Assembly (NCBI GenBank): GCA_963682055.1
Contig: OY821742.1
Span: 22,880,560 to 22,944,559 of the forward strand
Direction of reading: 5' to 3'
DNA length: 64,000 bases
DNA from: Primula veris
Lineage: Eukaryota; Streptophyta; Magnoliopsida; Ericales; Primulaceae
Of this stretch, positions 1 to 64,000 are shown piece after piece; within the stretch, counting starts at the first letter, position 1; every line of letters starts with the position of its first letter. A program made the translations under genes and the position numbers. Below the pieces are notes generated by a model, which saw nothing but the letters and a program-made list of their open reading frames with translations, was not told where the DNA came from and searched no databases.

Positions 1-1110
1 TACCATTGAACATTCCAAGTAACCATATGTAATGAAACATATATATCAGTATTTATCAATTGTAAAATGCTGGAACTCATGTTAACATTTAATTTCTTTA
101 TGTTTGTCTGTTTCTCCTTGATACATTCGATGCATACATCAAAGTTTGTGTAATCAAGTCGTTTAAGAAGTCCATTTTAACACAAATATCTTTATTCTCC
201 TTTTGGAGATGCGTACTAAGTGTTTGTGCCATATATTGACAGAATTCTCATTAAAAAAATTGTGTTTTGTACCTCTTAATATCGTTTGCAAGGTTTCATT
301 AGATGAAGCACATGTATTTAGCATATATAGTTTATCATCCAAATAACTAGTCGCAATCAAAGTAGAATTAAAAAGGAGACTAAATTTTGTAAATGAACAA
401 AAAAAGCCATAATTGTCTAAAATAGAAATAGAAACCAAATTACGTCTAAATGACGGTATAACATAAGTCTCTTTTAATTCTATAAATTGACCGGCCTCAA
501 AAATAATCTAAAAATACCAATCGCTTCAACAATAACTGTTTTGCCGTCGCCCACATAAATGAATCTTTCATATTCACTTAGCGGCCGGCTCCAAATGCAA
601 CCTTGCATGAAAACACTTATGTGAGTAGTAGCACCTGAATCTACTACCAAATATTATAGGCCAAAAGTCAAATTAAGTTCAGAACAAACAAATGTGGAAA
701 GTACACCATTCTTTATACGCCATACGGCATTTTAGAACTTTCCTTATTCACATACCCAAATTTTTGGCAAAAGAAACATGGAAATTCCTTATCTGGGTCT
801 TTTAGTAATTTTATTTTGAAGTTCCCACCGTAATTTCCTTATCGTTAGTCTTTTTCCGATTATTTACAAAATGGTTTTCAATTTCTATAACAAAACCTTT
901 TACAGATACCTTATTTGGCATACCGCCCCTGAATGCTTCTGCAATGCTGGATCATTAGACTTAAGCGATTAGAACGTTCCTACCTCTCAAAATTTGCATT
1001 TTTATCAGTGGAACTTTAATCTGTGGGTTCATTCTTACTTAATGTATAGTCTATATTCATGCATTCAAGAACCAACAAAATGTTCTCTTTTCCATCTATG
1101 AAGGTTTGCG
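1..1110 (-). pseudogene. Ty1/copia gag-pol fragment (zinc knuckle, protease, pre-integrase), degenerate
   Basis: Read on the minus strand from right to left, the region shows a degenerate CCHC-like knuckle (about 735-785, CFFCQKFGYVNKEC). A copia protease region follows (about 480-650, VDS-type motif, then a WSRPLSEYERFIYVGDG-like stretch). After that comes the only uninterrupted piece (163-438), ending in the pre-integrase motif IWHKHLVRISKRRI, and then a CIECIKEKQTN stretch near 110. This order is that of copia Gag, protease, GAG_pre-integrase and the integrase start. There is no continuous frame, so the copy is dead. It runs off the left edge, so the rest of pol and the 3' LTR lie outside the window. 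Its 5' part may have been split by the insertions that follow. Family assignment is firm; exact limits are not. Confidence 0.75.
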
Positions 1111-2253
1111 CCATTAGGCACAAGAATTGAGTTTATGTTGACAATAATTTTAGCAGCAGATGCAATAACTATAAATTAAAAAAATAAATAAATGCATAAG
1201 CTCACTTAAATAGAAATTCATGTCATAACATGGAGAATAAAATAAAATAAATAATCATGTAAGACATAAATTTCAATCAACTATAGTGGTGTGTGCCCAT
1301 TTAAACAAGATATCTAACACAAAATTGATTTTTAGTCTTTGGACAAAAAGATCAATTTGTAAGTAGTACTCTCAACGCAAAAATCAAATGCCGATAATAA
1401 ATCTGGTCAAACAATAACCTTTCTTTGAGCCAGTGTATTGTTCACATGGAAACATTATAATTATCACACATCATTCTCACATGTGCATTCGTTGTTCGGC
1501 CAATTAATGAACGTCTTTTGGACCGATCATTAATCGCATAAAAAAAAATACACACATCTTATTATCTCAAAATAAATAAATTTACGCAAAAGTGGTTAAT
1601 TTGGCAACGTTTTGCTTCAATTAGTTTATCTCAAAATAAAAAACAAAAGTAAATTAAGTTATTGCCCAAATCCAAAATTCAATGCATGGATATAAAAAAT
1701 TCTGAAATTTGATATTTTATTTTCTCATTCTACAATAATATAAATATGAGAAAGATACAATCAAGTGTAAAAGTACATAGTACCACACGTCTTTATTGTA
1801 GTCCAATTGTCCAAAATAAATCAAATAGTTTCAATGTATGATGTATAGCATGTGAAACTAAACAGAGACACTTTATATATATATATATATATATATGAAG
1901 TATAGCATAACACTCAAGCTAAATATTAAGCAAAAAAACAAAAATATAGTGAAATAACCTTTACTGGAGAAACTTTAGGGGGATATGACAAAAAACGATT
2001 TACTGAAATCCATTACACATGTCTAGTTCTATGCATGATATATCCGTAAAGTAACAATTACGAAGGAAATTTTAAACTGTTTCCGACCGAAAGTACAACA
2101 TGGTCAACAAAGCATATATATCACTGAAATCTAATTTCATTAATAACACAGTGCTTAAAATATACATAGAGACTAGAGCAATAAGCTAACAATAACCGTA
2201 TGTACACGTGAACTTTAAGCTTAAGTTACATATACATGGACAAAAAATAAATA
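1111..2253. other. AT-rich non-coding stretch
   Basis: I see no gene here. The stretch is AT-rich with a short (TA)n run at about 1874-1896. It may be the gag/leader part of the copia remnant to its left, but no frame survives to show it. Confidence 0.5.
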
Positions 2254-2277
2254 TCTATACTATTATAATAAGCCAAC

Positions 2278-2282
2278 CCAAG
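2278..2282. repeat. Target site duplication CCAAG, left copy
   Basis: Five bases immediately left of the TG of the left LTR. They match 19741-19745 exactly and show that the whole 2283-19740 unit inserted as one element. Confidence 0.93.
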
Positions 2283-2850
2283 TGATAAAGCCATAACTTT
2301 GGTCGGTCGCGTTAGGCTTTTCAACAATGATATAATGGTAAATCAACCGTGAATAAAGGATACTTCCTGATCTTTATTATTGCTCGGATTATTGTCCTTG
2401 TTCGGACTATTACATTTGCTCGGATTAGTATTTCTGTTTTACAATTGTACTCGATATGACTATTTAATCTCTCGTCTTGATCTTTCTCCCCTTTTATTCG
2501 GTGCTCGGCTGTCTTTTCTCGGTTTATTTCTCGAAGTGATATGCTTTGGTTAGTTTCTCTCTTTTCTTAACTTCTCTCTATATTTTTTGGATAGATTTTC
2601 TGGTCCTTTTCTAGGAGGGGTAGTTGGCTATTTATAGGCAACTGCGCCTTCTAGGATATTGACAAATGTCTTCATCTCAGAGATTTTTCAGACATGGGTC
2701 CCCATTTGATTGGGCTTGGGCTTTTGGTAGTAACACCTCAATTCCTATAAAAAGTATGAGATGACCCATTTAAACGTTGGATACCCATTTATAAAGTGGG
2801 TTGATTATCACCCGGATAAAATATTCGGGTCTCATTTTTATGTTCTATCA
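2283..2850 (-). repeat. Gypsy 3' LTR (568 bp)
   Basis: Starts TGATAAAG and ends TTCTATCA on the plus strand. A minus-strand TATAAATAG (2629-2637) is the likely retrotransposon promoter box. The same LTR also carries a plus-strand TATAAAAAG (2746-2754) pointing into the antisense gene block. Confidence 0.93.
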
Positions 2851-2860
2851 AGTGCTCCCT
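2851..2860 (-). other. Polypurine tract candidate
   Basis: Minus-strand AGGGAGCACT lies directly against the 3' LTR, where plus-strand DNA synthesis is primed. It is short and not purely purine, so the call rests mainly on position. Confidence 0.45.
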
Positions 2861-3033
2861 GACTTCCTCGGCGTGGTTTCCATGTCGGGGGAGTCATGTT
2901 CGGTTTGTCGATAACGTTACTTCGGTCTTGTCCTTCCCAACGCTTCATCGAGAAACGCAATAGACTTATGACGGTTCCCAGGGGGACACATTTAATGTTT
3001 CCTATCCTAATATATTTCTTCGAGGAAAAATCC

Positions 3034-3040
3034 TATAAAC
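3034..3040 (+). promoter_or_regulatory. TATA box of antisense mini-gene 1
   Basis: TATAAAC 55 bp upstream of the ATG at 3095. Four other small ORFs in this block have a similar box at similar spacing. Confidence 0.55.
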
Positions 3041-3094
3041 GGGTGTGCTCCCTCCATACTTAGACATTTTACTTACTAATTTGCTCGTGACATA

Positions 3095-3415
3095 ATGGCT
3101 TCTTTAGGTTCTACTGGTGAGAGCTCCTTTAATTATATTTCATATTTAGAAACGGAAATCAAGAAATCTCGTACCGCGAATAAGAAGCTCGTGGCCAAGG
3201 TTTCAGACTACAAGAAAAGGTTGTCTAACATGGATTCTGATCATCATGTGACGATGGCCGATCGGGATTGGGCCTACGAGCATATAAAGAAGCTCGAGGC
3301 TAATCTGGCTAAGCAGAAGGCAGCAAAAAGGGCCTATAAGCTTGCCTTCAAGGAGTTGCATGATCGGTCTAAACCGAGTTCGGATGACGATGAAGAAGGC
3401 TCTTCCTCGAAATAA
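3095..3415 (+). CDS. Antisense mini-gene 1: 106-aa coiled-coil protein
   Basis: This 106-aa ORF lies in antisense to the retrotransposon, 245 bp from its 3' LTR. It starts MASLGSTGESS. A charged helical region follows (about residues 15-85, rich in Lys, Glu, Leu), then an acidic/Ser tail (DDDEEGSSSK). The segment KRAYKLAFKELHDRSK recurs in the next ORF as KRAYKLALKEVYARSK, so the two are duplicates. A TATA box (3034-3040) precedes it, and AATAAA (3495-3500) lies 80 bp after the stop. I do not recognise a family; no catalytic or DNA-binding motif is visible. A structural or protein-interaction role through the coiled coil is possible but is inference only. Confidence 0.65.
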   Translation: MASLGSTGESSFNYISYLETEIKKSRTANKKLVAKVSDYKKRLSNMDSDHHVTMADRDWAYEHIKKLEANLAKQKAAKRAYKLAFKELHDRSKPSSDDDEEGSSSK

Positions 3416-3494
3416 TTAGCCTTTTGTAATTTCTGTCGTAATTTCTCTTGAATGGGGAGTCTTCTCCTCAGTTGTAATCGAAGTTTTTAAAATT

Positions 3495-3500
3495 AATAAA
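3495..3500 (+). terminator. Poly(A) signal AATAAA of mini-gene 1
   Basis: AATAAA 80 bp after the stop codon at 3415, in T-rich sequence as expected for a plant 3' end. Confidence 0.5.
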
Positions 3501-3661
3501 ATATTTCCCTTTCCTTGTTCTTGTCTGTTTATCTTCTTGATGTCTTTTTGAATGACTTTAATTGGATTTGGAACTGTGGTTAATTCGCCGTAAATGCTCT
3601 TGGGAAGTTCAAGAGGTTGTATTTATTCGAGATGACCTTTGATCTACTCCTTGTTTCTTCT

Positions 3662-3669
3662 TATAAAAG
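3662..3669 (+). promoter_or_regulatory. TATA box of antisense mini-gene 2
   Basis: TATAAAAG, a consensus-quality plant TATA box, 50 bp before the ATG at 3719. It falls inside the longer frame that begins at 3617, which argues against that upstream start. Confidence 0.65.
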
Positions 3670-3718
3670 GGGACTGTCCCAGTATTCTTTATGCAGTTCA
3701 TTCTTTATTAACGAACAA

Positions 3719-4057
3719 ATGGCTTCTTCTCTTGAAAACTATGGTGACACCCTTCCTGAATACGTTTCCCGTCTGGAAGAGGAAGTTCAGAAGGTGTGTT
3801 ATCTCGAGAAGAGGGTTGCCCGGCTGTCGGTGGAAGCTCGTCGGGCTGCCGAACTAGACGAGCGATTGGATGCCCTAGAGAAGGAGTACCAGAGGTCTTT
3901 GCTCGATAGTATTCGTGCTCGTGCTCGGATCAAAGAGCTCGAGGCCTCCAGAGATAGGCAGCTTGCTTCCAAGAGGGCTTACAAATTGGCCCTTAAAGAA
4001 GTGTATGCTCGGTCGAAAAGGAAGCCGAATGACGAAGCGGGCCCTTCTATGAAATGA
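3719..4057 (+). CDS. Antisense mini-gene 2: 112-aa coiled-coil protein, paralogue of mini-gene 1
   Basis: I take ATG 3719 (MASSLENYGDT) as the start rather than the in-frame 3617, because the TATA box lies between them and the paralogue also begins MAS. Residues 15-95 form a long heptad-rich helix (RLEEEVQKVCYLEKRVARL, LDERLDALEKEYQ), consistent with a coiled coil. The C-terminal KRAYKLALKEVYARSK plus an acidic/Ser end matches mini-gene 1. AATAAA lies at 4119-4124, about 60 bp after the stop. The unit of TATA, short UTR, ORF and poly(A) signal repeats that of its neighbour. Function unknown. Confidence 0.68.
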   Translation: MASSLENYGDTLPEYVSRLEEEVQKVCYLEKRVARLSVEARRAAELDERLDALEKEYQRSLLDSIRARARIKELEASRDRQLASKRAYKLALKEVYARSKRKPNDEAGPSMK

Positions 4058-4118
4058 TTTTATTGTTTTCATTGTATTTCCTCTTTGTGCTTCTTCTGTA
4101 ACGAAGTATCAACCAATC

Positions 4119-4124
4119 AATAAA
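4119..4124 (+). terminator. Poly(A) signal AATAAA of mini-gene 2
   Basis: AATAAA about 60 bp after the stop at 4057, followed by a T-rich stretch. Confidence 0.5.
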
Positions 4125-4599
4125 GATTTCTTTTTCTTGTTTATATCTGAATTACTTTCCCAATGCAATTTATTTTGACTGCGCACGCTTGTGGCCTCAT
4201 TAATGCTTTTCTTGGGCCTTGCGTTTGATCTTATCCATTGGACCTTCTTACTCTTTATATCTAGGGACCAATAGGATTTCTTGAGCCTTGTGCATAAAAA
4301 ATCTTATTCACCAGAGTTTTCTTGAGTTTTGTGCAAAAGATCTGGGATATTTATTTGAACCGCTGCCCTTCCCAAAAATGACGCGTGTTTTGCTGCCATT
4401 ATTACTTACCCCCTTTAAATATTGGTAAGAATCCAAACGTTTCTTGAACAGGAGTGGCTTTTAATTACGCACGCTCTTTAGAGTCTTTTGGGAATCCAAA
4501 CGTTTTTCTTGAACAGACACCTCTTTTGAGTGCCGTCGCTTCTGAATACCCATTGGCGAACGGTTGCGACTCTCAATCCCAGCCCTCATCTAATTGATC

Positions 4600-4607
4600 T
4601 ATAAATA
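4600..4607 (+). promoter_or_regulatory. TATA box of antisense mini-gene 3
   Basis: TATAAATA 92 bp before the ATG at 4692. A second box-like TATATAG (4660-4666) is too close to that ATG to be the main one. Confidence 0.55.
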
Positions 4608-4691
4608 CTTGCTTAGAGCATGGTTACATCCACAATTCTTATCATATTATTTTCCCCCATATATAGACCCTCATCTTATAATTTCCCTAAG

Positions 4692-4985
4692 ATGTCTGGT
4701 CCTTTCACCCAATCAGCATTAGCTTTGCAAGTGGAGGCCTTTGAAGCCTCCTATAACCATGTACAAAGGCTGTTGAGGGATGCCGAGGAGGAATTGAAGG
4801 TGATGCGTTATCACCATACCGAGATGGTTCGGGAATTAACTTGGCTAAGATCCGAACTGGCTTACTGCCGACGTGCTCGTCAGGCTCTAGTCGAAGAGAA
4901 TGAGATGCTAAGGGGGAACCCGACACTGAGGGACAGGGATGTCTCTGCCGGGCTCTCTCATCGATACCGATCGACTTCCCCCTAA
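4692..4985 (+). CDS. Antisense mini-gene 3: 97-aa coiled-coil protein
   Basis: The start at 4692 gives MSGPFTQSALALQ. An in-frame ATG at 4620 is only 20 bp from the TATA box and so probably lies upstream of the transcript start. The MSGP start is shared with mini-gene 4. Residues 10-75 are helical and charged (ASYNHVQRLLRDAEEELKVM, RQALVEENEMLRG), with a Ser/Arg-rich end. There is no AATAAA close behind: the stop is followed by a pyrimidine tract of about 480 bp and then a cluster of GATGTAAT repeats. Function unknown. Confidence 0.6.
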   Translation: MSGPFTQSALALQVEAFEASYNHVQRLLRDAEEELKVMRYHHTEMVRELTWLRSELAYCRRARQALVEENEMLRGNPTLRDRDVSAGLSHRYRSTSP

Positions 4986-5470
4986 CCTTCCCCCTTCTTT
5001 TTTTCCTTTTTCTCTGTTTTTCCCCATCTTTTCCCATCTCTTTCTTTTTCTTCTTTTTATTTCTCAGTTTCCATCATTTCTTCCTCTTTCTCTCTTGTGT
5101 TTTTTTTTATACTCTGTTCTCTCGTACTTTTTATTCTTTTCTTTTCCCCTTTCTTTTTTGTTTCATTGACTTCCTTTTTAGTTGTCTGTCTCCTTCATTT
5201 CTTTATCTTCTTCTCATCTGTTTTTCTTCTGTGCCTCCTCTTTCTTTTTCTTCATCTTCTCTCCCATCACTCTTTTTCTTTTTTTTTTTTTTTTTTTTGC
5301 ACCACTACGATGTTACAATCAGCCCTGTGATCCAAAGGGTTTTGTGTTACATTTAGGGTTGGTCATTTTTCTTTTTGACTCTTCTTTCTTATCACTTCTT
5401 TTCTTGCACTCTTCTTCTTTTCCTCTTCTTGCTTTTCCTTTTTCTTTCTTCTTACTTTTTCTTTTTGGCG
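4976..5470 (+). repeat. Long pyrimidine-rich tract
   Basis: About 490 bp composed almost entirely of T and C on the plus strand (purine-rich in the retrotransposon sense), with T runs up to about 20. It begins at the end of mini-gene 3. Open frames across it encode only Phe/Ser/Leu low-complexity peptides and are not genes. Confidence 0.85.
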
Positions 5471-5536
5471 TCTCCTGCTCACTTGGTCAGCTGATATAGT
5501 TGATCCTTTGCCTGATCTTCTGTACTAGCTCTTCTC

Positions 5537-5650
5537 GGATGTAATAGATCTTTTCGGATGTAATAGGTTTTTATCTCGGATGTAATAGACCTTGATGTAA
5601 CAGACCTCGATGTAATATTGTCTTTTGATGTAATGAACAATGATGTATTC
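5537..5650 (+). repeat. Seven short GATGTAAT repeats
   Basis: GGATGTAATAGA-like units recur seven times at 15-22 bp spacing. Each contains TGTA, the motif of plant far-upstream polyadenylation elements. They lie between mini-genes 3 and 4 and could serve the 3' end of mini-gene 3; that role is inferred. Confidence 0.6.
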
Positions 5651-5921
5651 CATCTTCATTAATGAAAAGTATTTTTGCCCTTTTATTTTTGCATTTCTTT
5701 TTATATTGTACCTGTGGTTTGTTGTTTGTCTGGAATCTAGATCTTTGAATATCTCGTCTTTAATTCTTCTGCACTGTAGTCTCAGATGTCAGTAGATGTC
5801 CCCATCACTGTCAAACATATGTGCATGCTCCCTAGTAGGTCAGGAAATGTGCATGCCCCCAAGCATGTCAGGAAATATGTAATTTCCCAAGCAAGGTCAT
5901 AAAATATCATACTCTCTGTTC

Positions 5922-5929
5922 TATAAGTA
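5922..5929 (+). promoter_or_regulatory. TATA box of antisense mini-gene 4
   Basis: TATAAGTA about 100 bp before the ATG at 6025; a weaker match than the other boxes in the block. Confidence 0.45.
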
Positions 5930-6024
5930 CTTCTCTTTTCTTTGGTAGTTTATCATCTCTTTTTTCTTTTTGCTTCTCTCTTCCTCAGCCCTTTATTTTC
6001 TTCCGTACTAAACAATTTCCCAGA

Positions 6025-6504
6025 ATGTCTGGACCTGTGGTGAGATATCATGCTCAGATGAAGGGCTTGGACACTGAGGTATCTCGGGTCCGCCGTCGGA
6101 TGGCAAGGCTTGAGAAAGAGTATGGCGTTTTGGCCTTGAGCTTGTTCGGCTCTTATCCCGAAGAGACGGTGAAGTGGACCGAGATCTCGGCACTGAGTCG
6201 CCAGCTCGATCACTTGTTGCTACAGAGAAACCATCTGGCCAACTCCTGGTATGATGCCGAGGAAATTTGGGACCATTCTCAAGATGAGTTTGACAACTCT
6301 CCTCAAGGCCTAGCTAGCATAATGGTAAAGAATGCTCGGCTCGTGGAGCGCGTCAGGGTTCTTACTACGGAAAACAACAGGCTCTCCTCGGAGAATGACA
6401 ATTTGGTCGCCATGAACGATTCCTACCAAGCTCGGTTGAATTTTTCTGCTCGTTTTGCTTTCTCTCGGTCTGGCAGTTCGGTTTTTCCACCCATTGATCC
6501 TTAG
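6025..6504 (+). CDS. Antisense mini-gene 4: 159-aa coiled-coil protein
   Basis: The ORF starts MSGPVVRYHAQMKGLD. Two helical segments are visible: residues 10-32 (VSRVRRRMARLEKEYG) and 100-138, where LVERVRVLTTENNRLSSEN has Leu/Val heptads and Asn-rich core positions like a leucine-zipper coiled coil. The middle (40-90) carries W-x-E and H/L-rich stretches. The tail is Ser/Arg/Pro. It shares the MSGP start with mini-gene 3, which suggests another duplication, although the rest has diverged. No AATAAA was found close behind; TGATGAATCAG at about 6564 is only a variant. Function unknown. Confidence 0.65.
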   Translation: MSGPVVRYHAQMKGLDTEVSRVRRRMARLEKEYGVLALSLFGSYPEETVKWTEISALSRQLDHLLLQRNHLANSWYDAEEIWDHSQDEFDNSPQGLASIMVKNARLVERVRVLTTENNRLSSENDNLVAMNDSYQARLNFSARFAFSRSGSSVFPPIDP

Positions 6505-6647
6505 ATTGGGATGGTTTTCTTATGTATTTCCCCTTTTGCCATTTGTGTTTTATCTTCTGTATTTGATGAATCAGTTGTATCTTTTCGTATCTCGTGCTTG
6601 TCTTGTGAACCATTGTAACGCTTCGTACTTTGCGCCTTTTGATTTTC

Positions 6648-6655
6648 TATAAATG
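6648..6655 (+). promoter_or_regulatory. TATA box of antisense mini-gene 5
   Basis: TATAAATG 77 bp before the ATG at 6725. The in-frame ATG at 6653 is part of this box and so is unlikely to be the start codon. Confidence 0.55.
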
Positions 6656-6724
6656 CTCCCTATTGCCTGTATCTCATTACCAATTTCTACCTCTCTCTTG
6701 TTTTATAATTTGCTTTTGCGTGAG

Positions 6725-7087
6725 ATGGCTCCCATCACTAGGTCTGCCTCCAAAAAGAAAACCCTTATGGAAGAGGAGCCTACCTTTTTGCTACCTCGTC
6801 CCCCTAGCTTTGGGGAGGAGGATTTGACTCCTCTTCAACTAAAAGAAATTGAGATGTCATGGCTTAAACATGATCTCATGTGTGCTCGGACTGAAGCGAG
6901 GAGGTTTAAACAATATTGGGACGAAGAGGGCACTGCTCGTTTCAAGGCCGAGCAAAAATGCGAGTCTCAGTCTTACGCCTTGAAACAGGCTGAGATGGCG
7001 ATTTCTCGTTTGGTTAGGGAGAAAGAGCGTCTGGAGGAACTTTTGGCGAAGAGGGATGTTGTTATGGGGGATAGTTTGAAAAAGTAG
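6725..7087 (+). CDS. Antisense mini-gene 5: 120-aa coiled-coil protein
   Basis: The start at 6725 gives MAPITRSASKKKTLMEEE; the earlier in-frame ATG overlaps the TATA box. A basic/Ser N-terminus is followed by LPRPPSFGEEDLTPLQLKEI. A continuous charged helix then runs over residues 40-115 (ARTEARRFKQYWDEEGTARF, SRLVREKERLEELLAKRD). AATAAA (7143-7148) lies 56 bp after the stop. It has the same compact layout as mini-genes 1 and 2. No known domain is visible and function is unknown. The basic start could be a nuclear or nucleic-acid-binding region, which is inference. Confidence 0.65.
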   Translation: MAPITRSASKKKTLMEEEPTFLLPRPPSFGEEDLTPLQLKEIEMSWLKHDLMCARTEARRFKQYWDEEGTARFKAEQKCESQSYALKQAEMAISRLVREKERLEELLAKRDVVMGDSLKK

Positions 7088-7142
7088 GATGGGTGTATTT
7101 TCTTTTTCTGTTGTATTGTTTGTGTTTCCCCCTTTGTGGATG

Positions 7143-7148
7143 AATAAA
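7143..7148 (+). terminator. Poly(A) signal AATAAA of mini-gene 5
   Basis: AATAAA 56 bp after the stop at 7087, with T-rich sequence downstream. Confidence 0.5.
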
Positions 7149-7789
7149 ACTTTGTCTTGCACTTGATTCTGTCCTATTTTATTTTCTGTTTGCTTTACTT
7201 TTATGTTTCTGAGCATACACCGAACAATATGCCCGGTTATCCCCCCGGAGAGCGTTGTTAGACTTGATGCTCCCTGCCATCAAGCTAGAAACGGTCTTCG
7301 TCCACCTTGTTCGGTGTGCCCGTTTGGTAAGGATTGGTTGGGAGTCGAGGAACTTTAATCGGGGGATATTCTCGGTGTGATAGTAGTGGTAGCGTATGTG
7401 GGAAGCTTTTCGTGGTAGGGTCCACTGGCCGTTTATTTAGGTCTAATGATGTGAACTGCCTTGGGTAGTGGGATACGTGCTGACATGGCGAAATCTGGAG
7501 CGTTTATATGTTAAAAAGAGCAGCGGTTGTTGACTTTTGTATGGTTGGAAAAAAAGGTAAACCTCTGTGACACGAAAGGACGGTTATTATTTTATTCTTT
7601 TTGTGACTCCACCCCTTTCTATTGTGCCAAGTAATCCTGTTTTATTTTTATCACAGAATTTGCTGAAGAAAATATCTCTCTCTCTAAAGCATATTCTTCC
7701 CGCCAAAAAGGAAAAGAGTTCGGCCGCTTGATCTAGGGTTTCGTGGTTTTGTTGGAAGACTTGCTGCTGTTCGCGCTTGCTTGCTCATA
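7149..7789 (+). promoter_or_regulatory. Upstream region of the spliced antisense gene
   Basis: No ORF is supported in these 640 bp. The sequence is less AT-rich than the flanks. A weak box (TTATATG, about 7504) is the only TATA candidate. CT repeats (7674-7684) lie near the likely 5' UTR of the gene starting at 7790. Confidence 0.4.
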
Positions 7790-10700
7790 ATGATTACTGT
7801 AAGTGATTTTTCGTTCTCCCCCCTTCCCCCTTTTAGGAGTTGTATTTGATTTGTCGTTGTGGTCGTAGGTGTGTCGTTGGTATATGGTTCAGGTTATCTA
7901 TATATGTCTGATGATTCTTATGTATCTGGTTAATGTGTGTGTGTTGGGGGGGGGGTGGCGCTCGTTATATTGATGTGGTTCTTGTTTGTGTATTTGGTTA
8001 GTATATTGATGGACTTTTGATGATCTTTGGATAGGAAATTTTGACCCAAAGTGTGGCCCAAGTTGGCACATTCGTGGAAAAGGATTTTAAAGAGCTCGCC
8101 GGAATACCCGACAACGTACATATTCGGCTTCCTATTTCTGACGAGGAGGTGCTGGGATTTGTTCCTGCCGGCGAGGTAGCTGTGCGTTCGTCGGCATTCT
8201 TTACTGGGGGTCTTCGACTTCCTTTTACAAATTGGGTGGCCTCGTTTTTTGAGACCGTCCAAATTGCTCCGGCCCAACTGGCCCTAAATGGTTACCGTAC
8301 TCTGAATGGTATCCAAAGGCTATCGGAGTTGTCCGGAATACCGATTGAACTGAAGGACGTCTTTGGAGTCTATAGTTTGAGCTTTGAGCGTCGCAGCTCG
8401 TATTTGAAGACTCTGCGTGCCTTTTGCCGGCTCGTTATCGGTTTGCCGGATACCAACAAAGAGCGTAATCTTGGTATTGTAATTGCTTCTGGTGCATGGG
8501 GTTGTGCGGGACACCAGATTCCTGGACCGGCTACCAATGCTCCCATTATGCCAGACCTCGGCGCTCCCAATGTAGAGGCTCTGTTAGCTCTTTGGAAATG
8601 GTGGGGGCCTGGACCTACGCCGGATCCTGCGAGTCGTACTGCTCCCATGCTGCTCGGTTACCCTATGGGGTCGGTGACCAAGGGGAATCCTGCACCCGAG
8701 ATCCCCAAAGAGCCCGAGGAGGAATTCTTAAAGGTGGTCCGGGCTCGATGTGCTACTCGGCTTGGGAAAAAAGCCGTTCGTTCTAAGCGTCGTGCATCTG
8801 ACCCTGTCGTTGAAACAACGAAGAGGGCTAGGGGAACCGATACATCGGTTACCGAGGAAGATGCTAACGTTGGCTCGGGCGAGGGGGTGTTTGCTGCTTC
8901 CCAAGGGGATACCGCCGAGGATGCCTCTGCGCCGGGCGAGGTATGTGTATATGTATTATGATTTTCTTGTCTTTTGGTTGTTTGTCATTTTGTTCGCTAG
9001 TGCTTTGCTTTATTAGTCATCTTGTTTCAGCTACTGACTTCTCCATTGGTTACCCTCGCTCTTGCCCGGTCTATGGGTATTATTGTGTTTCAGGGGTCGA
9101 TCGACGATGTATTCGGGCATATGAACCTCTTGACTAACATGGGAGAGGGTACGATGACTTTGCCTGTCATCTCGCCTATCCCCACCGAGGATCCGATAGA
9201 TTTGCCCGTTTGCTCGCCCCTCCGTACTGAGGAAGAGTTCGAGCATAGGGCCCCTGAGATTGATCAGTTGGAGGAGGACGTGGGGGTGGAAATGGAAGGC
9301 AGCGAAGAGAATGCCGGGGATGTTGTGACGGGTGTCGAGGATGAGGCTCTCGACGGATCCGAGAAGGTGTTGGTTGACGGGGTTGCAATGACCCGTTACA
9401 TTGACCGATGTAGGGGTGAACTGCTGGAGCAACCGCGAACCTTGAAGATGGGGTATACGGCTCTGAAACCCCTTGTGTTCAAGGATGCAGAAAGACTATC
9501 TGCCCAACCTACAATGTCGGTTATAGAGCAGGCCCACGCGGATGCGCTGAGGGTACGTGGGGCTCGTATTTCGCTATATAGGTCTGGTACTTGTATTTTA
9601 TTTGGAATATAATGTGTTGAAGTGCAGATTGCTGTGAGTACCGTGGCGCTACGGGATCAGCTGGGAGCTCTAGGGGCTGAGAAAGAGAAGCTGGTGGCCG
9701 AGAAGGAGAAATTGGGCGCCGAGAAGAAAACCCTGGGCGAGAATTATGACAAGCTGTCGGTGGACTTTCTGCACCTGACCGAGGATGTTGAGAAATGGAA
9801 GGCGGAAAAAGAGAGCATGGTCGTTAAGTACGGCGAACTAGAGGAGGAGAACTTGCTCCTGGCAGAGGACGTGGAAGCCGAAAAGGCTAAGGTGTCTGCC
9901 CTGAAAACGGCACATGCGGAGGAGCGGACAAAGTTAGCGATGATGGCCAACTTCTCTATATACTGCGCTCATGTGCGGGCGCTCAATTTCGCGAATGTTC
10001 CTTTGTCGGATAGGGCGTGGTCGGAGTTGGTGTATCCGTGTCCGCATGGTGCATCGCCGAAACCCTTGGACTGGGCGAATCTTCGTGAAAAAGAGCTTCC
10101 TCGGCTACCGGGACAGACAATTTCGACAGCGCTGCGTCCTCGCTCTATGTCGGCCCCGTCCACTCCTCGACCGGATGCTACTGTTGTTCCCCCACCAGTA
10201 TCTCCTCAGGTAGAACCTTGACTATCTTTCTAGCAGTATGTTTTTTTTTTTTTTTTTTTTTTTTTTTTGGTCTCTTGTGTATCTAGAAACAGATTCTTTT
10301 GGGGAAGTGATAATATAGGTGCTGTGGTTTCTTTCTGTTGGGCTTTCTTGGGTTAATTTCTTTTGATGGTCGTCATATTTTGAAGGATGTGAAAACAAAA
10401 TATTGTCAGGTACCAAATAACCCCCTTGCCATGGTGGTCTGGACCTCGCCTAGTCGTAGTGTAGGTGACGTAATGGAAGATTTGAAAAGATCTAACGCGT
10501 CCCTGACCGCGAAATTGACTTGTGCTTATCAGGAAATCGAGGGTCTGAATATTCATATTTCCAACTTGGCGATCCGGTTACGTGATTTGGGAGAGAAATT
10601 TAGTAAAAAGACCGCCCATTATATGGCAAATAAGGGTAAAGCAAAGGAACTTCTCGGTGCCCTACGACGTTCTCGTGATGAAGCCCGAGGTCGTGTGACG

Positions 10701-11003
10701 AGCTTGAGCTTGGTCCTTGGGGCCGTTTTCGAGGACGCGGATCTGCTGCTATCCTTTGCCAAAGCGTATTGGGCCCGAGCTCGCGCCTTAGAGGTGCAGG
10801 AGCATATAAAAGGAATGAGTGGTGTGTCCCGGGCAGAGCGCATGGTGGATGCGAAGGCCGGGGTAACTGAAACCACTGTTGCCTTGAACCGAATCGAGGC
10901 GGTCATTCGTGAGCGTTTGGGGACGCAAATTAATTCATTGCGAGATATTCATTTTGCCGATGTAGTAGAGACTTTGGCGTCTGTTGAGGGGTTGTCGGAT
11001 TAA
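7790..11003 (+). CDS. Spliced antisense gene: PF04195-like gypsy-type transposase domain plus coiled coils (about 870 aa)
   Basis: I infer five exons: 7790-7798 (M-I-T, donor GTAAGT), 8035-8940 (donor GTATGT), 9031-9552 (or from 9094; donor GTACGT), 9628-10209 (donor GTAGAA), 10410-11003. Every junction falls between codons (phase 0) and all frames are open, giving about 870 aa. Exon 2 (RLPFTNWVASFFETV, LNGYRTLNGIQRL, LRAFCRLVIGLPDT) resembles the plant putative gypsy-type transposon domain PF04195, known from antisense ORFs of Tat-like elements. Exon 3 is acidic. Exon 4 is coiled coil (EKEKLVAEKEKLGAEKKTLG) with a Pro-rich end. Exon 5 is helical. AATAAA overlaps the stop (11002-11007). The biochemical function of the family is unknown; the transposase name does not rest on a visible catalytic site. 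Confidence 0.72.
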
Positions 11004-11007
11004 TAAA
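11002..11007 (+). terminator. Poly(A) signal AATAAA at the stop of the antisense gene
   Basis: AATAAA overlaps the TAA at 11001-11003. If used, it ends the transcript before the 11101 ORF and makes that ORF separate. Confidence 0.4.
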
Positions 11008-11100
11008 ATAGCTTGTTTTGTCGTTTTCTCTTTTTTTTTTTTTATATTCATCTCTTCTCGTTCTTCTCCCCCCCTCTTTTTTTTATAGGCACATGCTACT

Positions 11101-11739
11101 ATGTCGCACCAGGCTGGTTCTCCATGCCTAGTTAACCCGGGGTTAGGACCTACTGGTGCTGCCCGGGACGAGGTCTCATCTGGTGCGGCTAGTGAGGTGC
11201 CTGACAGGTGGCCCTACATTGTTTTGATGAGCAAAAATGTCAAATTGACCGACCAATGTGCTCGACTGCGGACCAAGCTGAAAACCCAGGCGGCCTCTTT
11301 TCGAGAATACGTTCGCCGTGCCGAGCATGCTGTTGAGGTTCAGGAGCGTCGTTTGGATCGATATTGGCGTGCAAAGGACGAGTACTTCGGCAAATTAAAG
11401 TTGCTTGTGACCAAGGCCAACGTGTTGGTGAAGTATTTCCGTTTGTCCCGTGCCAGATACGATGCTTCCGCAGCTATGATCGAAGCTCGCCGTAACCTCT
11501 CCTTTGACGATGATCGCCGTAAAGCGGCCTCAGATGCTCACGAGTTCGCCAAAGAAGCCGAGTTCAACGCGCGGCTTCAGACGCTGACTTGTGTTGGGGC
11601 TCATACGACCAATTTTGATGCCCTCATTTCTGAGGAGCGTTTTGATGGTGATGAGTCTGATGGGTACACAACGACGGATGACGAAGAGATTGAGCTCGGT
11701 CAATTACCGTCATGCTCCTCCTGCAGTAGCTCTTCTTAA
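11101..11739 (+). CDS. 212-aa helical ORF with acidic/Ser tail; separate gene or alternative last exon
   Basis: Intact ORF starting MSHQAGSPCLVNPG. Residues 45-160 are helical and charged (REYVRRAEHAVEVQERRLDR). The end is acidic then Ser/Cys (DESDGYTTTDDEEIELGQ, then CSSCSSSS). A pyrimidine-rich acceptor (TTTTATAG|GC, exon from 11089) precedes it and is in frame with the ATG. It could therefore be a sixth exon of the preceding gene if a donor such as GGG|GTAACT at 10863 is used; that junction is also phase 0. Equally it could be independent, although no convincing TATA box is seen. No family is recognised. The tail resembles the Ser/acidic ends of mini-genes 1 and 2. Confidence 0.6.
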   Translation: MSHQAGSPCLVNPGLGPTGAARDEVSSGAASEVPDRWPYIVLMSKNVKLTDQCARLRTKLKTQAASFREYVRRAEHAVEVQERRLDRYWRAKDEYFGKLKLLVTKANVLVKYFRLSRARYDASAAMIEARRNLSFDDDRRKAASDAHEFAKEAEFNARLQTLTCVGAHTTNFDALISEERFDGDESDGYTTTDDEEIELGQLPSCSSCSSSS

Positions 11740-12031
11740 ATGAATCTCTTTAGTGTCGATGATCTTCTTGTTGCCTCCGTAATGCGGGCGAGGACTATTT
11801 ATGTTATTTCTTTATTCCTGTTTTGTACCTTTCCATTGCCGTATTGCTATTTAATTGATTGGATCGATTTTTCCTTGCTAAATCATTTGTTATTTCGTTA
11901 TTCCTGTTTTGGAGATGCTTCTTGTTGATATTTTGTTGTTTAGATTGATTCTCCTTCATTGTTTTAGCCAATTTATATTGCATCGCCGCCGTAATGTGGA
12001 CCTGAATAATTCCTTGCATTGTACCTGCATA
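11740..12031. other. Spacer between antisense block and tandem array
   Basis: About 290 bp, T-rich, no supported gene. It may serve as 3' UTR for the 11101 ORF. Confidence 0.5.
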
Positions 12032-13077
12032 TAAATTTCATAGTATTCCTAGGCGTTCCTTCGGTAACACGCCATGTTGGGAATTTCATAGTATTCCTAG
12101 GCACTTCGGCCATGTTGGGAATTTTATAGTATTCCTAGACGTTCCTTCGGTAACACGCCATTTACGGAATTTCATAGTCATCCTAGGCACTTCGGCCATG
12201 TTGAGAATTTCATAGTATTCCTAGACGTTCCTTCGGTAACACGCCATTTACGGAATTTCATAGTCTTCCTAGGCACTTCGGCCATGTTGGGAATTTTATA
12301 GTATTCCTAGACGTTCCTTCGGTAACACGCCATTTACGGAATTTCATAGTCTTCCTAGGCACTTCGGCCATGTTGGGAATTTTATAGTATTCCTAGACGT
12401 TCCTTCGGTAGCACGCCATTTACGGAATTTCATAGTCTTCCTAGGCACTTCGGCCATGTTGGGAATTTTATAGTATTCCTAGACGTTCCTTCGGTAACAC
12501 GCCATTTACGGAATTTCATAGTCTTCCTAGGCACTTCGGCCATGTTGGGAATTTCATAGTATTCCTAGACGTTCCTTCGGTAACACGCCATTTACGGAAT
12601 TTCATAGTCTTTCTAGGCACTTCGGCCATGTTGGGAATTTCATAGTATTCCTAGACGTTCCTTCGGTAACACGCCATTTACGGAATTTCATAGTCTTCCT
12701 AGGCACTTCGGCCATGTTGGGAATTTCATAGTATTCCTAGACGTTCCTTCGGTAACACGCCATTTACGGAATTTCATAGTATTTTTAGGCACTTCGGCCA
12801 TGTTGAGAATTTCATAGTATTCCTAGACGTTCCTTCGGTAACACGCCATTTACGGAATTTCATTGTATTTCTAGGCACTTCGGCCATGTTGAGAATTTCA
12901 TAGTATTCCTAGACGTTCCTTTGGTAACACGCCATTTGCGGAATTTCATAGTATTTCTAGGCACTTCGGCCATGTTGAGAATTTCATAGTATTCCTAGAC
13001 GTTCCTTCGGTAACACGCCATTTACGGAATTTCATTGTATTTCTAGGCACTTCGGCCATGTTGAGAATTTCATAGTA
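12032..13077. repeat. 86-bp tandem array, 12 copies
   Basis: The unit is 86 bp, made of a 48-bp half (with CTAGACGTTCCTTCGGTAAC) and a related 38-bp half (with CTAGGCACTTCGGCCATG). Both start with CATAGTATTCCTAG-like sequence and end with GGAATTT. The 48-bp half recurs at exactly 86-bp steps from 12054 to 13000 (12 copies). Copies are very similar, with small changes accumulating toward the right end. The array follows the pol stop on the minus strand, the 3' untranslated position where Tat-lineage elements often carry tandem repeats that can seed satellites. There are no spacers, so it is not CRISPR. Confidence 0.93.
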
Positions 13078-13182
13078 TTAGTAGACAGCATAATAATATA
13101 TTTCATTCATTCAAAAGAAGAAAGATAATGCCATTAAGCAAGAAGGGTAAGGTAGCACCTGTACTTGTATTCGGAGCATTGC

Positions 13183-15210
13183 CTATACGTAGTACTTCTT
13201 TAAGTTAGCCACATTCCAAGAATTCTTTTCCCCTCGGCTGTTGGCGAACAGGACGCTTTTGATTTTGTAAGAGACTGGACTTGTTTGCTTGACGATTTCG
13301 TATGGGCCTTCCCAGGTAGGGCTTAGTTTGTCGTGTATTTCGTTGCGGGTATAGACCGTCACTCGTCGCAGCACCAGTTCTCCTACCATGAATTCTTTAG
13401 ACCCTTTTACTCTCTTGTCATAGGTTTGCTTTACGCTTTGTTGGTACTTAGCTAGGGTAAGGGCCGCTATCTCTCGTTTCTCGTCTATCATGTCGAGCTC
13501 TTCTCTCATTCTTTGTTCATTATTTCCCTGCTCGACCAACGTCGTTCGGAGTGTGGGTAGCCCGATCTCTGTCGGTATGATGGCCTCAACACCGTATGCT
13601 AAGCTAAACGGGGTTTCCTTGGTGCCCGTCTTGGGTGTAGTTCAGCACGACCATAAAACGTTGAGTAGCCGCTCGGGCCACCTCCCCTTTGCTTGTTCAA
13701 GGGTGGTCTTGATGCCGTCTAATATTGTTCGGTTTGACACTTCGGCTTGCCCGTTTCCCTGTGGGTATGTCGGCGTCGAATAGAACTTTCGGATACCGAG
13801 TTCCTCGTACCACAGCTGTAAATTGGCATCTTTGAACTGGGTTCCGTTGTCGGCGACTATAGCATACGGTATACCGAACCTAGTTATGATGTATTCCCAA
13901 ATGAATTGTTTGACGTTGCTGGCTTTGATTTCTCGGAGGGTTTTAGCTTCGACCCATTTGGTGAAATAATCAGTCGCAACGATAAGATATTCCACATTCC
14001 CAGGTGCCCTTGGGAGTTTACCGACCAAATCAATTGCCCATTGAGCGAACGGCCATGGTGCTGATACCGGGGTCATCATAGATGAAGGGAGCCGTGGTAT
14101 CTTGGCGAATCGTTGGCACTTGTCGCATCGTTGGACGTATGCATCGGCGTCTCGCTTGATATAGGGCCACCAATATCCTTGGGTCACTGCCTTGTTTGCA
14201 AGGGATCGCCCTTTGATGTGTGCTCCGCAAGATCCTTCGTGGATTTCCTCCAAGACCGGCAGTTGTAGCTCGGTCGGGACGCACAGTAGATGTGGTCCCC
14301 GGTAACTGGATTTGTATAGTTTATCGTCCTCGGATAGCCAGAAGCGAGAAGCTTTTCTTGTAATTTTCAGCGCTTTTATCTTGTCGACCGGAAGCGTCCC
14401 ACTTCGCAGATAATGGGTCATGTCCTCCATCCATCCTAATTCGTATTGTATCGATGTCACCCGGTTTACCCTTTTTATTATGCTCGGGGTCGGCAGTAGT
14501 TCCACTGTGATCGACCGGGTGTCGGTCAATGTTAATGTCGAGGCTAGGGTGGCCAATGCATCGGCATGTGCATTCTCGGTGCGATTGATTCTTACTAACT
14601 CGCACTGTTCGAAGGTTGCCATCAAGCTTTGGACTTTCTCTTGGTAGAGGATCATTCTATCATCTTTCGCTTGGTACTCGCCGATGGCTTGATTGACGAT
14701 GAGCATGGAGTCTGAGCTTGCAATTAAGTGGGAGCATCCGAGGGACCGGGCAATAAGCATGCCATTTATCATGGCCTCGTATTCTGCCTCATTGTTGGTA
14801 GCTCGGAAGCCCAGTTTTATGCTTTTTTCGATGATTGCTCCCTCTCTAGACTTTAGGACGATCCCTGCTCCTGATCCGTCCTTGGTGGCTGATCCGTCGA
14901 CATGTATCTGCCAGTGTGATTGTGGAGAGAGTGCCAAAGGCTCGTCATAGCCTTCGGTGAATTCTGCGACGAAATCGGCCAGGACTTGTCCCTTTATGGC
15001 ATGGCGGGGTGCGAACTCGATATGAAATTGGGATAGCTCGACCCCTCAGGCGGCAACTCGGCCGCTAATGTCCGTCCGTCGAAGTGACTCTTTAATATGA
15101 AATTTTGTGTATACCCGGACCTGATGAGCTATGAAATAGTGTGGCAACTTCCTGGTTGCGACGACCAATGCCAGGCACAGCTTTTCCAAGGGTAGATAAC
15201 GTGTTTCGGC
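13183..15210 (-). pseudogene. Gypsy RNase H and integrase, with stops
   Basis: The longest open piece (13642-14937, 431 aa) holds a second, plant-type RNase H (IHVDGSATKDGSGAG near residue 11, NNEAEYEAM near 48, ASSDS near 73). It continues with the integrase zinc domain (HEGSCGAH to CDKC, about 233-275). The catalytic core follows, with Asp in WAIDLVGKL, Asp in VADNGTQF and Glu in GQAEVSN. A stop at about 13642 separates the C-terminal part (13183-13539, GELVLRRV to ANLKKYYV). Further stops lie at about 15050 and 15211. The stop contexts suggest C-to-T or G-to-A transitions, as expected from deamination of methylated DNA. The RNase H before integrase supports Tat placement. No functional polyprotein can be made from this copy. 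Confidence 0.88.
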
Positions 15211-16236
15211 TTAGACCAGAGTCTTGCTGACGAAGTAGATCGGAAATTGTTCGCGACCTTCTTCTCTTAGGATGACCGCGCTCACAGCTGTAGCGGAAAC
15301 TGCTAGGTAGCATGCCAGAATGTCTCCTCTGTTCGGCCTTACTAGCAGTGGCAATGTCCTTAAGTACTCTTTGAGATTGTTGAATGAAGCTTCACATTCC
15401 GGGTCCCAGACGAATTTTCTATCCTTCTTGAGTGATTCGAAAAATGGCCGTCCCTTATCTGCGGATCGGCTAATGAACCTGCTCAGCGCGGCCATCATTC
15501 CCGTGAGCTCTTGTACCTGTTTCTTATTCTTGGGCGCTGCTAGGTTTCGTAGAGCCGTTATTTGATCGGGATTAGCCTCTATTCCTCGTCGGCTAACCAT
15601 ATGCCCCAAGAATTTCCCTTTGCTGATGCCAAATGCACACTTGCTCGCATTGAGTTTCAGTTTGTGCTCGCCCAGCGTTCGGAAAACATCCCTGATATCT
15701 TGCAGGTGGGATGTGGCTCTTTCGCTTTTGACGACCATGTCGTCTATGTATACCTCCATCGTCTTCCCTATATGATCTCGACATACTCTTGTTATCATCC
15801 TTTGGTATGTTGCTCCCGCATTGCGTAGGCCGAACGGCATTACCGTATAGCAATAATTTCCCAAAGGTGAAAGTGGTCAAGGAAGGTCAAGGAAGGTCAT
15901 CCGTTCGCGGGCGAGGGGAATTTGATGGTATCCTGAATATGCGTCAAGGAAGGTCATCCGTTCTGCCCCCGCAGTTGCGTCCACCAGTTGATCAATCCTC
16001 GGAAGGGGAAAGTGGTCCCTCGGGCAGGCTTTGTTGAGGTTTGTGAAGTCTATACATACTCTCTCCTTCCCGTTCTTCTTAGGGACGACAACCGGGTTGG
16101 ACAACCATTTTGGATAGTAAACCTCTCTTATGGCTCCAGCCTCCAATAACTTTTGTACTTCAGCGATTATAGCTGCTCTGTGCTGTACAGACACCTTCCT
16201 GGCTTGTACTCGGTGTTTACACTTAGGTGGTGGCAT
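15211..16236 (-). pseudogene. Gypsy reverse transcriptase with native RNase H start, frame broken
   Basis: The first piece (15877-16236) has LLEAGAIREVYYPKWLSNPV and IDFTNLNKACPRDHFPLP, the fingers and palm of Ty3/gypsy RT. The second (15211-15864) has MPFGLRNAGATYQR, the catalytic VYIDDMVVKS motif, then FVSKTLV at the start of RNase H. A frameshift separates gag-pro from RT near 16195. A locally duplicated insertion (about 15878-15962, the same 20-nt block at both ends) breaks the frame between the two pieces. A stop at 15211 closes the second piece. The family call is secure; the copy is inactive. Confidence 0.9.
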
Positions 16237-19094
16237 GCCGTATTGGGGTCTAGGCCCGGCATATCTTTAGGACTCCAGGCGAATTTATCAGTGTTGTTGA
16301 GAAGGAATGCTTTCAACTCCTCGGATTCCTGTTTTGGAAGGTTGTCGCCGAGGAGGAAGTAATGCTCCTCGTCCATATCTGGTATATACACCCTCCTGAG
16401 TGTCTCTCCTACTTGTTCTTCGACAACCCTTTCGGCTTTGGATATTTGGTTGATCAGCTTCTTGGTGCTGGTGGGTTGTTCCACCATGCTTCGTTGTTTT
16501 TGGAGAGTCGCGGTGATGTCCTCGTAGCGTCTTGAATCCTCGTGACAGCCTCTGGCTGTCTCGATCTCTCCCCTGTCATTTGGGTATTTGACCTTTTGGT
16601 GATAGGTTGAGGGTATGGACTTCATGGCATGTAACCAAGGTCGGCCCAATATTGCATTGTGACCGGAGTGGTCATTAACCACTAAGAACTCTACGGGGAC
16701 CGACACGGACGCGGTTGTGACACTGAGGACGATCTTTCCCAATGGTTTAGTCGTTTCGGAGATGAATCCGATCAGCGTGACGTCCGCAGGCTGTAGATCT
16801 TGCAGCTTGAGTTCCATTTTGTCGAAGAGCTCCCTGTACATGATATCACAAGAGTCTCCTTGGTCGACAAGTACCCTGCTGACCGTGTCTAGGCCAATTT
16901 GAACTCGGAGGTTAATGGCGTCTCCATGGGGGTAAATCACCCCTTCTTTGTCAAGATCTGAGAAAGAAATGGGCGGATGTCGTCGTTGTGTGCACTGTCG
17001 TTTAGAGGTCGACGCCTGTGATGCCTTGGCTACTTGGCCAAAGTGGGCCAGCTGCCGTTGTCGCGACCGTTCCCCACCGGGGCCCTCGGGTCGTGACATA
17101 TGAACGACGTTGATTGTTTTACCTTGCCGGTTGTCGGATCCCTCGACGGCCAATTGTTTGCCTTTATTCCCAGCTCCTTTGATGAACTTGGCTAGGTATC
17201 CTGCATCGCCCCACTGGTTCATTCTCCATCGCAGGTTACGGCAATGCTCAGTGAGATGGCCGTGATCCTCGTGATATGCGCAGAAGAGCTTGGAATCTCT
17301 CTGATTGGGGGGAGAGATGATCGGTTGTGGTCGGGAATACCAACTTTCCCTGCATATATCCTTGAGGATATCTTCAGCAGATAGGTTGAAAGTGTATCGC
17401 AACTCGACCGGTCCGAAGGTGTTTCGGTGTTCCCTCTCTTGGGGCCGAACTTGTTGAAATGGCTTGGGTGGCATCGGGTAGGTGAGCTGGAGCGGTTTAT
17501 GTTCGTTGGTCGGTGTTGGGTATGCGATCTGGAGCGGTTTGGGCTCTAATGCTCGTGGTCGCTCTACCCTGCTATGGACCTCGGGCTCTTTGCCCTTTCT
17601 GGTCGGTTGGAATGCTTCTCCCTGGTTATTTCTAACTCTTTTGCGACCCACCTGTGCCTCGCGGACCGACTCTCTTCTCGGTAGAGTTCGGTTGAGGAAA
17701 CGCAGTTCGTCGTTTTTATCGGTGAGGTGGGTACAATAGGCTAGCAGGGAATCAGTGGTCGGGAAGTTTTTGCCTATGAACTTCCTTCTCGTCCAATAGC
17801 CATTAGGGATGGAATTGATAAAGTTTTGGATGGCTATATTATTGGCATATCGTGGAATCTGGTTTGCTACGTCGATAAAACATATGCAGTAATCGTTGAG
17901 CCTTTCATTTGGCATCATCGCCATTTTAAGAAGGGTTTCGATACTAACCTTCTTTTTTCGATGAGCAGCGTATCGGGTGGAGTATGCTCTTAGCAATTCT
18001 GCCCAGTTTCTAATGGAGCCCCATGGTAAGTTATGATACCATGACGAAGCCTCTTGACCCAAGCTGTTTTTGAAAAATTTGCACATCAGTGCATGGTCAT
18101 CACTCCACAGTTCCATCTTCGTCTTGTAGTGCCTCAGATGGTCGATAGGGCAACTCTTCCCATCATAGAGCCTGAATTCGGGGATGACGAATCCCATAGG
18201 ATTGCGGTACCGCGTGATCTGTTCAGCACACGGGGTTTCTTGGCATACGTTCCAAGCCTGTTGGAACGCGTCATCCGTGACTTGGTAGGGGGGAGGGTAT
18301 CCTCCCTGATGTGGTGATGGGCCATATCCTTCCCCGATCCTGTATTCGGGATATCTACCGTCCTTCGTGTTTGGGTGGACACGTTCCATATGAGTGTTCG
18401 GATGGACGATAGTTATTGGGATATTGCCCCCTTGGTGGGGGACTCTTGTATCGGGTCGCCGACCCGCTGCCTCCAGGGCGGCCCTGTAGGCAGAATCTTC
18501 CACTTCATGGCGTGGGTCTTTGTCGGGTTGGATAACTGGCAATACGATGTCGGCCGCTGTCATGGCCGTCATGCATGCCGCCAGCTGAGCTTGTAGCTGG
18601 GCGTAGTTCCTTTCATCGGCTAATGGAACAACATGTTGCACCTCCACCGTGGGTGGTGTAATCACCCTCGGAGAATTAGTCGGTAGTCGGGGCGACTGTC
18701 CGAGTACATGATCCTCGGGCATGCCAAACTGATGAGCTTCGCCCGTTTGTAAACGAGCACCGGAGTTGACCGAGGCTGTAGGCAAAGGGACTCTTGAGCT
18801 CGGCCCTGCTTGGGACCCGGTTAAGCGTCTTCGTGCACGCCTTAATACGGGCACGTCTTGTTCGTCCTCTGACGACGAAGGGTGTTCGTCGACAATCCCT
18901 TCGATGAAACGTCGGGGTGGATCGACCGGTTGTTCTTGGTTGACGTAGGAGGTTGTTGGTTGGTTTCCGGATTGGATAGCTTCATATCTGTCGCGGATGG
19001 CGAGTAGATCGTCGAGGTCTTGTTGGCTAATTTGCGTGTTTTGGTTATTGGTTTCTATTATCTCGGGATGGGTTTCCTCTACATTGGTAACCAT
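16167..19094 (-). CDS. Gypsy Gag-protease ORF (975 aa open)
   Basis: The ATG at 19094 lies only about 60 bp downstream of the primer site. After a charged N-terminus, the plant retrotransposon gag domain runs over about residues 320-480 (CKFFKNSLGQEASSWYHNLP, LLKMAMMPNERLNDY). A CCHC-like knuckle follows (FCAYHEDHGHLTEHCRN). The aspartic protease has VDQGDSCDIM at about residues 743-752 and ILGRPWLHAM at about 809-818. In this lineage D-Q/T-G-S/A is usual, so the GD here may be a damaged or variant active-site flank. The frame runs to the start of RT and shifts near 16195. This is the only long gag-pol part still open. Confidence 0.88.
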   Translation of the reverse strand: MVTNVEETHPEIIETNNQNTQISQQDLDDLLAIRDRYEAIQSGNQPTTSYVNQEQPVDPPRRFIEGIVDEHPSSSEDEQDVPVLRRARRRLTGSQAGPSSRVPLPTASVNSGARLQTGEAHQFGMPEDHVLGQSPRLPTNSPRVITPPTVEVQHVVPLADERNYAQLQAQLAACMTAMTAADIVLPVIQPDKDPRHEVEDSAYRAALEAAGRRPDTRVPHQGGNIPITIVHPNTHMERVHPNTKDGRYPEYRIGEGYGPSPHQGGYPPPYQVTDDAFQQAWNVCQETPCAEQITRYRNPMGFVIPEFRLYDGKSCPIDHLRHYKTKMELWSDDHALMCKFFKNSLGQEASSWYHNLPWGSIRNWAELLRAYSTRYAAHRKKKVSIETLLKMAMMPNERLNDYCICFIDVANQIPRYANNIAIQNFINSIPNGYWTRRKFIGKNFPTTDSLLAYCTHLTDKNDELRFLNRTLPRRESVREAQVGRKRVRNNQGEAFQPTRKGKEPEVHSRVERPRALEPKPLQIAYPTPTNEHKPLQLTYPMPPKPFQQVRPQEREHRNTFGPVELRYTFNLSAEDILKDICRESWYSRPQPIISPPNQRDSKLFCAYHEDHGHLTEHCRNLRWRMNQWGDAGYLAKFIKGAGNKGKQLAVEGSDNRQGKTINVVHMSRPEGPGGERSRQRQLAHFGQVAKASQASTSKRQCTQRRHPPISFSDLDKEGVIYPHGDAINLRVQIGLDTVSRVLVDQGDSCDIMYRELFDKMELKLQDLQPADVTLIGFISETTKPLGKIVLSVTTASVSVPVEFLVVNDHSGHNAILGRPWLHAMKSIPSTYHQKVKYPNDRGEIETARGCHEDSRRYEDITATLQKQRSMVEQPTSTKKLINQISKAERVVEEQVGETLRRVYIPDMDEEHYFLLGDNLPKQESEELKAFLLNNTDKFAWSPKDMPGLDPNTACHHLSVNTEYKPGRCLYSTEQL

Positions 19095-19154
19095 TGTCGC
19101 TCGTCTGGCAGAGTATTGGTATTCGAATTCTAAACTAGTTGGGAACTAGATGAT

Positions 19155-19171
19155 TCCCGGAGACGGCGCCA
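19155..19171 (-). other. Primer binding site (tRNA-Asp type)
   Basis: Minus-strand TGGCGCCGTCTCCGGGA begins two bases after the 5' LTR. It matches the complement of the plant tRNA-Asp 3' end (TGGCGCCGTTGCCGGGG, from memory of the consensus) apart from about three positions. This is the usual primer class for Tat and Athila elements. Confidence 0.8.
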
Positions 19172-19173
19172 TT

Positions 19174-19740
19174 TGATAAAGCCATAACTTTGGTCGGTCG
19201 CGTTAGGCTTTTCAACAATGATATAATGGTAAATCAACCGTGAATAAAGGATACTTCCTGATCTTTATTATTGCTCGGATTATTGTCCTTGTTCGGACTA
19301 TTACATTTGCTCGGATTAGTATTTCTGTTTTACAATTGTGCACGATATGACTATTTAATCTCTCGTCTTGATCTTTCTCCCCTTTTATTCGGTGCTCGGC
19401 TGTCTTTTCTCGGTTTATTTCTCGAAGTGATATGCTTTGGTTAGTTTCTCTCTTTTCTTAACTTCTCTCTATATTTTTTGGATAGATTTTCTGGTCCTTT
19501 TCTAGGAGGGGTAGTTGGCTATTTATAGGCAACTGCGCCTTCTAGGATATTGCAAATGTCTTCATCCCAGAGATTTTTCAGACATGGGTCCCCATTTGAT
19601 TGGGCTTGGGCTTTTGGTAGTAACACCTCAATTCCTATAAAAAGTATGAGATGACCCATTTAAGCGTTGGATACCCATTTATAAAGTGGGTTGATTATCA
19701 CCCGGATAAAATATTCGGGTCTCATTTTTATGTTCTATCA
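19174..19740 (-). repeat. Gypsy 5' LTR (567 bp)
   Basis: Near-identical to 2283-2850: I count four substitutions and one single-base indel. It carries the minus-strand TATAAATAG at 19520-19528. CCAAG at 19741-19745 is the right target duplication. Confidence 0.93.
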
Positions 19741-20025
19741 CCAAGATTTTTTGAGACTGCCAAATTTTATCAATTTTTTCCAAAAATACTCTTATATTTT
19801 TTTATTAATTACCACAATACCATATTCTCATAAAAAATAGAGAAAAAGTAATAACTAATAACACTTTTTATCCCTATTTAAGCTCTCAAAATTCTTTTTA
19901 GTCTTCTCATCTTATACTCTTATCTTTTTTTTTATTCTCCAAATATTTGTATCATAACTACACTTATTTTCTAAATTTTATCGCATTACGCGTCTCACAC
20001 GCAAAGCGTGGGGCACGATTACTAG

Positions 20026-21213
20026 TATATATATATATATTCTCACTCAGATATATTAATCTGATTCTAACATGACTTGTCCAAATATAAAACACAAGTG
20101 AAATAAAATTTCTACCTTCAGCTTTAAATTTCAAACATGTATACGGCTATATTTATACTTTCTTGTCTTAAACTGAATATGGAGTATCATGGCTATATAA
20201 ATCTGATTTCACCAAAGGCATAAGTGGTACATATACATCAATATAAAATAAAATCACACATATGATACATAAATATAAATATGAAACCAACAACAATAAT
20301 AAGATCATTAGTTATTGAAAAACACATTTTTTGAATCAAAACCTTTAAAACGATATGGGTTTATAAAACAAACTAAAAAACATGTGTATATCCATAAATC
20401 CAATAGTCACAATTAATATGATTAATCCTAATAATCAAATATAAAACAGGCACTTGATAGCAATTGTTAGAACTAAATCTATATGCATGAATAGACATTT
20501 ATGTCAGATTATCAAGATTACATAGGAACGAATACAAAGATATAACTGATTCCATGGTGTTGGATACAAGAACGGATTATGGGCTATTGGTCTTCCACAG
20601 ACTAATCATTCTTCTATATGGATCTCTCTCTATTGATGGAAATGGAGGAGGAGAGTTGTTAGAGATTAGTTTTGCGGACCAAAACCTATATTCTTTATAT
20701 AGTAATACTAATTAGAATACTATCAACCCTAATTAGTTTACTATTAGGTAATACACATTACAAAACCCATACCATACCGCATGTTTTATTTGACTATTTT
20801 TATTAAATCACTTAACTAGCCCATTCAAAAATATTAACACAAATATAATTATTTTAATTAATTATCCCACCCAGTTTATTAAAATAACTAACAATGAAAA
20901 CTCACATGCGCACCCTAAATAATTTATTTGCCGCATAATAATAACAGTAAAAAATCTTTTCACTCTCCCTCTCTTCTCTCGAGCCCAATTGGTACGTCTC
21001 TTTATATCCAATCTGGTTAATTTATGTAAAAAAATTAAAAAAAATTTTTGGTTTTTGATCTTATATTGTGCTTGTAAGTATCTTTAAATTTACCTTTCAA
21101 TTAACCATTAATGTATTTGTTTTTATTGTAAGTATTGAGATCAATTTCTGCTTATGTGCCTTTATTTGTTTCGAATTTGGCTATTTATTTTGTGTATGTT
21201 GTTTTGGTTTCTG
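20026..21213. other. AT-rich stretch with an LTR-like end on the minus strand
   Basis: No gene is seen. On the minus strand, about 20800 to 20563 has ACTATATAAAG (TATA-like), CT-rich leader sequence and an end ...TCCAACA, followed by TGGAATCAGTTA. The last block matches 9 of 12 bases of the copia primer site TGGTATCAGAGC. This may be the 5' LTR of the copia remnant at 1-1110, separated from it by the Helitron and gypsy insertions. Confidence 0.35.
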
Positions 21214-22539
21214 TGTACGAAATAATAATTAACGAATAATAAATGACTAAAAGGAATAGACAAAAACCAGTGCAATCTTTATTAATTCAGAATTGAAACT
21301 AAAATTACAGATTTACAACATGTATGGACTTAATAGTAATTAAAACAAACGTTAGTCAGATTATTATTAATTAATAATCTGATGTACTGAATTATAATAA
21401 ATAGAAACTGCCGGACTGGAAAGTATGAACTTAACAGCTGGACTATTTTGATTTAAAATTAAATTACAGGACTGAATTGAAACTATTCTAATTACATAAT
21501 TTAAATTACAGAAAGGTAAAAGACAGAATTAAAAATTACAGCTAAGTACAGCAAATTAAAATACTGAAATAAAATTGCAGAATTGAAAAGACAGAATATA
21601 AATTGCAGTATTTAAAGACAAAAATAAAAAATACGAAGCGATTGTTAGACAGTCTGCCCTTAACCGATATTTGCCCAACCACCTTATGTTTCTGGTTGCG
21701 TTGGCGTTTCGATCCCAAGGTACAACGTCTCGGATGACTTGCCGAAAACTGGCAACGAGTCAAGGTCGAGCCATTTGTGGATGGTTCTCTCTCTTTCTAG
21801 TATATTATGGGAAAATATGTATGCTGTTTTTTCAGAATGTAAAGCGTGTTTAGAGAGTGTGGAAGAGCTGCCTACTTATAAGATAAGCTGAAATCTCAGC
21901 CATAATGGTCACTTAATTCAGCAATCAAAACTGATGAATTAATGGTGCAATTATTCTCATTTAATTGCATCAGTTACAAGCTTCCTGGAATATTTGGGGA
22001 CTGTTTTGTTATTATCCAAAACTCTTAGACTTTCTTGGAACCGGAACCGGAACATTTCCCAAGTCCCAAGTCCCACGCCCGCGACCCGTGACCCATGCCT
22101 GTGCTCGAGCCCGTGCCCGAGCCCAAGACCGAGACCGAGCGAGCGAGCACGTGTGTGGTGCTCTTGCCTACACACACACCTATGAGGCTACAAATTATTA
22201 CCACTCTCTAGTGGTGAATATGTATATAAACTATTCAAAATATTTTTTCCTCTTTGATGTGGGATAAATATTTGGGTGGCTTCCCCATCCCTTTGTTTTC
22301 CCACTCTCTCTTTCCAAATTCCAGATTTCCTCTCTCCATGGTTCAACTTCGGAGCCAATTTGTATACACACCCATTCACCGAATAGGTCATGCGATATAC
22401 CGTTTTAAATCTCGTCACACAAGCTACTCAAACCAATTGAGTACGGACTCTAAACTTTCGATTCTTCACATGGAATTTGACCAAAATTTTGGACTCGTGA
22501 CCAATTCGAAAAACACCATAAACATGGTTTTTCCCAACA
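21214..22539 (-). repeat. Copia 3' LTR
   Basis: Matches 27414-28677 along its length. It contains a GC-rich microsatellite-like patch (about 22030-22150, repeated GAGCCCGTGCCC-like units) that is shorter in the other LTR. Confidence 0.85.
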
Positions 22540-22552
22540 ATCCCCCACATGA
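22540..22552 (-). other. Copia polypurine tract
   Basis: Minus-strand ATGTGGGGGAT directly precedes the TGTTGGG start of the 3' LTR, the usual copia arrangement. Confidence 0.65.
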
Positions 22553-23226
22553 ATGCAATTGGCTCGAAAGCCTATGTCCTAAATGCAAATCAAGAGAACC
22601 ATAAAAGTTTACTGCCTAAGGTCAGGTAGCACGCATCTTGAACCTGCCGTAGCGTAATATCGTCCGAAATACTGCTATTATGTAGCGTAGATGCTTTGAA
22701 CCCTTTAGCTTTGTGTATCCCAGTATGATACCCACACAGTGCCATTTCTGCCCACGTACTAGGCCCTTTAGTTGTTGTCCATATTTGGCCTGGACTGCCT
22801 TGGCAACTTCAACTGAGTGCTCTATTGATTTAGCCCAAGCTCATTACATGGTACCGGCCTTACACACTCGTTATATAATGATGGTTCCAAGTCGAAGGTG
22901 ACCTGACTCACCTTACTCGACCGTCTAGTTACTTGGATCATTAAGAGCATCAAGCTCACCCTTACAATGGTACAGGTCTATCACTCTGTCATCGCGGAAA
23001 TGGGCTGGGAACTATTAGTTCCGGAGTGCTTTGTTCGGTTGCCCTCACAGTTCCGTTTCCCTTTGAACCTAGCAGGAAAGATTCTGTTTAGGTTGGTTGC
23101 CTATGGGGGGGCCACCAATTGAATGGGCTTTAATGCCATTCCGTTCGATGACGTTTCGACTCCTTCTTGAGTCAAACCTTATGTTAATGGATCCGCTATG
23201 TTTTCCTTTGATCTTACAAAATCTAA

Positions 23227-26200
23227 TCATACCACACCGTTGGATAACAATTCTCTTACAGATTTATGTCTCCGACGTATATGTCGAGACTTTCCATTAT
23301 ACATATGATCTTGTGCCCGCGCAATAGCTAATTGACTATCACAATGCATGCTTATCGCGGGAATAGGTTTCAGCCACATTGGAATTCCTTCCAAGAGAAT
23401 TCTCAGCCAATATGCCTCCTCGGTTGCTAGGTCTAACGCTATGAATTCAGATTCCATAGTTGACCTTGCGATACATGTCTGTTTGGAGGATCTCCAAGAC
23501 ACGGCAGCTCCTCCCATTATAAACACATATCCACTTGTGGACCTTGTGCTATTGGAGTGTGATATCCAGTTGGCATCTGAGTACCCTTCCAGTACCACCG
23601 GATATCTGGTATAGTGTAGCCTGTAATCGGCTGAAAACCTCATATATTTGAGAAGTTTCATGATGGTCTTCCAGTGTTCCTCATTCGGATTGCTGGTGTA
23701 CCTGCTCAATCTACTCACTGAGTTTTTTATGTCTAGTCTAGTGCAATTCATTATATATATGAGACTGCCTATGACCTGAGAGAACTCCAATTGATTCACA
23801 CTCTTACCGAAGTTCTTTTTCAGGTTACAGTTGAACTCAATTGGGGTTATGGACATCGCCTTACTTCCCTTGTCAAACTTGTCTAGTTCTTGTTTAACAT
23901 AATGACTTTGTGACAAGGCATACCCCAAACATTTTCTTTGGGGAGCTGATTCTATCAGTACTCCCAATTATAATCATGTCATCCACATAGAGATAAACTA
24001 CCACACAATCTCTTCCACTTCCTATAGTGCAGACACATTTATCGGACTCATTAATGGGAAACCCGTTTGGTAGCATGATTCTATTAAACTTCTCGTGCCA
24101 TTGCTTTGGTGCTTCTTTGAGTCCATATAGAGACTTTACAGGTTTGCACATTTGGTGCTCTTTACCAGGAACTACAAACCCTTCCGGTTGTTCCATGTAA
24201 ATATCTTCTTCTAGTTCTCCATTTAGAAATGCTGTCTTGACATCCATTTGATGTATTTCTATATCAAACAATGCTGCGAGAGCAATGACAATTCGGATAG
24301 ACGTTTTCCTGGAGACAAGAGCATACGTGTCAAAATAATCGACACATTCAATTTGCAAGAAGCCCTTGACTACAAGTCTCGCCTTGTATTTCTCAATCGT
24401 GCCATCAACCCTTAACTTACTCTTGAAGATCAACTTGTGACCTAGGGGCTTACATCCTTGCGAAAGATTCACTAGTTCCCAAGTGTGGTTTTGCATGATT
24501 GACTCAATCTCATTTTGGATAGCTTCTTCCCAATATTGGGAATCCGGTGTTGACATAGCTTGTTTATATGTCACCGGTCCGCCTTCAACCATGAATATTA
24601 AGAAATCAGGTCAAAAGGAAGTTTCCTTCCTTGCCCTTTTATTACGCCGAGGCTCTTCCTCTTCCTTTGTTGGTTCACTTTCCCCCACATTTCCTTCACT
24701 GTTCAACTCTTGAGTTGGTACAGATGTTGGTAATTTACGGGGAAAGATATCCTCAAAGAAAGAGGCCTCTCGGCTTTCCATATACGTATCTACATGCACA
24801 TCGGGATTGTCTGACTTGTGTATAAGAAACCGATATGCATTACTATTATGTGCATATCCGATGAACACACAGTCCACCGTTTTAGGAACAATTCTCATCC
24901 TCTTAGGAGTGGAAACTAGGACCTTCGTGAGGCAACCCCAAACCCGCAGGTTCTAATAACTGGGTTGATGACCTTTCCATAATTCATATGGAGTTTTATC
25001 TCGCTTCTTATGTGGTAACTTGTTTAAAATATAGTTTGCGGAAAGTATCGCTTCCCCCCACATGTTCTGGATAATCCAGAACTTATTAGAATAGCATTCA
25101 TCATTTCCTTTAGCGTTCTATTTTTACGCTCGACAACCCCATTTTGCTCGGAAGTGTATGGGGATGTGGTATGATGTATAATGCCGCTTTCAGCACATAT
25201 TTGCTCAAACGGTGATTCATATTCACCGCCTCTATCACTTCTCAATGTTTTAATTCTTTTATTGAGTTGATTTTCAACTTCGGTCTTATAAAGAGCGAAT
25301 TTCTCTACCGCTTCATCTTTACTTTTCATTAAGTAAACATAGCAGTATCTAGTACAATCATCTATAAATGTGATAAAGTACTTTTTCCCTTCTCGTGTTT
25401 GTATAAACTTTAAGTCGCATACATCTGTGTATTAGACCGAGAGGTTCACTTTCTCGTTCAACATGTTGAAACGAAGATTTAGTTAATTTTGTCTCTACAC
25501 ATATCTCACATTTGTGTTGCTTATTAAAGACAAAATTTGGTATTATTTTTAGTGATATTAATTTCTTTAAATAATTATAAATCACGTGACCTAATCTAGC
25601 AATGCCACAAATGAAATGACTCAAAGTAATAAGCAAAATCAGAATTCTTATTATTGGACTCTTGGGCAACTGCCATTACATTGCTTGTGCTAGCCTCGAC
25701 TTTAGCACCTTTATTGGGAGCTGGTGTCCCTACATTTAACTTAAACATGTCGTTGGTCATATAGTCATGGCCTACATAGACACCATTTTTGGTGATTATA
25801 ATTTTATCAGATTGAAAAACAAGTTTGAAACCATTATTCACCATCACATATCCGGATACCAGATTCTTGTGGATATTCGGAACATGGAGCACCCCTGTCA
25901 ACCTTAGCTCTTTTCCCGAGGTCATATTTATCATCATCGTTCCTTTTCCTTCCACATTTGAAGTGGCAGAATTTCCCATGAAGCAGCTTTCTTCCTCTAC
26001 CACCTCATAGGTCTTAAACATCCACGGGTTAGAGCAGATGTGGCTTGTGGCGCCGATATCAAGCCACCACTCTTTGGGGTTGCTCCCCACGAGATTCACC
26101 TCAGAGACCAGAACAGTGAAGTGGTCCTCATCTCATCCTCCGTTGTCAAAGCGTTTACGCTTGACGTTGGAGCTTTCGACCACATTGGCCTTTGCTATCG

Positions 26201-27055
26201 AGATGTTAGCACTACCGCCTCTCCTTACAGAATAGTAGTTGCTCACCTCTATATTGAGCTTCTCAATGAGCCCCTCTAGCCTCATTTTCTTCCGCTTGTA
26301 CTTCAGGTAGTTTTGAAAGTCTTTCCAAGACGGTGGCAATTTCTCAATCATGAGTGCCACCTGGAAAGGCTCATTAATCACTAGCCCTTCAACCTCAAGG
26401 TGATGGTAAATGAGTTGGAGCTCCTCAACTTGCTCCATGACACCCTTACTGTCAGTCATACGATACTCATGAAATCCGTGACAACAAATCTCTTTATGCC
26501 AGTGTTATTCACTTTGTACTTGTTTTCGAGAGTTTCCCACAGCTCCCTTTCTAGCTTTGGGCTCGAAAACACTAAACAGCGTGTCATCTAGAGCACATAT
26601 GATAATGTTCTTGCATAGGTAGTCGGTATGTCTCCATGCCTTAACCGTAGAGAACGACTGCTCGTCCAGATCGTACTCGCTTAGGACGGGAGCAGTCTCC
26701 TTAAGAAACCGAGTCAGATTCAGGGTGGTGATATAAAACAGCATCTTTTGCTGCCAATGTTTGAAGTTTCCTCCCTAAACTTTTTTGGTTTCTCCAGATG
26801 AGAAGTCGGCAGAGTAGGCACTGCCGAATACATCGGTGTCTTGACCTTGGCCGCAGCCTTGGCCACAATCTTGGATTTAGCCGTAGCATCTGCCATGGCC
26901 ACAGCCGCGGCGGCCTCAGCCGCTACAGCTACGTCCTCGACGTTAGCCCCCACATTCGCATCGTCCCCAGTGTTATGGACATTTCCACCAACCACTAGGT
27001 CATGCTCACTCCCGATAGGCAACTCAATGAGTGAAGTGTTCATCATCTGAAACGA
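23227..27055 (-). pseudogene. Copia gag-pol, broken into at least eight frame pieces
   Basis: Gag starts near 27043 (MNTSLIELPIGSEH) and continues at 26744-26505 (MLFYITTLNLTRFL) and 26459-26133 (VALMIEKLPPSWKDF). Protease has WWLDIGATSHIC (26099-25596), where the usual Ser of DSGAT is Ile. Integrase core is at 25329-25024 (LRSDRGGEYES, SPYTSEQNGVVERKNRTLKE). RT is at 24592-23894 ([33 protein letters not shown]). RNase H is at 23967-23227 ([36 protein letters not shown]). Frameshifts and stops separate the pieces. Domain order is standard copia. Confidence 0.9.
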
Positions 27056-27413
27056 CAACACAAAAAAGGTATGAGATACGTGTACAACAAATTCTATAAA
27101 CAAAACAGCAAAACTAAAATTTGGGTTTGTAAAAGAATTTTATTAAATGACAAAAGAAAACTAAACGGTTTCCTTTTGAATACCAATACGGTTGGTATCA
27201 AAAGGATTAAGTAACGGTTCTTCTTAAATACCAATACGGTTGTTATCAATAAGATACTTAAAACAAAATAAACCTGTTTTTGAATTTTCTTTGCAAATCA
27301 AATTTTAATAAGATTTAGAATTGAAAGCAAAAAAACATTATTGCTTATTAATTAAAATTAAAAAATATAATACTAATTAGTACACGAAAAAAACAACATG
27401 ATATTGGTTTACG

Positions 27414-28677
27414 TGTACGAAATAACAATTAACGAATAATAACGGACTAAAAGGTATAGACAAAAACCAGTGTAATCTTTATTAATTCAGAATTAAAACT
27501 GAAATTATAGATTACAACATGTATGAACTGAATAGTAATTAAAACAAACGTTAGTCAGATTATTATTAATTAATAATTTGATGTACTTAATTGTAATAAA
27601 TAGAAACTGTCGGACTGGAAACTATGAACTTAACAGCCGGACTGTTCTGATTTAAAATTAAATTACATGACTGAATTGAAACTATTCTAATTACATAATT
27701 GAAATTACAGAAATGAAACAGTACTTTAAAGAAATTACAGAAAGGTAAAAGACAGAATTGAAAATTACAGCTAAGTACAGCAAATTAAAATACTTAAATA
27801 AAATTGCAGAATTGAAAAGACAGAATATAAATTGCAGTCTTGAAAAGACAAAAATAAAAAAGACGAGGCGATTGTTAGACAGTCTGCCCTTAACCTATAT
27901 TTGCCCAACCATCTTATGTTTCTGCTTGCGTTGGCACTTTGATCTCAATGTACAACGTCTCCGATGACTCGTCGGAAACTGACGACGAGTCAAGCTCGAT
28001 CCGTTGGTGGGTGGTTCTCTCCCTTTCTAGTATGTTATGGGAAAATATGTATGCTGTTTTTTCAGAATGTAAACCGTGTTTAGAGAGTGGGGGAGAGCTG
28101 CCTACTTATAAGCTGAGCTGAAATATCAGCCATAATGGTCACTTAATTTAGCAATCAAAACTGCTGAATTAATGGTGGAATTATTCTCATTTAATGCATC
28201 AGTTACAAGGTTGCTAGAATTTTTGAGGACTAACCGGAACAATCCCCGAGACCCGTGTCCGAGCCCATGCCCGAGACCGAGTTAGCGCGCGCGTATGATT
28301 CTCTTGCCTACACACACCTATGAGTCTACACATTATTACCACTCTTGAGTGGTGAATATGTATATAAACTATTCAAAATAGTTTTTCCTCTTTCATGTGT
28401 GATAAAGATTTGGGTGACTTTCCCATCCCGTTGTTTTCCCACTCTCTCGTCCCAAATTCCAGATTTCGTCTCTGCATGGTCCAACTTCGGAGTTAATTTA
28501 CATTCACACCCATTCACCGAATAGGTCATGTGATATACCGTTTCAAAACTTATCACACAATCTACACAAACCATTTGAGTACGGAGTCTAAACTTTAGAT
28601 TATTCGCATGGAATTTGACCAAACTTTTAAACTCGTGAACAATTCGGAAAACACCATAAACATGGTTTTTCTCAACA
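27414..28677 (-). repeat. Copia 5' LTR
   Basis: Homologous to 21214-22539 with many substitutions and indels. Just left of it, minus-strand CAATATCATGTT may be a decayed initiator-Met primer site (TGGTATCAGAGC). Confidence 0.82.
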
Positions 28678-31123
28678 GTAGTTGCAAATATTGGGCTCAA
28701 ATTCTGCTTCTATGACTAATTTATTTGGAATTTGGTGTAAATTATGATCCCAAAGCTACCATGATGTTATTTTATAGTTCCTTCTTAGGAAATATAATTC
28801 AAGTAGTTCGTCTGATAAATTGGGTCTCAAAGCGTAGAAATTGCCTTCTGATTGACGAAGCGTTTTGAAATTGATTGGACTATAATAGAACTTTTTAGCA
28901 AGTATACATTGAAATCGGGTTAAACACTGAGTTATTTGAGGTTCTTTTCCAGGAAAGTTTAGCAGATTTCTTCATGGATAATAACAATTTATTGAGCTAG
29001 CATCCTGCTTGTGTGTTGGAATATTGATTTAGTGTGTCTGTGTATGATCTTTTTGTTGATATTATAACATAATAATACTTATATAGGTTTTTGTAGAGTA
29101 CTGTTGTTGTAGAGTGCTGTTGATATTATAACATAATAATACTTATATGATGTTTGCATCATTATGTGAATACACCATTGCCGACGCCATCAATTTTTCT
29201 AGATGATTTCCATGTTACATAATTATCTTTAGATATTAAATCAAAGTATCTAGAAATATGTACCTTTAGTTATTAAGCTTAACTTCTCTAGAAATTAGTA
29301 ACTTAGTCACTAAGTAACTCTTGAGTTTCTTAGTAGCTAATGGTAGAAAAAAATTACCGACCTTCTACTAGTATTTCTATGGAAGTGGCCACAGTTGTAT
29401 GTAGTACAAAAAAAAAAAATGAGATTTAAATATCTCAAAGTGTAAGAGCCTGTTATTATGTGTGGCTTGTGTATATTTGTGTAAGTGTGTGTAGTAGTCC
29501 ATTACATAGTTGTACCAAGCTTATTATGTGTTAATAAAATTTTGGTCTTTATTTAGTACACTACGTACACATTTTGAGTCAACATATGCTTACGGATACT
29601 GTAGACCTAGAGCTACGTAACGGAATATACTCCCAGATGTCTACCTAGCTAAGTTTTACAATTTTAATTGTTTTTCTATAGCCAACTTTCTTGTAAATTT
29701 TGGAGCTTACATACAGATATAGAAAAAGATACTATAAGTATTTGGAATTGTCAGTTTGCTGTTTTTGGTAAAGATTTGGCCTTTTAGACAAGGCATTCAT
29801 CATACACCTTAAATACCAGTACATTCTTTGGTAATGGTCATGACTTAGTTTAAGATTTTTTAAGCTCCAACATGTATTGAGAATGCTCAACTTACTATAA
29901 GGAGAAATAATCAGATGGTAATAGCCTGATTCCGAATGTGTATAAGTGTCATGTTTTTGGGCATATATGATCAAATATTTCCCTATTTAACTATGCATTT
30001 TTTGTATTACATATTTTTGGTCTTGGCATGTCTTCTAGGTGTTTTTCAATCCAAAAGTCCATGGAAGTCTTTGAATTTTAACTTTCTATCCCTCTCAAAA
30101 TTTGGCATTACTCGAGAAGTTTTTTAAACGAATGCTTCTCTTTCAAGCCCTAAGAAGGTGGTTAATGTTCCAGGTTCAAAAAGCATTATAGCTCAGGCTG
30201 ATAATGAAAGAACTTAAACTCGTATGATGAGAAGTAAACAAGCGGGCATGTAATACCCTGGTTTTTAAAAGATATTAATAGCATTTTGTGCCGTCATTTG
30301 ATTATTGTTTTCTCATTAATGTTTAATTAATATCTTGTTTGGATACTTTTGGCATATAGGGATGATAGTGAAAGAATTATCTATCCTTAATAAGGGATGA
30401 GTAGGAGCGACATACTGTATCCGAACAGGAGAGAGTTACCGAGAATGGTACGTAGACCGGTTCAGGATCTGATATGAAGGCGAAGGCTAAAGGCTGATTA
30501 AATCTCTAATCGTTGCTTAGCTAGGGTAACTCTACTAAAGTAACAGTTATATATGTACTTCATTTATATATATTAAATTATGAATAAGCTTTTTTTTTTT
30601 TAGTCGGTATTTGCTTAGATCTTTTATGATGTACCTGAGTGTGTGTAAACTTTTTTGAATTAATCTAAAAAGAATTTATAATATATAATTATTCGATGAA
30701 AAAATTGATTGAAAGAGTAAGATATGATTTGATTATAAGATTGATCTATTTCCATTATATCTCTATAAAAAGTTCTAGCTTGGATTTGTTATTATCTATT
30801 TGTAGTTGCTAATATAATGTTATCATTACCATATGATAGAGTTGATTCATTTCGTGTCAATGTATAAAGTCACATGGCCTCTTGTCGATATGTAATTATT
30901 TTGTAGAATTTACATGGATTTTTCTATATATGTGAGAAAGGGGGTGAGCAATTTCAGTTGATATTGCAGAAAATCCAAATGAAGAGCCAATATTGTGGCT
31001 TTTTAGAAATTCAGTTTTGACGCATGTGATATTCCTATAAAATTATGCATCTTCTTTTACCTTTGGTTCTTTTAGGGCCTTCCGGTACTTACAATGCAAA
31101 CTCTTCTGTTGTGAGTGGATCAA
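28678..31123. other. Non-coding AT-rich stretch
   Basis: No supported gene. A short direct repeat (GATATTATAACATAATAATA, about 29057 and 29126) and simple T/A runs are visible. Exon-like sequence near 30140-30230 could not be assigned. Confidence 0.5.
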
Positions 31124-31382
31124 GCTGAGGAGCAGCTTAAATAAAATTTGTTTGGTAACGATGAAGGTACACTTCTAAAGTCTTCATTTTAAGTAATTTT
31201 AATGCTACAAATAAATTTTCGGATCATTTGTTTAAAGATATACTCTGTTTTCATTTGTATCGGTATTTGAAGATATTCTTGAGGAGGATCAAACGAATGA
31301 AGTAGAAGATGATGATGGCAGTGACAATGAAATGGCTGAATTTATTGTGGACAAGGGGGAAGGTGATGAACAAGGGTTACAG
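31124..31382 (+). pseudogene. SPT6-like fragment (two exons of the acidic N-terminus)
   Basis: The first exon piece (31124-31166) reads AEEQLK, stop, NLFGNDE, and ends at donor GTACAC. The second (about 31264-31382) reads FEDILEEDQTNEVEDDDGSD, then NEMAEFIVDKGEGDEQG, and ends CAG|GTAAGA. This matches the layout of plant transcription elongation factor SPT6 as I remember it (AEEKLKxSLFGDDEG, then LEDIAEEE...DEMADFIVDEEEVDE). The in-frame stop, a lost acceptor and the absence of the rest of the gene show a non-functional fragment. Because the intron position is kept, it came from DNA rather than retrotransposed mRNA. The short acidic match leaves some doubt. Confidence 0.55.
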
Positions 31383-32859
31383 GTAAGATTTATTGGTAAT
31401 GTATCAGTTTTTTTAGTTACATTTCTTAAACAAGATTCCCCTTAAAGTAGTCGTTCATTCGAAACCATTTTATCTTGGCAGTTTATGACCCAGTTGTCTT
31501 TGAATACATGGCTAAGCATCTATGAGGCAATAACTATCTTTAGGTACATTCAAACAGTACGATCCCCAAGTTGTTGCTTAATGTTCAATCTTTATCTACT
31601 GATTTGGAGCTTATTTAGTTGCAGCATATTAGTTCAGATTTTTTGGTTCTTTGATTAATAGCTGAATTAACATGAGGTGGCCAGTCTAAAGACAAAATTT
31701 ATTTGATGTTTTGCCTGATTAAGCTAGAAACCCTAATCTGAATGAACCTAGACTTTTTCGGAACATAAATGTCTATCTTATTTACTTATTGTTGTTTTGC
31801 TTTTGCTTAAACAGCTAGAGTGAATCTGGGTATCTACTTTGAAGGCTGAACTCTTATGTGTTTACATCCTCGTTGAAGTTAACATGGATTGTTGTTTGAA
31901 ACTTGCTTGTGAAAGAGAGGCGATGATCGATTGCTGAAGGTGATTAGGACGCCCCATCCAGCACCAGAAATTAGCGGAAAAGCAGCATATATTATCAAAA
32001 AGACATCTAACACACCCCTTCTTTTAGCTTTTGAGAATTCATTTACATAGATACTCTCCTCGGAAGGGAGATATTCAGGCACATTTGCGAGGATCTTGTA
32101 TGAAATGACGTCCAGCCGAGTAACAAAGTGGTTTCTGTTCATTGGAGATAGGGAATGTAATCAAGACCTATTAAACTGTATTATGTCGCTGTAAAGAATA
32201 CAAATGGGCTCCTTTACTTGGTTGGATTTAGTTTCTTATATATTGTTTGTTTATCACGAGAAAGAAAATGAAGTTCAGAATTTTTACGTGAGCTTTGACT
32301 TTGTTCTTAATTAGAAATTGTGTATCTAGATATTCAGTTTTCAGTCAGATTTTTTTTTTGCTTTTTGGAAGTTAAACAGTGACCATATCATTTAGACTGG
32401 AGAAAATTCTTGGTTAGCACAGATTGCTAGCTCAAGCCAAAAGACTAAACTATGAGCGTATATAGTTAATTACAAACTTACAAAAATTGAGAAATTACTT
32501 TCATATAGTTTTATCAAGACGCCATGAGATGAATCTGACGGATGAACCACAAGGCTCTCAAGATAGAAAAATATGAAAAGCATGCGCAAAAAGGGAATGA
32601 TTAGAACTAGAGAATTCTAAGAGTCTTGCTCGTAAAAGTGTCCATAAAGCACTATAGATATCTTGATTTCTTGCAAATAGCTTGTAGAGTTGGTTCTATG
32701 TATGCGCTGTGCTCCCAAGCACAAGCGGCAATTTGTAACAAATTTTTGGAGCGCCATTTGTAATAAATTTTTGGGAGGTGGATTTATAACTGGCTATAAG
32801 AACTGAACTGAATTAGAGATGCCACCACACCAAAACAACTGTCTTAGTATACTAAGTAG
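31383..32859. other. Non-coding stretch with one unassigned minus-strand ORF
   Basis: An 87-aa minus ORF (31879-32142) has a hydrophobic segment (VLDVFLIIYAAFPLISGAGW) but no recognised family, neighbour exon or promoter. I do not call it a gene. Nothing else is supported. Confidence 0.4.
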
Positions 32860-33108
32860 TTGGAGAGCTCTGTGTTTTGGTATGAAATAAGGGAAAATGA
32901 GTTGAGCAAAATTTTAGCTAGAGTCTCACAAGAACTTAAACAGCTTACGGAGAACTATGAGTCATTGCAAAATCAAAATATCATCATCAATGGATGGTTT
33001 GAAATGGGGTTACCGGCGCAAAAAAAGGTGGAGGAACTTAACTCATACTTGGCCAAGGAAAATGAGAGTTTGAATATTTTTTTAGCTCAAATGGAGGTGG
33101 AGGAGTAA
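32860..33108 (+). pseudogene. Unassigned coiled-coil ORF fragment
   Basis: About 80 open codons with a heptad-rich helix (ELSKILARVSQELKQL, KKVEELNSYLAKENESLN). There is no ATG at the start, no TATA box and no splice sites that I trust. The style recalls the coiled-coil ORFs of the gypsy antisense block, so it may be a remnant of such an element, but no sequence identity was seen. Low confidence. Confidence 0.3.
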
Positions 33109-33559
33109 GTGAAGGAAGGGGAATAGTGTTGGCCTTGGAGGTTCCACAAAGGAATAGAGACCAAGGGTAAACTTTGAAATTGAGGAAGGGAGTGGAGTCA
33201 AAGAACAAGGAGGAAGAGTGACCTCCTTGCCAAAAGTAAAAATGCAGCTTTTTAAGAAGGGGAATAACTTCAGTTGTAGTGTCTATAAAGTTGTTCCCTA
33301 ATTTGATGCAACTTTTGTAACTTTCAGATTTGTTTTCTGGTCTGCTATCTATTAAATGAGTCATTTTTAATGTAGCAGTTGTAGGATCCAGACCTTTTAT
33401 TGACAAGAAAAGCAAGAACTAAATAAATGTAGTAAAGTCCAAGTTTTTTGTGATGAAAGAATTCCTATTTATTGCCATGTTCGATATCATTTCTGTCTTT
33501 TCAAATGGTATAAAAAGAAATAGAGATAATGAGTTATCCCAGTGTTACAGATAAGTTAT

Positions 33560-33950
33560 TGCCTTTAAAATTTACTTAACCAAATCAACCAATTCTTCCA
33601 TTCGAAAGTGTTGCATCTATATCCAGTTTTGAAAAGCAGTTTTCTAATTAAAGGATTAGAAACATAACTATTAAAGGACAGATGATCTAAATCTTCAATA
33701 GTATTTTTGCATAAAAAACAATCAGTATTAAAATTGTGGAACCAACCTTCCATCCTTGCAAGAGTGGGAAGTCTATTAAGAGCAACTTATCAGAGAATAA
33801 AACTGCACTTAGGAACATTATCTTTAAACCAAATGCAATTGTACCAAGGAACAATGTTCTTCTTATCCCTAATGTGGTTCTAAAAGGGCCTTAACAGAGA
33901 AACCATTTTGTGATTAAGAGAAAAGGTGTATTGCTATTTGGCAAGTTTTT
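33560..33950 (-). mobile_element. LINE remnant: zinc-binding domain after reverse transcriptase (zf-RVT-like)
   Basis: On the minus strand a WYNCIWFKDNVPKCSFIL-like stretch (about 33780-33850) is followed, after stops, by ALNRLPTLARMEGWF and then CFLCKNTIEDLDHLSFN (33565-33753). The pattern of Trp-Phe, PK-x-FI, LNRLPT and CxxC...DHL..C is that of the zf-RVT domain found at the C-terminus of plant non-LTR (LINE) RT proteins. No RT or endonuclease part remains. Confidence 0.65.
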
Positions 33951-34618
33951 TGGTGAACCAATTGGTCACAAACATTCATGATCACTTTGGTATACATCAT
34001 TTATTGCCGGTTTTAATATTTATTAATTAACAATGAATGATTTATTTGATAATATATGCGAGCAATATTGTGCATATTATTTATATTGTACATGTGTATT
34101 TATTATTGTATAGTAAGTGATTTGATGTGTAGAGTACGGCTTACACACGAAAGATAAAATCACTGCTTATTACAGAATATATTTTATCGTTCACAACTTT
34201 ATATGGGGTGGATAACCATCGGTATAGTTGTAGTACAAAATTTTATTAAGTTTGTCTTGATTACATGGAACAATTGAGTTTCGACTTTTTGTACTAGTAT
34301 ACTCAGAGTATATTGAACATGATAAAATGGTATTATTTTATGTTAATTACCGGAATAAAATAATTATATATAATTAATTATTATGATTATTTATACTCTT
34401 AATCACTAGATTATTTTCGATACACATATTTATAATATATACTGTTTTTATTTGCAGAGTGAATTTGTATCGGGTACCATTTGAAACTATTAATTTAAAA
34501 ATTGGTAACTCTTTCAAACTATTTATTGCAAATTATTACTATCCTGCTAATACACATAAGCCAAATACATTTGGTCTAATAAAAGTTTGACCAATACCAA
34601 AACCATTGACCGGTCATT

Positions 34619-34695
34619 GGCGTTGACCGCCAGATTCTGGGGTTGACCACCGAATTCCGGCGTTGGCCATCGGATTCTGGCGTTGACCAGCGTTG
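34619..34695. repeat. 20-bp tandem repeat, about 3.5 copies
   Basis: CGTTGACCGCCAGATTCTGG-like units repeat head to tail with a few changes. This is a GC-richer island in AT-rich DNA. Origin unknown. Confidence 0.7.
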
Positions 34696-34969
34696 ACAAA
34701 AAATGAAAAAACTCAAAATATTTAGAAAAAAATAAAAAAAAATCCAAAATTTTTTTAAAAATTATAAAAATAAAAAAAAAAATTTGGAAAAAATATAAAA
34801 AATTCTAACAAAAAAATAAAAATCCAGAATTATTTAAAAAAAAGGGAATTTTTTTAAAAAATTAGACAGTTTGGAAAAAAATTAAAAAATCCAAAAAAAA
34901 TCCAAAAAAATCCAAAAAAATCTTCTTCTTTAGAAAAATTTCAAAAATACAAAAAAAATAAAATTCAAT

Positions 34970-35945
34970 ATTTTTGACAATCTTAACAATTTTTTTGACA
35001 ATTTAATACAAATTTTCGACAATGTCATAAATTTTTTTAGCAATCTAATAGAGTATTGGATTTTTTGTGACAATCTAAAAGACAATCTAATACAAAAATA
35101 AGAAAAATAAAAAAATCCAAAAAAATTAATGCAGTTTTTTTTAACAATCTAATACAAGTTTTTGACAATCTAATACAAACTTTTGACAATATAATAGACA
35201 ATCTAATGGAATTTTTGTGACAATATAATATAAATTTTATGACAATCTAATACATTTTTTTACAATCAAATACATTTTTTTACAATCTAATACAATTTTT
35301 TTGAAAATATATTATAATTTACTTGACAATCTAATAGATATTTTTTCGGAAATTTAATACAAAAAAAATGGACAATCTAATACAACATTTTTGACAATAT
35401 AATACAATTTTTGGCAATTTTATAATTTTTTTTGACAATTTAATACAATTTTTGTGACAATATAATTCAAGTTTTTGGGCAATTTAATACAAAAAATATT
35501 GACAATATAATACGAATTTTAAGAAAATCTAATAAATTTTTTTTATAATTTAATAAAAAAAATTGACAATCTAATAGAAAATTTTGACAATCTAATAAAA
35601 ATTTTGTGACAATCTAATGCAATTTTTTGACAATCTAATACATTTTTCTTGGTAATTTAATATAATATTTTTGACTATCTAATACTATTTTTTTTACAAT
35701 ATAATTCAATTTTTTGGACAATTTAATACAAAAAATTTGATAATTTAAAACGATTTTTTAGACAATTTAATACAATATTTTGGACAATCGAATACAAAAA
35801 ATTTAACAATCTAATATGATTTTTTAGACAAATCTAATATAACTTGTTTTGACAATCTAATATACATTTTTTGACAATCTAATAAAAATTTTCTTGTAAC
35901 AATATAGTATAATTTTTTTTTAAATCTAATACAAAATTTCGAACA
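34970..35945. repeat. AT-rich minisatellite of about 20-bp units
   Basis: Roughly 1 kb of degenerate GACAATCTAATACAATTTTT units, several dozen copies with variable T or A run length. An A-rich stretch (34700-34960) precedes it. No coding frame. Confidence 0.85.
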
Positions 35946-36018
35946 GGTATGTTACTAATTGATGAATAGTATTCGTGTAAATAAAAAAGTCATAATCAAC
36001 ATCTGCTATATATACATT

Positions 36019-36024
36019 CATATT

Positions 36025-36054
<30 letters not shown>
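36019..36054. repeat. CA/TA microsatellite
   Basis: A CACACACA run followed by TATATATA just left of the hAT element. Confidence 0.8.
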
Positions 36055-36055
<1 letters not shown>

Positions 36056-36098
36056 GAAAGATCCATACACACATATAAAAAACACACTATGTTTACAC

Positions 36099-36961
36099 TA
36101 TCGCTGAGAAAAATTCCTGAAATCTCGACCCGACCCGTGTCCCGATCCGCACCCGACCCGAAAAATGTCGGGTTTTGTCCTGACCTGACAAACTTTGGGA
36201 TCGAGATCGAGTGACAATTTTGATTTCGTCAGGTGTCCCGACTCGATCCGGTTTTTTAATTAATTTCAATACTAAAATATAAATGAATTTATATCATATT
36301 CAAGTTATGAGAATCGAACATTTAATTCTAACATACAATGTAAGGACTCTATCATATGAGCTACAATTCTTTTTGTTTCATATATTGGTTATAATTACAT
36401 AAGTATAATATACATTTATAGTTTTGAACATACGAAACTATTAAAATAAAAAATATACTTCAATTAAAAAGTTATATTGTTAATTAAAAAAAGATAAATG
36501 ATCATTATTTTCCGATTATAAAAATTATAATGATAATGTATCTCATTTAGTATGATAAATGTTGCTTGTATGAATAAAACTAAATATTAAAAGAATCTGA
36601 TAAAAAACGTATCATTCTTTTTATCTATTACATTATTTTTAGTTTCACACTATTTTTTCTACTACATGTTAATTTATTTTTTCATTTATTATAAATGTTA
36701 TTTTTAAAATAGGATTATATTTCGTGTTAATAACATGTTTAGACTTAACAAATGAAAATTGTTAATAAAAAATAACGTTGCCGTAAAATAAAAAAATATG
36801 TCGAGATATTCGGGATTAACCTATCCCGACCCTACGGGATCCCGAAAAAGTCGGGTCCCGACTTTTATCGGGTCGGGATTTTTTTTTCATTTCTAATAGT
36901 AATCGGGTTGGGATACGGTTTGAGTGTTTACGGGTCGGGTCCCGACCCTAACTCATCCCTA
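36099..36961. mobile_element. Non-autonomous hAT element, 863 bp
   Basis: An exact 8-bp duplication GTTTACAC flanks it (36091-36098 and 36962-36969), the hallmark length for hAT. Ends are TATCGCTGAG on the left and, inverted, TAGGGATGAG on the right. Subterminal regions are dense in CGGGTCGGG/CCCGACCC repeats on both sides. There is no transposase. A tRNA-like stretch lies inside (36307-36375, minus). Confidence 0.85.
36307..36375 (-). other. tRNA-like remnant inside the hAT element
   Basis: Minus strand reads TAGCTCATATGATAGAGT (D-arm, A box) and later ATGTTCGATTCTC (T-arm, B box). The acceptor stem is not paired and the anticodon arm is weak, so it is not a working tRNA. Confidence 0.45.
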
Positions 36962-37389
36962 GTTTACACATAGATGCTAACCCTCCATTTAGTTTAAACT
37001 TTAATGGTCCAGATTAATTTAAAGCAAAAATACCCAAATTTATTATACGCGATCATCTATTTCCAAGAAAAAAAATACATTTAGTATACTAAACTATAGT
37101 TCTGTTAACGATTTGGGTACACACCTTTTGAATTTTTCAATTTGGGTAACACAATATAATAACTTTCTAATTTAGTTACCACCGTTTAAATAAATCACGG
37201 AATCATGTGACGTGACATTTGACAAATATTAATTTGAGAATTTAATTTGACAATTTTAAAAAAAAATATATTAAGATACATAATCCAAATTTTTATTAGC
37301 TCTGAAATTGGCGGAAATGTTTTTGGAACTAAAATCCTTAAAATTAAAATGTGTATTAAACCTGTATTAAATTGTAAAACCCCTATTTC

Positions 37390-37530
37390 CAACTAAAACC
37401 TTCCTTCTCTCTCTCCCATCACCACCAAAACCCCACCTCTTCACCACTACCGTCCGGCCTTCTCCTCAATCCGACGCCTCCCAAACCGACCCCCACACGA
37501 CCCGACATGTCACCCGACCCGGCTCCTCAG
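37390..37530 (+). other. Exon-like CT/CC-rich leader with ATG and donor
   Basis: A pyrimidine-rich leader leads to ATG at 37507 (MSPDPAPQ) and CAG|GTATGG. It looks like a gene's first exon and may belong to the O-fucosyltransferase-like pseudogene 2 kb downstream, but no intervening exons are seen. Confidence 0.3.
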
Positions 37531-37840
37531 GTATGGATCTTCTCTCTCTCTATCTTATATTTTTATGTAAACTTTCGAGATTAAGATACACTTGTTCTAG
37601 CTTTTAAGCCTGGCTTGTTCTTTTCCTTTTTATATCTTTTGAATCCAGTTTCAATACAAGCATGTTCTGGTTTAGCTTCTGGTTGAAAATGTTAATTACA
37701 AAATTTTCCATAATTCCCATAATTAGTGTGTTTGGTTTATTCTTTAGAACCAAGCAGTAATTAATTTAATCTGAATTGTCGATTGTTTGAGATGAGTATA
37801 GTGTGGTTTTGTGGTGGGAACAGTTTCAAGCTACTTGTTA

Positions 37841-38126
37841 ATTTTTTTTGTTGTGAAATAATTTTGATTGATATAGCTTAATCACGAAGGTGCTGAAAAG
37901 ATTAGATTCTAATAGCATTTTCAACAGTCTATTTAATTTGGCTCTTTATCTCTACATATAGATAGATGAAGAAATTTGATTACATTTTTTTTGTTCTGAA
38001 ATAATTTTGATTGATATAGCTTAATCAAGAAGGTGCTGAAAAGATTAGATTCTAATAGCATTTTCAACAGTCTATTTAATTTGGCTCTTTATCTCTACAT
38101 GTAGATAGATGAAGAAATTTGATTAC
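37841..38126. repeat. 143-bp direct tandem duplication
   Basis: 37841-37983 and 37984-38126 are nearly identical (for example CACGAAGG/CAAGAAGG and CATATAG/CATGTAG). This is a recent local duplication in non-coding DNA. Confidence 0.9.
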
Positions 38127-38786
38127 TAATCAGGCTATTTTTGTGGCCTCTTTATCTTCAAAAAAAGAAAAAATGTTATATATATAAATTTACTATTCAC
38201 ATGTGGAGGGAAAGTCAATGCAGAGATATCTATAATTTTTTTAATCAGTCAACTGCTAATCAAAAAAGAGTCCACGTTCTTTTCTCTCTCAGTTTTTTAT
38301 TTTTCTTTCTCTCTCTAGACATATACTCTCTTTTTCTCCTATGAACTTGCTCTCTTTCTCTTTCACGTGATCTCTTCTCTCCTCCAAAAAAGGTCAAAAA
38401 TCTCGTCGACGCCTACATTTCATTCCTCTGAATAGTCATACCACGTACTGAGGATTCGTTTGATTAATTCGAAATTACTCCAAATGATGAAAATAAAATA
38501 AACCTTTTTTGTGTGTGAGTTGTTCTCCTTTACCTTTGCTGGGAATTCGTTTCTCATTAATTTTTTTTGATATTTATTTATTAATGATCAACTTGTTATA
38601 CAGTACTAATCTGTGTGGGTTTTTCAATGAGATCAAAAAAAATTTAATAAATATTTTGATTTTCTTGTATTCAGATTAATGGTGAGGGATTCTAAATTAT
38701 TGTACTTAAAAAAAACTTGTTATTTGAATGTTTGGGTAGTAGAAAAAAGGTTAAGAAAGGGCCAAAAAAAGTTTTCTTCTTTTATA

Positions 38787-39070
38787 CTCCCTCCGTCCCT
38801 TTTTAAGTGTCCCCTTTATAAATTGCTACTTTTTAAGCATATTAAATTTTAATACATAAATTACCAATATTGTCCTTGTAAATATCATAATTAAAGTTAA
38901 TGCGGATAACTTTTTTCCTAAAAATTGTTCTTGTTGTAGTTATAAATGGTAAGTATATAAAGGGTAATAGAGTAAATTTGTTGCATTAGAATTAACATAT
39001 TGAAAACGCGGACACTTATTTTGGGACAACCCAATATGAAATAGTGGACACTTAATTAGGATGAAGGGAG
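38787..39070. mobile_element. Stowaway-like MITE, 284 bp
   Basis: Begins CTCCCTCCGTCCC with inner AAGTGTCC and ends GGACACTTAATT...GAAGGGAG, so the termini are inverted repeats. TA flanks both sides (38785-38786, 39071-39072), the Tc1/mariner target duplication. No coding capacity. Confidence 0.88.
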
Positions 39071-39371
39071 TATATATATATCAAATTTATATAGCACTGT
39101 TGTGCACTATTTTAAAATATAGGTTATACATAGTTTAGATTCTAGATTTCTATATATAGTCATATGTAAAGAGAAAAATTAGAGAGACTGTTGAGAATGC
39201 TCTAAGCTAGCCAAGAATCTTCAACCTGATCTTTAAAAACTTCGATGCTGTTTTTAATTAGAAATAAACAGAGTTAATCAATGTATTTATTTTTCTTCAT
39301 TAATATTTTTTTATTGTCAACATATGCTATCGATCGCATTTTACGTGTTGAGGTTTTCTGCTCCGATATAG

Positions 39372-40015
39372 GGTTTGGGAAATAGGCTTGCTAGGAGAAT
39401 GTGGATCCAGGGTCCATATATTGCTATTCACCTCAAACTAGAAAATGATGTTTGAATCGGAACTGGTTGTCTAACTGGTTTAAGTGCTGAATATGATGCG
39501 ATTAGATAAAGAGAGATAATTTAACTCTGAATTCCTCACTGGAAAATCGAATATGAGCTACACCCAGAGGAGACTTGCTGGACTGTGCCCTTTCAGTGCT
39601 CCAGAAGTAGAAAGGTATATATATTGCTGACATTAGTTTTTCAATGTGTAGCTAATGTTAACTGTCGAGTGCTTAATAAAATTTATGCAACCTTTTCTTA
39701 TACCGATAATGTTGCCACTATGGGGATAGTCTTGTTTATATTCAAAATAAAGTTACATGAACTTTAATCTCTTGTACTGCATGCTTTGGTGTTGCAGTGT
39801 GGAACTTATGTGACATGTTGTCAAACAGATATTAACAAGACTACTCAAAATCTCATACAATAGCTCTTCACATTCAGAACTTGTATTATACTACTTTCTT
39901 TCTTTTTTTCCTTTATCAGCTCTTAAAATTGTTTCTTTTTTATCTGCAGGCTCCTTAAGGCCTTGGGTGCACCGAGCAATGCGTGAATATACATAGCCTA
40001 ATAAGCATATGATGC
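39372..40015 (+). pseudogene. O-fucosyltransferase-family pseudogene fragment
   Basis: Exon 39372-39614 begins after an AG acceptor and reads GLGNRLARRM..., then PYIAIHLKLENDV, stop, CLTGLSAEYDAI, more stops, and SNMSYTQRRLAGLCPFSAPE, ending AAAG|GTATAT. The next exon (39950 on, after CTGCAG) reads LLKALGAPSNA, stop, IYIA, stop. The motif order (PYIA-H-L-LE-DV, then LAGLCP...APEV-RLLKALGAP-NA-IY) is that of plant GDP-fucose O-fucosyltransferase-like proteins. Several in-frame stops and loss of all other exons make it a pseudogene. It kept its intron, so it is a DNA-level copy or relic. Confidence 0.75.
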
Positions 40016-41221
40016 TTCCATATTTCGACGAGGGATTAGATAAAATATCTGAGAAAGAGTTTAGCAGCATCATGAAAAGCTGCACATCAAATCTGATGGA
40101 CAACCTGAGATTCCTGTTATTATTTAGACTTTAGGCTTTCTGTATAGTACCAGTGTTGTAGAATCGATGTTGATTGTATGTCTACAGTTGCTAATTGACT
40201 GTTTTCCTCTTTGAAGGAAATTGATTGTAGCAAACAACGTATTATGAACTTGTTTTGCGCTGAACAAAAGTTTTGTACAAATCTAAGTTGTATCTTGGTT
40301 CCCGACATTTGATAAAAATAAAAATCATGTTTTTTCTTTGCTAATGATTATACTGCATGCTCAATTTTCAATAACGATTACGATGCAACCAGAAAATGCC
40401 GTATCATATTTAACCAAAGAAACCTTACATACATAGAAAATGCTTGTGAAAATAACTTAGAAAGTGTAAAAACAAAACTATAGGAAAAACAAAACTTCAC
40501 AGAAAAAGTACATCCGAAAAAAAAACTTACCAAAATCTAGTCACAACTTCAACCAAACCAAAAACTTCACTGAAAAATATATCCGATGACATGAAAAATT
40601 ATAGCAAAACAAAACAAATAATTAGAGAGAAAAGTTCAAGAAAAATCTGTAAAACAGCAACTTCATCAAACAAATAATGCAAAACAGCAACTCCATCAAG
40701 AAAAATCTGCACTTTCTTGACCTCACACACTACAACAAAAACCTAAAAATAAAAGAAAAAGTTACATGAGAGAAAATTAAAATTAAAACATTGATAAGAT
40801 GAGCAACTAGAAATAAGAAACCTAAAACACAATTACCACATTTTCATTAAATTCTAATCTTGGTTAATAAAAGATCATTCTCCCGACGCTTCCGCTTGCA
40901 AAGCTGTAGATATCAATAAACCTTTTAAATATAAATCAAACAAAAATTCAAATATGTAAACCTTTTAAATATAAATCAAACAAAAATTCAAACATGTCAA
41001 AACACAATTTTTATCTTGCTCACCTTTGTAAGATTTACTCATCGGATTTTGAGGACAATTTCTCCAATCATGTGTAACAAGCTTATTACATCCCTTACAA
41101 TTTTCTTTTAACTTTCGATGTCTCAATTCTGCTTTTTAATCTTTCGTCAGTACTTTTCTCCTACCCTAGTTTGTGAGATGTTCGGACCCAAAAGAAAATT
41201 TTGACACGAATCAACAGAATC
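40016..41221. other. Non-coding AT-rich stretch
   Basis: A-rich on the plus strand, no supported gene. CACTACAACAAA at 40728 resembles a CACTA terminus. A 42-bp local repeat (CCTTTTAAATATAAATCAAA, about 40921 and 40962) is present. Confidence 0.5.
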
Positions 41222-43247
41222 TCAGTTATTCTTTTCTTTGATTGCTAAAGGTGAGGGATCACTAACTTTTACGAGCTTTTGGAGCTTTTTTGATAAATCA
41301 TTCATGCCTTCCATATAAATCTTGTAACCCTCGTATGATGGAGAAGCCAAACAAGCCAATTTGGTAGATTTTTGACACATATGTGCAAGCCTTAACGCCT
41401 CCGATTCTTCTTTATCATCGTCATACTCAAGAGATATCGATTCAACTCTTCTAAATTTGTTGCTTTTTGTCTCCATCGCGGTAGAATAAAATGGTCTGGT
41501 ATTTTATCAATGTCTTCTATAAGAAATACTTTTAATATGTGTCTACATAATATACCAACAAACTCAAAGTTTTAGCATTCACACTTCCCTGGCGAATCAA
41601 GATAGACAAATAAAATTAACAAACTATAAAAAATTAATAAACGTAAATAATATCTTTAAAGTATAGATAATAAAATCATACCTTGTTTTGTTTCCAAATC
41701 CATTGTGACAATAAATTTTTGGCTTTTAAATTTTTTAGAAGCAATGACATATGATGTTAGTCCATTAGCTTTTGTTTCCTTTTCTTTTTTGTAACTTAAA
41801 GCACCGGCCATTTCATCCTTGAACTTATTGAAGACATTTCTAGTGTAACTTTTGCGGCATGCCTCAACAAAAATTCGTTCTCATCAACAATTCTGTATCT
41901 ATGTTCGGATTCAAAATCGTCATCATTCTCCCTTTTAATGATCTTCTTCAACGCTTGCTCATACTTTAAAACAAATTCTCTAAAAGTTGTTCTTTAAGTA
42001 ACAAATTCATTAAAAAATGGATTGACACCCGCGCTACGTCCGGTCGTATTCATACCTGCAAAGAATACGTCACGGTTATAAGCAGGAATCCACATTTCAC
42101 GAATCTTGTACATTTTTTGAAGTCAATCATTACTTTCTAACCCATAGTCCTTCATCAATGACGTCCATTTTTCTTCAAACTCTTCTTTCCTATATGTATA
42201 GCAGAAATAATTTTTCACATCTTGTTTGAATTTTGATTTCTCATGATACACATGCGCGAGATTTTCAGCAAATTGCTTTTTAATATGCCAATAGCATAGG
42301 CGATGACGCGCATTTGGAAAAACTTTGGCAATAGCATCTTTCATCGCCAATTCTTGGTCCGTTAGAATAGCAACCGGAGGGCGTCCACCCATTGTTTTAA
42401 GCCAAACATCAAACAACCAACAGAAACTCACCTCAGTCTCATCCTGTAAAAGTGCACATCCAAATTATATCAACTGTCAATGATCGTTTACACCAATAAA
42501 AGACGCAAATAGCATATCGTACTTGTTTGTACGATATGTCATGTCAAATGAGACTACACCTCCAAAGTAATGGTATGCCATACGAGATTGAGAGTCAATC
42601 CAAAAAAAATTAGTCGCCCTATCGTTATCATCCCGTTAAACTGCATAGTAAAATTGTGGGTTTTGTTCTTGTTTGTTTTCAAAGTAATTTAGCACAAATA
42701 TTTCATCACCACCTTCTAGGTCCCGATGCCTTACATTCCTCAAATGATTATAAAAGTCTATACTATCAAATTCCATATGTTCACTTCCAATAATCAAAGG
42801 AATCTTACAAATTTTTAAATTTTCCCTATGAAATACTTCGGTCAAACTCTTAACCGATCCGGGCAATTTTTTATTTGACCTCAATTTTGTCCTTTTAGCT
42901 GGGGACACCAAAATGTGATTATGAGAATCATTAAAATATGTTACCTTCCATCTGTCATTCAAAACTTCATAATTAATCCGTAGTCGAGCCTCACATCCAC
43001 AATGCGTGGTTGAACAATTTCTCTTTCTTCGCTTTTTTTTCCCTTCCTCACCCATACCGTCTCCTATTTCGACATTAATTTGTTGAGACCGAGAAACATG
43101 CTTTCCTTCATTGACACAAACAGATAAAATGTTATTTTCGGATGAAGTTCGGATACGTATCATGAAACCATTTTTTCGATCATAATTGATATAATAGTTT
43201 TTCGCATCTTCGCTTGTCGTGAATGACATCTCATTTATTGGTGTTTC
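41222..43247 (-). pseudogene. FAR1/FHY3-related (MULE transposase-derived) pseudogene
   Basis: Minus-strand order: FAR1 DNA-binding domain (42636-43247: FTTSEDAKNYYINYDRKNGF, then the CGCEARLRI and SHNHILV zinc-finger part). Next a linker (FFWIDSQSRMAYHYFGGVV), then the MULE transposase core (SFDMTYRTNKYD; after stops, 42123-42431 ILTDQELAMKDAI and LCYWHIKKQF). Near 41500-41600 a SWIM zinc finger is seen (KCEC, stop, NFEFVGILCRHIL), followed by the C-terminal piece 41222-41476. Stops occur at 42636, about 42460 and inside the SWIM motif. The family acts in phytochrome A signalling and other regulation; this copy cannot. It could also be a Jittery-like MULE remnant, but I see no terminal repeats. 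Confidence 0.8.
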
Positions 43248-43930
43248 TAATTATAATGTATTCGTATTTGGAAACCCCTCACATATAGAATCATCTACTC
43301 ACATATAGAATAATCTACTCCCAAATTATTCACATCCATGATTTCCAAGTCTTCTAATTTGGAAGTCATCACCGTATATAACTTTTATCTAGATAAATAT
43401 CAACATGAAAAACATTAAAAGCTCGGTTTTTAAGGAAAAACAATAACAACTGTTTAAGGAGATAAAATACCTATATTTAAGCAATTACTCCTATGTTAGT
43501 CATACTGTTTAAGGGCTTGTAAAAAAAAAAAAAAAAAGATATTAACAGTTGAGTTACAATAGCGAGCAACATCTTTTATGAAAAATCGCACTTTAAATGC
43601 AAAACAATATTATTATTGAAATTAGATTTGATAATAACAAGCAGCAACTTAATTTTATGTTTTGATACTATAAATTCCACCACAGTATGTTAGTACATCA
43701 TTCGTTTCCAAACAAAATAAAAAGAGAAAAATGTTACGCCAGTCCTTTATATAACCTCGACAACTATATCACTTTGCTACTCACACAGTACACGTTTGAG
43801 GGTTTGTTTGTTTATAGCTTTCAAGACCTAATAAAATTAAAGATAGTATTGGCTGTACTTTTGAGAAGACCTTCATTTGTGTGTTACTTTGTATATTCTA
43901 CAGTTTCTAGATATTTTTATTGTCCCGGGT
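43248..43930. other. Non-coding AT-rich stretch
   Basis: No gene supported; one A run at about 43519-43537. Confidence 0.5.
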
Positions 43931-44130
43931 CACTATAAGAAAAAGTTCATTTAGCATCATAATTTGTTTTCGGTTATGTTGCTAAAGTGGTTGTGGCTAA
44001 ATTTTAGCAACAGTTTAGCAACAAATAGCAACCTAATTTGTTACTAAACTATTACTAAAATTTAGGCACAACCACTTTAGCAACATAACCGAAAAAAATT
44101 ATGATGTTAAATGAACTTTTTCTTGTAGTG
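43931..44130. mobile_element. CACTA-type fold-back MITE, 200 bp
   Basis: Starts CACTATAAGAAAAAG and ends CTTTTTCTTGTAGTG. The two 97-bp arms are inverted copies with only about seven differences, so the whole element is one hairpin. The CACTA ends point to the EnSpm superfamily. Flanking triplets GGT and GAT are not identical, so the target duplication is imperfect or lost. Confidence 0.85.
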
Positions 44131-44499
44131 GATGTACTTTTTGGTTAACCTATGTTCATTAGCATAATCAAAGTAGTTACATGTTTTATGCAACCTGTTT
44201 GGATCTTTCGGAAGAATGAATAAAAGGGAAAAGAAACGTTATCAGTTATCAGACAAAAAAAATTAAAGATAGTATATAGGTCCTTAGTAAGTCGAGAGAG
44301 AGAGTTGTACAGAGGTTTTACGTGTTAGAAAGAGATGAACGCATAATAGAGGGAGAGAGTTGAGCATGGAGTAGGTATTAAATTGGGTATTTTTATTGTA
44401 TAGTTAAAATTAATCTAGACCATTGAAGGTTAAACTAAATGATCGGATAGGATTGGTGTAAATATAATATGTTTTTATAGGTGTGTATGTATCCTTCCT

Positions 44500-44870
44500 C
44501 TATCAATATATATATATATATATCATCACATTCATACATACATATCTTACAAACATTCATACATATATATATAGAGAGAGAGATAGAAAAATCTGATGTG
44601 AACCGGAGAAGTCGCCATCGCCACCGGATCTTCACTACTAGATCTGATCGGAGAAAGATACGATGATACATATAGATATATAGATACATACATATATATA
44701 CTATAGATATATAAAGAGAGAGACAATGGAGACTGGAGAGTGAGAGATCGTCGTCATCGTCACTGTGCACTACCAGTCGCCGTCGTGGTGATGGTAGTGC
44801 ATCGCCAGATTTTAGAGAGAGATGAGAGAGAGAGGCAGATATGATAGATATGTTTAAAGAGAGAAAATGA
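44500..44870. repeat. TA/CATA/GA simple-sequence region
   Basis: Runs of TATATA, ACATACAT and GAGAGAGA. Open frames here encode only Tyr/Ile/Ser low-complexity peptide. Confidence 0.8.
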
Positions 44871-47800
44871 TATGCGTAATGGGATAAAATAGAATCTGAA
44901 CCACTTTTATATTTATGGGAGAGGGTAAAAAAACCAAATTAAAATGTTTGATTAGTATTAGTGTAACTTATGCTAATAAAAAATACAAGAGGTAATAAAA
45001 CCTAATAAATCTCTTAAAAGGGTACCGGCCTCAAATTAATTCTTGATGAGCAATGGGTGAGATTTGTTGTGGTCAACAAACCCGTACGTTGGGCAATAAC
45101 ATTATTTATATGGAGTGTGTCTATAATCGAATGAATTCACGCCATTTAACAAGGATTGATGATATCCCCGAGAAGCTTATAAGTTTTGTTTGTGTCAAAT
45201 CTTGCAAGTGGATATTATATCCGACGCAACAAATAAGTTAAGTGGAAAGGTCGATGAAATAATATAGCAAGTAAAATAATTATCCGTAATTTACTTACTC
45301 GGTGGATATCTGTAATTTTAACGTGAGGAGATATTTAAGTATTTAATAATCTGATATCAAATATTATTTTGAGAAGAAATTATAAGCAATTATATTCTCT
45401 ACTGAAAATGAATATAATTTACTAATAGAATATCCTACGATTGGTAAAGTTTTAATTAGATAATATTATATTAATTTTTTTGTTAATAAAATTATATAAT
45501 ATTTATTAATTAAGTATTAATCTGAGTAGAGTTAGAGTTCTAGTTGAGGTAGAAGTCTATTTCTTCTACACTAGGTCCATGTTGTAGCCTATAAATAATG
45601 CTCATATGTTAAGAAAATAAATACACATATCATAATTCAGATATGAGAGTTAGGGTTTACTAGCAGTATGAGAGTCCACCTCTCTATGGAGTAAGACGTA
45701 TAATAGGAATACGGCATAAGATCAAGTGTGATACAACATTGACCGTGAGGTATTTTTGCATCATTTTTATATCATTTCCGTTGCAAAAATCAAACTTGTT
45801 TTCAACACACTTAAGTTACTAACACTGACGAACTCCAGCACTCACTATATATACCAATTGAGGACAAAGGAATTTGTCATCCCGAAGATACTTTAGTGTC
45901 GGACTTTAATTTAGTGATGAGCTAGTGACGACGAGTAGTCATCGCTATTGGGTTATATTATGACCAATTTGTGTCTTTAATGACAAGAAGTTGGGTTACT
46001 AAACACTTAATTTGTTGTAGTGCGATTAAAAGATAATGCTTGATTAAATATGTAATTGACTTGAACCGGAGAAAATAAATAAATTTAATCTTCTTTATTT
46101 ATATTCGAATGCATAAGATGATAGTAAATATTTTGTGCATCCAACGTTAGGTCTTGGGTTCGAGTCCCGTTGTCCTACAATTCTCATTTTTTTAATTAAC
46201 CGTGGGAGACCCACTATTTCATTGATTTTAAAGTTTAATTGGCCTACATCCTTATTAAATAGAAAATCAATACAAAAAGTATTAAAAAAAACCAGAGAAA
46301 TTAGAACTTTGGGGCCAAAAGTAATAAACAATAAAGATCAAGCCCTTATTTAGTAATTGACCAAACTTCCAACTCTCTATCTCGTGTTTTTTCTCTGTAC
46401 CATCTGTCACTGTGATCAAACTCCATTGAAGAGAGAAACAGAGCCCTTCATTTCCTCACTAAAGGATAGAGCAAACCATTGTTGATATTTTGGAAATCCG
46501 ACAACCAATCTATGGGAACAGGTATTAACATAATTTTTTGTGATCCAACCATGACAATAATTTACTCATTTTGTAGATCTTTTCTTCAAAATCTTATAGG
46601 GTAGGCACCAACTCTTCTTCAATAAGAATATAAAATAATTAGAACTAACATAATCCCCATAATCATGAGGATCATAATAATTGTTAATTGATTTTGACCT
46701 GTTTTTGTTATTATATCGATGTGTTTTAATTTTTATTTCTTCACTGAGTATTTTAATTGATTTTCATTTTTTGGCTTGTTTCCTCATAGTCTCTTCTTTT
46801 TCATCCACTTCTGTTATTTCCCAGTTGGATGAGTAAAGGTTTACAACTAGCCCGCCTTCATTTATGCTTATCTGTTTAATAGAGAGGGACTTTTGCTGTT
46901 CTGAGCTAGTATTGTTGGTGTTAGATGTCTCTTTCCAACTTCTATATTTGCTTCCTTTACTATTATGTTCATCAAACTCAGTTGTAGTTCCGAGTAACAA
47001 AGGTGTCACTAATTGCTTATTGTTTCCCTTTTCACTATTTGCTTCAATAAGTAAACAAAATTTAGAGGTTCTAAAATTGGAACATTCCCTACAGAAAGCA
47101 AACAAATTATCGTTAGAGCCAAGTAGCCTAATATCCAATTAAATTTTGAATTATTAAAAACGAGTACTGAATAATATTAGATGATTGAATAATAAAAAAA
47201 TGTTAATAACTACAAAAGACTTTTATCTCCAAGTTATTAAAAATTTCAATCTTATATTGAAATTCAAGTAAAACTTAAGCCTCCGTTGGTTTTACTTGAG
47301 AATTCGCACCAATAAAGGTGGAGACTTTTTCACTCTCACTAATTCATAGACTTGCTCAGGACCTATTTATCAGCGTATATCGAGCTAGATAAATGGTAAT
47401 AAAAAAAAAAAACTTAACCAGTGCAAAACCCAACCAAATTAACTTATGTAACTGTAAATCGCAATAAAAGAGCTTCAATGGTAATAAAAGTGCTTTTATA
47501 AAACCAAAGTCACCAAAATAACTTTTATAACCGTAAATCACAATAAAAGCGCTTAAATCGCATCTATCTAACTTAACCAGAGAGCAAAAACTAGACAATT
47601 AACTTTTGAACCATAAATATCAACAAAAGAGGTTAAATCTCGAACCAAATGTAGTTAGAGAGATAGAGAGTATACCACAATTGAGAAGAGGGAGAGAGAG
47701 ATTTGTTGATTAAATTAATGGATTAGGGCTTGAGATTGGGGGAGTTGTGGAGATTGTTATGTATAAGAGAGGAGAGAGAAAGAGAGAGGGAAATTTAATA

Positions 47801-48245
47801 ATGCGCAGTACGGGTTTGTTACTACGGTGTTGTTATTTTGGGTTAGGATCAACAGTGACCACAAAACAAAACTAAATAGATATATTAAAAAATAACATAT
47901 AACCTAACAGAACACCTGTCAAATTGATATTTATTAATATAGTGACCATAAACACATTTACATCACTAGATTGATTGTCATTAGTGAAGAAATCAAAACT
48001 ACTTGTCACTAAATGGCAAGATTCTTGCAATTATTTTCTGTCTTTATTTATTTATTTATTGTAATTACTTATATCTCGCCTTGTACGAAAGGGTTCAAGA
48101 AAACAACGCGAGCGTATTAGATCTTTGATCTCTACGTATTTAGCAAGTTGCGATCTATATTTTCTTTTAGTAGATCTTTTCAAAATAACTAGATCGGGGT
48201 TTTCCGCAAAAGATTTAAAAGTTTTTTATAAAATTATTCAACCCC
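44871..48245. other. Non-coding stretch with scattered remnants
   Basis: No supported gene. GGGTTCGAGTCCC (about 46157-46169) is a tRNA T-arm sequence without a matching tRNA body, probably SINE-derived. A 124-aa minus ORF (46764-47138) has no recognised family. TTTGTTGTAGTG at 46011-46022 looks like a CACTA end. ATTCAACCCCTCCTCTAGGT (48236) resembles sequence near copia LTR ends. Confidence 0.45.
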
Positions 48246-48249
48246 TCCT

Positions 48250-51200
48250 CTAGGTTTCTCTCCTTGGGCCAACATATACACTCTAGACTTTGTAGTCATG
48301 GACTGGTCGATACTTGGAGGAAAGAATGACCAATCGACAGTTATTCTAGGACGACCATTCTACGCACGGCGAAAGCCAATCTGGATTACGAAAAAGATAC
48401 ATTGACGATTAGTGGAGGAGGAAAGACACTCACTATGCGAATGAGCATGACGTCGCAACCACGCAATCGGAAAACTGATCATCAAACAAAAGTGGTTATC
48501 ATCGAGATAGATGAACGCGATGAAGCCATTCTGACCGAGATGAGGGTCAAGCACCATAGAAACCGTAAACCGAGTTAGCGAAAGAATAACAAAATTGCGG
48601 AAAAGGCGTCAGAAATGTCTAAGGAAGAGGTTAGCGAGTTCAGGGACGTGAATTTAGAAAAACCTAAAAAAAGGTTTGGATTGAAAAGGACAGAAGAATA
48701 GTGAAAGACGACGACCCAATTAAGAGAGCTGATTAGACTACGAAATGGTCATTTTTATGTGTAAAAACGATATGTATTACTAGGGGTGGGCACGGCACGG
48801 ATTCTCTTTGGGTTGACCAAATCCAATGTAATTTACTTCTCCCAAGAGTAAGGACACTGCTAGTTTTAGTTGGGGGGAGTGGATACATCCTCGTTGGTTG
48901 CTCACGGAAAGGGGGAGAATTTTTCAAAAATCGTGAATATATGTGTTTTTCTTAGTTATTTAAAAACCCCATTTGTTTTTTTATATATATATTCGAAAAA
49001 TTTCCAAAAAAGTAGAAAAAAACAAAAAAAAACAAAAAACAATTGAGTCTTTATTTTTATTTCTCATTTGAGAGAATTTTAAAATTTTATAGAGATTTTC
49101 TCCACCCTTGCGTTTTATTTGTTTCTTCTACTGTTTTTGTTAGACAGCCGTAAGGATTTGTGAAAGAATTAATCAGAACTTGAGGCCATGCAGACCTGAC
49201 CGGTCAACCTACTGCAGATTTGGATCAGCGCTGATTGTTCTCGAAATTCAGTCGTTCGCTCTGCCTCATTACCGCACAAAAGGTGTATCTACTTTATAAC
49301 TCCGGTTTTTATTAATTTTGTAAATATTTTTCGTGTTTAGGATATCGTGTTGCATTGTAAATATTTGTTTTAGGATTTCATGAAAAAAAAAAACTAAAAA
49401 AAAAACTAAAAAAAAAGATAGTTGGGGGAGTCAAAGCATGTTCATATCACAAAGTTTATACGGCTTGACACACTCTCAATAGTTGTTACTTTTCGAAAGT
49501 TTTTTGTAAGACCAGTAACCTCTGGCAAGTAAAATTGAAAGCACAATTAGATACAAGCTAGAATTAAATTTAAAATGAATTAGAAAAACTTGTATAGATG
49601 TTAAACTAGACGCAACTTTATGGTTTAAATTTGAGACCGCCAAAGCTAGAATTCTGTAGGGTGCACTTTAGGGGCTTCGTACACATGATTGTGGGTTGGG
49701 GGACACTAAAAATATTACCTAGTTCTAGGATTTCCTACCGCGAGATACATTAGGGTAGTGAGAAATTCGAGAGTCCCCACTAAATACAGCCGAGCCACCT
49801 AGACTAAGCCGGATACCAAAATGGTCAAGTAGGAGTTCGCACGACATCGAAATTTATGCATCTTCGACGATTTGCAGTTTGTCCCCGATCTTGACTTCGA
49901 TACATTTATTCGATTGGGAGGAGTTCCACAAGACGATATTTCTTTTGAGCTTTCGACACAGAATTATGAAGATTTCACGCGATCATTTTATTTTTATTTA
50001 TTTTTATCGCATTATTTGGTATAAACAGTAGTACTTTGTTGATTAGACATTAAGGCAAAGCCTCAATAGATATTTTTGAGTTGCACACTATTTTATTAAG
50101 CCATTTCCATTGTATCTGTCACTTCAAAAAAAAATCAAAGAAAAAAAATATCAAAAAAAAATGAGATGAAAAAATAAAGGGAACTATACCCCATCTCAAA
50201 AAAAATAAAAATTTAAGTGACTTTAAATGACAGCAGTATTTGTTTATTTAGGCGAAGTCATTCGTTTAGTTTACGTAGCATTTTACTTTTGTCTCACATT
50301 GAGATGAGTTGTAAACACCGAGCAGTTCTATAAGCTCAAGTTCATTTCGTTACACGTTTTAGACACTCACATACATTGCATATTTTAGAGAGTTGATGAA
50401 TAGAGCATGTAGGCACTTCTAAATTATTAGAAGGATGCCTCATTACCAAACGAATTTGTCTTCTTTGTTATCGCTTCCAACGCTCGAGACGAGCATTGAA
50501 TTTAGAAAAACCTAAAAAGGCTTGGATTGAGAAGGACAGAAGAATAGTGAATGACGACAACCCCATTAAGAGAGCCTTGTTCACTGATGATGAAGATGCT
50601 CAACTACGAAGAGACGTGGCCAACTTAGTCAAAAAAGAAATGGAAGCACTGACCACGAAAGGATTACTTTGTCGTCCGACCAAGAAGAAAATAAATCGAG
50701 GAGTATGGTGAAGCGTGCTTTGACGATCTAGCCATATAAGCACCATATTGTTTACCCATAGATAGAATGAGCGAGGATAGCGACCTCAAGGATATGTTTC
50801 CATTTGTGAGACGAGTTACCGAGAGAGAACTCATGAGTAGCACGATGACTGAAAAAATCCTTCCAAGTGATGAAGTATATAGATATTCTAGTGTACCAAA
50901 TGGGGTAAACCCTCATGGGCTACCGCTCCATCTGCCGGCCTACATGGGGAGACTGTTAAAGCTTCCACGCACTCAAACCAAAAATGGTGATTGGAGACAA
51001 TGGTGATTGGTTTTCATCGGAAAAAATGGTCATTGGAGACAGTCATATGGATAGAGTCTTCATCGACATAGGTGCGTTCGCAAATATAATGCGAACGCAA
51101 ATTTTCTATTGACTTGGGCTATCAAAATTACAACCCTATAATAAAAAGATAATGATGGCAAATGGCCACCAGTCAGGGAAAACTCAAGGAATAGCCAAGG

Positions 51201-51555
51201 AAATAAGATGTAGAATTGGAGATTTTGTGTACAATCTAGACTTCATTGTCTATGACATACCCCTAGTACAATCACTAAACAGATTAAAAAAATAATATTA
51301 TGAGCTCCATTCTTAAAGGCATCGCATGCAATAATAGACTACATGAGTAGAGAGGTCACCATACATTGCGAGTATAGGTACCTCACTTTTGAAATCTCAA
51401 CGTTCGCTGAAGGAGTTCAATGTTTCCACTACACGTCTTCGAGGAAACGCTCAAGGGAATTGATTTTCCAACGGTAACAATGGTGATTGGAGACAGTCCT
51501 ATGGATATAGTCTTCATCGACACAAGTGCGTTCGTAAATATGATTAGACCACAAA
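48250..51555 (+). mobile_element. Degenerate Ty3/gypsy protease-region fragments
   Basis: 48270-48735 carries DFVVMDW and VILGRPF-like protease C-terminal sequence in shifting frames, ending NLEKPKKRFGLKRTEE. 50484-50710 repeats that last motif (MNLEKPKKAWIEKDRRIVND), and 50767-51006 is another open piece. 51014-51290 has MVIGDSHMDRVFIDIGAFAN and RIGDFVYNLDFIVYDIP, a retroviral-type protease (D-T/I-G) and its partner segment. 51478-51550 repeats the protease start. Order and style fit Athila-like gypsy elements. No RT or integrase is seen. All pieces are dead. Confidence 0.65.
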
Positions 51556-51556
51556 A

Positions 51557-52210
51557 TGTTAATTTTTATTGGTAAATATGGTATAAATTAGCATAGTTTC
51601 ATTGCTATTTCAGCCTATTTACGCCATATTTAGTGTTTTTCTGCTTTTTTCTGGTTTATTTGCACATTTCTATATTTTTGTAGGAAATTGCATGGAATTA
51701 GCACAAAAATGAGACAAAGACGCAAGAAGACAAATTGAAAGACCAAAAGTAAAGAAATCGAAAGCCAAATGACCCACAAGAAGATAGCTAAGTTGATCAA
51801 AACAGAGACTAAATAAGATAGACATCAGAAACATTCTGGAAGCAGACCTGACCAGTCACCCTTAATCGGTCAGTCAAGGCAGATTTATTAAATTAGGTAA
51901 AAATTCGAAGGACCTATAAATAGAAACTTTTGTCACTTGTAAATTACGTTTTTCTCATAATACACAATAATATTTTCGACCTAGAGAGAGTGAATAGAGA
52001 ATTAAACATAAATTTTGAGAATTTTGTGCACGAATACTTCAACATCGACTTCGTTTTGTGAGTTTAATTCAACATTTTCATTACGATCTCGTGTTTTTAG
52101 TATCTCTACTGATTTTTTATGCATGTTTTCTCTTTTTTACATCATAATCACCATTAATCTCGTATCTCTTCCATGTTTATTATTTAAATCGCGTTAATAA
52201 CGCACCAACG
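51557..52210 (+). repeat. LTR-like sequence following the gypsy fragments
   Basis: Begins TGTTAATTTTTATTGG, has CCTATAAATAGA (TATA box, about 51911) and ends in T/AT-rich sequence. GCAGACCTGACC also occurs at about 49190. It probably belongs to the preceding gypsy remnant, but I could not pair it with a second copy. Confidence 0.4.
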
Positions 52211-52810
52211 TTAGTTATTATTCGTCTTAATGCCACGTACATATTAATTTGGGTTGTTATAGCTAAAAATAGCATTTAATAATCTTAATTAAACCAGTAT
52301 TAAAGCATCTTAGTTTGAGCAATCGAGTCGTTGTATTGACAAATGAACCGATAACGCTCTACTCGTTAGTTTTTAATCATATTAAAAATAGTAAACATCT
52401 AGTAAAAGACTATATCTAGAGACCACACGGTTTATCGGATGATAACTTGGGTGTCATATCTGAAAAATACTGCTGCTATGCTCGTGCTGCTGCAAGGCAC
52501 TCAAGTGTGAAAAATAACAAGTTCGACAGATAGTCCGAAAGACAACGAAGTCTTATATAAAAAATTATTAAAAAAAAAAGGGACAGGACCATACTGAGGT
52601 AGTTTAGGCCACGTGCAGGGTCAGGTGTGGGTCTAAGAAAGGATGAGTTATGGTTAGAGTAAGGATGTTTTTATAAAGGGAAATGGTTTTACTTTCATAT
52701 TTTTTTTTATCCAAAAATTATATCCGCTTAACTGGCATGTACATATGACATGTTTAGTCACTAATCAACATAACTCTTAATATACATGCATATATATTAG
52801 TAATACTATA

Positions 52811-53024
52811 TTTAACAATTTTTTTATTTTTAATTAATATTTAAATTTAGGGTATGCTCATTAATTTAGGATTTTAATATATTTTTATTTGGGTTTTTAG
52901 TAGGTTAGCTTTTTAGATTTAACAATTTTTCTTATTTTTAATTAATATTTAAATTTAGGTTAGATTCAACTAGGGTTATACTATATTTTTATTTGAGTTT
53001 TTAGTAGGTTAGGTTTTTATTATT
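52811..53024. repeat. 107-bp imperfect tandem duplication
   Basis: TTTAACAATTTTT...TTAGTAGGTTAG occurs at 52811 and again from 52918. AT-rich, non-coding. Confidence 0.75.
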
Positions 53025-53538
53025 TTGGATATTTATATTTGGGTTTATCAAATTATAGATTGTATTTTATGTATATTTGAAGGGATAAATATGTACTTTA
53101 TTTGGTTATGGAGTGTGTGAGTTGTGTGCAAGTTGTGTGTATAGTATTACTTGGTTAGTAATGTTAAAAAAAATAGCAACAAATATTTTTTAAAAGATTG
53201 AGTTACTTTATATGTTATTAAACAAAGAAAATTGAATGAATAAGCAAACAATTTGGTCACTAATTAAATATTGTTTTAATAATTGTCTGTTTTCCTCTTT
53301 TATTATTATTATTTTTAATTAATGAGATAGTAGTATTAATTAGGCTGAGTTGGACAAGTCTAGCTCAGCAGATTGATATTTTGTGTTGATTTTAATAGAA
53401 TTACTTTTTATAAATGGATTGAGAGTTAAGAAAATTTAACGTACCGAGAAACATAAAATTGAGAGTGTGTCTTGTAGGAATTAAGCATCAAAAGATTGAC
53501 CAATCCGACGTTAACTTTGTTGCCATTTTGAAGATTAA

Positions 53539-53961
53539 GAGCATCTACAATAGTGTTGTTATCTTTATTGTTAACTAAAATACTTAGCTAACGATGCATT
53601 TTTTTGTCTCCATTAGTTATGTTAAATCATGTGTTATCTTTATAAATGTTTAAAAAGTTGTTAAATATAACAATGTTTTTAATGTTGTTAATGAATTATG
53701 TGGTAAAATACAATTAATTAAAACATGAAGTATATTTCAAATACTCCTATTTTAGTTCATATATTAACGGGGTTTATATAATGACTAATTAATGAGATTT
53801 TAATTAATTATTAATTTTAATTAAAATTAAATAAATTTGTTAAGTTGATACACTAATGTGAAGGTTAAATTTAAGTTACATATATATCATTTAACATGCA
53901 ATTAAATGATGATGTGTCAAAGTTAATATTATTAAAATTAACACAACTATTGTGGATGTTC
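53539..53961. mobile_element. Tourist-like MITE, 423 bp
   Basis: The left end GAGCATCTACAATAGTGTTG and the inverted right end GAACATCCACAATAGTTGTG pair as terminal repeats. TAA flanks both sides (53536-53538, 53962-53964), typical of PIF/Harbinger MITEs. No ORF. Confidence 0.75.
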
Positions 53962-54178
53962 TAACAACGTTTTCCGCACATTCTGGACAATAACTACATG
54001 CCCTGACCAGGCAACAATTACATGCCCTGACCAGAATTTCTAGTTTTAAAATTACTAAAGTGATGCCAAATACCAATTTATCTAAATATATATAATAATC
54101 TGCCATCCGGTTAAACTAAGACAAGCCAGTGATAAGCCCAAGAAGGACACATAGCTAGCGCATGTTGTAAAAATTTGA

Positions 54179-56328
54179 GAGCATGTTTATCGGGTTGCGG
54201 TGGATGGAGCCGCATGCAACACGTCGTCGTATTTATCGGAATGTTGGTTGCGGAGGGTCTGTAGCTTCCCTCTCCCTCTCTCTTCTTCATTCTCTCTTAT
54301 CCCAGCCTACACTGTATTCGTGTTGGCTGCATGTTGATAATTACAGGGATTGGTCCCTGTATAATTACAAACCATTCCCTGTATTTTGTAGTATTAAAAA
54401 AAAATCAGACCGTTATAATTACTCCTCTGGTCCTGTAGTTTTAAATTATTACGATTTAGTCCATATAACAGTAATAAACGGTAATATTGGTATTTTTTAA
54501 GGTCTCTAAACTTTTAAATTATACAAATTGGTTATAAATAACGACTGTATTTTTTTCAGTCCAAAATGTTTTAAAAAATTAAATTTGACTCATTCCTCTC
54601 CCTATATAAACCCACGCACATTTTCATTCAAACCACACCATTTTCTCACTCTTATTACCTTTCATATATCACTAAACATATTTATTCTCTACAAATGGCC
54701 AATTATAATGGTGATAATTTCAATTACCCAATAAATCCCGATGATGAAACGTATTACGTGTCTTCCTCCCAATATCATTCTTCCCAATATACATACGACA
54801 ACTCATCTCAATATTCAACGCAACCTTTCGAACCCCAATTTTCTCAACCTTCAAAATGCAAAACAAGAAAAAAAAAAAAAAAAACCCAAACTCAAACCAA
54901 TACGAATACGGTTGATCGAAAAGTGTGGACCGAATACGAAGATGAGCGACTTTGTAAAAGTTTGTGTAATATATCAATCGATAAGATTGTCGGCAATAAA
55001 CAAGGAAAATGACAATACTGGTTGAAAATTTATGCCGATTATCACCATGAGTTACCCGATAGATGGCATTCTGAGCGTTCATCGGATATGTTACGCCACC
55101 ACTTTGATGATGTGAGTAAAAGGGTGAAAAAATTTCAAGCATGTTTTAACCACGAGGAAAGGAGGCAAAAAAGCAGGAGAGTCGACCACAATGTGGTATG
55201 ATTTTATAAACTTTTGCATAATTTTTTAATTAGTAATATAAATTAGTTTTTTAATTATCAACTTGTTTATTTAGACTAATTACAATAATTTTTTTATAAA
55301 TTTTTAATACAAAGCCGCGGAACTCAATTTTTTTGAAGATACGGATAAATCCTTTAAATATCATCGTTGTTTTATCGTTTTGAAAGATCAACCAAAATGG
55401 CACACCAATATTCAAGAAGATAAAACAAAAAACTAATGTAGCGGGCGGATCAAAATCAACCGGTTTTGATATCGATGATGACGTCATTGAAGAAGTATCG
55501 GTTTCGGATAAGCTAGAGAGGCCAAAAGGTAGAAAAGCCGCAAAGACGGAGGTCTTTAGAAATTCTAGTTCGTCATCTTGTACAATGGATTTTATGACTT
55601 CTTATAGATAGAAACAAAGTGTGATGTATCAAATATCCGTGAGAAACATGTCGGCAATGGCGGCTGCAGCTAGAGAGAAATCGCGTGCACAATTTTGAGA
55701 GATGGAAGAAAGTATTATGGGATTAGATCCCGATGATTCGAATATCACAACAGGTGGAAGAAACTGGATCATAGCAAAACAAGCTGAAATCATACGAAAT
55801 CTTTCGGTTTAATTGATGTAGTTTTAATTTCTTATTTGATGTAATTTTTATTTTCAATTGATGCAGTTTTTATTTTTAATTGATGTGATTTTTATTTTTA
55901 ATTGATGTAATTTTTTTTATTGATGTACTCTTTTATTAATTAATGAAATGAATGTTTCTTTTTATGTTATTTAAATTTTACTAAACTTTTTAGTTGTTGA
56001 TGTAATTTTTAATTTTTATGTTATTGATGTAATTTTTATTTTTTATTTGATGTAATTTTAATAAAATGAATATTTAATTTTATTTATTTAAATTTATAAT
56101 TTTTAGTTGTCAATTATTTAGTTTTGATTACAATTATAATTGTTAAGATCTATTTACAATTACATTCAAAACTGTTAGAAATTCTTTAGTAATTTCAATA
56201 ACATTCAAAAGTTAGACAAACATCTTAAACCAACACATCAATAAACTTGACCCGTCGCCGCACAGAAATCAACACCCAAAATTTAAGTTAAAACAACATC
56301 ATGGATCAACGCACCGTTAAACATGCTA
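54179..56328 (+). mobile_element. Harbinger/PIF-like element carrying only the Myb-like ORF1
   Basis: The left end GAGCATGTTTATCGG and inverted right end TAGCATGTTTAACGG match at 13 of 15 positions, with TGA on both sides (54176-54178, 56329-56331). It contains a degenerate Myb/NAM-associated-type ORF1, and I see no DDE transposase ORF, so it is non-autonomous. The 3' part (55812-56320) is AT-rich with repeated TTGATGTAATTTTTATT-like units. Confidence 0.7.
54695..55811 (+). pseudogene. Harbinger ORF1 (Myb/SANT-like, NAM-associated type), degenerate
   Basis: The ATG at 54695 gives MANYNGDNFNYPIN, a Ser/Tyr/Gln-rich start, a Lys-rich patch, then a trihelix/SANT-like segment (RKVWTEYEDERLCKSLCNIS) that stops at 55013. 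The frame continues as QYWLKIYADYHHELPDRWHS up to a donor at about 55198. After a likely intron comes FKYHRCFIVLKDQPKW, which matches the FKFxxCWxxLKxxPKW motif of plant NAM-associated/Harbinger ORF1 proteins. The end is GGRNWIIAKQAEIIRNLSV at 55811. In active elements ORF1 binds DNA and helps the DDE transposase; here a stop at 55013 and another near 55436 disable it. Confidence 0.72.
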
Positions 56329-56331
56329 TGA

Positions 56332-57079
56332 GTGACAATTAAATGATTCTAACTTGCATGTCTTCAAATAATTTCTCATACTATAATTATAGAGTATATG
56401 ATAAGACTAATTACATATATTTCTGAATAATTTAAATGCGGGCATCATATTTATCACATAAGTTTCCGTAATGTTCAATATTTTTGTCGATTTATTTTTA
56501 AAAGAACTATTTTAGAAAAGGTTCGATGTTCGATTTATTTTTAAAAGAACTATTTTAGAAAAGGTTCGATGTTCGCGTACTAGCTTTCAAACGCAATTCA
56601 CATTGTGTCCCAATCAAGTAGCCGTCATCAAAATAAATTGACGGAAATTTCACGAGAGATACCTAATTGGGATGAAGTTTGTACCTTGAGTACTTAATTG
56701 GTAAAATAAATAGGTTGTGTAGCTAATTGATAAATTAAACAACATTTATCCCTTTATTTTACTTTAGGAAACTTAAATTATATTACGAAACTATGACCTG
56801 ACGTATTTTGGTGGTTTGATTCAAATGAGACAAAAACCACAAGCGACATGAAAAGAATTCTAGAATGTGATGATTTTTATGCAATATTGCTAAAAAAAAC
56901 AAATCCATCATCTCGAATATGTCGTCCAAGTTTCAAAACACTCTTAATAGAAAAGCCAAAAACTCTTTTCTTCTGAATTTGCCCGTCTTGTTCTTGTTTC
57001 TACTCTCCCCCAACTCCATTTATAGGCGGTCAGTAACTTTAAAACACTAGAATCATAAATCTCCTAAACACAAAAAAAA
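56332..57079 (+). promoter_or_regulatory. Upstream region of STR
   Basis: About 750 bp between the Harbinger element and the STR ATG, non-coding, including a 38-bp local duplication near 56497-56572. A TATA-like TTTATAGG lies at 57019-57026. The mobile element therefore ends only 750 bp upstream of the gene. Confidence 0.6.
56986..57001 (+). promoter_or_regulatory. CTTC/MYCS-type motif in the STR promoter
   Basis: TCTTGTTCT immediately followed by TGTTTCT, 20-35 bp upstream of the TATA-like box. TCTTGTTC is the core of the CTTC/MYCS element described in promoters of mycorrhiza-induced genes such as phosphate transporters. Function here is inferred from sequence and position. Confidence 0.6.
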
Positions 57080-60000
57080 ATGTCGAAATTCACTAGGACC
57101 GACACGAATAAGAGCCTAGAGAGCTTACTACACATGAACAAATCGGGCATGAAACACTTGGACAGGGATCTGACGAAGAAGATGATCCCGGGGACTGGAC
57201 TTGAATATGACAATATATCTTATAGTGTGATAAAGAAGCAGAAGAAAGATGGTGTTTGGATTAAAAAAGAAGCTTATCTTTTAAATGATATATCAGGGCA
57301 GGCCATGAGAGGTGAGGTTATGGCGATTATGGGACCAAGTGGGGCCGGCAAGTCCACATTCCTCGACGCCTTGGCTGGCAGGATTGCACAAGGGAGTCTC
57401 GAGGGGTCGGTGCGGATCGAGGACAGACCTGTTAGTCCCTTTTTCTACTAAATTTATCTAAACTTTCAACTGTAGAATGAGAGTAATCTGTCACAGTCTA
57501 AAGTTCAAATTCTTTCTTGTTTAAACAACGATTTATCCAACTACGACCTGACTTAAATGCAGTTGTTCGGTTCGTGTTTTTTTTTTTGCTTTTGAAGCCA
57601 AACTCTATTCAATTTATCAGATTAAATCTGGCTTTTCTTATATATTACTCCGGGGCGTGCGATTCCGGAGGTAACGATATAATTTGAACTCGGAGAAAAA
57701 ATTGAATATTCAAAAACCTTATGTGATCTAAGTATCTTATTGTTGAAGGTTTTGATCAGGAGGGAGACAATCTCTGAACTAACAATTTAGTCCGGAGTAT
57801 TCACAGGTCTAGGGTAATTCAAGTTCATACTTTTGATATATTTAAGCTGGAGCTCCAGAATCTAGAGTAAAATTATAATACGAAGGAACAAATGAATTAT
57901 ATACTTAGGTGTTCAAAACTGTCTATCACCATAAATTACTCGTTGTTAAATTGATATACTCAAGTACGCGCATTGTCACAAAATCAAAAGAAATGTACAT
58001 ACACAGGTAACAACTAGCTATATGAAGGTGATTTCATCTTATGTAATGCAAGACGACCAATTGTTCCCGATGTTGACGGTTTTTGAGACTTTGATGTTTG
58101 CGGCTGAGGTGAGACTTCCACCATCTCTTTCCAGGGCCGACAAGAAGAAGAGAGTCCAGGAGCTGCTCGAACAACTTGGTTTGCAGGTACCATAATTGTG
58201 AAAAAATAAGCTGCCGCTTAGCAGAAGATTATACTTTGCAGTTTTCACTTTTCTTTAACAACTTACTTCTAAATTTTTGATAGGTTAGACATGGTTATAT
58301 TGCAGATGAAAGATGCGGAGGCTTATGCATCTTATTCATATCCAATTTAAGTGTGTCGAAAAACAATAATGAATGGTTGTAAAACACACTATTGCCTTTG
58401 ATAAGTTCATGAATAGTAAAGTTCATTTATTTGAAACTACAAAATCAAAAAAGATAATTTTTGTGCTTTGTACAATCTGTCTTTACCAGATTTATTGTTC
58501 CATGACTTGATGAAACCTCTATCTACACATCTCTGTCAGTAATTTTATATTTTAGCAGTCAAATGGAATACAGAATGATATGAATAGTTTTAAGATTATT
58601 TTCTCACACTTTTTTTCGACTTTAATCTTGAATTTTTGATAGAGTGCAACACATACGTATATTGGAGACGAAGGACGGAGAGGTGTGTCAGGTGGAGAAC
58701 GAAAAAGGGTTTCAATAGGAGTCGACATCATCCACAAGCCTTCTTTGTTGTTTTTGGATGAACCGACGTCAGGCCTAGACTCCACCAGTGCTTATGGTGT
58801 GGTCGAAAAGGTGAAAGACATTGCTCGTAGTGGAAGTATTGTCCTCATGACCATACACCAACCTTCTTTCCGTATACAAATGCTTCTCGACCGTATCACT
58901 ATACTTGCAAGGTATGACACACTCTTTGACAGTGCAAAATGGATGGTCAAACACATAAAAGACTTATTTACTCTTCACCAATGTTTAAAGACGAAAGCTT
59001 AACGAAAGAGATCGAGTTATTGCAATAGTTATTGTAGAACAAGAATTTTGCATAAAAAATATACTTTAGTAAAAAAAAGTAATGTATCATAAAATTATAC
59101 TGCTAATTCATACTCATGAAGTCATGATGTTCAAAACCAAGCATTAAAACACATTAACAGATAGAAATATGCAAATATAAAATGAGATCCAACTTTAAAT
59201 TTAAAATTGAAGTAAAAAATTATAAACACAACGATTAACAAAAAGCTTGGCAGTACCATTTCCCGTAATTTAAAATAAGGAACAAAAAAGATTAAGTTCT
59301 AGGTTTCAAAAAATAGCGAAGCGCGCTAGAAACATGGTACAGAAATTCTTTCGAACTTTTATGCTTTTCAGGTAAATACAACTACTGTCTTTTTTATATC
59401 TTTTATCATGTATTGATCTTTATGATGCTTTGTAACAAGTTCCTAATATTTAAAAATTCAGAATCTATTCTATTTTAGAATTGAAAGCTATAGGTTCTTC
59501 CCCATACATCCAAAAACGTAAATAATTTTAATTTTAAGATACCTAATTCAAACGTGTTTTAAAAAAAAAACACTAATTTGATCAAAGCGTTTTTATTAAC
59601 GATACGTAAACTTTTTATAATTGAAAAAATATAGATGTATTTTAAAAAAATATATATATTTTTTGAAAATATCATTTTACGATTTTCTATATAAAGAAAG
59701 ATTGACATATTTCATAAATAGCAAAAAACAAATGAATTTAAGTCTTTTAGTACTTAAATTTAAAAATTTTAAATGTTCAAGTTTGTCAAAATGAACGATT
59801 AAGTATCACTAGCACATTTGCTAGAAGTTTTTTAAAATTATGTTTTCATAAAATTGCTAACCCAAATTTAGGATCGTTTTCGTAGTTGTTTGCACAAATA
59901 ATAATTAAAAAAACTAAAAGTCATGGAAAGCGAGCTTTCTAGAGCAAAATGTGTGATAAAAGCGCAAAAAATACACTAATAGCGCTTTAATAACAAAATG

Positions 60001-61741
60001 ATGAAAAAGGTTAAGTATTTTGTTTTCGCAAACCGCTTTAGCACGCTATTAGAGCTTTAAAGCGTTATTTTTAAAACACCGGCTCAGACCACTGAGTTCT
60101 CCCTTTTTTTCTTTAATACTTGTTGGCTGACTTATGTAAATTTTATTGTTTATTTACAGAGGTAGACTGATATACTCGGGAAGCCCAACTGCACTTCCAA
60201 ATCATCTTTCTACTTTTGGCAGACCTGTCCCAGATGGAGAAAACAGCTTAGAATACATGTTAGATGTCATTAAAGAGTACGACGAATCCACCCTAGGCCT
60301 TGACCCTCTCGTTTTCTACCAAACCGACGGTATAAAACCCGACCAAGCATCTCAAACTCCTATGAAAAGAACACAGGGAACTCCTCGTACCCCCTATGGT
60401 CAAAAAACACCGGCTTCGAGGTACCATAATACAATCACTCTCAATAGCACCAACTTTCCCATTGGAAACTCTACGTCGGACTGGGGACGGCAGAATGATG
60501 ACGATGACGATGAGTTTGATAATTCCCTCAAGAGGAAGACCGCTGGTCCAACACCTATAAATGGCATCTATAATCCGCGTTTGGCTTCCCAATTCTACAA
60601 AGACTTCTCGGTTTGGTTGTACAATGGTGTGACAGGGGGTACCCCACATAGGCCTCCCTCTTGGACACCAATGATGACCCCTGGCCGCACCCCGGCTAGG
60701 ACACCTAGAAGCCAATACCCAACACCTTCTATTTCAAAAACATCCGTAATTTTTACCCCGGAACAACCCTCACATGAGCCTTCTTTTTATGGCAATAATT
60801 TTGAAATAGAAGAAATTGATGAACCAGATCATGGGCCCAAGTATGCAAACCCGTGGATACGTGAAGTTGCGGTTTTGTCGTGGCGGACTATTCTAAATGT
60901 TATACGTACTCCAGAATTGTTTCTCTCGAGGGAGATCGTGTTGACCATTATGGCCCTGATTTTATCCTCCCTTTTCAAAAATCTCCATGGGCTCGATTTC
61001 AAAACTATAAACAAGCTCTTGAATTTCTACATTTTCACAGTTTGTCTCATTTTCTTCTCCTCTAATGATGCGGTCCCCACTTTTATCCAAGAGCGGTTTA
61101 TATTCATCCGTGAAACCTCTCATAACTCATATCGTGCTTCGTCATACGTAATCTCCTCTCTCATTGTTTACCTCCCCTTTTTTGCTATTCAAGGGTTCAC
61201 ATTCGCTGTGATAACACGCTATATTCTCTCCCTAAGGAGCAGCCTCTTGCACTTCTGGCTGATCCTTTTTTGTTCCCTTATAACGACAAATGCATATGTA
61301 ATTCTTGTTAGTGCGTTAGTTCCGAGTTATATCACCGGCTATGCAGTTGTTATCGCCACAACAGCACTTTTTTTCCTTACTTGTGGATTCTTTTTAAAAG
61401 CTTCTCATATACCGAAATACTGGCAGTGGCTACATTATATTTCTGCGATTAAATATCCGTTTGAGGCTTTGTTGATAAACGAATTTAATGGAGATAAACA
61501 TTGCTATGCTGGCAACTTTGCAGATCTTTCTCCTGGTCCTTTAGGGGAGCTCAAAATTAGTAAACTGCATGAGGATAAAGTACAGAATTGCCAGCTGATT
61601 GGTGAAGATATTTTGTTTACCATGGACATTAAATTGGAAAATCTTTGGTATGATATTGCAGTTTTGCTGGCGTGGGGAGTGGTTTACCGTCTGTTTTTCT
61701 ATCTTGTTCTAAGATTCTATTCCAAGAACGAGAGAAAGTAG
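57080..61741 (+). CDS. STR: STR (STUNTED ARBUSCULE) ABCG half-transporter, 4 exons, 793 aa
   Basis: Exons 57080-57430, 58007-58186, 58643-58911 and 60160-61741 join in frame to 793 aa. The nucleotide-binding domain is complete: Walker [10 protein letters not shown] (85-93), signature VSGGE (192-196), Walker [14 protein letters not shown] (212-224). A long linker (about 300-490) is rich in Thr-Pro ([25 protein letters not shown]). An ABC2 membrane domain follows with about six hydrophobic segments, ending [15 protein letters not shown]. The NBD-then-TMD order, length and TP-rich linker match STR (Medicago STR is about 810 aa). STR pairs with half-transporter STR2 in the periarbuscular membrane and is thought to export lipid to the fungus. 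All motifs are intact. Intron 1 uses a GTTAGT donor; intron 3 is 1.25 kb. Confidence 0.92.
58275..58325 (+). repeat. Degenerate duplicate of the exon 3 start within STR intron 2
   Basis: AATTTTTGATAGGTTAGACA and the following ATTGCAGATGAAAGATGCGG resemble the true acceptor and exon 3 start at 58630-58682 (AATTTTTGATAGAGTGCAAC, then ATTGGAGACGAAGGACGGAG). It reads roughly [13 protein letters not shown] against [14 protein letters not shown]. It is a decayed copy, not part of the coding sequence. Confidence 0.6.
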
Positions 61742-61999
61742 AGTTGGAATCGTTGCACCAAACTATACTTTTACTGTCCATTTTTCACAAGCCTTCTTAT
61801 TTTGCAAATGTTATTTGATCTACATTTTGTCAATGCAAGATTTTATTACTCACAATGCGATGCAAATGGATATTGTTGAATTAATTTGATTATCTAACTG
61901 AACAGTGAGGCAGAGCCAAGATGTTTCTGTGATGAACTTGGTTCTAGTTTCAGTCAAACAACGATTTGTATAAGCTCCCAAGCAATGGGACAATATTTT
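61742..61999 (+). other. STR 3' flank
   Basis: Likely 3' UTR and spacer of about 260 bp before the next LTR. No clear AATAAA was found; the sequence is AT-rich. Confidence 0.4.
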
Positions 62000-62515
62000 T
62001 GTTAAGATTTTCTGGGTTTATATTGATAAAGGTTACAATTACAAGAAAATAAGCTAAAAATAAGTGCAGGAATTAAAGGATAAAAGTCAGCATATTCTTC
62101 TTTTTTCGTAACTACTATCAACATAAAATGTGATACTTATAATGCATCTAGCTTCTTTTTTATTTAATTACAGAAGAGATCCCTGGAATATCTGCTATTT
62201 GCATTAGGCTCTTGTAATTTTCAATTGTTGCTATTAGACCCTTAACCTTTTCCTTCTCTCTTTCTCCCTCAAAATAGGTCCATTACATTCCCGACCGCTC
62301 GAAATATGTTAAAAGGAAATATGAATATTGATTGTAAATATAGTAAAAAGATATGGAAGATGATGATCATGAAACATATTTTGTATAGACTATAAAGGTA
62401 GAGATCTTTTATATTATTTTCTTTACTTATTTTTATCCTATGGTTAAAGAATGTTATTTTAGTAACTGTGTATAAATCTGATACTCTCAAACATGAATAA
62501 TATAACTCTTTTACA
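62000..62515 (+). repeat. Putative 5' LTR of a copia element
   Basis: Begins TGTTAAGATTTTCTGG and ends near TTTTACA, just before the copia primer site at 62525-62536. Its partner LTR would lie beyond the window, so the limits are estimates. Confidence 0.5.
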
Positions 62516-62524
62516 TATTCTCGT

Positions 62525-62536
62525 TTTATGGTATCA
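62525..62536 (+). other. Copia primer binding site (initiator-Met tRNA)
   Basis: TATGGTATCAGAGCAGC surrounds the standard plant Ty1/copia primer site TGGTATCAGAGC. It fixes the element's orientation as plus strand. Confidence 0.85.
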
Positions 62537-62625
62537 GAGCAGCTTGCATAAACCCTCTCTGTCTTCTTTTTTTTTCTAAAAAAAAAAAATCTCATATCTC
62601 AATAAATAAAGTCTCTTTGATTCTC

Positions 62626-64000
62626 CATGGACGGGTTAATTGTAGCTGACTCAAGCCTACGTGATATGGCTAATCCTCTTTTTCTTCATCACTCCGACAA
62701 TCCGGGTCTACTCCTTGTTTCGAAACATCTCACCGGAGATAATTACGCCTCTTGGCAAATATCTATGTGAAAAGCATTGAATGCAAAGAACAAACTTGGT
62801 TTTGTCAACGGAACCGTCAAAGCTCCTTCACAAATCGAAAATCCTGAAAGTTATGCATCGTGGTCCCGATGCAATGATATGGTCCACTCTTGGATCGTCA
62901 ACTCTCTCACCCCTGACATCGCATAAAGCGTAATTTATTACGCAACTGCCCGTGAGGTATTAGAGGATTTACGTGAGCGTTTTTCTCAAAGCAACGCTCC
63001 CCGTATCTATGAAATTCAGCGTAATATCGCATATCTCCGGCAAGATCAGTTATCGATCTCCACTTGTTACACTAAGCTCAAAGGTCTTTGGGATGAGCTC
63101 TCATCTTATGCCGAGTCTTGTCAATGCGGAGCGCAACAAGATAGGCAACGATTGATGCAATTTCTAATGCGGTTGAACGACTCACTACCTTCGGTCCGAC
63201 AGGCCTATTCATCTATCTCTTCAGAAGAGAGGCAACGGGCACTAACTCAATATGCCCCACAGCTCACCGAAGCATCCGCTGCTATGGTTGTACAACACGG
63301 GAAACAGTTTCAACGCAATAATCAACGTAGTGGAGATCAAAATCGTCATGGGGACGAAACTCACCGCAACGATCAAAAGCACAGGCAATCGAATCGAAAC
63401 GGAGATCGTACTGGCCGACGACCCCATTGTACACATTGTGATACTCTGGACCATTATGCAGAGACTTGCTACCAATTACACGGTTATCCGGCGAGTCACC
63501 CAAGGCACAAATCTAATTGGAACAAGGGTGTGGAAATCGGGCTCCTGTTATCAATGATGTTAATGATGGCGTTGGAGTTGGGGCACAAGCTCCTGTTACT
63601 CGTTCTCTCTCTGAAGCTCAGATAAATGATATAATTCAATATTTAAATAATGATAACAGTAATAAAAATATAGAAGGAAATACACCAAAAGCTAACAATA
63701 GCAATATTCCAGGTTTGTGTGAATTTAAATCGAATCGTTGGGTTCTAGATACTGGCGCTATGCATCATATTATTTTTTCGAGTAAAATGTTATACGATAA
63801 AATGAAATCCACATTATCTCCTGCCAAATGTTGAAAGATCCCCAGTTGAATCGATAGGATCCTTATCTTTAAATGGAACTTATAATTTGAAAAACGTGCT
63901 TTCAATTCCGAAATTCCAAGTTGATTTAATGTCAGTTGGTCGGCTCACTCATGAATTGGGATGTCTAATAACTTTTTATCCATCTTGTGTTTTACACGAT
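62626..64000 (+). pseudogene. Copia Gag and protease start, degenerate, runs off the right edge
   Basis: The ATG at 62626 gives MDGLIVADSSL. A Gag domain follows (LLLVSKHLTGDNYASWQISM, stop, ...[45 protein letters not shown]), then the zinc knuckle CTHCDTLDHYAETCY (about 63430-63475). After a frame change comes the protease start WVLDTGAMHHI (63739-63771). Stops at about 62768 and 62924 and the shift near 63530 make it inactive. The rest of pol lies outside the window. It inserted about 260 bp beyond the STR stop codon. Confidence 0.85.

Follow-up and report, generated by a model that had tools for sequence, protein, structure and literature searches.

Antisense ORFs have been described in Retand elements, whose copy number is cited as 15,904 for maize and as 4,800 for Silene latifolia (PMC11963269). 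That survey reports 104 antisense ORFs of at least 600 bp in 63 clusters, with TRP28-coding ORFs in 97% of the clusters, so that elements with multiple antisense ORFs are already known; the HTLV antisense proteins HBZ and APH-2 are also named there (PMC11963269). An earlier sequence-only reading of the locus studied here, which regarded single antisense ORFs as known in Tat elements, was therefore correct about their presence and mistaken about their number. Regarding the maize element Grande, gene23 is reported to have its own promoter and to encode a nuclear protein (via PMC7264820), and both Ogre and Retand elements possess an additional RNase H between the RNase H and the integrase (PMC6317226).

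We analyzed a 64,000-nucleotide stretch of Primula veris DNA (the window), which carries a 17.5-kb Ty3-gypsy element, likely of the Retand/Tat type, on its minus strand. The element is bordered by a 5-bp TSD (CCAAG, at 2278-2282 and 19741-19745), its LTR termini are TG..CA, and its pol is broken, given that gag-pol can be read only as five separate stop-to-stop pieces. Along the element, the domain order is RT_RNaseH_2, RVT_3 (PF13456), Integrase_H2C2 and rve, and we infer that the PF13456 domain corresponds to the additional RNase H of Ogre and Retand. With this domain read as such, two Retand features were found, an extra RNase H-like domain before the integrase and antisense ORFs between pol and the 3' LTR; judged from its domain order and build, the element likely belongs to the plant Retand type. 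It shares with Retand the second RNase H before the integrase (PMC6317226), as well as the pol-3'LTR position and antisense orientation of its ORFs, which are often several, a tandem array in that same region and a predicted protein with a weak resemblance to TRP28 (PMC11963269). In contrast with the surveyed Retand elements, it has an internal region of 16.3 kb (7.4-12.9 kb in the survey) and a pol-to-3'LTR region of 10.3 kb (2.9-6.6 kb), values obtained by arithmetic on the domain and LTR coordinates that exceed ranges which are descriptive, not defining (PMC11963269). It also differs in carrying five extra units shorter than 600 bp, a size that the survey reports only with TRP28, and in having a TRP28 match below the cut-off within a gene predicted to be split by introns (PMC11963269). 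The presence of the array between pol and the LTR, in a region longer than in the surveyed clusters, could also be explained by the capture of host genes or by foreign DNA inserted into the element; this is quite unlikely, since captured genes are mostly sense to gag-pol (PMC7264820), no product matches a Pfam family above the cut-off, the array shows internal duplication and its position is typical of the lineage. Our main reading, to which we assign a probability of about 0.5, is that an antisense array of five coding mini-genes lies beside a predicted spliced TRP28-like gene, and that their products, most of them predicted coiled coils, assemble and regulate the element in trans in the nucleus.

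Like Grande gene23, the Primula units are antisense in a long 3' internal region, with TATA-like boxes as candidates for an upstream promoter such as that of gene23; unlike gene23, described as one gene with reported promoter activity and nuclear localization (via PMC7264820), they comprise five units accompanied by a TRP28-like gene and a 212-aa ORF. By analogy, the array may also resemble HBZ/APH-2 as a source of antisense accessory proteins of a retroelement with a regulator role, but it differs from them in containing several units and internal promoter-like boxes rather than relying on the 3' LTR. HBZ is a leucine-zipper protein, and VANDALs are DNA transposons. The VANC anti-silencing proteins of VANDALs offer another analogy, as trans-acting nuclear proteins encoded by an element with tandem repeats (PMC10398659; PMC5735166). 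Unlike in the VANC systems, the 86-bp array of the Primula element has no motif in common with the LTR or the spacers: a k-mer comparison of the 86-bp unit with the LTR, spacers and leader detected no shared 10-mers and no 8-mer excess, and a VANC-like shared target-repeat motif was rejected.

What is new at this locus is the row of five antisense units below 600 bp, each with its own TATA-like box, whereas multiple antisense ORFs and TRP28 were already known. The sequence-only reading had found a serial array of this kind unfamiliar, and none was found in the literature searched, which consisted mostly of open-access papers. The size cut-offs of the surveys, 600 bp (PMC11963269) and 250 codons (PMC6317226), exceed the size of the units, so both surveys would skip the array. 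If elements carry sets of small antisense genes, such cut-offs have concealed a class of proteins that the elements encode. The array represents a concrete candidate set for the function of the Retand antisense genes, and it could help to account for the retention of the long pol-to-LTR region.

Table 1. Features of the probable Retand-type element and its candidate antisense genes (window coordinates).
Feature	Coordinates	Strand	Details
3' LTR	2283..2850	-	568 bp, TG..CA ends; 99.1% identity with 19174-19740
Unit 1 (u1)	3033..3500	+	TATA-like box 3033, ORF 3095-3415 (106 aa), AATAAA 3495
Unit 2 (u2)	3661..4124	+	TATA-like box 3661, ORF 3719-4057 (112 aa), AATAAA 4119
Unit 3 (u3)	4599..4985	+	TATA-like box 4599, ORF 4692-4985 (97 aa, or 121 aa starting at ATG 4620), no AATAAA
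Unit 4 (u4)	5921..6504	+	TATA-like box 5921 (CTATAAG), ORF 6025-6504 (159 aa), no AATAAA
Unit 5 (u5)	6647..7148	+	TATA-like box 6647, ORF 6725-7087 (120 aa), AATAAA 7143
Predicted TRP28-like gene	7790..11003	+	Exons 7790-7798, 8035-8940, 9094-9552 (or from 9031), 9628-10209, 10410-11003
212-aa ORF	11089..11739	+	ATG 11101; 216 codons open from acceptor-like TTTTTTTATAG
Tandem array	12034..13086	.	86-bp unit, 12.2 copies, adjoins end of pol
gag-pol	13183..19145	-	gag, reverse transcriptase, RNase H, second RNase H-like domain (PF13456), integrase
5' LTR	19174..19740	-	LTR pair 99.1% identical

The array is located between the integrase and the 3' LTR, antisense to gag-pol. It had been described as opposite to gag-pol, which is accurate for its orientation only; the units are located past pol, between it and the 3' LTR, without any overlap with gag-pol. 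A TATA-like box precedes the ATG of all five units, at 57-103 bp instead of the 50-100 bp previously stated, and the three AATAAA signals proposed at 55-80 bp after stops were found 80, 62 and 56 bp past those of units 1, 2 and 5, respectively. The ORFs range from 97 to 159 aa, in agreement with the upper but not the lower bound of the 91-159 aa given before. Longer in-frame ATG forms are present in u2 (141 aa), u3 (121 aa) and u5 (144 aa), with the ATG located upstream of the TATA box, 20 bp after it and overlapping it, respectively; the shorter starts were preferred because of this unfavorable placement.

On the plus strand of 2851-7230, we found five ATG ORFs of at least 90 aa, compared with a mean of 0.51 in dinucleotide shuffles, and at least five occurred in none of the 500 shuffles. 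For comparison, both strands of the 44-kb stretch 19746-64000 contain 21 ATG ORFs of this size, some of which are exons of real genes. Of the six TATA-like boxes in the block, five stand ahead of the five ORFs, and each of the three AATAAA signals comes after a stop. When placement was randomized in 100,000 draws, the TATA value was not reached, the AATAAA value was reached in 387 and both together in none, bearing in mind that the TATA pattern was picked after the boxes had been seen and that a box at 50-112 bp is present for 8.9% of the positions in 2963-7230. The proposed frames were not consistently favored by a codon-usage score derived from gag-pol. Given that TATA and AATAAA are short motifs and the region is T-rich, the units could have been chance open frames; this was rejected as extremely unlikely in view of the shuffles, the placement draws, and the u1/u2 paralogy and database relatives described below. 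A single long spliced gene across all the units was also discarded, because a stop closes each unit and the relatives terminate at the same residue. The five compact units are thus likely protein-coding, and the antisense row of compact units that had been claimed was borne out by the coordinates, the shuffle test, signal placement, paralogy and relatives.

The search of a database composed solely of open frames returned full-length relatives of all five units, without indels over the compared stretch: P0003 for u1 (95.3% identity), P0004 for u2 (94.6%), P0006 for u3 (99.2%, matching the 121-aa form), P0001 and P0002 for u4 (98.1% and 79.9%) and P0005 for u5 (95.8%). Even the most distant of these, P0002, keeps the start, stop and length of u4. 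When the neighboring block was included, three of five ORFs tried gave full-length relatives; P0007 is related to the 212-aa ORF (99.5% identity), and P0008 and P0009 to two ORFs of the TRP28-like gene, while none was returned for 8035-8940 (TRP28-like exon) or 9631-10209. Identity over all relatives ranged from 79.9 to 99.5%, and seven of the nine (94.6-99.5% identical) may represent further copies of a single family. Relatives were not found in viral contigs searched with five queries, nor in genome contigs searched with one pattern and one query.

Sequence comparison of u1 and u2 revealed a clear protein paralogy (z = 21.3, 0/200 shuffles), with a dN of 0.61 versus a saturated dS of 2.6 (NG86); both have a conserved basic block, KRAYKLA(F/L)KE, and an acidic tail. 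In an alignment based on DNA only, the third-position excess reached only p = 0.06. These comparisons indicate that u1 and u2 are diverged duplicates. No other protein-level match was observed in the pairwise comparison of the five units, and a tblastn search of the window with the units did not detect decayed extra copies. A possible match between u3 and the 8035-8940 exon (z = 4.0, 2/200 shuffles) was not accepted as real, with 45 pairs having been tried. The flanks of u3 and u4 are weakly similar (5' flank, 2/300 shuffles; 3' flank, 0/300), a kinship that is only suggestive because the 3' flank is T-rich and its shuffles did not preserve dinucleotides. It has been suggested for antisense ORFs that the transcripts may function as regulatory or siRNA-generating RNA (PMC7264820); for the Primula units, a function of the RNA and not of the proteins is very unlikely, considering that protein lengths, starts and stops are kept, that u1 and u2 are conserved as proteins with their synonymous sites saturated, and that heptad patterns are present.

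The spliced PF04195-like gene proposed in the sequence-only reading is supported by four GT-AG junctions between its five predicted exons, all in phase 0 as read from the sequence; the 8035-8940 exon matches PF04195 (TRP28) only weakly, with an E of 0.011 and 16.4 bits versus a curated cut-off of 26.2 (profile positions 3-58 of 69). We did not find a TATA-like box within 120 bp of its start, and an AATAAA at 11002 overlaps its stop. The ORF 10431-11003 is probably the last exon of this gene and not a separate gene.

Regarding the predicted products, the heptad pattern of u1, u3, u4 and the 212-aa ORF was not matched by any of 300 shuffles, whereas it was weaker in u2 (8/300 shuffles reached the score) and u5 (18/300). 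AlphaFold modeled u1 as helical over residues 4-92 (pLDDT 84) and u4 as three helices (pLDDT 71). Most units are thus predicted to form long helices or coiled coils, u5 weakly; the proposal that all of them are coiled coils was supported for most by heptads and these two models. NLS-like patterns are present in u1 and in the TRP28-like exon, and a loose bipartite pattern in u2; the same scan gave none in u3, u4 and u5. The Pfam profile search of the products yielded no family above the cut-off, and Foldseek with the u4 model yielded 507 matches at E <= 10, none of them at E <= 0.001. ING-family dimerization domains appear in the u4 list with a Foldseek probability of 0.90-0.98 and E values of 0.38-1.6, a lead that falls short of significance.

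The small proteins are likely accessory proteins acting in trans for the element. RNA polymerase II would start at the TATA box of each unit and transcribe it in the direction opposite to the genomic RNA, so that the supply of the products would be independent of LTR transcription. The array would have grown by duplication inside the element, clearly for u1/u2 and possibly for u3/u4. The small proteins would oligomerize among themselves as well as with the TRP28-like protein, through its coiled-coil part; by analogy with Grande gene23 and retroviral antisense proteins such as HBZ, the TRP28-like protein may supply DNA contact and nuclear entry. A broader version, in which five to seven or more separately transcribed antisense accessory genes, a retrovirus-like set, arose by internal duplication and their coiled-coil products form one multi-subunit trans regulator, hidden so far by annotation cut-offs that drop antisense frames of such length, is tentative and rather doubtful.

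The small size and long helices of the products, together with the basic block and acidic tail of u1/u2, would also suit accessory parts of a virus-like particle or pre-integration complex whose coiled coils bind Gag or nucleic acid, for which the virion-associated protein of caulimoviruses is a comparison. This is unlikely, as separate promoters running against the genomic RNA would make the supply of the products independent of Gag, the products have no Pfam match above the cut-off and u4 has no significant fold match. Several plant viral silencing suppressors are small coiled-coil proteins, and the mini-genes could encode host silencing suppressors that sequester a host silencing factor. 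It has been argued that antisense transcription can target the element by way of double-stranded RNA and siRNAs (PMC7264820), which is consistent with such a role; the lack of a Pfam match above the cut-off counts against it as well, and we consider it unlikely.

As had been claimed, a 212-aa ORF follows the TRP28-like gene, at 11101-11739, and the region 11089-11739 may form a unit of its own, the sixth, or else serve the TRP28-like gene as an alternative last exon.

The minus strand of the window carries a complete LTR retrotransposon insertion, whose LTRs end in TG..CA and which is flanked on either side by the 5-bp target-site duplication CCAAG. Its components follow in the order gag, RT, RNase H, a PF13456 RNase H-like domain, integrase, a tandem array of 12.2 copies of an 86-bp unit, 9 kb and the 3' LTR; no sense-strand ATG ORF longer than 119 aa was found in the 9 kb between the 86-bp array and the 3' LTR. 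Pol is broken in the present copy, where gag-pol is split into five separate stop-to-stop segments. Ogre and Retand are described in a 2019 survey as carrying a second RNase H between RNase H and integrase (PMC6317226), the order also seen here. The gag-containing frame opens no more than 30 bp from the 5' LTR, which, together with the antisense ORFs after pol, points to membership of Retand. By arithmetic, the element measures 17,458 bp, its internal region 16,323 bp and its pol-to-3' LTR region 10.3 kb, whereas the maxima stated for Retand in a 2025 survey are 12,869 bp (internal) and about 6.6 kb (pol to 3' LTR) (PMC11963269).

On the plus strand of 2851-7230, antisense to gag-pol, we found five ORFs that open with ATG and run to 90 aa or more; when this region was shuffled with dinucleotides preserved, 0.51 such ORFs arose on average and never five (0/500), confirming the array of small units that the sequence-only reading had placed inside the retrotransposon. 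The minus strand of the same region has two. The units span 97-159 aa, so the upper limit of the proposed 91-159 aa was right and the lower one was not.

Features of the retrotransposon and its antisense block, with protein-database relatives (P handles) and their identities
Feature	Coordinates	Strand	Relative or remark
LTR	2283-2850	minus	99.1% identity to other LTR
LTR	19174-19740	minus	99.1% identity to other LTR
Unit 1	3095-3415	plus	P0003, 95.3%
Unit 2	3719-4057	plus	P0004, 94.6%
Unit 3	4692-4985	plus	P0006, 99.2% (121-aa form)
Unit 4	6025-6504	plus	P0001, 98.1%; P0002, 79.9%
Unit 5	6725-7087	plus	P0005, 95.8%
TRP28-like exons	7790-7798, 8035-8940, 9094-9552 (or from 9031), 9628-10209, 10410-11003	plus	GT-AG bounded, predicted
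ORF	9073-9612		P0009, 89.4%
ORF	10431-11003		P0008, 95.3%
212-aa ORF	11101-11739	plus	P0007, 99.5%

Six [CT]TATAA[AG] boxes are present on the plus strand of 2851-7790, one within unit 1 and five located 57-103 bp 5' of the five unit ATGs; the sequence-only reading had put one 50-100 bp before each. Among 183 other ATGs in the stretch 2963-13100, 1.6% have a box 50-112 bp upstream, as do 8.9% of all positions of 2963-7230. The plus strand of 2851-7790 contains three AATAAA signals and the minus strand 13; the three plus-strand copies come after unit stops, at 80 (unit 1), 62 (unit 2) and 56 bp (unit 5), in agreement with the proposed 55-80 bp for three units; none follows the stops of units 3 and 4. 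When the signals were placed at random in the non-coding part, none of 100,000 draws attained the TATA value, 387 attained the AATAAA value and none attained both, a test that is partly post hoc because the TATA pattern was defined after the boxes had been seen. The spacers on the promoter side of units 3 and 4 contain short direct repeats (4429-4505 and 5819-5876; GAATCCAAACGTT twice and a 28-bp unit 2.1 times), which are possible regulatory sites. The strongly T/C-rich tract between these units (4990-5500) is possibly a long 3' UTR or a decayed spacer.

At the protein level, unit 1 is a paralogue of unit 2 (alignment score 145, z = 21.3, 0/200 shuffles); the two share a block around KRAYKLA(F/L)KE, and their comparison gives a dN of 0.61 with saturated synonymous sites (pS 0.73). 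Their DNA-only alignment showed mismatches of 38/87, 25/87 and 43/88 at codon positions 1, 2 and 3 (third-position excess, p = 0.06). Protein database searches returned a full-length relative for every unit, with no length changes across the compared stretch and the start of P0001 five residues later, but this database holds open frames only, which counts against the coding inference. Between unit 4 and P0002, the start, stop and last 15 residues are kept and residues 115-126 vary. Also against coding, seven of the nine relatives of units and neighbouring ORFs show 94.6-99.5% identity and may represent further copies of one and the same family, and codon-usage scoring did not favour the unit frames. 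For P0003 and for P0006, the longest contig is in each case 5,397 bp, possibly a single contig. Scans of viral contigs and prokaryote genome contigs revealed no related element.

The heptad score, a measure of our own compared with shuffles of each sequence, exceeded 300/300 shuffles for units 1, 3 and 4 and the 212-aa ORF, and was reached by 8/300 for unit 2 and 18/300 for unit 5; the coiled coils proposed for all units are supported for most of them, weakly for unit 5. Among the TRP28-like exons, it was reached by 7/300 (9631-10209), 9/300 (10410-11003), 55/300 (8035-8940) and 151/300 shuffles (9094-9552), and in the controls by 37/300 and 66/300 (two minus-strand ORFs), 7/60 (gag frame) and 9/60 (integrase frame). 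AlphaFold modelled unit 1 as one helix (4-92; pLDDT 84, four sequences) and unit 4 as three helices (pLDDT 71, three sequences). Foldseek gave no PDB match to the unit 4 model at E <= 0.001; its non-significant list includes ING-family dimerisation domains. Pfam matches of units 1-4 were weak and under the cut-off, and unit 5 had none.

The four donor junctions of the TRP28-like gene (ACT|GTAAGT, GAG|GTATGT, AGG|GTACGT, CAG|GTAGAA) belong to GT-AG junctions that read as phase 0 throughout, and the predicted product has 849 aa by arithmetic on exon lengths. The 212-aa ORF announced after the units is present, and the spliced gene is supported as a prediction, with a weak PF04195 match (exon 8035-8940, E 0.011). 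The 7790 start has no TATA-like box within 120 bp. An acceptor-like tract precedes 11089-11739; nevertheless, this frame is more plausibly a separate gene than another exon, because the sole plus-strand AATAAA of 7791-12000, at 11002, overlaps the last-exon stop of the TRP28-like gene. Of five ORFs queried from this block, three have database relatives, and none was found for 8035-8940 or 9631-10209.

Antisense ORFs downstream of pol have been described as characteristic of Retand; TRP28 is present in 97% of recently active clusters, and a role in DNA binding is predicted for it (PMC11963269). The Grande gene23 is transcribed from a promoter of its own, and its product is nuclear (PMC7264820). 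On these precedents, we consider the array likely to represent accessory genes acting in trans. Its coiled-coil products would probably assemble and act on the element, the TRP28-like protein being the putative DNA-contact part. Rival explanations are that the products are particle proteins or silencing suppressors, that the array acts as an antisense RNA, or that it consists of captured genes. The sequence-only reading held that single antisense ORFs were known and did not recognise a serial array; in fact elements with several antisense ORFs are known, the 2025 survey counting 104 such ORFs of 600 bp or longer across 63 clusters (PMC11963269), whereas the literature searched, mostly open-access papers, yielded no description of small units arrayed in series like these. 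That survey included shorter ORFs only if TRP28-bearing, and the minimum in the 2019 survey was 250 codons (PMC6317226); at their size the units fall below both cut-offs, which would explain why the array escaped notice in these surveys.

Elsewhere in the window, a pair of direct repeats (21204-22539 and 27404-28677), about 6.2 kb apart and 87.6-88.4% identical, resembles the LTR pair of an older element. Degenerate 21-22-bp repeats around GACAATCTAATA, with T runs, fill about 1 kb at 34935-35939, and the 200 bp at 43931-44130, a 90% match to their own reverse complement, are perhaps a small inverted-repeat element. The segment 57080-61741 matches ABC_tran (57080-57451) and, within a 494-aa ORF (60257-61741), ABC2_membrane; it likely comprises exons of an ABC transporter gene.
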